A stretch of 39,539 bases of DNA from a virus, in IMG/VR virus record IMGVR_UViG_3300028734_000038, positions 1 through 39,539 of that record. The stretch is one strand, 5' to 3'. How positions within the stretch are numbered: position 1 is the first letter of the stretch; each line of letters starts with the position of its first letter. Shown here one piece after another: positions 1-39,539 of this stretch. The notes under the pieces were generated by a model. The model saw only the letters and a list, made by a program, of their open reading frames with translations. It ran no database searches and had not been told where the DNA came from. The translations under genes and the position numbers were made by a program.

Positions 1-2010
1 TTAAAAACATTATCTGAATTGAATGATGCCGTCGATAGATGGCTGCAACCTGTAGGCTGTACCGCTTTCCAAAGACCTTTAATTCTTACCAAGGAATTGA
101 TCGGAAGGATTAGAAAAAATCGTCCAAACAGTTCATTCTCAATGATCTTCCTAACTGATGGTTACAATAATGATTGTAGCTGGACTAGCGTTGTATCTGC
201 GTTGAAAGACTTAACCGATGATATTTCAGCATCTACTTTCGTTGAATATGGCTTCTATGCCGATTCACAAAGAATACAAGAAATGGCGTCCATATTAGGT
301 GGCGAAAGAATCAGCACATCTGATTTCGATGAATTTGAGCCAATCTTTGATAAGAAGATTTCATCTGGCGGCGGTTCAACTAAAAAAATTAGCGTTACAG
401 TTGATACCAAAGAGCTTTTATTTGGCTTGGTGTACAGTTGCGACGCTGATGGTTCAATCATTCTATACAACGTTGTCGATGGCAAAGTTGCTGTAAATGA
501 ATCTGTTAACGAGATATTTTTCTTCTCGAAATTAGGTAATAACAATTTAAACGAATACCCGAAGGAACTTGACACAGTATTATATACTGCAATATATGTT
601 CTAGCGGATAATCTTTTATATGACGAAGCCGAAAAAATCTTCACATTTCTTGGTGATGGATACTATTACAAGGAGCTGATGGATGCTTATGGAAAACAGA
701 AGTTGAACAACTTCAAGATCTCAATGAAAGCATGTATTACCGACACAAGTTTCAGATTTCCACAAGGCAGGTCAACGATTAAACCTGTTGACGACAATGC
801 TTATTGCTTGATGAATCTTATTTCTGATCTCGGTCAAATTAAAGATTGCTTACTATTCACAGGACACAAAGATTTTGTTTATAACAGAATTGGTGCAAAA
901 CGTGTGGCGGTTGGCAGTACATTAACCGAAGGTGAAAAAGAAAAACTAGCACACGCTAAGAATGTTGCAGAAATGGTTGAGATCAGTAAAGACCTTGAAA
1001 AAAACAAAGTCGATCTTACATTCACGACAACCGACCCAAATGCTGGGAGTCCTCTTACAAACCTTGTTTGGAACGAAGAAAGAGCCAATTTATCGATCTT
1101 AGTCAAATATGAAGGTGTTGTAACACTTCCAAAAAATGACTTCGGAATCGAAAGCGTAGCAAGCTTTAAATACAATACTTATACAGTTATCAAAGACGGT
1201 ATTCTTAATGTAACAAAATTGCCTGTTTCGTACTCGAAAGAACTTGAAGAATTGTTGATTGCCAATGAAGTATCATACTACAATGATTATTTTGAAGGCG
1301 ACCATATTATCAATGCAAATTCGACAGTCCATTACGAACCTCAATACATCGTTATCGACTTGGCGTCACTTCCAATCGTAAACAGAGGAATGGTTCGTTC
1401 GATTTCTGCTACCGATTTATCGAAACTTGAATGGGAATTGGTGAAATTACAAGGTGCAAAAAAGGTTTTTGATTCGTATAAGAAAGCAATGTTTCCAAAA
1501 ACAAGCAAGTCTTATGCAGATATGATCAGTCCTGAATGCGCTGAATGGTTGAAAACAATCGGTATTACTGATTACAATGGCTATGCGCCAAAAACATCAG
1601 CAGTCCTTAGCGGCGACAACTACATGTCCGTAAATCTTATCACAAAGATTAAAGGCTTGTCGGCATTGCCAAAGGTTGAAGATGTTGTCAGCAAAATGGC
1701 AAAAGGCGGCGATCTAAAATTGGGTGAATTCGTTATGTCGTCAGCAGTTACTGACGTTCTAAATGAGTTAGCTCTTGATAAAGATAACTTACCAGCACTC
1801 GAAGAATTCTTCAACACGCAGTTCAATGAGATTAATACCCTCAAACGTAAGCTGTTGCAGTATATCGCACAGATTAAATTCTCACTTATCCTGTCAAGGA
1901 AATGGTTTACAGAGTTTAAGAATTTCGACGAAAACAAATTGTCCGTCAAATACGATGGACAAGCATTAGACTTTACTTTCGATCTTACCGAAAAGGAAGT
2001 GAAAATCTAA
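1..2010 (+). CDS. vWA-domain protein, 5' end cut by the window
   Basis: The reading frame is open from base 1, so the gene starts upstream; 669 residues are visible. The first ~110 residues are the second half of a von Willebrand factor A domain: GCTAF can supply the MIDAS threonine and FLTDG (about nt 148-162) the MIDAS aspartate. The DxSxS part lies outside the window. The remaining ~550 residues are a soluble alpha/beta tail that I do not recognise. vWA domains bind divalent metal and mediate protein-protein contacts; the partner here is unknown. A TTG at 19 is not a credible start because coding continues before it. A hairpin terminator follows 8 nt after the stop. Confidence 0.85.
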   Translation, partial: LKTLSELNDAVDRWLQPVGCTAFQRPLILTKELIGRIRKNRPNSSFSMIFLTDGYNNDCSWTSVVSALKDLTDDISASTFVEYGFYADSQRIQEMASILGGERISTSDFDEFEPIFDKKISSGGGSTKKISVTVDTKELLFGLVYSCDADGSIILYNVVDGKVAVNESVNEIFFFSKLGNNNLNEYPKELDTVLYTAIYVLADNLLYDEAEKIFTFLGDGYYYKELMDAYGKQKLNNFKISMKACITDTSFRFPQGRSTIKPVDDNAYCLMNLISDLGQIKDCLLFTGHKDFVYNRIGAKRVAVGSTLTEGEKEKLAHAKNVAEMVEISKDLEKNKVDLTFTTTDPNAGSPLTNLVWNEERANLSILVKYEGVVTLPKNDFGIESVASFKYNTYTVIKDGILNVTKLPVSYSKELEELLIANEVSYYNDYFEGDHIINANSTVHYEPQYIVIDLASLPIVNRGMVRSISATDLSKLEWELVKLQGAKKVFDSYKKAMFPKTSKSYADMISPECAEWLKTIGITDYNGYAPKTSAVLSGDNYMSVNLITKIKGLSALPKVEDVVSKMAKGGDLKLGEFVMSSAVTDVLNELALDKDNLPALEEFFNTQFNEINTLKRKLLQYIAQIKFSLILSRKWFTEFKNFDENKLSVKYDGQALDFTFDLTEKEVKI

Positions 2011-2018
2011 ATAAATAA

Positions 2019-2053
2019 AATGCGGTGCTTCTATGAGGCATCGCATTATTTAC
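2019..2053 (+). terminator. Hairpin terminator after the vWA gene
   Basis: A 10-bp stem (2019-2028 with 2038-2047, one G-U pair) encloses a 9-nt loop and is followed by a short T-rich tail. It sits directly after the stop codon at 2010. Confidence 0.7.
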
Positions 2054-2212
2054 TTTCACACAATTTTGATTACGGCTCAGATGAAATTGGAAAGCTAGTT
2101 ATGATTGTCAAACCGTCTAAATGTGTTCTCACAGGATGCGGCGATTTTTAATAAAGCATATATAAAAAAAATAAGTAAAATCTTGTGGTGTAAAGACGAA
2201 CCGCATAAATAT

Positions 2213-2836
2213 ATGACAAATACACAAAAATTTGTAAAGCGAGAATTAGAGATTCTTGCAGCAACAGTTCCAGATGCAGTTATAACACCTTTCGCAAAAG
2301 AAATACTTGCTTTATGTGAAGCATTTGGGAACTCAGGGCAGAGTGGAGGTTCTGCGCCATATACAGCAAGCGTGCTTGCGCAAGCAATTAAGAAACTTTT
2401 ACTCCAAGAGCCAATTTGCGACGTAACTGGACATGAGAATGAATGGATTAACGTTAGCGAAGTTTCTAATGACATTGACTTATATCAGAATTGTAGATGT
2501 AGTGCTTTATTTAAAAATAGCAAGGAGAGCAAAGCGAATTATTTGGATGCCATTGTTTGGAAGGGGACGGAAGCATATGACACATTTACAGGTAGAGTTT
2601 ATATCGACGATAAAGACTTCGAACTGATTGGGAGTAGCCATTATGTGAAATTTCCGTTTAAACCAAAAACATTTTATATCGATGTGGTTCGAGTTCCAAT
2701 TACAAAAGAATTGGCTGAAAGTAGAGGCATGCACTATATTGAAGACGGGTTAAAAGAATGTTACTATACTATTTTAAAAAATCCCAAACAATTGGAAAAG
2801 GTTTTTAAATACTATGATAAAAGATGTATCGTCTAA
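2213..2836 (+). CDS. Phage protein of unknown function (YQNCRCSALFK type)
   Basis: About 207 residues from ATG 2213; an in-frame TTG at 2105 would add 36 residues. The pattern resembles a phage family I know only as hypothetical: an N-terminal helical part, GQSGGSAPY, a Trp-containing EWINVSE segment, the core LYQNCRCSALFK, and a C-terminal VKFPFKPKTFYIDVVRVPI strand. No catalytic motif is evident. I prefer ATG 2213 because the family core begins there, and the stretch upstream resembles the sequence that precedes the next gene (see findings). The 3' end overlaps the next frame by 13 nt. Confidence 0.75.
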   Translation: MTNTQKFVKRELEILAATVPDAVITPFAKEILALCEAFGNSGQSGGSAPYTASVLAQAIKKLLLQEPICDVTGHENEWINVSEVSNDIDLYQNCRCSALFKNSKESKANYLDAIVWKGTEAYDTFTGRVYIDDKDFELIGSSHYVKFPFKPKTFYIDVVRVPITKELAESRGMHYIEDGLKECYYTILKNPKQLEKVFKYYDKRCIV

Positions 2837-3090
2837 ATGCGCCCTCACAAGATAAGAAACATATGTATAAAAAAATAAGTAAAACCGACGAAATTAATGC
2901 TCGGCTACAACAAGAAGGAAAGGTATATTTATTGAATACTGATAAGGATTTACAAAAAATGATCGATATGAATCAGATTATGGATGAAGCTAGATACGAA
3001 CATCAGGATTTTGTTCTTAACTTCTGTCCTACTTGTATTCAAATGACAAACCATTTGAGTGGAATATGTCAAAAATGTCGAATTAAATAA
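2824..3090 (+). CDS. Small zinc-ribbon-like protein
   Basis: An 88-residue protein whose C-terminus has two CxxC pairs (CPTC and CQKC, ten residues apart), which can form a zinc knuckle or ribbon. The N-terminus (YRLNAPSQD...YKKISK) resembles the frame upstream of the preceding gene (NRLNVFSQD...YIKKISK), so part of it may be duplicated leader rather than mature protein. An alternative start is ATG 2863, giving 75 residues. Function unknown; DNA or RNA binding is possible from the cysteine pattern alone. Confidence 0.65.
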   Translation: MYRLNAPSQDKKHMYKKISKTDEINARLQQEGKVYLLNTDKDLQKMIDMNQIMDEARYEHQDFVLNFCPTCIQMTNHLSGICQKCRIK

Positions 3091-3152
3091 TATCTCATTA
3101 TCAGTCAGTTAGAATTATTACGAAGAATTTTTTCATTTTATATGGAAAAATG

Positions 3153-3183
3153 TTTGGTAGTTAAAAAAATTGTATTACTTTTG
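3153..3183 (+). promoter_or_regulatory. Host-type (Bacteroidota) promoter
   Basis: TTTG (3153-3156), 19-nt spacer, TACTTTTG (3176-3183) matches the Bacteroidota consensus TTTG/TAnnTTTG. Transcription should start near 3190 and run to the terminator at 3457-3490. Confidence 0.75.
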
Positions 3184-3189
3184 TGCCAT

Positions 3190-3456
3190 GATCATCAAAT
3201 GAGGCGACGAGATTTTATTTTAATACTTCTCAAACTTTTATGAAAATCATACTATTTATATTTTTAAAACATACAAAAAAAACGAAAATGAAAAGGAACA
3301 TATCATCAGCAACCATATCGGGAATTACATCGGGATCAATATCTCGCAATAGTAATGGTATGTCAAGATGTAATTTCATTTTTACAGGTATTAATACAGG
3401 CATACAAAAAATAGATTGGGTTCTCTTAATGTGAGAATTTTAAAACCTTAAACAGG
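3190..3456 (+). ncRNA. Short independent transcript, possible ncRNA or micro-ORF
   Basis: This 270-nt stretch has its own host-type promoter and its own strong terminator but no convincing gene. The best frame is ATG 3288 to TGA 3434, a 48-residue peptide rich in Ser, Ile, Thr and Gly (starting MKRNISSATISGITSGS), which loosely recalls an attenuator leader peptide. A small hairpin lies at about 3420-3436. Either a small RNA or a leader peptide gene is possible; sequence alone does not decide. Confidence 0.4.
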
Positions 3457-3490
3457 AAACCCGATCTACAGCAAATAGATCGGGTTTTTT
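3457..3490 (+). terminator. Strong Rho-independent terminator
   Basis: A perfect 12-bp stem (AAACCCGATCTA with its complement), a 7-nt loop and a T6 tail. Confidence 0.9.
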
Positions 3491-3541
3491 CGTTGATAGC
3501 AGTAAGGCTATCGTTTCTTTGACATGTTGGAATTAAAATAA

Positions 3542-3626
3542 GCAAGGCTAGCTAAGTGGTCGAAAGTAGGTGATTGCAAACCATCTGGAAGAAATTCCCT
3601 CACTGGTTCAAATCCAGTGCCTTGCT
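3542..3626 (+). tRNA. tRNA with GCA anticodon (Cys) and long variable arm
   Basis: Acceptor GCAAGGC/GCCTTGC pairs perfectly, the T-arm is ACTGG-TTCAAAT-CCAGT, and the anticodon loop TTGCAAA reads GCA (Cys, codon TGC). The variable region is 16 nt with a GGAA/TTCC stem, a class II feature, and the D-arm (GCTAAGTGGTCGAAAGT) resembles tRNA-Ser. Pair 31-39 is A-C. It may be charged with Cys or, if the body dictates identity, Ser. CCA is not encoded. Confidence 0.75.
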
Positions 3627-3646
3627 CATATCATATTGATAATCAT

Positions 3647-3722
3647 AGGGTTGTATCACCTCTGCCTGATAAGCAGTTGAAAGTGTAATGGTCACATGTG
3701 GGTTCAAGTCCCATCCTCCCTA
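3647..3722 (+). tRNA. Aberrant tRNA-Ile (GAT), D-loop sequence displaced
   Basis: The T-arm (GTGGG-TTCAAGT-CCCAT) and anticodon arm (TCTGC-CTGATAA-GCAGT, anticodon GAT) are clear. The acceptor AGGGTTG/CCTCCCT has two mismatches. Only 7 nt (TATCACC) separate acceptor and anticodon arm, so there is no normal D-arm. The 20 nt after the anticodon arm contain GTGTAATGG, which is D-arm sequence in neighbouring tRNAs. Segment lengths 7-7-17-20-17-7-1 equal those of the tRNA at 8447. Confidence 0.6.
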
Positions 3723-3752
3723 CAACAAAGAAAAAATAAAGTTGCTTAATTT

Positions 3753-3782
3753 TGTAACCTTTTCAAAGTTTCTTCGTATAAT
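3753..3782 (+). promoter_or_regulatory. ECF-type promoter upstream of the HNH gene
   Basis: TGTAAC, 16-nt spacer, CGTATAAT. It has the same geometry as the cluster at 34-39 kb but lacks the CTTAAACAAACA leader that follows most copies there. Confidence 0.75.
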
Positions 3783-3854
3783 AGAAAAAGATTTATGAGT
3801 ACAAAAATTAAATGATGATTTTTCGAACCATTGTAGTATTTATATTAAAATAGT

Positions 3855-4526
3855 ATGATGAAAGATCAAATTATCGAATTACGAAAATTGGGAAATTCGT
3901 ACAACGAAATAGTAAGTAAACTTGGTTGTACAAAGTCAAATGTCTCATATCATTGTGGCAAATTAGGAATTAATTTACATAATGATAATCCGAAAAAAAT
4001 AAGTGAACAAATCGTAGAGTCAATAAGAAACGATAAAATTTCGTTGTCGTCTAAAGAGATTGCTTTAAAATATAATGTTAGCGTAAGTACAGTGAATAAA
4101 TTTACAAAGATGAAGTCAAGGTCTTTAGATATAAAACCTGAAAGTAGCGTATGTTTAAATTGTGGTAAAGAAACACCGTATAGAAAAGAGAAACGATTTT
4201 GTAGCAATCAATGCGGTGCTCAATATATACACAAATTGGCTTATAAAGATTTTTTAGAAAATAACGAAAAATATTGTGTTGGAAATTACACAGCTAAAAA
4301 TTTTAAGGACTTTATTGTAGCTGAGCAAAATGATAAATGCTTGATATGTGGAATGTCAGCAATTTGGGAAAACAAAATATTAGTTTTCGTTTTAGATCAC
4401 ATTGACGGTAATGCTTCAAATAACAAAAGAGAAAATTTAAGATTAATTTGTCCTAATTGCGATTCGCAAACAAGCACATTTAAATCGAAAACGAAGGTTT
4501 CAATGAGAAGAAATTATAATAAATAA
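3855..4526 (+). CDS. HNH homing endonuclease with HTH N-terminus
   Basis: A 223-residue protein. Residues ~1-90 carry two helix-turn-helix-like segments (LGNSYNEIVSKLGCTKSNVSYH and SSKEIALKYNVSVSTVNKF) for DNA recognition. A Cys pair (CLNCG...CSNQC) follows. Residues ~155-205 are an HNH nuclease: CLICG, then LDHIDGNASNN, then ENLRLICPNC, with metal-binding Cys and His and catalytic DH. Such free-standing phage nucleases cut intron- or gene-less alleles to spread. It sits between tRNA genes and is transcribed from an ECF-type promoter, so it is probably expressed with the small genes at 34-39 kb. A second in-frame ATG follows at 3858. Confidence 0.92.
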   Translation: MMKDQIIELRKLGNSYNEIVSKLGCTKSNVSYHCGKLGINLHNDNPKKISEQIVESIRNDKISLSSKEIALKYNVSVSTVNKFTKMKSRSLDIKPESSVCLNCGKETPYRKEKRFCSNQCGAQYIHKLAYKDFLENNEKYCVGNYTAKNFKDFIVAEQNDKCLICGMSAIWENKILVFVLDHIDGNASNNKRENLRLICPNCDSQTSTFKSKTKVSMRRNYNK

Positions 4527-4531
4527 TATAT

Positions 4532-4614
4532 GGAAGGTAGCATGCAGTGGTGCATAAGTGGCTTTGAACACCATGCCGATGTAAAAGTCGAGAGTTCGAT
4601 TCTTTTACCTTCCG
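4532..4614 (+). tRNA. tRNA-Ser (TGA)
   Basis: Acceptor GGAAGGT/ACCTTCC, D-stem ATGC/GCAT, anticodon loop TTTGAAC reading TGA, a 15-nt variable region as expected for Ser, and T-arm GAGAG-TTCGATT-CTTTT with G-U pairs. Pair 31-39 is C-A. CCA is not encoded. Confidence 0.8.
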
Positions 4615-4940
4615 CTTAGAAGTAAGATTAGTCTGAGACAAAGTACACGTCATGGCAACCACGCCAGCTTCTACACGCATAGCTGATTGATTAACAGAGT
4701 CATTCAGTCTGGTACTTAGAAGTAGTGTTAGCAATTGTTCTGTTTATTTGCTAATGATATTTATTAATTGCCGTTTCCGAATTGCTTAAGATGCTGCCAT
4801 TAAGATTCTGTTTGGGACAATTAGAAAGGATGTGTTGAACTACCCGATTATAAAAGGTCTCCTGAGATTTTATGAATCTTTGTAATAAGGTTCGTGGTCG
4901 TGAGTAAGAGGCTCACATCGGAAATAAAATATTTAAAATT
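4615..4940 (+). other. 326-base gap between tRNAs, no gene seen
   Basis: No convincing ORF or complete tRNA. It contains a direct repeat (CTTAGAAGTA near 4615 and 4726) and two hairpins with tRNA-like 5-bp stem/7-nt loop geometry: GAGAT/ATCTT around 4866-4882 and GTGAG/CTCAC around 4900-4916. Neither has a canonical T-loop. This could be decayed tRNA sequence or spacer processed out of a long tRNA precursor. Confidence 0.4.
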
Positions 4941-5014
4941 GGGGAGGTAGCTCAGTTGGTAGTAGCGGTGGATTGAAGATCCACAGGTCGTCGGTTCAAG
5001 TCCGACTCTCCCCA
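4941..5014 (+). tRNA. tRNA-Phe (GAA)
   Basis: Acceptor GGGGAGG/TCTCCCC, a standard D-arm with GTTGGT, anticodon arm GTGGA-TTGAAGA-TCCAC, 5-nt variable loop, T-arm GTCGG-TTCAAGT-CCGAC. A canonical class I tRNA; CCA is not encoded. Confidence 0.95.
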
Positions 5015-5095
5015 CGAAAAACAATGGTGCTTAGTATTGTTACTTCAATGGATGAAACAAAACACAATGCTGCAAAATTCCTTGTTTTTATTATC

Positions 5096-5169
5096 GCAGT
5101 GATGGTGTTTAATGGTTAGCATATAACCTTGCCAAGGTTGAGGTGGAAGTTCGAATCTTCTTCATTGCT
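5096..5169 (+). tRNA. tRNA-Gly (GCC)
   Basis: Acceptor GCAGTGA/TCATTGC, anticodon arm TAACC-TTGCCAA-GGTTG reading GCC, T-arm GGAAG-TTCGAAT-CTTCT. Canonical lengths. Its 3' end overlaps the end of a small antisense ORF. Confidence 0.92.
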
Positions 5170-5383
5170 CTTTTTTTATATTTATTATTTCGGTGATGAA
5201 ATCTAAATATTTTTTTGATGTTCGCTCTTTGACATATTTTTGAGCAGATGTATCGATAACATAATAATCAATAGAATTATTGGCGCATGCTGTTATTTTT
5301 AAATTATCATTGATCTGGGTTTGACGTAATTTTCTCTCGCCAAAAACAGGTAAATTAAATTTAATCCCGATCACCTGCTCCAC
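5162..5383 (-). CDS. Small antisense ORF between two tRNA-Gly genes
   Basis: A 73-residue frame with a GTG start that exactly fills the space between tRNA-Gly(GCC) and tRNA-Gly(TCC) on the opposite strand. Its composition looks protein-like (mixed polar and hydrophobic, Lys-rich C-terminus), but I recognise no family and see no promoter. It could be the surviving end of a decayed gene, such as a homing endonuclease in this island, or chance. Confidence 0.3.
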   Translation of the reverse strand: MEQVIGIKFNLPVFGERKLRQTQINDNLKITACANNSIDYYVIDTSAQKYVKERTSKKYLDFITEIINIKKEQ

Positions 5384-5393
5384 AAATTAAATT

Positions 5394-5479
5394 GCAGTAA
5401 TCGCATAGTTGGTCGATTGCGCCAGCCTTCCAAGCTGGAAAGAGAAATCACGGCGAGGGTTCGAATCCCTCTTACTGCT
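5394..5479 (+). tRNA. tRNA-Gly (TCC) with 16-nt variable region
   Basis: Acceptor GCAGTAA/TTACTGC, anticodon arm CCAGC-CTTCCAA-GCTGG reading TCC, T-arm GAGGG-TTCGAAT-CCCTC, all perfectly paired. The variable region is 16 nt (AAAGAGAAATCACGGC), where class I glycine tRNAs normally have 4-5. Confidence 0.88.
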
Positions 5480-5495
5480 CAATAAATTGTTAATA

Positions 5496-5768
5496 ATGAA
5501 ACTGAAAAACATATTGAAAGCCTTATGGGGTCAGTTACCAGCACAAAGAGCATTTAGGAATTTTTTTATCACTGGAAATGCTTTAGGCATGTTTAACATA
5601 AGAAGTCATCAGTGTGAAAATGGTACTCCAAAGGTTATGTACAATACCAGAGCCACAGCACAAAAAGCTGCTGATAGCATGGGTAAAAAAATGAATAAGC
5701 ATTTCTCGGTTTATAAATGTATCTATTGTGATGGGTATCACTTAGGTAAGAATAGAGATAATAAATAG
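5496..5768 (+). CDS. Small phage protein with C-terminal CxxC/H motif
   Basis: 90 residues from ATG 5496; longer frames start inside the upstream tRNA and are rejected. A basic N-terminus is followed by RATAQKAADSMGKKMNKHFSVYKC, then CIYCDGYHLG. This C-terminal Cys/Cys/His pattern after a repeated Ala/Lys helix recurs in many phage hypothetical proteins and suggests a small zinc-binding fold. The stop codon overlaps the next tRNA by two bases, so the message and the tRNA probably share one transcript. Confidence 0.75.
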   Translation: MKLKNILKALWGQLPAQRAFRNFFITGNALGMFNIRSHQCENGTPKVMYNTRATAQKAADSMGKKMNKHFSVYKCIYCDGYHLGKNRDNK

Positions 5769-5839
5769 TGGTATAGCTCAGTTGGTAGAGCATGGGTATC
5801 ATAAGCCCTGTGTCATAGGTTCGATTCCTATTGCCGCTA
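5767..5839 (+). tRNA. tRNA with CAT anticodon, normal variable loop
   Basis: Acceptor AGTGGTA/TGCCGCT (G-U pairs), D-arm GCTC-AGTTGGTA-GAGC, anticodon loop ATCATAA reading CAT, variable loop GTGTC, T-arm ATAGG-TTCGATT-CCTAT. Elongator Met or, if lysidine-modified, Ile(AUA). Confidence 0.9.
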
Positions 5840-5857
5840 CAAACTAATAAATATATA

Positions 5858-6088
5858 ATGGTAGAAATTAAGTTTAATTCACACGGAAAATTGAAAATGG
5901 ATAATGATACAAAAATCAAGGCTGGCGATACTGTTGAATACAGCTATGCTGATAATAACCCAAACGATAGAACAAGAAAAATGATCGTAACGCTTAGAGG
6001 CACTTGGGATGGTGATAAGGTTTCATTCAACGATAAGAAAAATACCGTAGTTAAAACTACTCATTGGCTAACATTAATAGAAGAATAA
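5858..6088 (+). CDS. Small unknown protein
   Basis: 76 residues from ATG 5858; an earlier TTG lies inside the tRNA. The sequence looks like a small beta barrel: KIKAGDTVEYSYADNN, then MIVTLRGTWDGDKVSFND, then TTHWLTLIEE. No family recognised. It lies between two tRNA-CAT genes and is followed one base later by a 45-residue frame. Confidence 0.75.
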   Translation: MVEIKFNSHGKLKMDNDTKIKAGDTVEYSYADNNPNDRTRKMIVTLRGTWDGDKVSFNDKKNTVVKTTHWLTLIEE

Positions 6089-6089
6089 T

Positions 6090-6227
6090 ATGCAAGAAAA
6101 AGAAGATGCTATTGAGGAAAGGGATGATAAGCTTTCATACGAGAATTATAATCATGTTGATGGCAAATTTCATAAAGTAAGACGTAAGAATACGCATCTT
6201 ACGCCAAAGAAGAAAAAACGAAAGTAA
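6090..6227 (+). CDS. Tiny lysine-rich protein
   Basis: 45 residues with an acidic N-terminal half (MQEKEDAIEERDD) and a strongly basic C-terminus ending PKKKKRK. The start codon is one base after the upstream stop, typical of coupled translation. The basic tail could bind nucleic acid; no family recognised. Confidence 0.6.
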   Translation: MQEKEDAIEERDDKLSYENYNHVDGKFHKVRRKNTHLTPKKKKRK

Positions 6228-6235
6228 AAATATAT

Positions 6236-6325
6236 TGCGAGTTAGAGAAGTCAGGCCTATCTCACCAGTCTCATAAGCTGGAGTACCGTTTAAAAGTATC
6301 GTTGGTTCGAATCCAGCACTCGCTT
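6236..6325 (+). tRNA. tRNA with CAT anticodon and 19-nt variable arm
   Basis: D-arm GAGA/TCTC, anticodon arm CCAGT-CTCATAA-GCTGG reading CAT, T-arm GTTGG-TTCGAAT-CCAGC. The acceptor pairs over six bases (GCGAGT/ACTCGC) with T-T at position 1-72. The 19-nt variable region has a GTAC/GTAT stem, a class II trait not expected for Met or Ile2. Confidence 0.82.
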
Positions 6326-6339
6326 CATTAAAAACACAC

Positions 6340-6424
6340 TGCGGAATGGTGTAATTGGCAACACACGAGGCTCATAACCTTGAGACATTAAATGCTTGTA
6401 TTGGTTCGAATCCAATTTCCGCTT
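6340..6424 (+). tRNA. tRNA with CAT anticodon and 17-nt variable region
   Basis: D-arm GTGT-AATTGGCA-ACAC, anticodon arm CGAGG-CTCATAA-CCTTG reading CAT, T-arm ATTGG-TTCGAAT-CCAAT, acceptor GCGGAA/TTCCGC with T-T at 1-72 as in its neighbour. The 17-nt variable region can form a short ACA/TGT stem. Confidence 0.82.
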
Positions 6425-6438
6425 CTATAATTATAATT

Positions 6439-6512
6439 GGTCGTGTGGCGCAATTGGTTAGCGCAATTGTCTTATACACAAAAGGTTGTGGGTTCAAGTC
6501 CCACCATGACCA
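6439..6512 (+). tRNA. tRNA-Ile (TAT)
   Basis: Acceptor GGTCGTG/CATGACC, D-arm GCGC/GCGC, anticodon loop CTTATAC reading TAT (AUA codons), variable loop AGGTT, T-arm GTGGG-TTCAAGT-CCCAC. AUA codons are common in the nearby AT-rich genes. Confidence 0.92.
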
Positions 6513-6524
6513 CAACAAATACAT

Positions 6525-6605
6525 GCTTAGTTAGCCAAGTGGCAAGGCAGCAGACTGTTAATCTGCCGAAGAAATTCATCGTAGGTTCGATCCCTACACT
6601 AAGCG
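6525..6605 (+). tRNA. tRNA-Asn (GTT) with 14-nt variable region
   Basis: Acceptor GCTTAGT/ACTAAGC, D-arm GCC/GGC, anticodon arm GCAGA-CTGTTAA-TCTGC reading GTT, T-arm GTAGG-TTCGATC-CCTAC, all perfectly paired. The variable region CGAAGAAATTCATC has a GAA/TTC stem and shares GAAGAAATTC with the GCA tRNA at 3542. Confidence 0.88.
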
Positions 6606-6625
6606 CAAATACTTTATATTTTTTG

Positions 6626-6656
6626 TTGCATATCTAATTTATTATCATTAAATTTG
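6626..6656 (+). promoter_or_regulatory. Host-type promoter for the 6675-7574 operon
   Basis: TTG (6626-6628), 20-nt spacer, TAAATTTG (6649-6656). It sits 19 bases before the first ATG of the operon. Confidence 0.6.
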
Positions 6657-6674
6657 CAGCCTAAAACATTTAAT

Positions 6675-6899
6675 ATGATAGTAAAATATGTACATCATGA
6701 CACTGAGGTAAGTGTGCAAGAAGAAATGCTTGGAAAACATCGTGAGCATTGCTTATGTTATCAGGGTTGTAAGTTCTTCAAACCTGAAACCAGAAAAGGA
6801 AATTGTGGCATTGCAAATGCCATTTATAAGAATTGCGTTCTTTACGGTGTTGTAACACCAGTTTGGGAATGTCCTAAATACGAGAAGGAAACTGTGTAA
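6675..6899 (+). CDS. Small Cys-rich protein (HCLCYQGCKFF type)
   Basis: 74 residues with six cysteines: HCLCYQGCKFFKP, then NCGIANAIYKNC, then VVTPVWECPKYE. This layout recurs in small phage and bacterial proteins of unknown function and suggests metal binding (zinc or iron-sulfur). I use ATG 6675; the TTG at 6654 lies in the promoter -7 element. First gene of a four-gene operon, with its stop overlapping the next ATG (TAATG). Confidence 0.8.
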   Translation: MIVKYVHHDTEVSVQEEMLGKHREHCLCYQGCKFFKPETRKGNCGIANAIYKNCVLYGVVTPVWECPKYEKETV

Positions 6900-7147
6900 T
6901 GGATGAATTAATACCAGCACCTGAACAGAATATGTTCAACATTGAAGTTTATTTGGACGACGGAAGGGTATTCGAATACAAAGTAGCGTCAGCCGAAAAA
7001 GTTCGAGAACATGCTCATGCCATTATCATGACAGGCTACAGGCATAATGATGGATTTTTATTTGAACATTATCCACCGCACAGAATCTTGAAGGTCAAGA
7101 GCAATAACATAAGCACTCAGTATAAAGACGTAACAAAAGGAACGTAA
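6899..7147 (+). CDS. Small unknown protein
   Basis: 82 residues: an N-terminal strand pair (MFNIEVYLDDGRVFEYKVAS), a helix (AEKVREHAHAIIMTG) and a C-terminal strand with EHYPPHRILKVKS. Reads as a compact alpha/beta fold; no catalytic motif. Overlaps both neighbours by one base, so it is translationally coupled to the Cys-rich protein before it and the ASCH-like protein after it. Confidence 0.8.
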   Translation: MDELIPAPEQNMFNIEVYLDDGRVFEYKVASAEKVREHAHAIIMTGYRHNDGFLFEHYPPHRILKVKSNNISTQYKDVTKGT

Positions 7148-7452
7148 TGGAATTACAAAAATTGATTTTAGCCGAGGACGTTTACGACGCCTTGGAAACA
7201 GGTAAGAATTGTACGATCAGAAAAGGTCGCAGAGACATTCAATTAGACAAGCTTTTATTTGAATCGCTTGACGAAAAAAGAACAACAGTCGTAAATGTCG
7301 TAATGACAATTCATTGTAAGCTACAGCATATTCCAGACGAGTTTGTATGGAACGACGGATTCACAGGACATGAAAACATGCTTACAGAAATGAAAAGGTT
7401 TTATCCTGACATTCAAATGGATACCGAATGTACTGTAATTATATTTGAATAA
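7147..7452 (+). CDS. ASCH-domain-like protein
   Basis: 101 residues resembling the ASCH fold (a PUA-related RNA-binding or nucleoside-processing barrel): ALETGKNCTIRKGRRDIQLDKLLFES near the start, then VNVVMTIHCKLQHIPDEF, then GFTGHENMLTEMKRFYPDI, then a final CTVIIF strand. The T-I-R-x-G element and the phenylalanine-tyrosine-proline motif are the usual family marks. Known ASCH proteins bind RNA or hydrolyse modified cytidines; beside a tRNA island an RNA role is attractive but inferred. Coupled to both neighbours by overlapping stop and start codons. Confidence 0.65.
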   Translation: MELQKLILAEDVYDALETGKNCTIRKGRRDIQLDKLLFESLDEKRTTVVNVVMTIHCKLQHIPDEFVWNDGFTGHENMLTEMKRFYPDIQMDTECTVIIFE

Positions 7453-7574
7453 TGAATTTCGAGACATTATTGGCAATAATTATAGCAATTCCATTTTCAA
7501 TGATTTGTCTACGTTGCACATTGAAAAATTGTGAGAATCCTTCATATGAATCATGGAGAATTGAGAACGAATAA
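7452..7574 (+). CDS. Tiny single-pass membrane protein
   Basis: 40 residues with one hydrophobic helix at residues ~5-20 (LLAIIIAIPFSMICL) and a short polar tail (CTLKNCENPSYESWRIENE). The start overlaps the upstream stop by one base. Probably inserts in the inner membrane; function unknown. Confidence 0.6.
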   Translation: MNFETLLAIIIAIPFSMICLRCTLKNCENPSYESWRIENE

Positions 7575-7640
7575 AAATATAAATGCTGGAACAACTCTGT
7601 ACGTGAGCCAGCTACTATTGCAATAGTAACGTACACTCAC
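7575..7640 (+). other. Hairpin-rich spacer before tRNA-Thr
   Basis: Contains a perfect 16-bp palindrome (TACTATTG/CAATAGTA, 7613-7628) and a GCTGG/CCAGC hairpin just upstream (7585-7612). No T tail, so it is more likely a processing or regulatory structure than a simple terminator. Confidence 0.45.
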
Positions 7641-7712
7641 GCCGATATCATATAATTGGTATTATGCTGGCTCTGTAACCCAGACATCGGGAATCGTCCT
7701 CTCGTATCGGCT
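7641..7712 (+). tRNA. Degenerate tRNA-Thr (TGT)
   Basis: Acceptor GCCGATA/TATCGGC is perfect and typical for Thr. The anticodon loop TCTGTAA reads TGT but has C instead of the near-invariant T33. The T-loop is ATCGTCC rather than TTCRANY, so T54 and A58 are missing. The D-arm keeps AATTGG. It may be a decaying gene or need unusual folding. Confidence 0.65.
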
Positions 7713-7718
7713 CAATAT

Positions 7719-7792
7719 GCATCCTTAGCTATAATTGGTAGAGCACCTGTTTAGTAAGCAGGGGGTTGTCGGTTCGAGTCCGTCAGGATGCT
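7719..7792 (+). tRNA. tRNA with AGT anticodon (Thr)
   Basis: Acceptor GCATCCT/AGGATGC, D-arm with ATTGGTA, anticodon arm CCTGT-TTAGTAA-GCAGG reading AGT, T-arm GTCGG-TTCGAGT-CCGTC with one T-T mismatch. A34 is rare in bacterial tRNAs outside Arg(ACG). Confidence 0.85.
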
Positions 7793-7813
7793 CAAACATT
7801 TAAATTAAAAACA

Positions 7814-8038
7814 ATGGTAAATACATTAAAGGGTAAATTGATTAAAACTGTTATAAAGAGTGCTTGCAGAGCAAAATTTACTAAAGAGAAGGTGCAAGAG
7901 TATCTAAAGGGATATTTAGCATTTGAGACAACTGTAACAAATTATTCGCTTGATGTAGATTCAGCATATTTTGATATTGTCTATGTGGACAATCATCAAA
8001 ATCATTTAATTAGTGTTAATATAAAAATCGTAAAATAA
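7814..8038 (+). CDS. Small unknown protein
   Basis: 74 residues from ATG 7814; the longer frame begins inside the upstream tRNA. A basic N-terminal half (MVNTLKGKLIKTVIKSACRAKFTKEKVQEYLKG, split by Lys/Arg) precedes a strand-rich C-terminus (SAYFDIVYVDNHQNHLISVNIKIVK). No family recognised. It shares a transcript with the tRNA before it and the YqeY-like gene after it. Confidence 0.7.
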   Translation: MVNTLKGKLIKTVIKSACRAKFTKEKVQEYLKGYLAFETTVTNYSLDVDSAYFDIVYVDNHQNHLISVNIKIVK

Positions 8039-8045
8039 AAGTAAT

Positions 8046-8438
8046 ATGACAATTCAAGATCAGATCAACTTGGACTTGCACCAAGCAATGTTAAACAAAG
8101 ACAAGGAACTTTTAACATTTTTAAGGGTTGTAGCCAGTGATTTTTACCTAAAAGGAAAGGTCATTGACGATGAAATGGCGAAGAAAGTTTTACGCACATT
8201 AAAGGAAGAAGCAACCATAATGAACAACCAATACGAAATTGACGTTATTGCTAAGTATTTGCCAGCATTATTAAGCGAAGCAGAGATCAAAGCACTCGTT
8301 ATTGAGGCTATTAAAGCCAATGGCTTCGCTGGAATGAAAGACATGGGTAAAGTTATGGCTGAATTAAAAAAGTTGCCTACAGCCTCTCAAATTGACAATA
8401 CTTATGCCAGTAAATTAACAAAGGAATTGCTAGCATAG
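8046..8438 (+). CDS. YqeY/GatB-C-like protein
   Basis: 130 residues matching the YqeY family (related to the tail domain of the amidotransferase subunit GatB): an N-terminal helical domain (IQDQINLDLHQAMLNKDKELLTFLRVV), a middle part (NNQYEIDVIAKYLPALLSEAEI) with the family's YLP motif, and a C-terminal three-helix domain (AIKANGFAGMKDMGKVMAELK). Bacterial members are about 148 residues. GatB-type tails bind the D-loop side of tRNA, so location in the tRNA island, directly before a tRNA whose D-arm is abnormal, is suggestive; that link is inference. Confidence 0.85.
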   Translation: MTIQDQINLDLHQAMLNKDKELLTFLRVVASDFYLKGKVIDDEMAKKVLRTLKEEATIMNNQYEIDVIAKYLPALLSEAEIKALVIEAIKANGFAGMKDMGKVMAELKKLPTASQIDNTYASKLTKELLA

Positions 8439-8446
8439 TAAAATAT

Positions 8447-8522
8447 GGAGGCGTATCACAACAATCTTCTAAATTGTTTTAGTGTAATTGGACTGATGTG
8501 GGTTCGACTCCCATCGCCTCTT
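8447..8522 (+). tRNA. Aberrant tRNA-Arg (TCT), D-loop sequence displaced
   Basis: Acceptor GGAGGCG/CGCCTCT, anticodon arm ACAAT-CTTCTAA-ATTGT (perfect, anticodon TCT) and T-arm GTGGG-TTCGACT-CCCAT are clear. Only TATCACA lies between acceptor and anticodon arm, while 20 nt containing AGTGTAATTGG lie between anticodon and T-arm. CAC before the anticodon arm can pair with GTG after it. Layout identical to the tRNA at 3647. Confidence 0.7.
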
Positions 8523-8539
8523 CAAGAATAATAACTATT

Positions 8540-8815
8540 ATGAATATAATTAAAGTAGAAAACGTAAAAGGCATTGAAAATCGTGCAAAGGGTATGACGG
8601 TATTGCACGATTATAAAATGGATGGTAGACATGTTCAGTCTGTTATAGTTGTTTTAAGCTATGATGATCTTAAAAGTATTAGCAATATAATCGAAAAATT
8701 GAGGGGATATAATGTTAGTTGTTTGGTCATGCCAGAAGCTTTACATTTTACTCCAGAAGAAAGAATATTGCTTGAACCTTTATTCAATAAAAGTTTTACT
8801 GTAAGTTATTATTAA
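8540..8815 (+). CDS. Small unknown protein
   Basis: 91 residues from ATG 8540; the longer frame starts in the tRNA. A beta-strand start (MNIIKVENVKGIENRAKGM), a central strand (HVQSVIVVLSYDDLKSISNIIEKLRG) and a C-terminal helix. Compact alpha/beta, no recognised motif. Lies between tRNA-Arg(TCT) and tRNA-Arg(ACG). Confidence 0.75.
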   Translation: MNIIKVENVKGIENRAKGMTVLHDYKMDGRHVQSVIVVLSYDDLKSISNIIEKLRGYNVSCLVMPEALHFTPEERILLEPLFNKSFTVSYY

Positions 8816-8820
8816 ACAAT

Positions 8821-8894
8821 GGCTATGTAGCTCAACTGGATGGAGCACTTCGCTACGAACGAAGAGGTTGGGGGTTCGAATCCCTTCATGGTCA
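8821..8894 (+). tRNA. tRNA-Arg (ACG)
   Basis: Acceptor GGCTATG/CATGGTC, D-arm GCTC/GAGC, anticodon arm CTTCG-CTACGAA-CGAAG, variable loop AGGTT, T-arm GGGGG-TTCGAAT-CCCTT. Canonical; A34 would need host TadA for inosine. Confidence 0.95.
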
Positions 8895-8907
8895 CAAATG
8901 CATATAT

Positions 8908-9789
8908 ATGAAAAAGAACATAGTATTTTATAACGCCTATCATAAAGGTGACTTACATTACTCAAGACAATTTATGAAAGATATTCAAAAGAATCTCTCG
9001 ACTAAATATGAGGGTTTCTTTTATTCTGATAAATATCCTGATGATAATATTTATTTTGACTTAGTTGATTTTAAACGACTTCCGTTTAAAAATATGCTTA
9101 ATGAAAATTCTCAAGTTACTTATGACGAAAAAAATGTTTACATTAATACTTGGATAGGTCAAGGTGGGTACAAATATGTTGTTGAGTCTAAATGCTCTTT
9201 AAAGTCTTATCATAATATGTATAAGGACATTTATGTAACATTAGGCATACCTTTAAAGAGAATTGATGCATATATTCCAACGATTGATTATACAAAGCTT
9301 GACCAACAGCATACCGTAAATATTTTGAATTTTAACAGTCAGCAAAAACTCACCAACGTAAAGAAGAAGATACTTATATGTAATGGCGATGTATTATCAT
9401 TTCAGTCTGAGAATTTTAAATTTGAATACATTGTAAACATACTTGCATTCATGAATCTCAATTGTACTTTTATATGTACCAGTAAATCTTTTCTACCCAA
9501 AACCGATAATGTTGTTTTCTGCGAGGATATCATAAAAAAAGACGGCTGTGATCTAAATGAAATTTCTTTTCTATCAACATTTTGCGATATAATCGTCGGC
9601 AGAGCTTCTGGGCCTTATGCATTCACGCATGTAAAGGAAAACATTGGGAATAAAGATATCGATTATATTTCATTATGTAAAAATATAGAAGAAGGTATTT
9701 GGTATCAGGGCAAAGCATCTAATAGCTGGTCTGACAAATATACCATAAATAATATTGTTGACATGATTAATTTGAAAATAAATGACTAA
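8908..9789 (+). CDS. Putative glycosyltransferase (GT-B-like)
   Basis: 293 residues. N-terminal YNAYHKGDLHYSRQF recalls the opening of heptosyltransferase-like proteins, and the segment FLSTFCDIIVGRASGPYAFTHV near residue 230 resembles the donor-side Gly/Ser-rich motif of GT-B enzymes. No DxD motif, consistent with GT-B. It opens a cluster of sugar-transfer genes and overlaps the next gene by 8 nt. The likely job is modification of host surface glycans, virion proteins or phage DNA; the acceptor is not deducible. Confidence in a coding gene is high, in the family moderate. Confidence 0.65.
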   Translation: MKKNIVFYNAYHKGDLHYSRQFMKDIQKNLSTKYEGFFYSDKYPDDNIYFDLVDFKRLPFKNMLNENSQVTYDEKNVYINTWIGQGGYKYVVESKCSLKSYHNMYKDIYVTLGIPLKRIDAYIPTIDYTKLDQQHTVNILNFNSQQKLTNVKKKILICNGDVLSFQSENFKFEYIVNILAFMNLNCTFICTSKSFLPKTDNVVFCEDIIKKDGCDLNEISFLSTFCDIIVGRASGPYAFTHVKENIGNKDIDYISLCKNIEEGIWYQGKASNSWSDKYTINNIVDMINLKIND

Positions 9790-10453
9790 AAAAGTATTAA
9801 TTTTTACAAGTGCTTGGGGCAGAAGACCTCTAATGACACGACAATGCATGCTGAGTGTTATGGCTCAGAGTTATAAAGATCTTGTCCATGCGGTTAACAT
9901 TACTTTAGACGGCGACGCAACCACAAAAGATTATTCTCCGATGTATAACGATCTTGTTAAATTGGATAATAGATTTATCGTTAATACCAATCTGAATGGT
10001 CATACACATCATAATAATATGCTTGCGATAAAGTCCGTTCCAAATTTCATGGAGTATGATTATTTTTTGAAGATGGATAATGACGATATATACAAAACTC
10101 ATTACGTTGAGAATATTGTAAATTTCTTTGAAGCAAATCCTGATGTAGATATTACATCGACAAAAATAACCGATCACTTAAATGGTTATGACCTTTATAA
10201 AGGCTCATGGGATAATTTTGGCGCAAATCCAGATGGAACAGATTATCATATGCCTATGACATTTGCATTTACACGTAAAGCATTGGAGTCTATTATCGGA
10301 CTAACAAATATTTATGGCTTTGATGATATGATGTGGCGTGACGCATGGGCTAAAGATGGCTTGAAGCATAAGGCTGTTCATAATGAAAACGAAGTTATTT
10401 TCAATGTACATGGCGGAAATGTCTCAACAGGCAGTTGGTTAAAAAAGAAATGA
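9782..10453 (+). CDS. Family 2-like glycosyltransferase
   Basis: 223 residues with a GT-A layout: VLIFTSAWGRRPLMTRQCMLS at the nucleotide-binding start, then a D-x-D-like metal site in YFLKMDNDDIY (residue ~100), then FAFTRKALESI and a GFDDMMWRDAW acceptor-side segment. GT-A enzymes transfer sugar from a nucleotide donor with a divalent metal. It is coupled to the GT-B-like gene before it and followed by a third transferase after 3 nt. Confidence 0.82.
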   Translation: MTKKVLIFTSAWGRRPLMTRQCMLSVMAQSYKDLVHAVNITLDGDATTKDYSPMYNDLVKLDNRFIVNTNLNGHTHHNNMLAIKSVPNFMEYDYFLKMDNDDIYKTHYVENIVNFFEANPDVDITSTKITDHLNGYDLYKGSWDNFGANPDGTDYHMPMTFAFTRKALESIIGLTNIYGFDDMMWRDAWAKDGLKHKAVHNENEVIFNVHGGNVSTGSWLKKK

Positions 10454-10456
10454 ATC

Positions 10457-11071
10457 ATGATAAATGGAGATCGTAGTAAAATAAATTTATTCGTATGCGT
10501 TTATAGTACTGAGAATAAACGGAGACAGAATGAAATGGATAAATGTTTACGAATTAATAAAAGGAATCAATTTCTCAATGTTGTGCCAATTTATAATCAG
10601 GATAGACTAACATATAATGATTTCTTTAAAATCATAAATGAAGCGTCTGGAAATGATGACATTAACATAATAACAAATTCGGATATATATTTTGACTCTA
10701 CTATTGAATTAGCTCAACATATGTTATATAAGGAATTATATGCATTAACTCGCTGGGATTTAAATGGTAATGACTTAACATTTTATAATCTTAGTTATAG
10801 TCAGGATAGCTGGATATTTAGAGGTAAAATTGAAGATATTAATGCACCTTATGAATTAGGAAAAATGGGATGCGATAATAAAATAGCTTTTGAATTTTTT
10901 AATAAAGGTTATAAAGTGCTAAACCCATCTAAAAGCATTATTACAACTCATTTACATGAATCAAATTTTAGAACATATGATTATTTTGATCAGTATGATG
11001 GGTGGACTCTGTGGATTGAGCCTCATTTTATTTTTGAAGAGCCTGTATTTAATAAATATATGAAATCCTAA
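10457..11071 (+). CDS. Glycosyltransferase-like protein (ALTRW type)
   Basis: 204 residues: INLFVCVYSTENKRRQNEMDKCL at the start, NIITNSDIYFD (metal-site candidate, residue ~75), YALTRWDLNGN, SQDSWIF, and LGKMGCDNKIAFEFF. This ALTRW...SQDSWIF...GCDN series is a recurrent sugar-transferase pattern in phage and bacterial surface clusters. The next gene (gmd) starts immediately after its stop, so the enzyme may use a GDP-linked sugar; that is inference. Confidence 0.7.
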   Translation: MINGDRSKINLFVCVYSTENKRRQNEMDKCLRINKRNQFLNVVPIYNQDRLTYNDFFKIINEASGNDDINIITNSDIYFDSTIELAQHMLYKELYALTRWDLNGNDLTFYNLSYSQDSWIFRGKIEDINAPYELGKMGCDNKIAFEFFNKGYKVLNPSKSIITTHLHESNFRTYDYFDQYDGWTLWIEPHFIFEEPVFNKYMKS

Positions 11072-12058
11072 ATGAGAAAAGCACTAATAATCGGTATAAC
11101 AGGACAGGACGGTTCATATCTCGCAGAATATTTATTGGAAATGGGATATGATGTTCACGGTATTGTAAGAAGAAATTCATTACCCAATTCGCAATCGTAT
11201 CGTCTTGAGTCGATAGAAAAAGAAATTCATACCTATTATGGTGACCTATTAGATCAAACATCCTTAGATAGTACTCTTGCTGAGGTTAAACCTGATGAAA
11301 TTTATAATCTGGGTGCTCAATCTCATGTTAGAATTAGTTATGATATTCCACAATACACATCACAGGTAAATGCCATAGGCGTTTTAAATCTACTTGAGTC
11401 GTATAAGAAAATATGTCCAGAAGCTAAATTATACCAAGCCAGCACTTCCGAAATGTTTGGATTGAATATTGACGATGATAATTTCCAGAGAGAAACAACG
11501 GTTTTGAATCCTGTTTCCCCTTATGGTATATCGAAAGTATTTGCTTATGGCATGGTAAGGCATTATAGACGAGCATATGATTTACATGCATGTAATGGCA
11601 TTTTGTTTAATCATGAATCTCCAAGACGTGGTGACAACTTTGTTACAAGTAAAGTCGTTAAAAGTGCATGTATGATTAAATTAGGACGACAAGAAAAACT
11701 TGAATTAGGCAATATGGACTCATACAGGGATTGGGGGCATGCTAAGGATTACGTGAAAACAATGCATTTAATTATCAATCATGAAACAGCTGATGATTTT
11801 GTTGTTAGCACTATGGAAACTCGCTCAGTAAGAGATATGTGCGATATAGTTTTTAAATATTTGGATTTGAATTATATGGATTATGTTGTTCAAAATCCTA
11901 AATTTATGAGAGCAGAGGAATTACCATATTTAAGAGGTGATTCAACAAAAATGAGAAATACGTTCAATTGGAAGCCTACTTACACATTCGAAGAAATGAT
12001 GTACGAAATGACTGCTCATTGGATGGATGTATTACAGGGAATTAAATCAAAAAGATAA
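11072..12058 (+). CDS. gmd: GDP-mannose 4,6-dehydratase
   Basis: 328 residues, a full-length extended short-chain dehydrogenase/reductase. The NADP-binding GxxGxxG is G8-G11-G14 (GITGQDGSYLAEYLL), the active-site Ser/Thr-Glu lie at 124-127 (STSEMFG) and the Tyr-Lys pair is Y151/K155 (SPYGISK); FNHESPRRG and DSYRDWGHAKDYV are family signatures. The enzyme converts GDP-mannose to GDP-4-keto-6-deoxymannose, precursor of GDP-fucose, GDP-rhamnose or GDP-perosamine. No partner reductase or aminotransferase lies nearby, so the product either feeds host enzymes or is completed outside the window. The surrounding transferases are the likely users. Confidence 0.96.
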   Translation: MRKALIIGITGQDGSYLAEYLLEMGYDVHGIVRRNSLPNSQSYRLESIEKEIHTYYGDLLDQTSLDSTLAEVKPDEIYNLGAQSHVRISYDIPQYTSQVNAIGVLNLLESYKKICPEAKLYQASTSEMFGLNIDDDNFQRETTVLNPVSPYGISKVFAYGMVRHYRRAYDLHACNGILFNHESPRRGDNFVTSKVVKSACMIKLGRQEKLELGNMDSYRDWGHAKDYVKTMHLIINHETADDFVVSTMETRSVRDMCDIVFKYLDLNYMDYVVQNPKFMRAEELPYLRGDSTKMRNTFNWKPTYTFEEMMYEMTAHWMDVLQGIKSKR

Positions 12059-12071
12059 GAGTTCGATATAA

Positions 12072-12203
12072 TGCAGCGAGAATAAATACATCGAGGTTAA
12101 AGGGTATGAAACAGAGTTAGATCGAATTAAATGGAGTCAATTTACTGAACCATTGGAAGTTTGGAAGAGAAAAGAATTGTTAAAATTAGGACTAAAATTA
12201 TAA
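12072..12203 (+). pseudogene. C-terminal remnant of a homing endonuclease
   Basis: The frame has no start codon after the in-frame TAA just upstream, yet translates to a well-formed 43-residue tail (KYIEVKGYETELDRIKWSQF, then PLEVWKRKELLKLGL). YIEVKG is the E-x-K half of a PD-(D/E)xK-like or Vsr-like nuclease, and the tail resembles the end of free-standing phage homing endonucleases. The rest of the gene is gone. It lies beside tRNA-Ser, a common target neighbourhood for such elements. Confidence 0.65.
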
Positions 12204-12211
12204 TAATTGAC

Positions 12212-12242
12212 TTGTATTTGTTAATAATTATAAGTATTTTTG
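12212..12242 (+). promoter_or_regulatory. Host-type promoter for tRNA-Ser(GCT)
   Basis: TTG (12212-12214), 20-nt spacer, TATTTTTG (12235-12242). Seven bases later lies the first base of the tRNA, so the transcript would start at the mature 5' end. Confidence 0.75.
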
Positions 12243-12248
12243 TAAAAT

Positions 12249-12339
12249 GGATAGATGCCAGAGTCTGGTTTATCGGGACAACCTGCTAAGTTGTTGTACG
12301 GCGAAAGTCGTGCCGAGGGTTCGAATCCCTCTCTATCCG
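12249..12339 (+). tRNA. tRNA-Ser (GCT)
   Basis: Acceptor GGATAGA/TCTATCC, anticodon arm ACAAC-CTGCTAA-GTTGT reading GCT, a long variable arm (ACGGC-GAAA-GTCGT) proper for Ser, T-arm GAGGG-TTCGAAT-CCCTC. It stands apart from the main island, inside the glycosylation cluster, with its own promoter. Confidence 0.93.
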
Positions 12340-12354
12340 CATAAATGATTGGAT

Positions 12355-12990
12355 ATGAGAAAAGTGTCGTTTGCGTTAACAGCTTGTGGGAGACCTGATC
12401 TCTTAGAAAGAACTATGGATTCATTCATAACACATAACACATATCCAATCGAAAAATATTATATCACAGAAGACTCAACAATAATCGGATTGAATGATAA
12501 ATTGATTGAGAAATATTCAGCCTTGAATATAGAGTGGATAATAAATGAAACCCGAATGGGTCAGATAAGATCAATCGATAATATGTATGCAAAAATAGAT
12601 ACTGAATACATATTTCATTGTGAAGATGATTGGCTATTCACTCAAGATGGCTTCATTGAGAAGAGTATTGATATACTCGATAATAATTCCAACATAATGA
12701 TGGTGTGGCTTAGAGCACACAATGACACTAATGGACACCCTGTAACATACTTCAATGAAAAATTCGATATTGTTACACATAATTACTTAATAATGTGGCA
12801 TGGTTTTTCATTTAATCCAGCATTGCGAAGATTAAGTGATTATAAACTTGTTGCGCCTTATGAGTCGATTGGACATGAATCTGATCTCTCAATAAAGTAT
12901 AAAGAACTCGGATTTTCAACAGCAATACTAAAAGATAAGCATGTCGAGCATATTGGCTGGAATCGACACATGAATGATATAAATCAGTAA
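12355..12990 (+). CDS. Family 2-like glycosyltransferase
   Basis: 211 residues from ATG 12355 (a TTG two codons earlier is less likely). GT-A pattern: VSFALTACGRPDLLERTMDSF at the nucleotide-binding start, then YIFHCEDDWLF (residues ~90-100) as the metal-binding D-x-D region, then GFSFNPALRRL and a C-terminal HIGWNRH. Starts 16 nt after tRNA-Ser and is followed two bases later by another transferase, so it may share the tRNA promoter. Confidence 0.82.
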   Translation: MRKVSFALTACGRPDLLERTMDSFITHNTYPIEKYYITEDSTIIGLNDKLIEKYSALNIEWIINETRMGQIRSIDNMYAKIDTEYIFHCEDDWLFTQDGFIEKSIDILDNNSNIMMVWLRAHNDTNGHPVTYFNEKFDIVTHNYLIMWHGFSFNPALRRLSDYKLVAPYESIGHESDLSIKYKELGFSTAILKDKHVEHIGWNRHMNDINQ

Positions 12991-12992
12991 GC

Positions 12993-13919
12993 ATGGAAAA
13001 AGTTGACGTAATTATAAACGTGTATGGCAAACCTTGGCAGACACTTTGCACATTAAAATCGCTTATGAAAGTAAGCGGCGAACATATCGATAAAATTTAT
13101 ATAATCGAGGAGAGACAACAACCATATGGCTCAAAAATTGAATTCATATATAAAGAATTTAATAATGTAATTAGATATATGCCAGACGTATATCGTTTCG
13201 TAACTGTTACAAATCATGGTAACATGTCTAATCCGAACGAACGATATATTTTCAGATACCAATATGGTATAGAAAATTCAGACAAAAAATATGTTTTTAT
13301 CACGCACAACGATATACTATATGTCAATGATATTATTGGTAATATGCTTGAGAAAGATGATGGCCAAGCTGGCGTTGGGCTGATTGGACAATGTTGGAAT
13401 TGCCCAGCGTTTATGGGTAATCTATGTGATGGAGATAGGCACGATAAATATAACCCAACATATGATGAAGTCATAAATCTGACAAAAATACACACACCAG
13501 CACGATATCTACAACACAATGAGTTGGTAGACCGAACTCACCCAATGCCATTACCTGAATGTAGACTTAATGAATTTGCATGCTTAGTCGATAGAAATAT
13601 AACTATGGCACAATGCTACCCGAATGGTAATACGCCTTTGTTTGGAGCATATGATTTACTTGACTTGGGCGATGCTTGGTTTAGAAGCCTTATCCTTAAA
13701 GGATTCAAATTTAAAAATCATGACATTAATGTTGATGCCGTTCATGGTTATTTTTCTCAAATTCCATCCGAAATACGAGTATATATGGAGAAAATAACTG
13801 ATAGCAGCGTAACTGAACGATCAAAAATGTTTGTAAGTGGCTACCCGACGCAACTTGATCATCAGAAATATAATGATTCAGAAGTATTTGCCGAAAATTA
13901 TTTTAAAGAAAACTTTTAA
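12993..13919 (+). CDS. Glycosyltransferase-like protein
   Basis: 308 residues with a GT-A-like opening (VDVIINVYGKPWQTLCTLKSL), a central YVFITHNDILYVNDI segment where the D-x-D-like site would be (THNDI, residues ~103-107), and an acceptor half with ELVDRTHPMPLPECRLNEFACLVDR. The metal motif is atypical, so donor and activity are uncertain. Two bases separate it from the upstream transferase; 11 from the methyltransferase downstream. Confidence 0.68.
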   Translation: MEKVDVIINVYGKPWQTLCTLKSLMKVSGEHIDKIYIIEERQQPYGSKIEFIYKEFNNVIRYMPDVYRFVTVTNHGNMSNPNERYIFRYQYGIENSDKKYVFITHNDILYVNDIIGNMLEKDDGQAGVGLIGQCWNCPAFMGNLCDGDRHDKYNPTYDEVINLTKIHTPARYLQHNELVDRTHPMPLPECRLNEFACLVDRNITMAQCYPNGNTPLFGAYDLLDLGDAWFRSLILKGFKFKNHDINVDAVHGYFSQIPSEIRVYMEKITDSSVTERSKMFVSGYPTQLDHQKYNDSEVFAENYFKENF

Positions 13920-13930
13920 CACTTTTAACA

Positions 13931-14521
13931 ATGGATGTATATTGCTTACCAGACAATTATTCACATAGATTGAATAATGCATACTTTGATGATACTTCAT
14001 TCAAAGACGAATATCAAGATGACGTTTATGATGCTGCTGAGGCTACTCTGAAAGAAAATGATTTTAAATCAATCGTGGATATTGGTACAGGTAGCGGATT
14101 TAAGCTGATCAAGCATTTCGATAAATACGACACATTTGGAATTGATCTTGAGCCAACAGTTACTTTTTTAAGAAGACAGTACCCTGAAAAGAAATGGGGC
14201 GGACTGCATGAACTACCTGTGGATGGTCGATATGACGTTTTCATATGTTCAGATGTGATCGAACATATACCTGAGCCAAATGGATTTCTCGAAGAATTAC
14301 TTAAATACGATTTTAAGAAAATAGTTTTCTCAACACCCGATAAATTGCATATGTATTCAGGCTTACAACTTGGAATGCCCTCAAACACAGCACATGTACG
14401 TGAATGGGATATGATCGAGTTTAATAAATACCTGAGTAAATATTTTGTGATCGAAAAGCATTTTAAATCCAATGAGGGATCAAATACGCAGATTGCTATT
14501 TGCAGTAAGAAAATAATTTAA
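13931..14521 (+). CDS. SAM-dependent methyltransferase
   Basis: 196 residues, class I Rossmann methyltransferase. Motif I is SIVDIGTGSGFKLIKHF (residues ~47-63), the acidic post-motif I is FGIDLEPT, and motif IV-like is DVFICSDVIEHI. The ...IEHI.EP... form is typical of small-molecule and sugar methyltransferases. Last gene of the glycosylation cluster, so methylation of a transferred sugar is the natural reading, inferred from context. Confidence 0.88.
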   Translation: MDVYCLPDNYSHRLNNAYFDDTSFKDEYQDDVYDAAEATLKENDFKSIVDIGTGSGFKLIKHFDKYDTFGIDLEPTVTFLRRQYPEKKWGGLHELPVDGRYDVFICSDVIEHIPEPNGFLEELLKYDFKKIVFSTPDKLHMYSGLQLGMPSNTAHVREWDMIEFNKYLSKYFVIEKHFKSNEGSNTQIAICSKKII

Positions 14522-14540
14522 TAAATTTATAGAAAAATAC

Positions 14541-14571
14541 TTGCATGATATTTAAAAAAGTTTTATTTTTG
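14541..14571 (+). promoter_or_regulatory. Host-type promoter of the envelope-protein operon
   Basis: TTG (14541-14543), 20-nt spacer, TATTTTTG (14564-14571). The 5' leader that follows carries a perfect GCATAG/CTATGC hairpin at 14590-14607, ahead of the ATG at 14628. Confidence 0.8.
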
Positions 14572-14627
14572 TATCGAATTTTAAACAGGGCATAGCCTAA
14601 TCTATGCGTAAACTTTAATTTTTTTAT

Positions 14628-15662
14628 ATGAAAAACTTTTTATTTTCTTTCGTGCTATTAACCTTAGCACTTGTTTCTTGTCAGAAACAGTCTGACATCG
14701 TAACGCCGACTACAGGCAAAATGCATTATCCGACCATTAATTTGGTTCAGGGTTCTGAACTTGTAACAAAAAGTGCTGGCAACACTATTACTACACTCAC
14801 TTATGAATTTTGGGTGAAAGCACCAAATGCTGGTGGAACAGGAACTACTGGATGGGTACTTGCAGAGGACGGATTATTTAAGGATGGAACTACTCCACAG
14901 AACAACAATGCTCCAACATGGGATGTTGCTTATCCTAACAATTGCACCACATGCTTTATTGACATTCCATTACATATGGAAACACGTATTGTTATCAAAG
15001 GTAAGGATGCGGATGGAATTAAATATTACGGTATTGGCACTTCACCTGTTGGCGGATGGACAACAGCTGAAATTGGTAATATGACGATTAATATGTATGA
15101 GATTGATTCTCGCCTAACAATCGATGTTAGCGATTTGATTAAGAATACAAACTTTAATTTCACATTAACATTTGCTGGCACTATTAAACCCATTGACTAT
15201 AATAATATTGTTCAATCGACAGATTCATGGTTACTTGGCGTAGCATCTGGCGTTAGAAATTATAGAGGCGTACCATTAGTATCGACGACAGGAGTTTCAG
15301 TCTTGAAAAAAATTGAGATATTGGGTACAGGTATTAAAAATACAACACCTACCTATAAGATTAATGATGCTACAGCAACAATTGAGCAGGTTCAGAATGT
15401 ATATGAATACTTCGGAAAAGGTAGTTCAGATTTTACAGCCACATATAGTGTTGTTAGACGTGATGGCGTTGTGTTTAAACCTACGACAGCCATTACAATG
15501 GCAAGTCCAAATCCGTCAACAAGTTTTAGTGGTACTAATTGGCTGCAAGCAGGATATGACTTTCATATAGCTTTCACGGCAAACCCACAAGACTTAGGTA
15601 AAGGCTGCTTTGTAGGTACACTTACGAGCAATAGCACTATCAACGGAACTGTTGGTCTATAA
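14628..15662 (+). CDS. Lipoprotein, probably surface-exposed
   Basis: 344 residues with a lipoprotein signal: MKNFLFSFVLLTLALVSC, lipobox LVSC, acylated Cys at 18. The mature part is Thr/Gly/Asn-rich and strand-rich with a Cys-Cys segment (NNCTTCFID, residue ~105). No family recognised. Phages carry such lipoproteins to alter the host envelope, for example to block receptors; that role is inference. Starts a two-gene operon with a barrel-like protein; that gene follows without a gap after the stop. Confidence 0.85.
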   Translation: MKNFLFSFVLLTLALVSCQKQSDIVTPTTGKMHYPTINLVQGSELVTKSAGNTITTLTYEFWVKAPNAGGTGTTGWVLAEDGLFKDGTTPQNNNAPTWDVAYPNNCTTCFIDIPLHMETRIVIKGKDADGIKYYGIGTSPVGGWTTAEIGNMTINMYEIDSRLTIDVSDLIKNTNFNFTLTFAGTIKPIDYNNIVQSTDSWLLGVASGVRNYRGVPLVSTTGVSVLKKIEILGTGIKNTTPTYKINDATATIEQVQNVYEYFGKGSSDFTATYSVVRRDGVVFKPTTAITMASPNPSTSFSGTNWLQAGYDFHIAFTANPQDLGKGCFVGTLTSNSTINGTVGL

Positions 15663-16196
15663 ATGAAGACAATACTATTAGCATTCATTATGTTAATAGG
15701 AATCACAAGTCAAGCTCAGAAGCCCATCAACGTACTGTCGATGGGCTTCGGCAAAGACTTCATAAGTGGCGAAGCATTGATCAATGCAAACTTTATGATA
15801 CATAATGCTTACGCCAGTTATTCGGTTTCTATTGAAAACTCTGTAAAGAGTTACGACGTGGGATGGACTTTCAATCAAAAATATTTGAAAGGTTTCTATT
15901 TAATTCCCACAATTGGCATTACAGCCGTAAATAAAACAAATGTTTCAAGATTTTGCATTGAGACAGTTCCAAATTCAAATGTTGATATTACAGTTGTTGA
16001 CGGAGTGATCACAACCTCAATTATTAGTCAGCCAACAGGCACAACTGTGGGAGCAATTGACAAAGTAAATAGTAAGGTTGAAATGCACCCAAATATAGGA
16101 TTGTTTATTGGATATCAGTTTGATGACACGCTTACACTTTTCATAAAGGCAACAAATAATTCATTTGGTGCTGGGATGGGTTTCATTATAAATTAA
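15663..16196 (+). CDS. Outer-membrane beta-barrel candidate
   Basis: 177 residues with a Sec signal peptide (MKTILLAFIMLIGITSQAQ, cleavage after the AQ) followed by alternating amphipathic strands such as YASYSVSIENSVKSYDVGWTF, LIPTIGITAV and HPNIGLFIGYQF. The C-terminus (FGAGMGFIIN) alternates hydrophobic residues like the closing strand of a small barrel. With the lipoprotein before it, this looks like a phage-encoded envelope pair, perhaps for superinfection exclusion; function is inferred from topology only. Confidence 0.75.
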   Translation: MKTILLAFIMLIGITSQAQKPINVLSMGFGKDFISGEALINANFMIHNAYASYSVSIENSVKSYDVGWTFNQKYLKGFYLIPTIGITAVNKTNVSRFCIETVPNSNVDITVVDGVITTSIISQPTGTTVGAIDKVNSKVEMHPNIGLFIGYQFDDTLTLFIKATNNSFGAGMGFIIN

Positions 16197-16205
16197 AATT
16201 ACAAA

Positions 16206-16646
16206 ATGCCATTAAAAATTGTAGATTCCTATAAAAGGAAATTTAAAGTGTATTGCGTGAATGATAAAATCATGTGCGATGTTTTGCAAATGATTTTATC
16301 GAGTGATGAAACATCTGGCATCATTCAACATGATCAACTCTATGGAGTAATATTCGATGATTCAAAATTCATATTACATGAATACACTGGACTCAATTAT
16401 ATTGATGGCAGAGAGGCATACGACGGCGATATCTTTAGAGATAAGCATCATGGCGATCTGTTTAGAATCTATCGTATAGAGGGCGGATTTGCCATTAGCG
16501 TAAATTCCTTTCCTTCTACATTCGTTGGTAGCAGTCCATTTCCATTAACGCCATTAGCTGATGCTCAAACAACTTCATGGTTTCATGGTAGTGCCGAGTA
16601 TGTATCTAACATCCATGAATTTATTTTACCAGAATCATATTTTTAA
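16206..16646 (+). CDS. YopX-like protein
   Basis: 146 residues. The stretch HEYTGLNYIDGREAYDGDIFRD (residues ~60-80) matches the YopX signature in which a tight GL.D..G...Y.GDI pattern is followed by a small barrel (HGDLFRIYRIEGGFAISV). YopX-type proteins are frequent in phages and prophages; their function is not established. Ten bases after the barrel-protein stop, possibly in the same transcript. Confidence 0.7.
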   Translation: MPLKIVDSYKRKFKVYCVNDKIMCDVLQMILSSDETSGIIQHDQLYGVIFDDSKFILHEYTGLNYIDGREAYDGDIFRDKHHGDLFRIYRIEGGFAISVNSFPSTFVGSSPFPLTPLADAQTTSWFHGSAEYVSNIHEFILPESYF

Positions 16647-16647
16647 C

Positions 16648-16678
16648 TTGCAGTCAATATTATTTTTACGTATTTTTG
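16648..16678 (+). promoter_or_regulatory. Host-type promoter
   Basis: TTG (16648-16650), 20-nt spacer, TATTTTTG (16671-16678), 14 bases before the ATG at 16693. Confidence 0.75.
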
Positions 16679-16692
16679 TAAAAAAGTAATTT

Positions 16693-17049
16693 ATGGATAT
16701 TGATTTAAATGATACTTATTGGGATAGAGTGGTTGGCATTGTCACCGAACTTCGTGTTGATGCACGATGGATACTAAGACAGAACGGTAGCGAGAAACCA
16801 TATGGCTCATTGCGAATAGTTTCGCACCCAGACCTTAAAGCAGGTTATCTACGTGCAGTCTTCACCTATGTTGAAGATGTTAGGCAAAAATCCAAAGGCG
16901 AGAAGATACAAACTATTGAAGACTATCAAATTGATAAGTCTGAGCTTGAAATATATTCCGTCGATGAAGCAATAAAAACAAAAAGCGTCACATATGAAGC
17001 TCCATATCAAGAGCTTAACAAAAAATTCGGCGTAAATATTTTCGAATAA
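16693..17049 (+). CDS. Unknown protein
   Basis: 118 residues. Begins DIDLNDTYWDRVVGIVTELRVDARWIL, contains a central SLRIVSHPDLKAGYLRAVFTYVEDVRQKSKG and ends KKFGVNIFE. Mixed alpha/beta, soluble, no recognised motif. It has its own host-type promoter and is followed after 18 nt by a larger gene, suggesting a two-gene unit. Confidence 0.8.
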   Translation: MDIDLNDTYWDRVVGIVTELRVDARWILRQNGSEKPYGSLRIVSHPDLKAGYLRAVFTYVEDVRQKSKGEKIQTIEDYQIDKSELEIYSVDEAIKTKSVTYEAPYQELNKKFGVNIFE

Positions 17050-17067
17050 ATTTAATAAATAATAATT

Positions 17068-17967
17068 ATGATTTCAAGAAGTAATAAAAAGGAACTGGAC
17101 ATTTTCGATAGTTTTAATACTGATCAGAATCTTCCAAAGCATGTGAAACGTAGAGAGTCAGAAACAAATGATGTTGTGTCATTTGAGGGCAGTAGCGTTG
17201 ATGGTAATTGGCAAATAGCGTCGCCCACCACTGTTGAGAGTGATATGACGTATTGGGTTGATTATCGGAAATATATGTTCGGTCAGAACAATACCATTAT
17301 CAATTGGGTGAAACTTAAAATAGCTCAATCAATGTTTAAAAACAAAATGGTTGCAAAGCCTGTTAAAACATTGAATATCAGGGAATTTTTCAGTGACATA
17401 AAGGATTCTGTTGAAACTATCGCAGCATCAAATGAAATTGCTGATCATTACGAAAAGGTTCTTTTGAAAGCAAAGGACATGAATCAAAGAGCTTTGATCA
17501 CAAAACTTACTGATTTGTTGGAAGTCGTTAGGGCTGAAACCGTTTTAATTGGGACTGATTTGAATAAGTTTGTAACCGAAAAGAATGTAATTGACTTTTA
17601 CAATAAGATCGGCGAAGACAAACATCTTAAATTGAGTTGGATGAAGAACTTTGTAAGGGTAATACCTGACGACGTTTATGAACTTAAACAACATGCCGAC
17701 ACTTTCATGGTGTTCGATAACTATGTTGTTCTTCATTACGACCCTCTGAATAACGGCGATGAATTGACAACAGAAGAAAAGGAAAAAGCTAAAGACCCAA
17801 TTCTATTCGGTGTTATCAAAAACAGCCATAAGCTTTATTATATTGCTGATTGGGTTGACGAATATTGCGACTTAACATTGGAAGAAATGTTTAAAGAATT
17901 AGGAAGCAAAGTAGGCGAGATAAACAATAAGTCTGTGCATACTTTCATTGACAAAATAAAAGCATAA
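17068..17967 (+). CDS. Unknown jumbo-phage-type protein
   Basis: 299 residues. The N-terminal 50 residues are polar, the middle is helical (IREFFSDIKDSVETIAASNEIADHYEKVLLK), and the C-terminal part carries FDNYVVLHYDP, then DPILFGVIKNSHKLYYIADWVDEYCDLTLEEM. The last pattern (DPILFG...LYYI.DW.DE.CDLT) is one I associate with conserved hypothetical proteins of large myoviruses, without a known function. Confidence 0.75.
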   Translation: MISRSNKKELDIFDSFNTDQNLPKHVKRRESETNDVVSFEGSSVDGNWQIASPTTVESDMTYWVDYRKYMFGQNNTIINWVKLKIAQSMFKNKMVAKPVKTLNIREFFSDIKDSVETIAASNEIADHYEKVLLKAKDMNQRALITKLTDLLEVVRAETVLIGTDLNKFVTEKNVIDFYNKIGEDKHLKLSWMKNFVRVIPDDVYELKQHADTFMVFDNYVVLHYDPLNNGDELTTEEKEKAKDPILFGVIKNSHKLYYIADWVDEYCDLTLEEMFKELGSKVGEINNKSVHTFIDKIKA

Positions 17968-18020
17968 AAAATATATTTACAATATTTGGCATAGATTAAA
18001 GTTTTCAGTTACTGCCCACG

Positions 18021-18030
18021 TATTTATAAT
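18021..18030 (+). promoter_or_regulatory. TATTTATAAT motif, possible late promoter
   Basis: TATTTATAAT lies 12 nt before ATG 18043. Close matches precede 20841 (20820-20829), 27167 (27146-27155) and 3855 (3837-3846) at similar distances, where no host-type or ECF promoter is as close. This is either a phage late-promoter core or an AU-rich translation enhancer. Confidence 0.35.
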
Positions 18031-18042
18031 AAAGTTTATATC

Positions 18043-18858
18043 ATGAAATTAATTAATTACGATGGGAATGGCATAAAAACTGGAATTTATTGTATAAGGA
18101 ATTTAAAAAACAATAAATTATATGTTGGAAGTAGTAAGAGTTCAATAGGATCGAGAAAACGAAGACATTTATTAAATTTAAAAAACAATACACACTATAA
18201 CGAACATTTACAAAATGCTTGGAATTTTTATGGTGAGGAAAATTTCTCATTTGAGGTTTTATTTTTATGTAAATCAGACGAATGCTCAAGATATGAAGCA
18301 GAATTTATCAAGTTGTATTCATCGAATATTCGAAAATATGGATATAATATTGCCAATGTTGAGAATTATAAATTCGCATACAATATGTCTGAAATACATA
18401 ATAATGAAAAAAGTCAAAAAAAAATTAATAAATCATTAGTATGTAATGGATTACATACTAATGAAAGAGGCATTTCTAAACCATTTAATGTGTATAACTT
18501 AAGTGGTAATTTTATTAAAAAATATGATAGTGCCAAAGAGTATATTGAAATGCATGGCGGATCAAGAGGAAATTTATCCATAGTCTTATCAAAAAGAAAA
18601 TTAGTATACATTGAGAAAAATATAATACTATTTGAAGATGATATATTAACTAATGACGATATCGCATATGTTAATAATAAGTTAAGACGTAAACATGTGT
18701 TTCTCTATAACGTCGATGGCGAATTTATTAACGAATTTGAATCTGTAAAGCTTTGTGCTGATCATTTAAAATGTAAAGAAGCTGAGATAAGAATGTGTTG
18801 TTTGGGCAAAAGAAGTAGAATAAGAAATTTTATAACTAAATATACAAAAAATGAGTGA
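18043..18858 (+). CDS. GIY-YIG homing endonuclease
   Basis: 271 residues. GIY-YIG nuclease domain at residues 12-100: GIYCIRN, then KLYVGSS (the second half of the motif), conserved Arg near residue 38, and the catalytic Glu in YEAEFIKLY. The C-terminal half has two NUMOD-like DNA-binding repeats (FNVYNLSGNFIKKYDSAKEYI and VFLYNVDGEFINEFESVKLCADHL). A mobile element by nature. Its stop overlaps the ATG of the next gene by 8 nt, so it is wedged directly before the nucleotide pyrophosphohydrolase fusion. Confidence 0.95.
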   Translation: MKLINYDGNGIKTGIYCIRNLKNNKLYVGSSKSSIGSRKRRHLLNLKNNTHYNEHLQNAWNFYGEENFSFEVLFLCKSDECSRYEAEFIKLYSSNIRKYGYNIANVENYKFAYNMSEIHNNEKSQKKINKSLVCNGLHTNERGISKPFNVYNLSGNFIKKYDSAKEYIEMHGGSRGNLSIVLSKRKLVYIEKNIILFEDDILTNDDIAYVNNKLRRKHVFLYNVDGEFINEFESVKLCADHLKCKEAEIRMCCLGKRSRIRNFITKYTKNE

Positions 18859-19714
18859 AAGTAATGACGATTTAACAACTGGAATAGGCAAAGGGTTAAG
18901 GTATAACCAAGGCAAATTAAGATACGACCTTGTGCATGCAAAAGCCGAAAGGGATATGGTTGATGTTTTAACATATGGCGCAAGTAAATATAGCCCTGAT
19001 AATTGGCGTCAAGGTATGTCGTGGAAATCTATTATAGCCTCTTTGAAAAGACATTTGGCTGCGATTGAACTTGGCGAGGATTATGACAATGGCGAAGGCG
19101 GAAGTGGAAAGCTACATGTTTCAAATCTGGCTTGTAATGCACACTTTTTAAATGGACTGTACTATGATTTTCCACAGGGCGATGACCGTTATAAAAGCTA
19201 TCTAAAGATTCCTAAAATTGGCTGGGATATTGATGGCGTACTTGCAAACTTTATGAAAGCATGGCATTTATTGCACCCAGAGGTACTGGAATTCCCAACT
19301 ACATGGTATACTGATCGCCATATTCGTGACAGGTTTGACGCTATGAAAATAGATGGCACATTAGATGCTTTTTATTTAAATATGGAAACTGAAATAAAAG
19401 CTGAGGAGTTATTATATGATCCTCATTGCTACATAACTTCTCGTCCAGTTAAGAAAGAAGTTACTGAACAATGGCTTGATAAGAATCATTTTCCAAGTAA
19501 GCCTGTTTACACATTGGAAACCAGACAGTCCAAAGTTGATTTGGCAAAGGAAGCTGGCGTTGAGATTTTTATTGACGACTCATTTGACAACTTTGTTGAC
19601 TTAAACAATCATGGTGTGTTTACATATTTGTTAACAACTCCTTGGAACATACGACATGACGTTGGTCATATGAGAATTAATTCGATTAATGACATTCCTT
19701 GGTTAAGAAAATAA
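18851..19714 (+). CDS. dNTP pyrophosphohydrolase-HAD nucleotidase fusion
   Basis: 287 residues in two domains. Residues ~15-105 match the phage dATP/dGTP diphosphohydrolase domain (DUF5664, MazG-like): RYNQGKLRYDLV, then YGASKYSPDNWRQG, then LKRHLAAIELGEDYD and HVSNLACNAHFL. Residues ~120-287 are a HAD-type 5'-nucleotidase: nucleophile motif WDIDGVLANF (D126, D128), ITSRPV, and FIDDSFDNF near 237. Together they could take a dNTP to dNMP and then to nucleoside, removing a selected nucleotide from the pool or salvaging host DNA. Followed by three tiny genes. Confidence 0.85.
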   Translation: MSESNDDLTTGIGKGLRYNQGKLRYDLVHAKAERDMVDVLTYGASKYSPDNWRQGMSWKSIIASLKRHLAAIELGEDYDNGEGGSGKLHVSNLACNAHFLNGLYYDFPQGDDRYKSYLKIPKIGWDIDGVLANFMKAWHLLHPEVLEFPTTWYTDRHIRDRFDAMKIDGTLDAFYLNMETEIKAEELLYDPHCYITSRPVKKEVTEQWLDKNHFPSKPVYTLETRQSKVDLAKEAGVEIFIDDSFDNFVDLNNHGVFTYLLTTPWNIRHDVGHMRINSINDIPWLRK

Positions 19715-19717
19715 GTC

Positions 19718-19825
19718 ATGGCAGATAATACAGAGTCTAAGTCAATATCAGATATTGAGATAGAAGATGGACATGGCTTTTGGGGCTGCGAACAATACGG
19801 ATACACAAAAGACGAAGATTTATGA
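19718..19825 (+). CDS. Tiny acidic protein
   Basis: 35 residues, acidic (MADNTESKSISDIEIEDGHGFWGCEQ begins it; split here by composition). Starts 3 nt after the fusion gene's stop and overlaps the next ATG by 4 nt (ATGA), which supports real translation. No family recognised. Confidence 0.5.
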   Translation: MADNTESKSISDIEIEDGHGFWGCEQYGYTKDEDL

Positions 19826-20157
19826 AGCTTGAAACACTGGTTAGGTCTTATGAAATAATGGGATACACTCCGAAAGGATTGGAACGTGATGAAGAATGTC
19901 AAAGCATAATCAAATAGCTATATGATAAATACAAAATTCATGTTTATGCAAATTATTGCTCAATGCGATTTAAAGAATATCCTAAAACGTATATGAGATT
20001 TAAAGGATGCTACAGATATGAATGCGGCAAGGATTATAGTAATAATTTTTATTGTGATACGTCATTTGATAGTCCTTACGATGCTTATTTTGACGCACTT
20101 AGACATATGCTGCCAGCATTTAGATTTCAATATAAATATAACGACGATTACAAATGA
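19822..20157 (+). pseudogene. Small gene with an in-frame amber codon
   Basis: From ATG 19822 the frame reads 31 residues to TAG (19915-19917), then continues in the same frame for 79 more codons to TGA at 20155. The junction reads ...ECQSIIK-stop-LYDKYKIHVYANYC..., like one continuous protein with a lost codon (TGG or CAG to TAG would suffice). The downstream part can restart at ATG 19963 (64 residues: MRFKEYPKTYMRFKGCYRYEC...). It may be two genes, a disrupted gene, or amber read-through. Confidence 0.55.
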
Positions 20158-20810
20158 CAACAGTTTGCTTTATATCCGATACACATAATAAGCATAATAA
20201 ACTAATAATTCCTGAATGTGATTTTTTAATACATTCAGGAGATATTAGTTCAATGGGTTATGAATATGAAATAGTAAATTTTTTAAAATGGTTTAGTAAA
20301 CAGCCAGCTAAATACAAAATTTTTACTGTTGGTAACCATGATTGGTTATTTGAACGTAACAGATCATTAGCCAAATCACTTATTCCAGAAAATGTTATAT
20401 ATTTGGAAGATGAAAGTATTGAAATAGATGGATTGAATTTTTATGGCTCGCCAGTACAGCTGGAATTTTGTAATTGGGCTTTTAATAGAAGTGAAGAGTC
20501 TCTTACAAGATATTGGTCAAATATTCCAGACAATATTGACATATTGATAACGCATTCGCCTGCATATGGAATACTTGATGATGTTAGACATAATGGCAAA
20601 CATTTAGGGTCGCCATCATTATATGACGAAGTTACTAACAGAATAAAACCATTGATTCACTGTTTCGGGCACATACATTCTGGGCATGGAACAAAATTTA
20701 TTAATAATACATGTTTTGTAAATGCCTCTGTTTTAGATGAAGACTATAAATTATCTTACAATCCAATACTCATTGGTATAAATGACCGCAAGGTAGAGGT
20801 CTTTAGCTGA
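20154..20810 (+). CDS. Calcineurin-like metallophosphoesterase
   Basis: 218 residues with the full metal-site series of the family: D9-T-H11 (FISDTHNKH), G29-D30, G60-N-H-D63, a His in ILITHSPAYG, and GHIHSGHG. The architecture matches the small MPPED-like phosphodiesterases. Substrate unknown; cyclic nucleotides or 2',3'-cyclic phosphates are known substrates of related enzymes. Overlaps the upstream stop by 4 nt. Confidence 0.93.
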   Translation: MTTVCFISDTHNKHNKLIIPECDFLIHSGDISSMGYEYEIVNFLKWFSKQPAKYKIFTVGNHDWLFERNRSLAKSLIPENVIYLEDESIEIDGLNFYGSPVQLEFCNWAFNRSEESLTRYWSNIPDNIDILITHSPAYGILDDVRHNGKHLGSPSLYDEVTNRIKPLIHCFGHIHSGHGTKFINNTCFVNASVLDEDYKLSYNPILIGINDRKVEVFS

Positions 20811-20840
20811 TGATACCACTATTTATAATCAAAATTAAAT

Positions 20841-21173
20841 ATGAAAAAGATAAAAAATTTATTCAAAAAGCTTCAATACGACAAGCAATTACAAGAAAAG
20901 TTGGCTGGCGAGTTGACACTTAAAGGCGACGCTATTATATGGTCATACGACTTTGATAATGACGCCGAAGAGATTAACATTTGTCAAGAGGAACTCGATG
21001 ATAGTGATACGACTTTTGATGAAGTCGTTTGTGTTGAAGAATACCTAACGGAAACATATGACACAGACTTGGAAGAAATCGAAGATTTCATTACGAGCAA
21101 CGACGACATTGGCGAATATGACTTCTCCAACTCGATTATTAAAGGGTCATGCATTTCATTTAAAATTAGCTAA
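20841..21173 (+). CDS. Small acidic protein
   Basis: 110 residues: a basic N-terminal helix (MKKIKNLFKKLQYDKQLQEKL) followed by a very acidic body with 30 or more Asp/Glu (for example CQEELDDSDTTFDEVV). Such acidity suggests DNA mimicry or a scaffold, but the sequence alone proves neither. Preceded by a TATTTATAAT motif and followed after one base by the next small gene. Confidence 0.75.
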   Translation: MKKIKNLFKKLQYDKQLQEKLAGELTLKGDAIIWSYDFDNDAEEINICQEELDDSDTTFDEVVCVEEYLTETYDTDLEEIEDFITSNDDIGEYDFSNSIIKGSCISFKIS

Positions 21174-21174
21174 T

Positions 21175-21384
21175 ATGCAAAACCGTACATTCAAAGTAGT
21201 AAGCTATGACCCTAAAACAAATCTTCAAGGAAGTAAACGTGTTTATACTTCGGAAAAAGACTTTCTGAGATATAAGGATGATGTTATAAGGAGATACAGA
21301 TATCATTTAATCGTAAAAACTTTTGAGTTGATTGACGATGTGTGGGTTTCGTTAAATACTTATCCATGTGATAAAATTAGTTAA
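21175..21384 (+). CDS. Small unknown protein
   Basis: 69 residues from ATG 21175; a longer frame overlaps the acidic gene out of frame and is rejected. Basic, strand-rich: FKVVSYDPKTNLQGSKRVY, then LRYKDDVIRRYRYHLIVKTFEL. No recognised family. Confidence 0.7.
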   Translation: MQNRTFKVVSYDPKTNLQGSKRVYTSEKDFLRYKDDVIRRYRYHLIVKTFELIDDVWVSLNTYPCDKIS

Positions 21385-21391
21385 GGATTTT

Positions 21392-21421
21392 TGTAACATT
21401 TTGAAAGTTTAAACGTATAAA
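21392..21421 (+). promoter_or_regulatory. ECF-type promoter
   Basis: TGTAAC, 16-nt spacer, CGTATAAA: the correct geometry outside the main cluster. No CTTAAACAAACA leader follows. A terminator-like hairpin overlaps the -10 end. Confidence 0.6.
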
Positions 21422-21456
21422 TAGGTAGCAGCATTAAAGTTGTTACCTATTTTTAT
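21420..21456 (+). terminator. Terminator-like hairpin in leader
   Basis: An 11-bp stem (AATAGGTAGCA with TGTTACCTATT, one G-U), 10-nt loop and T-rich tail. It either terminates the upstream unit or attenuates transcripts from the ECF promoter just before it. Confidence 0.65.
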
Positions 21457-21461
21457 TTATC

Positions 21462-22499
21462 ATGGGCGGAAAAGCATTACAGAAATACGGAGTCTTTACT
21501 GAGAGAAAAGACACTGAGGAATTTATGAGAATTGGCAGGAAAATGCAAGATATAATCAAGACTGAAATCGGACTTGATACCGCCATTGTTAAATGTTTCC
21601 ACGAGAAACAAGATCATGGCGATTTGGACTTGCTGATCAAAATACCTGAAAGAACATTCGGAACTGGCGGTGGCATTAATCTGGCTAGCTTTGTTGAGAA
21701 CATCTTGAAACCAAGAGCTATCAATAACAATGGCGGAGTTATTTCATTCGACTTTGAAGAATTTCAAATCGACTTTATCTCAATTGAAGAAAGCGATTGG
21801 GAAATAGCTAATACTTATTTCTCTTATGATCCATTGGGAAATATCATGGGTAAAACCTATCATAAATTCAATTTATCATACGGCTGGAATGGTTTGTTTT
21901 ACAAATTCAGAAACCTAGACGGTAGAATCGGCGGAAACATCGAAATGACCAAAGACCCTAGGAAGATTTTTGAATTTGGAGACTACGATTACGACAGGTA
22001 TTTGAAAGGATTCAATTCAATTGACGAAATTTATGATTTCGTTATGAAGTCTAAATACTTTGATACCAGCATCTTTCAATTTGAAGACTTGAATCATATT
22101 GATCGTAAGAGAAACAAGAAAAGAAAATCTTACAATGAGTTTCTTGCTTTCATGAATGAGAACAACATCGGAACTAAATACACTTTTGATAAAAATAAGG
22201 AAAACTACATCGACATGATTGAAGAAGCTTTTCCCGAATCTAATTTGAAACATGAATTAAGTATCATAAAAAAGCGTGATGCTTTCCGTAGAGAACTGGC
22301 TAATAAATTCAGCGGTACGATTGTCATGGAATGGTTGCCAGAGTTGAAGGGTAAGGAATTGGGCTTGGCTTTGAGAGATTATAAAGAATCTCATGGTGAC
22401 GGCTATGAAAAGTATATCATGAACCATAATATTGATCAAATAAAAATCAATTTTATGGCGTTGTATAACGGAAATGACTTGCACATTCCAAAATTTTAA
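21462..22499 (+). CDS. Nucleotidyltransferase-like protein
   Basis: 345 residues. The segment KQDHGDLDLLIKI (residues ~49-61) fits the G-(D)-x-D-x-(L/I) metal motif of polymerase-beta-type nucleotidyltransferases, preceded by a glycine-starting helix (MGGKALQKYG) and followed by a third acidic strand (EFQIDFISIEESDW). The C-terminal 150 residues are helical. Activity (tRNA CCA addition, nucleotide transfer to protein or RNA) cannot be chosen from sequence; the phage tRNAs lack encoded CCA, which makes a tRNA substrate worth testing. Confidence 0.65.
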   Translation: MGGKALQKYGVFTERKDTEEFMRIGRKMQDIIKTEIGLDTAIVKCFHEKQDHGDLDLLIKIPERTFGTGGGINLASFVENILKPRAINNNGGVISFDFEEFQIDFISIEESDWEIANTYFSYDPLGNIMGKTYHKFNLSYGWNGLFYKFRNLDGRIGGNIEMTKDPRKIFEFGDYDYDRYLKGFNSIDEIYDFVMKSKYFDTSIFQFEDLNHIDRKRNKKRKSYNEFLAFMNENNIGTKYTFDKNKENYIDMIEEAFPESNLKHELSIIKKRDAFRRELANKFSGTIVMEWLPELKGKELGLALRDYKESHGDGYEKYIMNHNIDQIKINFMALYNGNDLHIPKF

Positions 22500-22508
22500 T
22501 TACCTTTG
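22479..22508 (+). promoter_or_regulatory. Host-type promoter
   Basis: TTG (22479-22481), 19-nt spacer, TACCTTTG (22501-22508), 16 bases before ATG 22525. It begins inside the end of the upstream gene. Confidence 0.7.
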
Positions 22509-22524
22509 TAAAAAAATTTGAAAT

Positions 22525-22956
22525 ATGAAACTATATAAGGCTTTAAAACTGAAAAAGAAATTGACTGGCGAAATTGCTAGTTTGAAATTATTAATTCTTT
22601 CTAAGAACTCATACGTGGAAGGTTCAAAGGTAAACTATGTTGTGACTGAACTGTATGATGAACTGTTGGTAAAAATAAATGCTTTGGTTGATTTGAAAAT
22701 GTCGATCAATGCAGCAAATGCCGACATTCAAGAAAGTATTTATAATCTTGCTGAATTGAAAGGCATGATTTCTTTCTGGCAGCAAATGCCGACAGCCGAA
22801 GGTGTTATTAGTAATACTTACTCGGAAGCAGCCGCAAAGACTTATGTGGCTACCTTTAATGAAGTTTTTAAAGATAATCTCATTAAAAACTTACAGACTG
22901 ACGTTGATACGATTCAGGAAGAAATCGATACATATAATTATACCAAAGAAGTTTAA
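22525..22956 (+). CDS. Septicolysin/DIP1984-like coiled-coil protein
   Basis: 143 residues, nearly all helical: KLYKALKLKKKLTGEIASLKL at the start, a central LVKINALVDLKMSINAANADIQ, and a C-terminal LQTDVDTIQEEIDTYN. The opening (ALKLKKKLTGEIA.L...I...NSYVEG) resembles the DIP1984/septicolysin-like family found in phages and bacteria. Function not established. Confidence 0.65.
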   Translation: MKLYKALKLKKKLTGEIASLKLLILSKNSYVEGSKVNYVVTELYDELLVKINALVDLKMSINAANADIQESIYNLAELKGMISFWQQMPTAEGVISNTYSEAAAKTYVATFNEVFKDNLIKNLQTDVDTIQEEIDTYNYTKEV

Positions 22957-23137
22957 AACATAAGGGAAGTCGAGGAATTAGTGTAAAAATCAACGATAGT
23001 TACATGTAAAACTGAAAACGATAATGATATCAACATTAAAATTCAAGTCTTATGCGTATCAAAAATCACTCGTCAAAATTGAAAACTCATTTTATCTACT
23101 TTTATATTAACAAATCGATTTTCCTTTTACATTTTTT
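22957..23137 (+). other. Intergenic region, nothing definite
   Basis: 181 bases, very AT-rich, no ORF or tRNA. A weak host-type promoter may lie at the end (TTG ... TACTTTTA just before 23110; last base deviates from TTTG). Confidence 0.4.
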
Positions 23138-23518
23138 ATGAGAGAAACAATAGAAAAACTAACGGAAGAAGAAAAGTCTGCATTGCTTTTAAAGTACGCT
23201 GACCTTTCTTCTTATTATATTAAAGAACATTTATATGACCCACTTATCTCTGCGGTCATTTTAGATACGTGTTTTAAGCACTTAGAAGCGAATTACAAGG
23301 ATTCATCGAAAGTAGCTAAAGCATGGGCTGTAACCATCGTTATGCGCAACTATGACGACCTGCTTGATGTTGGACATATCAGACATATGATCGAGAAGTT
23401 CTTAATGTATTATGCCAGCAGCAAGTATGAGGAATATTGTGCTGATATAGCTCTTTGGAATAATGACTTTGCCAAAGACGCCGAATTTATTAGGAACTAT
23501 TGCTCAACCGAATTATGA
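23138..23518 (+). CDS. Unknown helical protein
   Basis: 126 residues, predominantly helical with many aromatic residues (KYADLSSYYIKEHLYDP, then FLMYYASSKYEEYCADIALW). No motif recognised. Overlaps the next start by 4 nt (ATGA), so the two are translationally coupled. Confidence 0.8.
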   Translation: MRETIEKLTEEEKSALLLKYADLSSYYIKEHLYDPLISAVILDTCFKHLEANYKDSSKVAKAWAVTIVMRNYDDLLDVGHIRHMIEKFLMYYASSKYEEYCADIALWNNDFAKDAEFIRNYCSTEL

Positions 23519-23694
23519 GCACAAATTATAATGTTTATAAGGGTAAAAATGGCGTTGAGCATGTGCTTGTAAGATTCACATGGTTTGATGATAAGGGCGA
23601 CCCAAACTATATCGAATCGCATGATCTTGATTCTGCTGCCGAAATACTTGGTCTATTGCGTGGTGAGACATGCCTTGGCGATTTAGAGCCATAA
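23515..23694 (+). CDS. Small unknown protein
   Basis: 59 residues from ATG 23515. Sequence MSTNYNVYKGKNGVEHVLV then FTWFDDKGDPNYIESHDLDSA suggests a small beta-sheet protein. No family recognised. Confidence 0.7.
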   Translation: MSTNYNVYKGKNGVEHVLVRFTWFDDKGDPNYIESHDLDSAAEILGLLRGETCLGDLEP

Positions 23695-23742
23695 TTAATT
23701 ATTCAACTATTTATGCCTGTATGCTCTAATGCATAATTCAAT

Positions 23743-23958
23743 ATGGCAAATTATATTAAATATAAGAGATCAACAAAGAAATTCGATCTAGGATATAACC
23801 AAGAAGATATTCAAGCATTCTTAGACTCATTAATTGTGGAGGGTTGGAGAATTATCACATATGAGGAAAAGCCTAATAACGATAATGATGGATTTACAAT
23901 GTATTTACTTTGCGGCAAAGAAAAAACTGAATGGGGAAAAGATAAACAAGTATTATAA
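23743..23958 (+). CDS. Small unknown protein
   Basis: 71 residues: DIQAFLDSLIVEGWRIITYEE in the centre recalls the short helix-loop-strand of DUF4177-like phage proteins (F...L...GW.I..Y), followed by GFTMYLLCGKEK. Tentative resemblance only. Confidence 0.7.
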   Translation: MANYIKYKRSTKKFDLGYNQEDIQAFLDSLIVEGWRIITYEEKPNNDNDGFTMYLLCGKEKTEWGKDKQVL

Positions 23959-23964
23959 ATTTGC

Positions 23965-23995
23965 TTGTTTATAAAACATTTATTATATACCTTTG
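23965..23995 (+). promoter_or_regulatory. Host-type promoter
   Basis: TTG (23965-23967), 20-nt spacer, TACCTTTG (23988-23995), 15 bases before ATG 24011. Confidence 0.75.
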
Positions 23996-24010
23996 TCAAA
24001 AATATAATTC

Positions 24011-24358
24011 ATGACAAATAAAAACAATAATCAAATCTCTGGTAAAACTGATAACAATATCGCAAACACATATTCAGGTATAACCACTGGCATTATAAAT
24101 GCATTTCCTTGGAATGGCTCAGCTAGCACATATGTTACAGCACCAAAGTATTCAAGTGTTGAACTGATCGATACACTGATATTTGAAGACAGAATTGAAT
24201 TGGTTTACAAGGGAGTACTTTCATTAAGTACATGGTCACAAGGTTATAATATCGAAATTTGGAAAAACGTATACGGATGCGTTGACGGTAAGTTTTCCAT
24301 GATTGAACATGTAATCGGAGAATACATACCAGCACAAGATGAATCTTATAGCTTCTAA
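24011..24358 (+). CDS. Unknown protein, single-gene unit
   Basis: 115 residues with an Asn-rich N-terminus (TNKNNNQISGKTDNNIANTY), then strand-rich SSVELIDTLIFEDRIELVYKG and IEIWKNVYGCVDGKFSMIEHV. No family recognised. It has its own host-type promoter and terminator, unusual for so small a gene and a sign of independent, perhaps early, expression. Confidence 0.75.
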   Translation: MTNKNNNQISGKTDNNIANTYSGITTGIINAFPWNGSASTYVTAPKYSSVELIDTLIFEDRIELVYKGVLSLSTWSQGYNIEIWKNVYGCVDGKFSMIEHVIGEYIPAQDESYSF

Positions 24359-24360
24359 GA

Positions 24361-24397
24361 AAATAAAACCATGACAAAAATTCATGGTTTTATTTTT
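24361..24397 (+). terminator. Rho-independent terminator
   Basis: A perfect 14-bp A-rich stem around ACCATGA/TCATGGT, 7-nt loop and T5 tail, 3 bases after the stop at 24358. Confidence 0.88.
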
Positions 24398-24405
24398 AAA
24401 TTATC

Positions 24406-24436
24406 TTGTAGATTCAATATTAATTACTTACTTTTG
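24406..24436 (+). promoter_or_regulatory. Host-type promoter
   Basis: TTG (24406-24408), 20-nt spacer, TACTTTTG (24429-24436). Drives the damaged small gene at 24460 and the cysteine-hydrolase unit. Confidence 0.75.
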
Positions 24437-24459
24437 TACAGCATAATAAACTAATAATT

Positions 24460-24712
24460 GTGCGACAATATAAACTAATAATTAATAGACGGCGATACAG
24501 TTCACACATATCCTAGTTGCTCGAAAATTATATATTCTAGTAAACCAACTGTTTACAAAGAAGGCGACTATGGTCACTCATTTGCTTTTGGTTATTACAT
24601 TATAAATGAGAAACTTGAGCATGTTTATATTAACACAAATCAAGATGAATATGTTAGGCTCTGGAAACAATACGTAAAAGTTGATGAAAAAGATATATCA
24701 AACAATAATTGA
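24460..24712 (+). pseudogene. Small gene broken at its 5' end
   Basis: From ~24488 to TGA 24712 a clean 74-residue protein tail is encoded (DGDTVHTYPSCSKIIYSSKP..., ending VDEKDISNNN), overlapping the next gene by 29 nt as real phage genes do. No ATG, GTG or TTG precedes it in frame. GTG 24460 opens a different frame (VRQYKLIIN) that would join it smoothly if one A were lost near 24484, giving ...KLIIIDGD. Likely a single-base frameshift or a sequencing error. Confidence 0.5.
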
Positions 24713-25130
24713 TAAAAATCATGGCAATTGCATGCAAGCTACTATTGCCAGTATATTTGATTTAACTTTAGATCAAGTTCCAAATTTTATTGAACTTGGA
24801 TGCGAATGGTTTAATGTTATGGGACAAATGTATATTGATCGAGGCTATGACTTATGCTGTTTCAATCCTCAAAGAGATATTGAACAAACCAGAGAAGTAC
24901 TTAATATAGATAAGGGAGTTAATGGATATTGGGTTGCCACAGTTGATAGCATTTATTTTGGCAAGGCTGTAAGTCATTCAGTTATCATAGATAAAGACTT
25001 AAATGTGGTGCATGACCCCAATCCGAATAATATAGGTCACGTCTATGAATTTGGCGATATAAAATCTATAGACGTGTGCGGAAAAAATAATTGGTATATA
25101 GATATTGATGGAAAACTAATAATCAAATAA
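24684..25130 (+). CDS. Papain-like (C39-type) cysteine hydrolase
   Basis: 148 residues from ATG 24684. A catalytic Cys sits at the start of a helix, C16 in KNHGNCMQATIASIF; the family's (V)PNFIEL follows; the partner His is H98 in AVSHSVIID and the third residue D111 in VVHDPNP. This Cys-His-Asp arrangement is seen in phage proteins related to C39 peptidases and transglutaminase-like folds. Substrate unknown; could be a peptidase or an amide hydrolase acting on host protein. Confidence 0.75.
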   Translation: MKKIYQTIIDKNHGNCMQATIASIFDLTLDQVPNFIELGCEWFNVMGQMYIDRGYDLCCFNPQRDIEQTREVLNIDKGVNGYWVATVDSIYFGKAVSHSVIIDKDLNVVHDPNPNNIGHVYEFGDIKSIDVCGKNNWYIDIDGKLIIK

Positions 25131-25131
25131 A

Positions 25132-25380
25132 ATGGAAGAAAAAATGAAAATACTCTTATTGAGTGACGAAGAAGTAAAATGGCGAATATTCGAAGAAGCC
25201 ACATTAAAAGCATATGAACTCATTGGCGCAAATCCTGTGACAATTGAAGTTGATAACAATGATTATGGTTTTGATTTTGTTTATGGCTTCTGGGTTAATA
25301 ACAAGTCCGAAGGCGGCAGAGTGCTGCTAAGCCGTGATAAAGAAAAATGTATTGAAATGTTAAAAATAATACTACCATAA
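25132..25380 (+). CDS. Small unknown protein
   Basis: 82 residues; second Met at residue 5 is an alternative start. Central FEEATLKAYELIGANPVTIEVDNN, then VLLSRDKEKCIEMLKIILP. Alpha/beta, no family. Two bases separate it from the genes on either side, so it lies in an operon from ~24440 to 27122. Confidence 0.75.
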   Translation: MEEKMKILLLSDEEVKWRIFEEATLKAYELIGANPVTIEVDNNDYGFDFVYGFWVNNKSEGGRVLLSRDKEKCIEMLKIILP

Positions 25381-25381
25381 A

Positions 25382-25765
25382 ATGGAAGAAGTTGAAGGAT
25401 TAGTTAGCGACGAACAAGGTGAGCGTGTCGAGCCAGTTGTTGAAAACATTGGTAAAGAATTTTTTGAATGGGCAGATAAATACTGGTCACTTAATGTCTT
25501 TATAACTAAGGGCATCGAAGTCGTAGGCAAACGAGAGGACTCAGAAGTATGTTTATATGAGATAATGAAAACATACTTTATAAAAAAGATTAATGAACTT
25601 GCTGAACAAAAATATGCAAAGCCTGAACCAAATAAAGAACTCTTAACGGAACTTTGCGACTATATTGGAACGCATATTTATAAAATTGGGAGGATTGCTC
25701 CAGAAGATATTCCTGTTCAATCAAATTCAGAACTAGTTGAAGAATTCTTAAAAACCAGAAAATGA
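25382..25765 (+). CDS. Unknown protein
   Basis: 127 residues, acidic N-terminus (MEEVEGLVSDEQGERVE), helical remainder (FFEWADKYWSLNVFITKGIEV, LYEIMKTYFIKKINELAEQKY). No family recognised. Overlaps the next start by 4 nt (ATGA). Confidence 0.75.
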   Translation: MEEVEGLVSDEQGERVEPVVENIGKEFFEWADKYWSLNVFITKGIEVVGKREDSEVCLYEIMKTYFIKKINELAEQKYAKPEPNKELLTELCDYIGTHIYKIGRIAPEDIPVQSNSELVEEFLKTRK

Positions 25766-26229
25766 TAAAGACATTGGCAGAATCATGTGTAATTAATGAT
25801 ATAATCTCGGATATGTTTTTACCATACGAACTATCATTAAAATTAAAGGAACTTAAATTCAATGAACCCTGCTTGGCATTCTATGCAACAGATCCTTTCA
25901 CTAAGGCAGATGATATGCAGCTAAAGATGGTAAAGCAATTACCAAATACTCCGATAGACGCATGTAGGAATTCAGAATTTGGAGGCAGCATAGCTGCACC
26001 AACATTTCAACAAGCATCCGACTGGATATTGTTAAAGTATGGATATTTTATATCGTCAACATATGACACATATAAAAAGCTGCATGGAGCAATGGCTGGC
26101 GATTATTATGACCTATATTTTGCTGGATATCATGCGACACAAAATATTGCTATGATTGCAATCATTAAAAAAATGCTTCTTTTAATATCTGAAAATTTAC
26201 TTGAAGGGGATGGTAAATGCGAAAAGTAG
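25762..26229 (+). CDS. Phage protein of the 'cognate start YELSLKLKELKF' type
   Basis: 155 residues. MFLPYELSLKLKELKFNEPCLAFY at residues 18-42, then IAAPTFQQASDWILLKYGYFIS near residue 75 and a C-terminal helix. This L.LKELGF.EPC...Y ... APTFQQA.DW..... pattern is common in phage proteins that appear near replication or metabolism genes; function unknown. The last 13 nt overlap the Mom-like gene. Confidence 0.8.
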   Translation: MIKTLAESCVINDIISDMFLPYELSLKLKELKFNEPCLAFYATDPFTKADDMQLKMVKQLPNTPIDACRNSEFGGSIAAPTFQQASDWILLKYGYFISSTYDTYKKLHGAMAGDYYDLYFAGYHATQNIAMIAIIKKMLLLISENLLEGDGKCEK

Positions 26230-27122
26230 GCGAGTTCGAAGAGAGATTGAAAGCATACAACGAAGATCATTGCTGGCAATACGACATACGTGTGAAGAAC
26301 ATGGAAGCCGATCTAAGCAATGGACAGTTCGACGCCGACTACTGCGACAAATTAAGAGTCTCCGATTTTATATTCGAAAACATTATAGATAAAAAAGAAC
26401 AGCAAAATCTTAAAAAGTTTATCGAACGTCATGAGTGGCTCGGAACATTATCTCAATATACGACACATTGGTTCGCTTGCTATCATATTCATAATGACGT
26501 AAAGATAATCGCTGGCGTAATATTATTCAATGTTCCAAACTCCTTTAGCAAAATACTCGGCGAGGAAACTCCACAACTGGAAAGACTTATAAGCCGAGGT
26601 GCTTGCATATCATGGTCGCCAAAGAACTTGGCAAGTGCTTTCTTAATGTGGTGCATCACATGGATGGTAAAGAATACACAGTACAGACTATTCACAGCCT
26701 ATTCAGACCCAACTGCAAAAGAATTAGGCACAATTTATCAAGCATGTAACTTTTATTACATGGGACAGAGTGCTGGAGCAACCAATCGCTACATAAATCC
26801 TTATAACGGAAAGATTGTGTCCGATAGATATTTCAGACAAAAGACTTCTTACAAAAAGTTCGCAATCGAAATGGGAATCGAATGGCAAAAGAATTGGAAT
26901 CACCCAACTGGAATGTGCTGGGATAATATGTCGAAAGAAACCGAACAAAGATTGAGGGACTATTCAAAAATGAAACAAAGTCAGGCAGAAATTATTCAAA
27001 TGCCTTCTAAACATAAATATGCATATGTGCTCGGCGTAACCAAACACGAAACACGCCAATTGAGAAAGCTTTATGAGTCAAAGAATAAAAATCATGAATA
27101 TCCTAAAGACAGAGGAAAATAA
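26217..27122 (+). CDS. GNAT-fold acyltransferase, Mom-like
   Basis: 301 residues. The middle (residues ~115-185) has a GNAT-type pattern: VKIIAGVILFNVPNSF, ERLISRGACISWSPKNLASAFLMWC, RLFTAYSDPTAKELGTIYQACNFYYMG. The sequence R-G-A-C...P-K-N..S......Y-S-D-P....G-x-I-Y-Q-A-x-N is the arrangement of the phage Mom family, which modifies adenine in phage DNA to evade restriction. The C-terminal ~100 residues are basic and helical, plausible for DNA binding. Mom membership is inferred from motif layout; a different acyltransferase remains possible. Confidence 0.7.
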   Translation: MRKVGEFEERLKAYNEDHCWQYDIRVKNMEADLSNGQFDADYCDKLRVSDFIFENIIDKKEQQNLKKFIERHEWLGTLSQYTTHWFACYHIHNDVKIIAGVILFNVPNSFSKILGEETPQLERLISRGACISWSPKNLASAFLMWCITWMVKNTQYRLFTAYSDPTAKELGTIYQACNFYYMGQSAGATNRYINPYNGKIVSDRYFRQKTSYKKFAIEMGIEWQKNWNHPTGMCWDNMSKETEQRLRDYSKMKQSQAEIIQMPSKHKYAYVLGVTKHETRQLRKLYESKNKNHEYPKDRGK

Positions 27123-27166
27123 GAAATAGTTTCGAATAAAAACAGTATTTATAAAAAAATACATTT

Positions 27167-28630
27167 ATGACAGATATTATTAAGCTAATCAGCGAAGAAC
27201 TTAACAGACTAACACCTGTTGTACTCAATGAGAACCATATTTACGAAGCCGAAGACGATACAGAGGATCAAGAAGAACCCGAACAAGTTACACAAGCTGC
27301 AAATAACTTCGAACAAATGGCAAACGCCGTTAAGCCAGAAGGCGACGTAGAAGCTATCGGAATGCCAAACGAAAGCCAAATAGGTGGCTTCACTGTCTAT
27401 ATTCCTGTAAGCAGAGAATACTCATTAAATAAGGTAATCGCCTCAATGATCAAAGCAGCGACTAAGCTCGGAGTCACTCCACCTGTTATAACCAAAGGCA
27501 ATAAAACAACTAAGGTAGTTACAGTCGATGGCTACAAATATGCCGTAGACGTAATCCCTGTCAGCGTAAATGTTGATCAAGTGTTCAGAATGCCAGGTAA
27601 TTACAAGCTGGAAGCAGTCGTGGACACAAGAAGCGGCGGAAGTGTTGCAGTGGGTACAGACCCAATTCCTCATGAATTATTAAACGGTTCACAAGATTGC
27701 GACTACTGTCACCAAAAAAGAGATCGTATAAAAAGCTTTATCGTAAGAGGCGGAGCAGACAATGGATATAAAACATTGGGAAGTAATTGTGTAAACAAAT
27801 TCTTAGGAATTAATCCAGCCAAATATTTAAGAATGCTGGACGTATATTCATTGTTTAAAAACACAATGGAACAATTCGAAGAAGATGGCTTTGGAAACGA
27901 AGGTGGCGGCGGTGGATTTGGAATCAGTGCTAAACTAAGAATCTTTGATCTACCAAAAGCAATAACTATTGTTCATAATGTATTAAAAGCAGACGGTGGC
28001 AATATTAAACGTGATTGGGTGTATCCTGATAATGGCAGAAAATACCAAACAAATGAAGGAGAAGCAACTGCTGATAAAGCAGAGGAAATTATGGACGACC
28101 CAGACCAAAGAGATAACATAAAGGTAGACGAGGATTACGTGAAAGGCTTTATTGACTTTTTGAAAAACTTTGAAATACCTAAAGACGCCAAATACGAATT
28201 TCAAGAATATCTTCACAAGATGAAGGAAATCCCTAATAAAGATTTCAGATACGTCGATACTGCCTTCTTAGCTTCTGCCGAAAACTATTTCGACCAAAAC
28301 CAAGCAAGACTCGCTGCGCCAGAATCAAACTTCGTAGGCGAAGAAGGTGCTAAAGTCAAAATAAAAGACGCTACAGTAACTGGCGTTCGCTCTGGCGACG
28401 GTGCATACGGCACATGGTACTTATGGACATTCGTTGACCCAGCAGGTAACGTCTTAAAGAAATTCGGTGAACTTAATACAAAATTCAGAACCTTCGAAGA
28501 CCCTAGACATGATGCATTATTAGGAGATATCAATAAAGGCGATAAATTCAGCTTTACAACGGATATTAAGAAACACGAAGTATTCAATAACCAAAAATCA
28601 ACCCAGCTGGGCAGATTGTCTAAATTCTAA
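27167..28630 (+). CDS. Large zinc-binding phage protein, possible internal head protein
   Basis: 487 residues. Residues 1-22 form an amphipathic helix ending LNE (TDIIKLISEELNRLTP...), like two other proteins downstream. Residues ~25-60 are acidic linker. A treble-clef-like site follows near residue 178: CDYCHQKRDRIKSFIV, then GYKTLGSNCVNKFLG. An acidic/glycine stretch sits near 245. The C-terminus (~395-487; VKIKDATVTGV, then WYLWTFVDPAGNVLKKFG, ending QLGRLSK) looks like an OB-type fold seen at the end of related phage proteins. Nucleic-acid binding is likely; exact role unknown. Confidence 0.78.
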   Translation: MTDIIKLISEELNRLTPVVLNENHIYEAEDDTEDQEEPEQVTQAANNFEQMANAVKPEGDVEAIGMPNESQIGGFTVYIPVSREYSLNKVIASMIKAATKLGVTPPVITKGNKTTKVVTVDGYKYAVDVIPVSVNVDQVFRMPGNYKLEAVVDTRSGGSVAVGTDPIPHELLNGSQDCDYCHQKRDRIKSFIVRGGADNGYKTLGSNCVNKFLGINPAKYLRMLDVYSLFKNTMEQFEEDGFGNEGGGGGFGISAKLRIFDLPKAITIVHNVLKADGGNIKRDWVYPDNGRKYQTNEGEATADKAEEIMDDPDQRDNIKVDEDYVKGFIDFLKNFEIPKDAKYEFQEYLHKMKEIPNKDFRYVDTAFLASAENYFDQNQARLAAPESNFVGEEGAKVKIKDATVTGVRSGDGAYGTWYLWTFVDPAGNVLKKFGELNTKFRTFEDPRHDALLGDINKGDKFSFTTDIKKHEVFNNQKSTQLGRLSKF

Positions 28631-28632
28631 TC

Positions 28633-29058
28633 ATGAATACTATATTATGTGCAGCCTTTTGCGGTACAGGCAAAACATACTTCTGTGAGAAAAATGCTAA
28701 AGCCATTGAAATAGAATACTGGAAGTATAAAGACAAAGGATTGCAAAAAGAGTATATTGCTGATGTGAAAAAACACTTTGGCAAGGTCAAGCATATTTTT
28801 ATTGCTACCGATCCAGAAGGCTTGAAACTTTTAAATAATGAGGGATTTAATATAACTCTCATTTATCCGAATAATGAATTACGAAACGAATATCTTGATA
28901 GATATATTGAAAGAGATAGCCCACATGAATTTATAGGGGCATTTATGAAATACTGGAATCTATGGATTGACGAATTAAAAGAACAAAAATATTGTGAACA
29001 TATTATATTAGAAAAGGGTCAATACTTGCAAGACGTTATCAAAAAACTAAAACCATGA
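28633..29058 (+). CDS. P-loop kinase-like protein
   Basis: 141 residues with a Walker A-like start (ILCAAFCGTGKTYFCEKN, GTGKT at residues 11-15) in which the first Gly of GxxxxGKT is Ala. An EYW segment (residue ~29) and HIFIATDPEGLKLL follow, then a lid-like RDSPHEFI. Resembles small phage P-loop proteins of the FPGTGKS type, related to nucleotide kinases. Substrate not deducible. Overlaps the next gene by 4 nt. Confidence 0.8.
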   Translation: MNTILCAAFCGTGKTYFCEKNAKAIEIEYWKYKDKGLQKEYIADVKKHFGKVKHIFIATDPEGLKLLNNEGFNITLIYPNNELRNEYLDRYIERDSPHEFIGAFMKYWNLWIDELKEQKYCEHIILEKGQYLQDVIKKLKP

Positions 29059-29660
29059 ACATAAATAATATCATAAAAGACGAGTTATCCAAACTCAATG
29101 AAGACGTCATCGAAAAGTCTAGCGACCCAAACACCATGTCATTCTATCATGGCGGCAACCTAGATCGCTATGACGATTCCTTATCTCAGAAAAAAGGCAG
29201 ATACGAATACGGTGCAGGCTTGTACTTAACAACCCACTACGAAACCGCTAATAAGTACTCCAAAGGCTCTAGGAAGATTTATATCATAGAAGTCAATAAA
29301 GGAAACGATATAGCTAACGTCTGGCTGGACTTCAATAACGTAAAAGCTTTTATAAATCTCTACGCAATCAATAACATGCGCAAAGAACTTATTAATACCT
29401 TAACCAAATACGATAAGGACGGCAAAGTTCCAGCTTATATCCTGAACAACATCTTAAATAATAACCAAGCTATAAGACCTTCAAATACAAAAGCCGTAAG
29501 ACAATTCTATATAGAAAATAACATCGACTACGACATAGTAAATAACCCTTTCGGCTGGGGCGAAGAAATGATGGTGCTTTATAATATGAAGAAAATAAAG
29601 TCAGCGAGGATAATCAAACCTACCGACAAGATAAAAGACCTTTTAATAAAAAACAATTAA
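29055..29660 (+). CDS. ADP-ribosyltransferase with N-terminal targeting helix
   Basis: 201 residues. ART-type H-Y-E triad: H32 in FYHGG, Y57 in GAGLYLTTHYETANKYS, and E170/E171 in GWGEEMMVLYN; the strand IYIIEV sits between as in the family. These enzymes move ADP-ribose from NAD to protein, RNA or DNA. Residues 1-16 (NINNIIKDELSKLNE) form the helix shared with the proteins at 27167 and 29665. By analogy with T4 Alt it may be packaged in the head and injected to modify host RNA polymerase or other targets; the analogy is inference. Confidence 0.82.
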   Translation: MNINNIIKDELSKLNEDVIEKSSDPNTMSFYHGGNLDRYDDSLSQKKGRYEYGAGLYLTTHYETANKYSKGSRKIYIIEVNKGNDIANVWLDFNNVKAFINLYAINNMRKELINTLTKYDKDGKVPAYILNNILNNNQAIRPSNTKAVRQFYIENNIDYDIVNNPFGWGEEMMVLYNMKKIKSARIIKPTDKIKDLLIKNN

Positions 29661-29664
29661 TTCA

Positions 29665-30681
29665 ATGAATATCAAAAAACTTATATTGGAAGAAATAATT
29701 ATAAACGAGAATAAACAACTCGCCGATAAGCTGTATTTCAATACAGGTAAATTGGATGAAACTGATAAACAGAAAATATTGTATATCACCAAAGGCGATA
29801 ACACAACAAAATTAATATCAGACATATATTTCGAATATAAAGATTCGTGGAAGTTCCGTGAAGTCGTAAATAATATGCCTTTAGTTCATAACGAACTAGT
29901 AAACTATAATCAAAACGTATTTCCTATTAAAGACTTTGATATTCTTAACTCCAAAAACATTCGCAATATCTATGACATTCTCGTAAACAGACAGTCAATT
30001 ATAAATAACCTAAGAAAACTTCCATCTACAGCTGTCCGTAATATGAAAGCCGATATTAGACAACCTAGGAACTATAATGAAATGCACGACTATAATGATC
30101 GTATGAGCTATTTCATGGCAAACTATTCCCTAGTAGGTAACCGTGACCCAAAACTCTTAAAGAAAATTCATGACAAAATGTTCAAGTCTAACATAACCTT
30201 AGACATGCTGCTAGATTTCGTAGAAGAAAAAGAAAACCTTTTAGGTGGTAAAGAATTTACAAAGGATATGATCAATGACATGATCAGAAACGAAAGCGAT
30301 GAAGACATGTCAATAATATTCGAAACAGATAATGTCATGGTCGTAAAAATAGAGAGCTACGATGCAATAAAAAAAATAGGCTGCAACTCCTTCTGGTGCT
30401 TTACATATGGCGGACAGAGTTCCAGACACTGGAACGAATATTCTTATAACGGAATAGTATACGTAATTATCGATTTCAGCCTGCCAAGCGATGATCCTGA
30501 ATTCATGTTTACATTAATAAAACCTTTACAAAAATATAAATCTTATAACGAAGGCGGCGAAAACGAAGATAGTAGTCCTGTCTTTAATATGGCAAACGAA
30601 AACTATAATAATCCTTACGACGTTCTCATTCGTCTTGTAGGCAAAAATAATATAAAAAAACTATTTACCTTCGATTATTAA
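29665..30681 (+). CDS. Putative virion protein with the shared N-terminal helix
   Basis: 338 residues. Opens NIKKLILEEIIINENK (shared helix, ending NE at 15). The helical middle includes a long Asn/Asp-rich region. The C-terminal part (residues ~225-330) has VMVVKIESYDAIKKIGCNSFWCFTYGG, a Trp-Asn pair (HWNEYSYNG) and VYVIIDFSLP, a pattern I know from conserved jumbo-phage proteins (WC-T...W..Y...G..Y.II). No catalytic assignment. Starts 4 nt after the ADP-ribosyltransferase stop. Confidence 0.75.
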   Translation: MNIKKLILEEIIINENKQLADKLYFNTGKLDETDKQKILYITKGDNTTKLISDIYFEYKDSWKFREVVNNMPLVHNELVNYNQNVFPIKDFDILNSKNIRNIYDILVNRQSIINNLRKLPSTAVRNMKADIRQPRNYNEMHDYNDRMSYFMANYSLVGNRDPKLLKKIHDKMFKSNITLDMLLDFVEEKENLLGGKEFTKDMINDMIRNESDEDMSIIFETDNVMVVKIESYDAIKKIGCNSFWCFTYGGQSSRHWNEYSYNGIVYVIIDFSLPSDDPEFMFTLIKPLQKYKSYNEGGENEDSSPVFNMANENYNNPYDVLIRLVGKNNIKKLFTFDY

Positions 30682-30682
30682 T

Positions 30683-30967
30683 ATGAGATACCTTAAAGAA
30701 TATCAAGAATACATTAAGAAAATCACCGATACATACATTTCTATGCTTACCTGTGACGAAGAAAACACGCCTTTACGCATGTTTAATGTCGTCGATTCCG
30801 TCCCAAATAATGACGGCGAATATATGTCAAAACTAGTAATAGCAGAGAATATCAGAGAGAACAACGCATATGCACTTAAATGGCTCATAACAAATATGAT
30901 GACCTTCGATCAATGGAAACTATTAAACGCATTCAAAGTAGATATCGACGACTTCTATAAGCATTAA
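30683..30967 (+). CDS. Unknown small protein, end of the unit
   Basis: 94 residues, helical with an acidic C-terminus (MRYLKEYQEYIKKITDTYISM, then YALKWLITNMMTFDQWKLL). One base after the previous stop; followed by a terminator, so it closes the transcription unit. Confidence 0.75.
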   Translation: MRYLKEYQEYIKKITDTYISMLTCDEENTPLRMFNVVDSVPNNDGEYMSKLVIAENIRENNAYALKWLITNMMTFDQWKLLNAFKVDIDDFYKH

Positions 30968-30985
30968 ATTTTTTTAAAAAATTTT

Positions 30986-31029
30986 AAACCCTGACTATTT
31001 AGCTAAATGCTTGATTTTCAGGGTTTTTT
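30986..31029 (+). terminator. Rho-independent terminator
   Basis: AAACCCTGA pairs with TCAGGGTTT across a 23-nt loop, followed by T6. Ends the unit at 27-31 kb. Confidence 0.85.
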
Positions 31030-31088
31030 ATAAAAGAGAAATTCTATAATGGTAATTTTTTTCCAGAATTTTTTATAGTCTGTGGAGT

Positions 31089-31190
31089 TACGGCTGCAGC
31101 ACCCCCACCCCTGTGAGGGGGGGTCTGAGGGGGGGGTGTGGGGTGGGGATACCCCTCTGGGGCACTTGTCAGCTGTCTGGCTGCACGATC
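31089..31190. other. GC-rich, G-quadruplex-capable island
   Basis: A short G/C-rich block in an otherwise AT-rich genome. C-runs (31102-31111) are followed by four G-runs of 7, 8, 4 and 4 (31117-31123, 31129-31136, 31140-31143, 31145-31148) separated by 5, 3 and 1 nt: a strong quadruplex candidate. The C-runs can also pair with the later G-runs. No ORF. It sits between the last structural-type gene and the early region, a likely place for an origin, packaging site or genome terminus. Confidence 0.7.
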
Positions 31191-31370
31191 TCGAATGCCG
31201 ACGATAGGCAGTACCACATCAAAACAGGGTCGCTTAAACAGGCTTAAAACGCATAGTGATTATGTTAAGCATTTGGTTATCATATAATTATGATATGTTT
31301 AGTACAACATAATAATATGCTATGATAAATAGGTTAGCTGAATTATTATGTATAACAGAAAAATGTTAGC
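31191..31370. other. Non-coding spacer
   Basis: About 180 bases without an ORF. Contains short GCTTAAA repeats (near 31229 and 31241) and AT-rich tracts (ATAATTATGAT). Likely the flank of the GC island. Confidence 0.4.
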
Positions 31371-31408
31371 AAAAAAAAGATAGCCTATTTCTAAGCTATC
31401 TTTTTTTT
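31371..31408. terminator. Bidirectional terminator
   Basis: A8-GATAGC and GCTATC-T8 around a 10-nt loop. On the minus strand it ends the gene at 31420-31980; on the plus strand it insulates against read-through from the left. Confidence 0.85.
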
Positions 31409-31419
31409 AAAAGCTATCT

Positions 31420-31980
31420 TTATAGCTGAAATATTTTGCCTGATGATTTAACAGTATCCATATTTTCTACAATAAAGGTACGGAACTTGCCAGAAGAGAG
31501 CTTTAATGCTTTGGTAATCAGTTGCTTAGCTATTGTTTTGTCGGCACTGTTTACTTTTTTATATTCGCCTTTGATTAAGGTAGTTTTAGAAATAACCATG
31601 CCAAAAATGTGAACGGCTAAAGTTTCTTTGTGTATTCTGATGCTTGCATTAACATTATGATAAGCATCGGTCTGGGCTTGGCTTGCTACTGTACGATCTT
31701 CGATATTTGCAGACAAGTTTTTTTGAGCTGCAGCAGTCATTTCCAAAAGAGCCAATCTAACAGTTGGTAATAATATGTTAGATTCTTTTGCAATATTGAT
31801 CAAAATTGCATCGCTACAATTTTGCAATTTGCGAAAGTCAGCTTTTTTTATGTTAGCTACCGAAATATTGGTATTAATAACATAATTTGAAATTTCACCG
31901 CTTGTTTTACTTTCGTAGTTTTGGAAACCGATAAACCTTGCACCTTTCAAACCGTCTAATTCTGAAAATAAATTTGCCAT
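31420..31980 (-). CDS. Unknown early phage protein
   Basis: 186 residues starting at ATG 31980 (MANLFSELDGLKG). A 225-residue frame reading from 32097 is rejected: its extra hydrophobic N-terminus is encoded by the promoter (26-nt block 32046-32071 and TATCTTTG at 32031-32024). The protein has ARFIGFQNYESKTSGEISNYVINTN near the start and a helical middle (LLPTVRLALLEMTAAAQKNL), a type I have seen in Bacteroidota phage and mobile elements without known function. It diverges from the GP88-family gene and shares the same promoter class. Confidence 0.75.
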   Translation of the reverse strand: MANLFSELDGLKGARFIGFQNYESKTSGEISNYVINTNISVANIKKADFRKLQNCSDAILINIAKESNILLPTVRLALLEMTAAAQKNLSANIEDRTVASQAQTDAYHNVNASIRIHKETLAVHIFGMVISKTTLIKGEYKKVNSADKTIAKQLITKALKLSSGKFRTFIVENMDTVKSSGKIFQL

Positions 31981-32023
31981 CGTAGGAAATTTTAATGGAA
32001 TAACATCATTGTTAAATCCGATA

Positions 32024-32071
32024 CAAAGATATAGCCATATGGAGGCGAAAACTATGACTTTTATCATGTTT
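32024..32071 (-). promoter_or_regulatory. Class-26 promoter for the minus-strand gene
   Basis: Minus strand: 26-nt block with ATGATAAAAGTCAT then AGTTTTCG (32071 to 32046), 14 nt, TATCTTTG (32031 to 32024). Spacing equals the two plus-strand copies. About 40 nt of leader follow to ATG 31980. Confidence 0.75.
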
Positions 32072-32333
32072 CTAAAAATAAGTGCAAAATAAATCATTTA
32101 TTTTTGATTATATTTGTAACTCACTGGAAATCTGTCACTTAGAAACAAGAGTATTTTTTGATCTTATTTTGTGTATATCTATACTATATATATAGACTAT
32201 TTTTAAAAGTAGGTTAATTTTGTAGCTTAAATTTGAATGATCTTTACAAAGTTGAACACTTATATAGATATGAAATAATAACGGCTAAAAACGGCTTAAA
32301 ATCGAAATTGCATTTATTTTTGATTATTTTTGT
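32072..32333. other. Divergent intergenic region
   Basis: AT-rich spacer between the divergent promoters; no ORF. Contains a long alternating TATA tract (~32190-32205) and a repeat of ACGGCT near 32280-32298 (CGGCTAAAAACGGCTTAAAA), possible regulator sites. Confidence 0.4.
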
Positions 32334-32381
32334 AAACATGATAAAAGTCATAGTTTTGGTATATCAATAGCATTACTTTTG
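32334..32381 (+). promoter_or_regulatory. Class-26 promoter of the GP88-family gene
   Basis: 26-nt block (32334-32359) with the palindrome-like ATGATAAAAGTCAT, 14 nt, TACTTTTG (32374-32381). The leader contains TTTAAAGGTTACAAATTTAAA-like sequence. Confidence 0.75.
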
Positions 32382-32424
32382 ACGTATAAATTATTTAAAG
32401 GTTACAAATTTAAACTATTTTATT

Positions 32425-33186
32425 ATGATGTTCGTAAATTGTTCACAGGCACGCAAAGAAACAAAGTTATCATATATCGGCGGAACAAATATTTCCAGTA
32501 AGATTAAAAAGAATTTAAAGGTTAATATGTTAACCTACATCGTTTACCTTGCGCCATCTGACCATAGTGGACATAATGTTTGCACAAGTTCAACAGTTGA
32601 ATGTCGTTTGGGTTGCCTTGCAACGTCGGGACGCAATATGATGGATATTAATTCTGGTAAACATATTATTAACAATGCAAGAGTCAGGAAAACACAATTG
32701 TTTTTTGATCATAATGAATATTATATGGAATGGCTTGTAGCTGAAATAAAAAGTAAACAGCTAAAAGCTATTAAAGATAATAATTTGTTCAGTGTACGTT
32801 TGAACGGAACGTCGGATATTAACTGGCAAGAAATTATGTTAAATGGCAAGAATATCTTCGAAATCTTTCCAGACGTTCAATTTTATGACTACACAAAGAA
32901 TGCAAAGAAATTTATTAACATAGCAAAAAATTATGATCTTACTTTTTCGTACACTGGAAAAAACTGGTCAACTTGTCAAAGATTATTATCAATAGGGTAC
33001 AATGTTGCAATGATCTTTAAAGATAGCATTCCTAACGATTACAAAGGTTATACTGTACTTAATGGCGATTTAACGGATAATAGGATAGGCGATTTAAAAG
33101 GTTGCATAGTGGGCTTAAAATGGAAAAGAATAGCTAATAAGGAAATAAACGAACAAATCAAAAATAGTGTGTTCGTAATTCAGTAA
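32425..33186 (+). CDS. GP88-family protein
   Basis: 253 residues fitting the phage Gene-product-88 family: KVNMLTYIVYLAPSDHSGHNVC near residue 32, Cys53-x6-Cys60-x3-Cys64, VRLNGTSDINWQEI near 124, VQFYDYTKNAKKF, LTFSYTGKNW, NVAMIFKDS and a C-terminal VLNGDLTDNRIGDLKGCIVGLKWKR. The three closely spaced cysteines and the TIM-barrel-like strand spacing suggest metal or iron-sulfur binding; the activity is not established. Followed by a terminator, so it is a single-gene unit. Confidence 0.9.
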   Translation: MMFVNCSQARKETKLSYIGGTNISSKIKKNLKVNMLTYIVYLAPSDHSGHNVCTSSTVECRLGCLATSGRNMMDINSGKHIINNARVRKTQLFFDHNEYYMEWLVAEIKSKQLKAIKDNNLFSVRLNGTSDINWQEIMLNGKNIFEIFPDVQFYDYTKNAKKFINIAKNYDLTFSYTGKNWSTCQRLLSIGYNVAMIFKDSIPNDYKGYTVLNGDLTDNRIGDLKGCIVGLKWKRIANKEINEQIKNSVFVIQ

Positions 33187-33191
33187 CATAA

Positions 33192-33229
33192 TTAGGGGAC
33201 AATGTTAAACAGAATTGTCCCCTAAATTT
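33192..33229 (+). terminator. Rho-independent terminator
   Basis: A 12-bp stem (TTAGGGGACAAT with its complement), 10-nt loop, then T-rich sequence, 6 bases after the stop at 33186. Confidence 0.85.
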
Positions 33230-33247
33230 ATTTTCATTTATTTTTGC

Positions 33248-33295
33248 AAACATGACAAAAGTCATAGTTTTGGCAATCAAAAGGCCTTATCTTTG
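33248..33295 (+). promoter_or_regulatory. Class-26 promoter of sigma gene 1
   Basis: 26-nt block (33248-33273) with ATGACAAAAGTCAT, 14 nt, TATCTTTG (33288-33295). The leader holds AAAGGTTACAAA, the reverse complement of the ECF -35 region. Confidence 0.78.
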
Positions 33296-33337
33296 TAGTA
33301 TAAATTTTAAAGGTTACAAATTTAAAACTTTCTTATC

Positions 33338-33877
33338 ATGGTACAAACAATCAAATTTGATCAAATTTATTCAGACTACTACAAACGTATTAGTCATTTT
33401 ATTGGTTTGAAAATTGGTTTTAATTCGGGTATTACTGCCGAATTAACAAACGACGTATTTGTAAAAGTTAATTTACATTTAACCGAATTTGATGCAGAAA
33501 AAAGCAGTTTTGGCACATGGATACACACCATCGCAAAAAACATTATGATTGATTATTCCAGAAGCACGGAATACAAAAATCGCTACAAAACTGCACATAT
33601 TGACGATACTGTTAATGATGAACTTCATCAGGTATTTCAAATTGCACACAAAGAAAACAATTCGGATATGGAACAAAACGAGGTTTATGTTCGGATTCAG
33701 GCTTCAATGGCAAAACTAAAGGAAAACGAAAAAACTTTGGTTGAGTTAATTATTCTCAAAGAATACAAATTGAAAGAGGTCGCCGAAATAACAAATATGA
33801 CTTTGGCAAATGTAAAAGTAACGATTATGAGAGCAAAGGAAAAAATGAAGTTACAACTCGCAGATATATATTGTTAA
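33338..33877 (+). CDS. ECF-type sigma factor 1
   Basis: 179 residues, minimal sigma70 with only regions 2 and 4. Region 2 (residues ~8-85): FDQIYSDYYKRISHFIGL, ELTNDVFVKVNLHLTEFD, SFGTWIHTIAKNIMIDYSR. Region 4 (~125-178): LKENEKTLVELIILKEYKLKE, then VAEITNMTLANVKVTIMRAKEKM, a helix-turn-helix that reads the -35. It should direct host RNA polymerase to TGTAAC/CGTA-type promoters. It uses a class-26 promoter itself and ends in a terminator. No anti-sigma gene is visible next to it. Confidence 0.93.
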   Translation: MVQTIKFDQIYSDYYKRISHFIGLKIGFNSGITAELTNDVFVKVNLHLTEFDAEKSSFGTWIHTIAKNIMIDYSRSTEYKNRYKTAHIDDTVNDELHQVFQIAHKENNSDMEQNEVYVRIQASMAKLKENEKTLVELIILKEYKLKEVAEITNMTLANVKVTIMRAKEKMKLQLADIYC

Positions 33878-33881
33878 TCAG

Positions 33882-33918
33882 AACAAATGTCGGGAGCAAT
33901 GTTCCCGACATTTGTTTT
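33882..33918 (+). terminator. Rho-independent terminator
   Basis: A perfect 14-bp stem (AACAAATGTCGGGA with complement), 7-nt loop, T4 tail, right after the sigma gene. Confidence 0.92.
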
Positions 33919-33984
33919 CATCATGTTACAATGTTCACACTTTAAAGATTCAATCCAATGTTAAAGATTATATTCAATTTAGAA

Positions 33985-34107
33985 ATGTCTCAAACCAGAA
34001 TTAACATAATATTAGCACTGATATTCTGTGCATTTATGTTTTTAACTTCATGCAGTTCAGGCAAACAATTGCATAGGTACAATGTTCAAACCGTTCACAA
34101 CTTTTAA
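33985..34107 (+). CDS. Tiny lipoprotein
   Basis: 40 residues from ATG 33985; an in-frame ATG at 33958 would add 9. Lipoprotein signal IILALIFCAFMFLTSC with lipobox LTSC, then SSGKQLHRYNVQTVHNF. Only about 17 residues are left after lipidation. Related in style to the lipoprotein at 35148. Function unknown; a membrane-anchored effector or lysis/exclusion peptide is conceivable. Confidence 0.6.
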   Translation: MSQTRINIILALIFCAFMFLTSCSSGKQLHRYNVQTVHNF

Positions 34108-34108
34108 T

Positions 34109-34246
34109 ATGTTACTACTTACAATGTCCCCAGAATCGTCAATGTCTCCAGCTCAGTTAATTATTTCACTGACTATCTTTATAGTCGTATGTGTTTCCGC
34201 TGGTATTATTCAGGACAAAATTAAATCAAAAAAGAAACCGAAATAA
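34109..34246 (+). CDS. Tiny single-pass membrane protein
   Basis: 45 residues with one membrane helix (AQLIISLTIFIVVCVSAGII) and a basic tail (KIKSKKKPK). Starts 2 nt after the lipoprotein stop, so the two form a pair; its stop is 2 nt before the first clustered ECF promoter. Function unknown. Confidence 0.6.
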   Translation: MLLLTMSPESSMSPAQLIISLTIFIVVCVSAGIIQDKIKSKKKPK

Positions 34247-34247
34247 T

Positions 34248-34277
34248 TGTAACCTATTTGCACAATGTTCGTATAAT
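34248..34277 (+). promoter_or_regulatory. ECF-type promoter for 34332
   Basis: TGTAAC-N16-CGTATAAT followed by CTTAAACAAACAC. It shows that the real start of the downstream gene is ATG 34332. Confidence 0.85.
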
Positions 34278-34331
34278 CTTAAACAAACACTTATCAATGT
34301 ACATTCTTTGTTGTGTTCAAATAATAAAAAT

Positions 34332-34727
34332 ATGAATAAGCAAAAAAAAATATTACAAGCATTGTATAACATTTCTAAATCTGCAAAAGTAGGTTCTGAA
34401 TGTACTTGTCCTTCATGCAACATATTGTTTGTTAAAACAAATTATCAGCAAGCATTTTGTAAATCTAAAAATGGAACATTATGTAAAGATTGGTATTGGA
34501 ATAATGTAACTCCGAATAAACGAAATAATACTACACGAATTTCCCCAGCCAATGCAACATATTATAAAACTACAATTATTCCGAATATGTTGGAAGATCG
34601 TGGCTTTAGAAGTTTAGAAGAAATGAATGAACATATGTTAAATGACGATGGAAGTTGGGGCAGTCATCAATGCGTAGTTGAAAAATGCGAATTTTGTGGA
34701 TATATTAATTGTGAATGTGAGTTTTAA
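34332..34727 (+). CDS. Unknown Cys-rich protein
   Basis: 131 residues from ATG 34332; a longer frame from 34191 runs through the promoter and is rejected. N-terminal helix (MNKQKKILQALYNISKSAK), a zinc-finger-like site CTCPSCNILFVKTNYQQAFC, a central KDWYWNNVTPNKRNN, and a second Cys site at the end (CVVEKCEFCGYINCEC). Two metal sites are likely; probably nucleic-acid or protein binding. Confidence 0.78.
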   Translation: MNKQKKILQALYNISKSAKVGSECTCPSCNILFVKTNYQQAFCKSKNGTLCKDWYWNNVTPNKRNNTTRISPANATYYKTTIIPNMLEDRGFRSLEEMNEHMLNDDGSWGSHQCVVEKCEFCGYINCECEF

Positions 34728-34729
34728 AC

Positions 34730-34759
34730 TGTAACCTTTTTTGATTAGTATCGTATAAT
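34730..34759 (+). promoter_or_regulatory. ECF-type promoter for 34787
   Basis: TGTAAC-N16-CGTATAAT followed by CTTAAACAAACAC; begins 2 nt after the previous stop. Confidence 0.88.
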
Positions 34760-34786
34760 CTTAAACAAACACTAAAACTCTTTATT

Positions 34787-35047
34787 ATGGCACAGGTTCA
34801 AAACAAAATCGCATCACGTCCATTGTACACAATCGCAGGTGAAATCAGAGCTGAATGGCAAAAGGTTTACTTTGGTGCAGTCCCTTATCTTGAGGCAATG
34901 GAATGTCTTACCAGTATTGACCAGAAGTATGGCTGCGATGACGCCAAAAGTATTGTATTGTATTTCCTTAGCAATGCTTCAAGTTTTCGGGGGGATGCCG
35001 CAAAACGCATTAAAATCGAATTGAAAGCAATGTGCGGATTGAAGTAA
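34787..35047 (+). CDS. Small unknown protein
   Basis: 86 residues, helical: PLYTIAGEIRAEWQKVYFGAV, then AMECLTSIDQKYGCDDAKSIVLYFL, then GDAAKRIKIELKAMCG. This is the repeated hypothetical of Bacteroidota mobile elements in which a Trp-containing helix is followed by Y.....AM..L......G.D.A..IV.YFLSNA..WRG..A..IK.ELK; function unknown. Single-gene ECF unit with its own terminator. Confidence 0.78.
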   Translation: MAQVQNKIASRPLYTIAGEIRAEWQKVYFGAVPYLEAMECLTSIDQKYGCDDAKSIVLYFLSNASSFRGDAAKRIKIELKAMCGLK

Positions 35048-35055
35048 ACATAAGC

Positions 35056-35090
35056 AAAACGAACAATGTTCAAATTACATTGTTCGTTTT
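35056..35090 (+). terminator. Terminator fused to the next ECF promoter
   Basis: A perfect 14-bp stem (AAAACGAACAATGT with complement), 7-nt loop. Its last base is the first base of the next TGTAAC, so the promoter's T-rich spacer serves as tail. Confidence 0.85.
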
Positions 35091-35119
35091 GTAACCTTTT
35101 TTAATTAGTATCGTATAAT
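35090..35119 (+). promoter_or_regulatory. ECF-type promoter for 35148
   Basis: TGTAAC-N16-CGTATAAT followed by CTTAAACAAACAC. Confidence 0.88.
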
Positions 35120-35147
35120 CTTAAACAAACACTAAAAAATATTTATC

Positions 35148-35378
35148 ATGAAAAGTTTCAAATCTGTTTTAGTAATCGTTTTCTTATTGTTCACATTGGT
35201 ATTGTTTGGAAGTTGCTCAGCATCCAATGGAACTTATCATAAGTCGAAGGGTAATTATGTTCAATCTCGACATGTGCAAAAAAAATCGGCTCAGATTCGC
35301 AATGGTAATCAGTGGAAGTGCAATCATGGTAAGCACAAAACTTTGCAACAAAAACATAATAAATTCCTGCTTTTTTAA
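35148..35378 (+). CDS. Small lipoprotein, basic
   Basis: 76 residues. Lipoprotein signal SVLVIVFLLFTLVLFGSC, lipobox LFGSC with Cys at ~24, then SASNGTYHKSKGNYVQSRHVQKK and more Lys/His-rich sequence. The mature part is short and very basic. Known cases of tiny lipoproteins in phages act in superinfection exclusion, so that role is possible but unproved. Confidence 0.75.
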   Translation: MKSFKSVLVIVFLLFTLVLFGSCSASNGTYHKSKGNYVQSRHVQKKSAQIRNGNQWKCNHGKHKTLQQKHNKFLLF

Positions 35379-35407
35379 TACTTCTTTTCTCTTTCATTTT
35401 TAGTTTT

Positions 35408-35440
35408 AAAAGGTTACATTAATTTGTAACCTTTTTTTTT
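35408..35440 (+). terminator. Terminator containing the next -35 element
   Basis: AAAAGGTTACA pairs with TGTAACCTTTT (11 bp, 6-nt loop) and runs into a T-tract. The right arm is itself the -35 region of the ECF promoter. Confidence 0.75.
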
Positions 35441-35454
35441 GTTTATCGTATAAT
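35425..35454 (+). promoter_or_regulatory. ECF-type promoter for 35482
   Basis: TGTAAC-N16-CGTATAAT followed by CTTAAACAAACAC. The -35 forms the arm of a hairpin with the upstream GGTTACA. Confidence 0.88.
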
Positions 35455-35481
35455 CTTAAACAAACACTAAAAACATTCATC

Positions 35482-35703
35482 ATGAGACTTTTAAAACTTT
35501 GCGCAAAATGTTCTGATCTTTGCGGTATCTCTTTTCAGAATGGTACTGGTAAAATTCATGAGTCAGACGGATATGTACCCGAAAACATCAATATCGGCGG
35601 CGGAGATTATGTTGAATTGGATATTGATATGGAAACTGGTCAGATTCAAAACTGGAAACCTGTCACCGATGCAGCAATTATTTTATCAATCAAAACGGCT
35701 TAA
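35482..35703 (+). CDS. Small unknown protein with N-terminal Cys cluster
   Basis: 73 residues: LKLCAKCSDLCGISF at the start gives three cysteines, then a glycine-rich strand region (NINIGGGDYVELDIDMETGQIQNW) and a hydrophobic end. Probably a small metal-binding beta protein. Followed by another small gene after 5 nt. Confidence 0.7.
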   Translation: MRLLKLCAKCSDLCGISFQNGTGKIHESDGYVPENINIGGGDYVELDIDMETGQIQNWKPVTDAAIILSIKTA

Positions 35704-35708
35704 ACATC

Positions 35709-35897
35709 ATGGATGATTATTACAATGTTAAAAGGCTTGCATTAGTTTTATCTGTGCAAGCAGAAATCGAAGGAATGAAGGCTGAAAATATGTTGCGTAG
35801 TCAAAATAATGAGTCGCCAGCATACGGCTCTGATCAATTCAATGAATGTGCAAACAAATTGGAAAATTTGGCTTACGCTCACAACGAACAATTGTAA
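35709..35897 (+). CDS. Small helical protein
   Basis: 62 residues, helical (NVKRLALVLSVQAEIEGMKAENMLRS, then FNECANKLENLAYAHNEQ). The TAA stop is part of the following TGTAAC box. No family recognised; second gene of the 35482 unit. Confidence 0.7.
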   Translation: MDDYYNVKRLALVLSVQAEIEGMKAENMLRSQNNESPAYGSDQFNECANKLENLAYAHNEQL

Positions 35898-35922
35898 CCT
35901 TTTTGCACAATGTTCGTATAAT
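35893..35922 (+). promoter_or_regulatory. ECF-type promoter for a tRNA-like RNA
   Basis: TGTAAC-N16-CGTATAAT, but no CTTAAACAAACA leader: the RNA candidate starts 8 bases after the -10, as expected if the transcript begins at its mature 5' end. Confidence 0.85.
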
Positions 35923-35929
35923 ATTAAAA

Positions 35930-36055
35930 GGGAGTTAGCATATATTGTATAATGCGAGAGGCGATTGCCATAGGCACATATTTCCTAATGTGGAAATACT
36001 TTGACAGTCTAAAAGTTGTTACTCTATAAAAAAGGTTCGATTCCTTTTATTCCCA
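35930..36055 (+). ncRNA. tRNA-like RNA of ~126 nt, anticodon arm unclear
   Basis: 5' GGGAGTT pairs with 3' TATTCCC, a D-arm-like GCAT...ATGC follows, and the 3' T-arm AAAGG-TTCGATT-CCTTT is canonical. Between them lie ~70 nt instead of ~25, with a perfect TATTTCC/GGAAATA hairpin and AGAG/CTCT arms that could enclose an insert. No standard 5+7+5 anticodon arm is evident. It may be an intron- or insert-bearing tRNA, a tRNA decoy, or a regulatory RNA using tRNA ends for stability. A tmRNA would be longer. Confidence 0.55.
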
Positions 36056-36063
36056 CTATTTTT

Positions 36064-36093
36064 TGTAACCTATTTGCACAATGTTCGTATAAT
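36064..36093 (+). promoter_or_regulatory. ECF-type promoter for 36114
   Basis: TGTAAC-N16-CGTATAAT followed by CTTAAACAAACAC. The spacer is identical to the promoter at 34248. Confidence 0.88.
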
Positions 36094-36113
36094 CTTAAAC
36101 AAACACAATCATC

Positions 36114-36455
36114 ATGAAAGAATTTAAGATCGAAGGCAAGCCATTAGAAGATTTGAAAACTGTAATGATTTTCAGAAAGTATAAGAACGGCGAAGTCATT
36201 GCTTTAATGCCATACGAAATTGCCGATATGCAGGGTCACATAATGTCATACATGCATCAGGTTCAACATTGTGCAACTGATTACAATGGCGTTGTAAGTC
36301 AAACAAAGTTGGCTAAACCAGAAGAGTATGCCGAATTACTTAAGGAACTTGAATGGGTTGGTTACGAAGTGAAAGCCAATTTAAAAAGAAATCACAATGT
36401 TTATTTGAAAGAGTATTACAGAATCGAGAACCTTTACAAAGAATCTTATAAATAA
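36114..36455 (+). CDS. Small unknown protein
   Basis: 113 residues: KTVMIFRKYKNGEVIALMPYE, then MQGHIMSYMHQVQHCATDYNGVV, then YAELLKELEWVGYEVKANLKRNH and a basic C-terminus. The pattern VIFRK..NGE.IALFP.....G....Y.H.GQHC..DY....T..A...EY..L..EL...GY.L is a recurrent small protein of Bacteroidota mobile elements; function unknown. First of two genes in an ECF unit. Confidence 0.8.
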   Translation: MKEFKIEGKPLEDLKTVMIFRKYKNGEVIALMPYEIADMQGHIMSYMHQVQHCATDYNGVVSQTKLAKPEEYAELLKELEWVGYEVKANLKRNHNVYLKEYYRIENLYKESYK

Positions 36456-36461
36456 ATTAAT

Positions 36462-36620
36462 ATGGTACAGCTACAAAGATCGCAATACATTCCAACGCTA
36501 CAGGAATATAATAACTCAAGGCTGATTGCTACAGATGTTTTATCTGGTCAGGAATATAGAAGGAAACTTCGCAGGGATAAAAGACACCCAGAAAAAATAT
36601 CTTTCAAAGGATATAAATAA
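36462..36620 (+). CDS. Tiny basic protein
   Basis: 52 residues: VQLQRSQYIPTLQEYNNSRL then a strongly basic part (EYRRKLRRDKRHPEKI). Six bases after the previous stop. Could bind nucleic acid by charge; no family recognised. Confidence 0.6.
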   Translation: MVQLQRSQYIPTLQEYNNSRLIATDVLSGQEYRRKLRRDKRHPEKISFKGYK

Positions 36621-36640
36621 TTAACTATTTTTTTGTAACA

Positions 36641-36672
36641 TTTGCAAAAGTCATTTTTATTGTTTATCTTTG
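36641..36672 (+). promoter_or_regulatory. Host-type promoter of sigma gene 2
   Basis: TTTG (36641-36644), 20-nt spacer, TATCTTTG (36665-36672). TGTAAC occurs just upstream but has no CGTA at the right distance. Sigma gene 2 is thus read by host polymerase, not by the ECF class. Confidence 0.75.
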
Positions 36673-36699
36673 TACCCTAATCAATTTAAATAATCTTGT

Positions 36700-37215
36700 A
36701 TGGAAAGGTATTCAGATTTTAATAAAGTTTATGTTGAGCACAAAGCTATGGTGTTTAACTTCGTTCTAATCAGAACAAACAACCGTGAAGTCTCGGAAGA
36801 GATTACAAGCGATGTATTTGTAAAAGTAGCTGAATGTATGGATGTTTTTAATCCTGAGATTGCCAAGTTCACAACTTGGATGCTTACCATAGCAACGAAT
36901 AAGATTAAAGATTACTACAGATCATTGCAGACAGTTGCCAAACTTGGCGAAGTCTATTTATCTGAATACGTTCAAGCCGTTGCCCCAGATAGTAATGATT
37001 CAATTGAAAATGATGAACTAAGGGCACAAATTGATCGTGCTTTTGATGTTCTTAAGGATATTGAAAAACAGGTTGCTGATCTTTATATTAAACAGGATAA
37101 GCAATACAAAGAGATTGCTGCACTGTTGGATATTCCAATTGGCTCAGTCAAAGGCTATTTAAGCCGTGCCAGAATGAAAATGCAAATCTATCTTAAAGAT
37201 GTTTATGCTAACTAA
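36700..37215 (+). CDS. ECF-type sigma factor 2
   Basis: 171 residues, regions 2 and 4 only. Region 2: FNKVYVEHKAMVFNFVLIRT, EITSDVFVKVAECMDVFN, KFTTWMLTIATNKIKDYYRS. Region 4: LKDIEKQVADLYIKQDKQYKE, then IAALLDIPIGSVKGYLSRARMKM. It resembles sigma 1 in length and in the S/T-DVFVKV motif, so the two may be an old duplication or a two-step cascade. It lies inside the ECF-promoter array. No membrane-anchored anti-sigma candidate is adjacent. Confidence 0.93.
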   Translation: MERYSDFNKVYVEHKAMVFNFVLIRTNNREVSEEITSDVFVKVAECMDVFNPEIAKFTTWMLTIATNKIKDYYRSLQTVAKLGEVYLSEYVQAVAPDSNDSIENDELRAQIDRAFDVLKDIEKQVADLYIKQDKQYKEIAALLDIPIGSVKGYLSRARMKMQIYLKDVYAN

Positions 37216-37250
37216 GATATATCTTGTCCATAATAATGTTTGTGTAATTA

Positions 37251-37284
37251 AAAACCCTGAAAGTTGTAACCTTTCAGGGTTTTG
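37251..37284 (+). terminator. Terminator overlapping an ECF promoter
   Basis: AAACCCTGAAAG pairs with CTTTCAGGGTTT around the loop TTGTAAC, which is the -35 of the next promoter; T4 tail. Initiation and termination signals share the same bases. Confidence 0.88.
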
Positions 37285-37294
37285 TTCGTATAAT
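37265..37294 (+). promoter_or_regulatory. ECF-type promoter for 37315
   Basis: TGTAAC-N16-CGTATAAT followed by CTTAAACAAACA. The -35 lies in the loop of the upstream terminator and its spacer is the terminator's right arm. Confidence 0.88.
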
Positions 37295-37314
37295 CTTAAA
37301 CAAACATAGAAATC

Positions 37315-37515
37315 ATGAAAAAGGTTATTTTAACCATTGGCGGCACAAAGTATGAAGTTCACTTCACGATATTAAAGTATGGCTCAAAAGGTTGTTACAT
37401 TACCATTGAATCTGTATTTTCAACAATACAAAACTGCATGTCTATTTTAGGCTACACTGAAACCGATATCGAAAACAAAGTTATTTCTGCCTTATCACAG
37501 GCTACAGATATTTAG
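37315..37515 (+). CDS. Small unknown protein
   Basis: 66 residues, strand-helix-strand: KKVILTIGGTKYEVHFTILKY, then CYITIESVFSTIQNCMSILG, then a C-terminal helix. No family recognised. Single-gene ECF unit; its stop lies 1 nt before the next TGTAAC. Confidence 0.72.
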   Translation: MKKVILTIGGTKYEVHFTILKYGSKGCYITIESVFSTIQNCMSILGYTETDIENKVISALSQATDI

Positions 37516-37516
37516 T

Positions 37517-37546
37517 TGTAACCTTTTTGAATCTGTATCGTATAAT
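37517..37546 (+). promoter_or_regulatory. ECF-type promoter for 37569
   Basis: TGTAAC-N16-CGTATAAT followed by CTTAAACAAACA. Confidence 0.88.
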
Positions 37547-37568
37547 CTTAAACAAACATACCTATATT

Positions 37569-37754
37569 ATGACAGCTTTTGAGAATGAGAATAAAGTTTA
37601 TTACATTAGAAACCTTGGCAGATACGAGGAAGACGAGGACAGCGACATTCGTTTGACAAAGGAACTCAAAAGGCAATCAAAGCCAAAGCGACAGGTTGTT
37701 GAACATAACGTCAGCCAGAAGTTTAATCAAAAATTGAAAAACTCACGACGATAA
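37569..37754 (+). CDS. Small charged protein
   Basis: 61 residues from ATG 37569; a longer frame with a TTG start reads through the promoter and is rejected. Acidic middle (RYEEDEDSDIRLTKEL) and basic C-terminus (KRQSKPKRQVVEHN...). No family recognised. Confidence 0.7.
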   Translation: MTAFENENKVYYIRNLGRYEEDEDSDIRLTKELKRQSKPKRQVVEHNVSQKFNQKLKNSRR

Positions 37755-37835
37755 GTTTTTAGGTCAGGTTCAAGACGGCTGAACTTGGGTAACTGTCTCA
37801 CAAGGTAGCCTACAAGCTTATTTAAAACATATACA
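37755..37835 (+). other. Structured leader between small genes
   Basis: 81 bases holding a GTTCA/TGAAC hairpin (7-nt loop) and no promoter of either class. The next gene is probably expressed from the promoter at 37517. Confidence 0.4.
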
Positions 37836-37997
37836 ATGAAACCAAAGAAGACTATAGGCGTTCTAATCGACTACGTTAAAGCGAACCGAAAAGGCTCAAG
37901 GGACGCAGAACTGGAGCACTCAACTGGATGGACAGCAACGCATAAGGTTCACAAGTCAGACAAAACATATTCCAGAAAAAAGGCAAAGAATCTGTAA
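37836..37997 (+). CDS. Tiny basic protein
   Basis: 53 residues, strongly basic (KPKKTIGVLIDYVKANRKGSR, then HKVHKSDKTYSRKKAKNL). The TAA stop is inside the next TGTAAC. Resembles small Bacteroidota mobile-element proteins with an opening KK..I...I.Y.K..RK.SR..E. Function unknown. Confidence 0.65.
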   Translation: MKPKKTIGVLIDYVKANRKGSRDAELEHSTGWTATHKVHKSDKTYSRKKAKNL

Positions 37998-38022
37998 CCT
38001 TTTTTCTGGAATCTCGTATAAT
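37993..38022 (+). promoter_or_regulatory. ECF-type promoter without the usual leader
   Basis: TGTAAC-N16-CGTATAAT; followed by ATAGTGTAGCC, not CTTAAACAAACA. No ORF before the next promoter at 38071, so either a very short RNA or a tandem promoter for 38121. Confidence 0.8.
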
Positions 38023-38070
38023 ATAGTGTAGCCTTATGGATTAAGCCTAAATAATTATTTTGATATTAGT

Positions 38071-38100
38071 TGTAACCTTTTTTGATATTCATCGTATAAT
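38071..38100 (+). promoter_or_regulatory. ECF-type promoter for 38121
   Basis: TGTAAC-N16-CGTATAAT followed by CTTAAACAAACAC. Confidence 0.88.
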
Positions 38101-38120
38101 CTTAAACAAACACAACGATC

Positions 38121-38348
38121 ATGGCAATAGTAAAAAAGAATTTTAAAGTAATCGGCAAAATCGACAGAGGTAATGGCATCGAAGATTATCCAATTTTTCT
38201 CATGGTCTCTTATGATCAAAAGAAAGGCGAAAACTCAACGTCAATTGATGAAGATGTTCTTTTTGATGTTGAAAATTTGGCAAAAGAACATTTTTTACTA
38301 AATATGAACGTTCCGTATTACGGTGCAAAATCTATTACCGTTGTGTAA
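38121..38348 (+). CDS. Small unknown protein
   Basis: 75 residues: AIVKKNFKVIGKIDRGNGIEDY, then DVLFDVENLAKEHFLLNMNV, ending GAKSITVV. Its TAA stop lies inside the next -35 element. Alpha/beta, no family recognised. Single-gene ECF unit. Confidence 0.72.
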   Translation: MAIVKKNFKVIGKIDRGNGIEDYPIFLMVSYDQKKGENSTSIDEDVLFDVENLAKEHFLLNMNVPYYGAKSITVV

Positions 38349-38373
38349 CCTTTTTTGATATTCATCGTATAAC
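38344..38373 (+). promoter_or_regulatory. ECF-type promoter for 38394
   Basis: TGTAAC-N16-CGTATAAC (one change in the -10) followed by CTTAAACAAACA. Spacer identical to the promoter at 38071, suggesting recent duplication of promoter cassettes. Confidence 0.85.
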
Positions 38374-38393
38374 CTTAAACAAACATTAAGACA

Positions 38394-38837
38394 ATGAAAC
38401 TTTATACAACGACTGCAAAAGGTAATTCATTTTTGGCAAAGACTAATTCAAAAGTCATCGAAGCTATTGACAATGTGATTAATACGGGTATTCGTATTCG
38501 CTTTTGGTATGGCGATGATGAAACGGGCTGTTCGTGGGTTGAAGAAAATGATACAATTGGAACCATCGGTAGGTCAACAGGTGACTATAAAATACCATTA
38601 TTAATTAAGAATAAACGATCTTTAGGCGGCGGCGCAATACTTACTCATTGTATTGTGAAATTGGTCGATATATCCAATAATAAAGTTTTATATGTTCACC
38701 CAAAATTCAGCCTACCAGAAATAGACTGTTATTTCATGAAAGTTATTGTTGATCATAAAGTATATGCAAACTGTGATTCATGGAATCAGGCGATAAGATT
38801 AACAAAGTTTTTAACAGGTCAAAGAAATTGTAAATAG
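38394..38837 (+). CDS. Unknown protein, small beta-rich
   Basis: 147 residues: IRIRFWYGDDETGCSWVEENDTIG then a Gly-rich GRSTGDYKIPLLIKNKRSLGGGAIL, a HCIVKLVDISNNKVLYVHP segment, and a C-terminal helix. The RIRF.YGD..TG..W.EE....G.IGRS.G..K.PLLI......GG..IL....V.I.......Y.HP..... layout is a phage hypothetical seen in several lineages; function unknown. Single-gene ECF unit. Confidence 0.82.
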   Translation: MKLYTTTAKGNSFLAKTNSKVIEAIDNVINTGIRIRFWYGDDETGCSWVEENDTIGTIGRSTGDYKIPLLIKNKRSLGGGAILTHCIVKLVDISNNKVLYVHPKFSLPEIDCYFMKVIVDHKVYANCDSWNQAIRLTKFLTGQRNCK

Positions 38838-38859
38838 GTTGTTTATTCTTTTAGACATT

Positions 38860-38889
38860 TGTAACCTTTTTTAATAGTTTGCGTATAAT
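38860..38889 (+). promoter_or_regulatory. ECF-type promoter for 38912
   Basis: TGTAAC-N16-CGTATAAT followed by CTTAAACAAACAC. Confidence 0.88.
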
Positions 38890-38911
38890 CTTAAACAAAC
38901 ACTTCGACATC

Positions 38912-39211
38912 ATGTTAGAATTCACGAACGCAAGGTCATTCAATTTTAGCTTAAAGAAAGCAGTACAAAAGGAAACAGGCTTAAAAGTATCCGTTGAGAT
39001 CATAAACAGTTACAACTTTCCAAAGTGCTGGGTTCGCATACATGCGCCAAGACCAATAATGTTTTCAAACGAATTCAGGCAAAAAGTATTTACCGCTTGT
39101 GGCTACGACAGCAAAGGACTTTTGGATAGTGACGATATTTGCTATGGTAACATAATGCCTAGCAATATCAGTGCCCATGTTCCCGAATGGCTGAAAGTAT
39201 TCCCTGACTAG
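38912..39211 (+). CDS. Small unknown protein
   Basis: 99 residues from ATG 38912; the longer frame starting at TTG 38879 runs through the promoter. RSFNFSLKKAVQKETGLKVSVE, then PKCWVRIHAPRPIMFSNEFRQKVF, then HVPEWLKVFPD. Alpha/beta, no family recognised. Single-gene ECF unit with terminator. Confidence 0.72.
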   Translation: MLEFTNARSFNFSLKKAVQKETGLKVSVEIINSYNFPKCWVRIHAPRPIMFSNEFRQKVFTACGYDSKGLLDSDDICYGNIMPSNISAHVPEWLKVFPD

Positions 39212-39229
39212 TAAGATAGTCGAATGACT

Positions 39230-39270
39230 ACAAAGATAGTTAATAATTAAGTTGGCTATCTTTGTAACCT
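39230..39270 (+). terminator. Terminator overlapping the next ECF promoter
   Basis: ACAAAGATAG pairs with CTATCTTTGT (10 bp); the right arm ends in the TGTAAC of the next promoter, whose T-rich spacer acts as tail. Confidence 0.75.
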
Positions 39271-39292
39271 TTTTGAATATTCATCGTATAAT
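39263..39292 (+). promoter_or_regulatory. ECF-type promoter for 39319
   Basis: TGTAAC-N16-CGTATAAT followed by CTTAAACAAACAC. Confidence 0.88.
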
Positions 39293-39318
39293 CTTAAACA
39301 AACACTAAAACATTTATC

Positions 39319-39534
39319 ATGGCTGCAACAAAATTACAAGAAAGACATTTTGAAAACGAATTAGTTCATAATCCGAGCTTATATGTCGATCAGACATGCA
39401 ACATGGTTAATCTAACCATTCTGGCAGAAAGTTTTATCGACGAACACCAACCAGCGAACAAAGAACAGGTTTATGAATCAGCTATAGATTGGTTCAAAGG
39501 TTGGAGAGGTAATGTAAGATATCATAATAATTAA
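39319..39534 (+). CDS. Small unknown protein, complete at window end
   Basis: 71 residues: AATKLQERHFENELVHNPSL, then LTILAESFIDEHQPANKEQVYESAIDWFKG, a helical small protein. Stop at 39532-39534. No family recognised; last member of the ECF array visible here. Confidence 0.72.
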   Translation: MAATKLQERHFENELVHNPSLYVDQTCNMVNLTILAESFIDEHQPANKEQVYESAIDWFKGWRGNVRYHNN

Positions 39535-39539
39535 AAATA

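Follow-up and report, generated by a model that had tools for sequence, protein, structure and literature searches.

Phage tRNA-Arg and tRNA-Ile genes with exchanged D-arm strands: a probable natural non-circular permutation of tRNA

To our knowledge, tRNAs are everywhere taken to share the cloverleaf order of segments, and every tRNA finder presupposes it. Plant-virus tRNA-like structures (TLS) and bacterial Y RNAs are tRNA-like RNAs that achieve their mimicry of tRNA through another chain path. Circularly permuted tRNA genes of archaea and algae carry tRNA segments in an unusual order, with the 3′ half before the 5′ half, and an ordinary tRNA is restored by processing (PMC10085705, PMC3978253); D-armless mitochondrial and other non-canonical tRNAs are without the ordinary D hairpin (PMC7609411, a review that mentions neither phages nor permutation). 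A natural non-circular permutation, expected to keep the three-dimensional positions of its parts, has been described for the type-SGC hammerhead ribozymes (Eckert et al. 2023, PMC10085705), whose authors knew of no earlier one in natural RNAs.

The window analyzed here, the whole 39,539-nucleotide stretch of a viral record (IMG/VR IMGVR_UViG_3300028734_000038), contains two loci for which the original prediction proposed a tRNA with D-loop sequence moved behind the anticodon arm. A check of the sequence confirmed the position of both, as well as their shared segment lengths (7-7-17-20-17-7-1), and gave the following features.

3647..3722, plus strand: tRNA-Ile(GAT) with rearranged D arm, whole gene (80.4 bits with R1, a covariance model built on the rearranged segment order)
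3657..3659, plus strand: tRNA-Ile CAC, 3′ strand of the D-stem (positions 23-25), before the anticodon arm (family covariation with the strand after the anticodon arm)
3661..3677, plus strand: tRNA-Ile anticodon arm, anticodon GAT at 3668-3670 (from the sequence)
3683..3692, plus strand: tRNA-Ile GTG (5′ strand of the D-stem), U-A14-A15, U, G18-G19 and U20 (3692), after the anticodon arm (R1 alignment)
3697..3697, plus strand: tRNA-Ile U48, Levitt partner of A15 at 3688 (family A15/U48 conservation)
3698..3714, plus strand: tRNA-Ile T arm (from the sequence; 5 pairs, loop TTCAAGT)
3715..3722, plus strand: tRNA-Ile acceptor 3′ strand and A73 (5/7 pairs)
8447..8522, plus strand: tRNA-Arg(TCT) with rearranged D arm, whole gene (78.4 bits with R1)
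8457..8459, plus strand: tRNA-Arg CAC, 3′ strand of the D-stem, before the anticodon arm (family D-stem pairing tests)
8461..8477, plus strand: tRNA-Arg anticodon arm, anticodon TCT at 8468-8470 (5/5 pairs)
8482..8492, plus strand: tRNA-Arg GTG (5′ strand of the D-stem), U-A14-A15, UU, G18-G19 and A20 (8492), after the anticodon arm (A20 in Arg members)
8498..8514, plus strand: tRNA-Arg T arm, with U48 (8497) just 5′ of it (5 pairs, loop TTCGACT)
8515..8522, plus strand: tRNA-Arg acceptor 3′ strand and U73 (7/7 pairs)

U8-A9-U lies directly 5′ of CAC (3657..3659) in tRNA-Ile, and the predicted D-arm sequence GTGTAAT(T)GG does follow the anticodon arm in both genes, although the GTG of Ile is shifted downstream by one base relative to that of Arg. 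The identity of segment lengths holds for this pair but not for the wider family described below, in which the linker that follows the anticodon arm differs in length between members, mostly within 3-8 nt. The anticodon stem of tRNA-Ile has 4/5 pairs, with a U27-U43 mismatch common to 73/86 Ile members, and its acceptor stem has two mismatches (U5-U68 and U6-C67), because of which this copy, taken alone, may be impaired; the acceptor of tRNA-Arg closes with G1-U72, seen in 31/116 Arg members. AGA makes up 54.5% of the Arg codons in the window.

Neither rearranged locus was called by ARAGORN on the window, and the Rfam tRNA model (cut-off 29 bits) scored the Arg gene at 33.1 and the Ile gene, below cut-off, at 22.8; several other family members exceed the cut-off and are aligned conventionally. 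R1 found both window genes with E of about 1e-18, the next-best place being an ordinary tRNA at 28.7 bits, but it was trained on 38 sequences that include both genes, whose scores are in part a matter of construction. Single-sequence folding does not favor the rearranged layout, which is common for short RNAs, and lends it no support either. The independent evidence for the layout is the family, by virtue of two comparisons at sequence level: a pairing test left free at the D-stem and matches in isolated phages.

About 200 distinct relatives with the same segment order were found in metagenomic phages and isolates, so that the absence from every related phage that would have refuted the prediction does not apply. 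The covariance search for this layout in other phages returned isolated-phage matches of at least 63.9 bits, versus at most 41.5 for ordinary tRNAs, with the proviso that some of these phages also supplied training sequences. The isolates comprise Felix O1, Vequintavirinae, Streptomyces Stanwilliamsviridae, crAss-like, Agrobacterium, Vibrio and Microbacterium phages, whose hosts span several bacterial phyla; relatives of the window Ile gene occur in crAss-like and Streptomyces phages, and a Felix-type copy is present in 242 phage records. In all, such overlooked Arg and Ile genes are carried by hundreds of phages, some of them in common laboratory use with E. coli and Salmonella. As the members are related, their counts do not represent independent events.

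All three pairs of a D-stem enclosing the anticodon arm are formed in 175/198 distinct members (173/198 purely by Watson-Crick pairs), in a set for which D-stem pairing was not required; the shuffled control averaged 42.8, with a maximum of 63 over 5000 shuffles, and sliding the register by 1-3 left only 0-1 members paired. The stem is likewise complete in 78/98 members below 80% identity, and about 12% of members are without one or more of its pairs. The proposed pairing of CAC before the anticodon arm with GTG after it is backed by compensatory changes across phages: isolates carry CAC/GTG, CTC/GAG, ACC/GGT, CGG/CCG, CCG/CGG or CCC/GGG, and CGC/GCG is found in the family, among others. Since position 13-22 is usually U-U, the stem has only three pairs. 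RNAalifold recovers the enclosing stem unaided, with double changes in 18/19 pairs, and compensatory change across phages affects all four helices; because the alignment used for these structure counts (A1) was selected for a full D-stem, however, the pairing test rests on the unselected sets only.

The remainder of the molecule conforms to an ordinary class I tRNA-Arg or tRNA-Ile (RF00005) in its acceptor, anticodon and T arms, U8, A14, R15-Y48, GG, bases 20 and 73 and anticodon loop, and in its location in the same arrays. A 7-bp acceptor followed by an unpaired base 73 is present (97.4% of acceptor cells paired and double changes in every pair of A1, where the finder had demanded at least 6/7 pairs for most rows), as are a T arm with a TTCRA loop (98.9% of T-stem cells paired in A1) and an anticodon arm with A37 in all Arg and Ile members and C32 in 194/202; the T loop, U33 and purine 37 had been demanded by the finder. 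TTC.A occurs in 197/198 members and A15/U48 in 192/198 (G15/C48 in 2), U8 and A14 are kept, and so is the GG, which agrees with the suggestion that it would still be available for the T-loop. Unlike RF00005, these tRNAs have swapped D strands and a D-stem of 3 bp around the anticodon arm, and they lack both a D hairpin loop and an ordinary variable loop.

Bacterial identity determinants are A20, A/G73, U73, C35 and U/G36 for Arg and A73 and U20 for Ile (PMC9976931). In the family, bases 20 and 73 agree with the anticodon according to these determinants: 115/115 Arg members have A at base 20, 81/83 Ile members have U there, and base 73 is A in 83/83 Ile members and mixed in Arg members. Ordinary tRNAs of the same loci have A20 in 92/96 Arg and U20 in 45/53 Ile cases. 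A tree suggests about 11 changes between Arg and Ile identity, only 5 of them on supported branches, and base 20 followed in 4/5, which is not significant by itself; built from 77-nt genes, the tree is too weak to date the switches. The anticodons are almost exclusively those of Arg and Ile (eight anticodons, two amino acids). Scans for other anticodons (middle G/U; middle A/C with third A/C) gave ordinary tRNAs and noise, except for one TAC (Val) member, but they fix TATC and GTAA, and other D-stem types combined with other anticodons could be missed; TAG, CAG, AGA and similar anticodons among raw candidates were discarded as ordinary tRNAs caught by chance.

These genes very probably encode genuine phage tRNAs for Arg and Ile that are charged and take part in translation, and that represent a natural non-circular permutation of the D arm. 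Sequence comparison demonstrates, as far as it can, the layout, the covariation of the D-stem, the conservation of tertiary and identity positions, the placement in arrays and the restriction to phages, while the L-shape, processing, charging and ribosomal use are inferred in the absence of transcript, charging or structure data. In the gene, the segments "5′ D strand plus D-loop" and "3′ D strand plus anticodon arm" would have exchanged places, so that the RNA chain would run from the acceptor through U8-A9, the 3′ D strand, the anticodon arm and the linker to the 5′ D strand, and the D-stem would therefore close around the anticodon arm to form one long stacked hairpin. The D-loop would become an open connector to the T arm, replacing the variable loop and keeping A14, A15, G18-G19 and base 20 where they normally stand; recognition by host ArgRS or IleRS would then rely on base 20 (A20 or U20), base 73 and the anticodon, and the tRNAs would supply the AGA/AGG/CGN and AUH decoding needed by the phage.

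With helices, R15-Y48, GG and TTC.A kept and internal segments swapped, the genes qualify as a non-circular permutation, albeit one whose three-dimensional contacts have not been observed, and they differ from the type-SGC hammerhead in being tRNAs rather than ribozymes. They are not circular permutations, as the acceptor strands stand at the two ends in the usual order and the change is internal; the D strands flank the anticodon arm instead of forming the cloverleaf hairpin between it and the acceptor; and, in contrast to D-armless tRNAs, they retain a covarying D-stem, GG and base 20, only relocated. An anticodon loop, both ends at the tRNA position and cellular Arg/Ile determinants would set them apart from plant-virus TLS and Y RNAs. 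No report of a swapped-D-arm layout was found in open-access full texts (bioRxiv and subscription papers being outside the scope), and the earlier statement that none is known in bacteria or phages is not contradicted by that literature.

Could the D-arm sequence be read without a swap, as an intact D hairpin transferred to the variable region or as a tRNA that lacks the D arm and has a long variable loop? GTG-TAATGGT-CAC can indeed form locally in the window Ile gene, whose minimum-energy fold displays this hairpin, but elsewhere GTG becomes GAG, GGT or GGG while the downstream CAC is unchanged or unmatched. Local pairing reaches 28-57% without convincing covariation, against 100% for the enclosing register in the same alignment (selected for the enclosing stem), and on the unselected set the enclosing stem is full in 88% of members; a local hairpin was rejected for lack of covariation, and this reading is very improbable. 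Harder still to sustain is a precursor rearranged after transcription, by splicing or circularization, into the ordinary order: archaea and algae do have permuted tRNA genes, as cited in PMC10085705, and Zooman, one phage of the set, encodes an RtcB-like ligase, yet the gene ends are already in their normal place, a swap of two internal segments needs several cuts and ligations, no conserved processing motif was seen and the D-stem covaries in the unprocessed order. Decaying or recombined pseudogenes, which the acceptor mismatches of the window Ile copy and the labeling of Klebsiella and E. coli phage copies as tRNA-OTHER or nothing might suggest, are scarcely credible, being already contradicted by the covariation of the D-stem and other helices in phages whose hosts belong to several phyla; the identity bases are also kept.

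More serious, if unlikely, is the possibility that the RNAs are made as tRNA-shaped decoys, occupying or absorbing host tRNA nucleases or synthetases without being used by the ribosome. PMC13096335 is cited in favor, and these RNAs have an altered D/anticodon junction and no ordinary variable loop, but a decoy has no need of the correct A20/U20, A73, U33 and A37 or of an anticodon loop, which is intact in all members, nor of supplying an anticodon that the phage set is missing, and eight anticodons of two amino acids suit codon supply better than they suit a single nuclease. For translating tRNAs, escape from tRNA-cutting defense remains a possibility, not demonstrated, as the reason for keeping this chain path. 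A broader proposal is tentative and rather doubtful: that this is a second chain topology of translating tRNA in nature, fixed in phages with hosts of several phyla almost only for Arg and Ile, and selected because the altered D/anticodon junction and the loss of the variable loop protect it from tRNA-cutting defense nucleases.

A bacterial origin was rejected, almost no such genes being present in the bacterial genomes searched. The model search found 1/395 Bacteroidota genomes, 1/301 in the family of the positive genome, 0/398 Pseudomonadota and 0/299 Bacillota; it scored only 12-16 candidates per genome but still recovered the known positive. A pattern scan of genome contigs gave 2 structural passes among the matches listed, while the window Ile query had no match in 72,556 plasmids and the Felix query none in 5,426 E. 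coli genomes.

The rearranged genes sit in phage tRNA arrays and usually provide an anticodon missing there: 84/229 have an ordinary tRNA no more than 20 nt away, and at loci with at least 6 tRNAs only 11/119 duplicate an anticodon. If the products are charged and translate, the tRNA fold needs no cloverleaf chain path, and a natural RNA permutation becomes testable in widely kept phages (Felix O1 relatives, Vequintavirinae on E. coli K-12). Arg and Ile tRNAs counted as "missing" are present, which corrects phage annotation and bears on codon-compensation studies and on the tRNA-cleavage contest. In the Felix O1 genome paper, Arg[AGA] is one of the codons that were expected to have a tRNA but turned out to have none (PMC3185647); judged by its sequence, the rearranged gene at 25951-26029 supplies this Arg-AGA tRNA missed by the authors, its charging and use being inferred. 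In at least one case, that of Yaboi, the copy is annotated as the wrong amino acid.

The two 76-nt window elements retain recognisable acceptor, anticodon and T arms, as originally predicted:

3647-3722, plus strand, rearranged tRNA-Ile(GAT)
8447-8522, plus strand, rearranged tRNA-Arg(TCT)

In both, the predicted D-arm exchange is evident from the sequence: only UAUCAC plus one base lies between acceptor and anticodon arm, and the latter is followed by (A)GUGUAAU(U)GG, the 5′ D strand and D-loop of ordinary tRNAs. ARAGORN calls neither element, versus 12 other tRNAs in the window, and only the Arg copy passes the Rfam tRNA model, weakly (33.1 bits; Ile copy, 22.8 bits).

The layout is not confined to this virus. 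A pattern with fixed CAC and GTG matched 34 viral contigs, containing about 25 distinct elements (anticodons TCT, ACG, GAT, TAT and CAT) whose acceptor, anticodon and T stems remain paired despite sequence change. BLAST also located it, almost always unannotated, in isolated phages, so that absence from every related phage, which would have refuted the prediction, does not hold.

Isolated phages with a rearranged tRNA (BLAST)
Felixounavirus, Vequintavirinae, Streptomyces phages, crAss-like Kehishuvirus
Listeria-labelled LPML1, Vibrio, Agrobacterium, Microbacterium and Alishewanella phages

A covariance model of the layout, trained on 38 sequences, cleanly separates this class from ordinary tRNAs, with at least 63.9 bits in 12 isolated phages versus at most 41.5 bits. 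Streptomyces phage Yaboi carries a 71-bit rearranged tRNA-Arg(TCT) (NC_048730.1, 86686-86764; L645:2687-2765) annotated as tRNA-Val(aac), the linker GTTAACA apparently having been mistaken for an anticodon loop.

Pairing of the displaced D strands was assessed after further scans in which both strands were left free or independent of each other (505 sequences in total), with only the acceptor, anticodon and T stems used to accept candidates. All three D pairs form in 174 of 201 candidates with the UAA motif, compared with 0-1 when the partner is slid by 1-3 bases and a mean of 43 with shuffled partners. Among Arg and Ile members the stem is complete in 175/198 and, below 80% identity, in 78/98 (shuffled 17.7, maximum 33). 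Across isolated phages the strands change together (CTC/GAG, ACC/GGT, CGG/CCG, CCG/CGG and CCC/GGG besides CAC/GTG), and the proposed CAC-GTG pairing around the anticodon arm is thereby supported. A local hairpin, the rival fold, shows no covariation and is rejected. RNAalifold recovered the enclosing stem unaided from 38 members, in an alignment selected for a full D-stem and hence not an independent test. U13-U22 is a conserved mismatch in the family alignment; other recurrent features are U27-U43 (73/86 Ile members) and G1-U72 (31/116 Arg members).

U8, A14 and the T-loop TTC.A are conserved family-wide. Bases 15/48 are A/U in 192/198 members and G/C in 2, both common versions of the Levitt pair, and A/C in 4. 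In established tRNA structure the 5′ D strand is stacked against the anticodon stem's 3′ strand; the 43-linker-10 route therefore connects adjacent elements, and the step from 9 to 22 covers little distance. An L-shape is inferred. In a subtype (L035, L201, L284; related form in L031) the 3′ connector is longer (e.g. GTTGAAAAT), and some members have G15-C48.

Anticodons are Arg (TCT, ACG, TCG, CCT, CCG, one GCG) or Ile (GAT, TAT, CAT; CAT members could instead be Met), two scans aimed at other classes, with TATC and GTAA fixed, yielding nothing beyond these and one TAC. This single Val member (L632, minus strand, near 3552) has U20 and A73, and its anticodon differs from Ile TAT by one base. 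At position 20, which follows GG, A is present in 115/115 Arg members and U in 81/83 Ile members, a rule that ordinary tRNAs at the same loci also obey; at position 73, Ile members have A in 83/83 cases and Arg members vary. A20 is the main determinant of E. coli ArgRS, and the Ile identity set includes A73 and U20 (PMC9976931). Judged from sequence, such agreement is difficult to account for if host synthetases do not recognise these RNAs.

Genomic placement was also surveyed: 230/251 copies lie in loci with ordinary tRNAs, 84/229 within 20 nt of one, and the Kehishuvirus tikkala copy (95577-95653) sits between tRNA-Trp and tRNA-Met, filling the gap there. Only 6/251 are called by ARAGORN, and in tRNA-rich loci only 11/119 duplicate an anticodon present in ordinary form. 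ARAGORN finds no ordinary TCT or GAT tRNA in the window, where AGA accounts for 54.5% of Arg codons and ATT plus ATC for 67% of Ile codons. For Felix O1 (NC_005282.1), the genome paper counts Arg[AGA] among the over-used codons whose tRNA was expected but not found (PMC3185647); a rearranged tRNA-Arg(TCT) lies at 25951-26029. An HNH endonuclease gene (26003-26395) is annotated as starting inside this element, so its start is probably placed too early.

Bacterial genomes are nearly empty of rearranged tRNAs, and plasmids and E. coli genomes gave no match to the BLAST queries used. Two MAGs contain copies: those of G002 are on one short contig that carries several tRNAs, and those of G001 are somewhat worn and lie on contigs that look chromosomal. 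In Prevotellaceae MAG RUG13201 the contigs bearing two Ile-like copies (L648:517-593 and L506:1501-1577) have genes of chromosomal appearance. Both copies have T-stem flaws, and one lies roughly 360 bp upstream of a TROVE/Ro60 gene (PF05731, E 3.5e-17); they may reflect phage capture, Y-RNA-like use or a binning error.

By every functional mark testable in sequence these RNAs would be tRNAs, transcription, processing, charging and decoding not having been shown; their chain order is outside the tRNA family definition. Searches of open-access full texts, preprints excluded, yielded no report of the layout and so do not contradict the prediction that none was known in bacteria or phages. According to Eckert et al., natural RNAs offered no known non-circular permutation until their hammerhead (PMC10085705), and neither permutation nor phages come up in a review of non-canonical tRNAs (PMC7609411).

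Elsewhere in the window, 7641-7712, missed by ARAGORN, scores 33.9 bits with Rfam tRNA and probably encodes another tRNA, which by eye is Thr(TGT); 4531-4615, called by neither tool, is possibly a tRNA-Ser(TGA)-like element, again by eye. ORFs 33338-33877 and 36700-37215 resemble ECF-type sigma factors by eye only, and the lipoprotein-like N-terminus seen by eye in the ORF at 14628 points tentatively to Bacteroidota as host.

Follow-up and report, generated by a model that had tools for sequence, protein, structure and literature searches.

The promoter TGTAAC-N16-CGTATAA, which would mark the early and middle genes of a group of phages, is most likely read by a phage-encoded ECF sigma factor that would itself be made by host sigma-A, with a second promoter, GTATTTATA, probably defining a separate late class. 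The window examined, a 39.5-kb stretch comprising positions 1 to 39,539 of IMGVR_UViG_3300028734_000038, belongs to a lineage of T4-like jumbo phages whose hosts are probably Bacteroidota. The T4 gp20 portal, sheath and rIIA/rIIB were found in relatives such as G023, G032 and G041, and none of them in this fragment.

Known promoters of ECF sigma factors, such as SigW, combine a -35 of AAC type with a -10 of CGT type, and the repeated element has, as sequence, both boxes and a spacer of about 16 nt. The window contains fifteen copies, each on the + strand. The first-pass annotation had counted 13 within 34248-39292 and two others, starting at 3753 and 21392; every one was recovered, and 100 dinucleotide shuffles of the window yielded no TGTAAC-N16-CGTATAA. 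A scan of the window for TGTAAC-Nk-CGTA at k=8-24 gave 15 matches at k=16 and 0-1 at each other k, a sharp peak that agrees with the exact 16-nt spacing described earlier. The variant -10 CGTATAAC was seen once, in the copy at 38344, and the 21392 copy reads CGTATAAA. The uniform leader noted behind most copies is CTTAAACAAACA, present 3' of 11 of the 13 array copies. Its origin by gene duplication was ruled out, as the array genes show no paralogy and the sole pairs are tandem promoters of one gene.

Outside the array, the predicted promoters are 3753..3782, ahead of gene 3855-4526 (HNH/HTH), and 21392..21420, ahead of gene 21462-22499, at whose ortholog the motif is kept in four other phages. 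Within the array, again on the + strand, ECF-type promoters lie at 34248..34277 (gene 34332-34727), 34730..34759 (gene 34787-35047, with a motif-bearing ortholog in four other phages), 35090..35119 (gene 35148-35378), 35425..35454 (gene 35482-35703), 36064..36093 (gene 36114-36455), 37265..37294 (gene 37315-37515), 37517..37546 (gene 37569-37754), 38071..38100 (gene 38121-38348), 38344..38373 (gene 38394-38837), 38860..38889 (gene 38912-39211) and 39263..39292 (gene 39319-39534). The proposal of one gene per promoter holds for these 11 of the 13 copies, each with a small ORF 21-55 nt downstream, and fails for the other two: the copy at 35893..35922 is followed by a tRNA-like RNA (about 35930-36055), and the copy at 37993..38022, which has no ORF of its own, stands in tandem 78 nt upstream of 38071 and serves the same gene. 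A 13-bp hairpin (37252-37283) carries the -35 of the 37265 promoter in its loop, giving a terminator/promoter composite; that every copy is such a composite was ruled out, as just a minority exceed shuffles. In the near-identical contig G001 (IMGVR_UViG_3300030002_000060) about 10 further copies occur in the next 3.7 kb, so the array continues beyond the window end. A megablast of 30000-39539 against phage records gave no match.

Two ECF sigma genes had been placed inside the array. One of them, ECF2 (171 aa; 36700..37215, + strand), is indeed there; the other, ECF1 (179 aa; 33338..33877, + strand), lies just upstream, at the array head, 371 nt before the first array motif. Both proteins match Pfam models for region 2 and region 4 only (Sigma70_r2 and r4_2 in ECF1), with no region 3, and their best Foldseek and phmmer matches are ECFs. 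Together with their relatives in other phages they make up what we call class B, whose members form their own clade of phage ECFs, separate from host ECFs. ECF2 is 67% identical to the G002 ECF, and its best AlphaFold/Foldseek matches are likewise ECF sigmas. The predicted fold is that of an ECF, and its region 4 matches, at 1.5 Å, the region 4 of sigma-E in complex with -35 DNA; the domain packing of the structure model is of low confidence (pTM 0.44). The search for co-occurrence of motif and sigma genes in related phages, which the annotation had suggested as a check, showed that a class B gene heads a motif array in six phages, at a distance of 49-2,113 nt from the first promoter downstream; in these six the 6 kb that follow the gene contain 3-13 motifs on the same strand, and the 6 kb that precede it contain 0. 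Four further contigs (G008, G017, G024 and G046) have arrays without a class B gene and are cut at the array head.

The class B genes may be served by host-type boxes rather than by the ECF motif, so that autoregulation, common among ECFs and not strictly defining, is not seen. Most have upstream the box TAnnTTTG, which is read by Bacteroidota sigma-A (PMC9723704); this is the case in the window, G002, G003 and G032, and no obvious TAnnTTTG box was found near the class B start in G010 and G023. The exact motif TGTAAC-N16-CGTATAA was found upstream of a class B gene in G037 and of no other, and a CGTTAAA variant in G032. In the window, a palindrome, ATGACAAAAGTCAT, and a TATCTTTG box of immediate-early type lie upstream of ECF1 (33250..33292, + strand), and ECF2 has a predicted host sigma-A type promoter, TTTG-N20-TATCTTTG, without the ECF motif (36642..36672, + strand). 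No anti-sigma domain was found among the neighbours scanned, which covered part of the small ORFs.

Related jumbo-phage contigs carry 6-60 copies of the motif per contig read. The spacer peak is at 16 nt alone in every contig except G010, G026 and G041, where it is at 16/17. From about 77 to 100% of copies are intergenic, versus 4-16% of random positions, and the median distance from motif to ATG is about 20 nt. Among ortholog pairs of <75% identity, the motif is present at both members of 78, versus 6.8 expected and <=26 in permutations. The genes it precedes include rIIA (in 6/6 phages), rIIB, Dda, DNA ligase and RtcB. Among cultured or reference phages, the motif is absent from PAU, PTm1, pT24, DAC19, crAss cr6_1, the 642-kb LR756502 and Microcystis MaAM05, and hence is not shared by Bacteroidota jumbo phages in general.

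The motif appears to be one part, the early/middle class, of a broader programme, which the first-pass annotation had not described. A second, T4-late-like promoter, GTATTTATA, lacks a -35 and lies upstream of structural genes, namely those for the T4-type portal, tail sheath, baseplate and fibres. In the window a predicted copy is at 27145..27153 (+ strand), ahead of gene 27167-28630, with more copies at 3836 and 18020. Orthologs swap between the motif class and the GTATTTATA class in 1 of 2,425 pairs. Geometry, right-strand placement, conservation at orthologs, co-occurrence with ECF genes and an array-head ECF in six phages, each established by computation, support reading the array as an ECF regulon, as first proposed; the functional split of the two motifs was established in the same way. 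The phages also encode a second, primase-linked sigma, class A, whose profiles match SigW and SigE; its identification as a gp55 homolog by sequence was not supported, as it matches cellular ECFs. Both sigma classes are present in each of the three contigs that reach or exceed about 300 kb (G010, G023 and G032).

The main rival to a phage reader holds that the promoters are real, but are read by a host ECF, that of the rpoD/Band-7 promoters of Flavobacteriia, and that the phage ECFs act otherwise. An extended consensus, TGTAACCTTT-N12-CGTATAAT, is shared by the phages with about 39 Bacteroidota loci, upstream of rpoD, queA and Band-7 genes; for the rpoD and queA copies, which the earlier annotation did not include, chance origin was ruled out because the same genes recur. 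As the motif's sequence is also present on Bacteroidota chromosomes, it can probably be read by host ECFs. In F. psychrophilum, T9SS and Band-7 genes are served by an ECF motif that includes a CGT box (PMC9723704). Further, G041, G026 and G016 have motifs without a class B gene, although the rIIA/rIIB region is apparently missing from them too, so that these contigs may be incomplete. We nevertheless consider a host reader unlikely, given the phage clade formed by class B and its place at the array head, and given that motif density in the phages is >1,000-fold above that in Bacteroidota genomes, 118 of which have the exact motif at chance level overall. Less probable still is that class A, ECF-like by its profile matches, reads TGTAAC-N16-CGTATAA and class B something else. 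This would account for G041, G026, G016, G008 and G017, which have class A and the motif without class B, but the class A gene is never within 6 kb of a motif array (the nearest motif is 16-27 kb off), the -35-less second promoter also needs a reader, and G002, G003 and the window, all incomplete, have motifs and class B with no class A found. It is very improbable that we are dealing with a dispersed repeat or with a host housekeeping sigma promoter: TATAAT does occur within CGTATAAT, and the leader CTTAAACAAACA is copied along, but between phages just the two boxes and their spacing are kept while spacer and leader vary, the array genes are not paralogous, and the sigma-A box TAnnTTTG sits elsewhere in these phages.

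On the preferred reading, in which a phage class B ECF is the reader, we infer which sigma acts at which promoter, and when, from sequence. Immediately after infection, a promoter of the host sigma-A type (TAnnTTTG) would drive synthesis of a class B ECF. This ECF (here ECF1 and/or ECF2) would read TGTAAC-N16-CGTATAA and redirect host core RNA polymerase to an early/middle regulon whose members, dozens in number, would be small takeover genes, replication and rII genes, tRNAs and small RNAs. The virion genes would use GTATTTATA, the reader of which is probably the primase-linked class A sigma. A bolder version, which we offer tentatively, is a relay from sigma-A to phage ECF to an ECF-like late sigma acting at a -35-less promoter, in which the middle tier was copied from the hosts' rpoD promoter class, so that the phage ECF could act on the host primary sigma gene, and some array promoters double as the preceding gene's terminator.

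The Bacillus phage SPO1 has a sigma cascade in which gp28 serves middle and gp33/gp34 late genes. We know of no sequence relationship between its factors or promoters and those described here. As in SPO1, a phage sigma made early would turn the host's core polymerase to middle genes, and another would then turn it to late ones; here, however, the middle role would fall to an ECF of two domains and an AAC/CGT promoter, in T4-like jumbo phages probably of Bacteroidota. PMC9429907 names gp28 and gp34 as regulators of SPO1 middle and late genes. The T4 scheme uses sigma70 with AsiA/MotA for early and middle genes and gp55 for late genes (PMC5780444), and resembles the present one in its gene classes (rIIA, rIIB, Dda and ligase versus portal and sheath) and in a late promoter without a -35. 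Whereas T4 middle promoters, read by MotA and host sigma70, have a MotA box and a sigma70 -10 with no ECF -35, the middle class here has a full ECF -35/-10, a conserved TGTAAC followed 16 nt on by CGTATAA; the late element is GTATTTATA rather than T4's TATAAATA, and class A matches cellular ECFs, not gp55. Cellular ECF regulons (B. subtilis SigW; F. psychrophilum SM6) share the AAC -35, the spacer of about 16 nt, the CGT -10 and a two-domain sigma, but not the dozens of promoters in tens of kb or the phage sigma clade, and here no anti-sigma partner was recognised. The crAss-like and Bacteroides DAC phages are like these in encoding an ECF-like sigma in Bacteroidota phages; theirs have <30% identity and fall outside the class B clade, and cr6_1 and DAC19 lack the motif.

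Neither this promoter nor its regulon is described in the open-licence literature searched, which likewise yielded no earlier report of a phage switch that places one promoter before dozens of early/middle genes and, most likely, encodes its own ECF reader. As far as literature searches show, how Bacteroidota jumbo phages control transcription has not been described, and the sequences supply two putative temporal promoter classes, the likely sigma of each and dozens of target genes. The regulon thereby becomes testable with two purified proteins, and the promoter parts would be usable in Bacteroidota. That the promoter is shared with host rpoD raises the question of whether the phage switch touches the host's primary sigma gene.

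The window, a 39,539-base IMG/VR virus fragment of 34% G+C, contains 15 copies of TGTAAC-N16-CGTATAA, all on the + strand, and none appeared in 100 shuffles; spacings other than 16 between the boxes gave single hits at most. The first-pass annotation had described 13 array copies (34248-39292) and two elsewhere (3753 and 21392), nearly always before a tiny gene and mostly followed by a uniform leader. This description holds: a small ORF lies 21-55 nt downstream in 11 of the 13 array copies, and CTTAAACAAACA directly follows the motif in 11 of 13. The annotation had also put two ECF sigma genes inside the array; ECF2 (36700-37215) lies there, but ECF1 (33338-33877) is outside. The array is carried on in a near-identical contig, G001 (IMGVR_UViG_3300030002_000060). 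A pattern scan of IMG/VR yielded 70 stretches with the motif, and whole records of related jumbo-phage contigs carry 52 (G002, 148 kb), 43 (G003), 47 (G023, 321 kb), 35 (G024), 29 (G032), 27 (G046) and 22 (G008) copies, while the reversed pattern gave zero in 50 of 50 records. Sixteen nt is the spacer peak in each fully read contig, 17 also being accepted in G010, G026 and G041, and the copies are mostly intergenic and on the coding strand, a median of ~20 nt from the ATG. Judged from its sequence, TGTAAC-N16-CGTATAA is a widespread phage promoter.

The same sequence was found in hosts. Across 84,980 prokaryote species, TGTAACCTTT-N12-CGTATAAT matched at 45 loci, ~39 of them in Bacteroidota. 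By recurring protein start, the downstream genes encode a 287-aa RpoD-type sigma (~16 flavobacteria), QueA (~10 Bacteroidales) and Band-7 or linked membrane proteins (~7), names confirmed by scans of representatives (one for RpoD, one for QueA, two for Band-7). TGTAAC-N15/16-CGTC precedes several host ECF genes themselves, and in F. psychrophilum T9SS and Band-7 genes are served by an ECF motif that includes a CGT box (PMC9723704). The match to host promoters supports function, yet it leaves as the main rival a host ECF that reads the phage promoters, the same sequence standing before the host RpoD-type sigma, QueA and Band-7 genes. In 118 Bacteroidota genomes the motif showed no excess over control level, so hosts have a few such promoters and no arrays. 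A copied repeat is an unlikely origin of the motif, because the -35 and -10 are kept across phages while spacer and leader differ (CTTAAACAAACA in the window versus CATAGAAACAAA in G002), as expected of a sigma-read element, and the array genes are not paralogs. Separately, flavobacterial rpoD (loci L196, L203 and others) and Bacteroidales queA (L189, L193 and others) have the TGTAACCTTT-N12-CGTATAAT promoter in common; from sequence, a primary sigma gene is possibly under host ECF control. The phage-like contig DYPF01000022.1 (L227/L230) has 18 copies of the motif; its assignment to a Chloroherpeton MAG is probably a binning error.

The phage sigma genes form two clades (support 100/100). Class A, present in G008, G010, G016, G017, G023, G026, G032 and G041, lies directly 3' of an ORF that we read as putatively primase-like, with no motif within 6 kb. 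Class B comprises ECF1, ECF2 and the ECFs of G002, G003, G010, G023 and G032. The motif search in related phages, proposed earlier as a check on co-occurrence of motif and sigma gene, showed that class B stands at the array head in six of six phages carrying it: the nearest downstream motif on its strand is 49-2,113 nt away, and the 6 kb downstream contain 3-13 motifs, the 6 kb upstream none. The probability of this placement, a product of per-phage chances under criteria set after the data were seen, is a rough value only. Arrays without class B in G008, G017, G024 and G046 belong to fragments that start at the array head. G041, G026 and G016 have the motif without class B and also miss recognisable rIIA/rIIB; they may be incomplete, but the case for a phage ECF as reader has a real gap here.

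The AlphaFold model of ECF2 (eight sequences; pLDDT 77) has a pTM of 0.44, so its domain packing is unsure. Its top Foldseek matches are ECF sigmas, and region 4 alone superposes at 1.5 A on the same region of E. coli sigma-E in complex with -35 DNA. Upstream of most class B genes is a TAnnTTTG box. A palindrome-like element, ATGAYAAAAGTCATAGTTTT, is common to ECF1, gene 32425 and a divergent gene, and is followed by TAnCTTTG at 32062(-), 32343 and 33257, as at G002 107295(-); ECF2 has only the AAAAGTCAT half (36646). ATGAYAAAAGTCATAGTTTT may serve immediate-early promoters as an operator or as an activator site. A conserved divergent gene without an assigned function adjoins the class B ECF in five phages: the window (31420-32097(-)) and, as orthologs, G002, G003, G010 and G023.

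Words enriched upstream of genes included a second element, GTATTTATA, which has no -35, and the host-type TAnnTTTG box. GTATTTATA, with AAA at about +11 to +13, occurs at 3836, 18020 and 27145 and throughout G023, G032, G041 and G010. The ECF motif precedes rIIA (4 of 50 scanned genes), rIIB (up to 6), DNA ligase, Dda, RtcB and an exonuclease. GTATTTATA precedes T4-type portal (3), tail sheath (2), baseplate and fibre genes, and in standing before virion genes of T4-like phages resembles a late promoter. Among 2,425 reciprocal-best ortholog pairs (<75% identity), both members had the ECF motif in 78, versus an expectation of 6.8, and the late motif in 209, versus an expectation of 59.7; one pair swapped class. 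For the ECF motif, permutations averaged 12.6 pairs and reached at most 26, and this maximum is the fairer yardstick because the pairs are mutually non-independent. From homology to T4 genes and the T4 early/middle/late scheme (PMC5780444), we infer that the ECF motif marks an early/middle class and GTATTTATA a late class.

In a minority of promoters the -35 lies inside a strong hairpin loop, the 3' arm and T-run occupying the spacer. Of 393 copies, 13 have stems of >=8 bp, whereas shuffling the spacers gave 4.1 on average and 8 at most. The window example (37252-37283, copy at 37265) has a 13-bp stem, and others occur in G008, G003, G023, G010 and L227/L230. Such overlapping, terminator-like elements could both terminate the preceding transcript and initiate the one that follows. 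Other targets of the motif by position are tRNA-like genes and a small RNA with core GTAGACTCCAACCTACCTTATAnnCTGAnTTTAGA that recurs (G002 125134; G003 48827/42977/37516; G023 190350; G032 37949) and is not in Rfam. A tRNA-like RNA at 35930-36055, with its own ECF-type promoter, was missed by ARAGORN and fell below the Rfam threshold (20.1 bits); perhaps it carries an insertion. The window also holds 12-13 phage tRNA genes (3542-12340), several unusually long (85-92 nt), and a Mom-like DNA modification protein (26217-27122, PHROG 1384).

A Bacteroidota host is probable, judging from the TAnnTTTG boxes and from the match to host promoters. Known phage sigma cascades include SPO1 gp28/gp34 and T4 gp55, as cited in PMC9429907; in the literature searched, no early/middle regulon read by an ECF sigma is reported for T4-like jumbo phages with probable Bacteroidota hosts. 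In the simplest reading, host sigma-A would express the phage ECF, and the phage ECF (ECF1, ECF2 or both as candidates) would turn on the early/middle motif genes, with a late sigma as the next step of the relay. Given the same sequence in hosts, the phage promoters are a host promoter class employed at high density.
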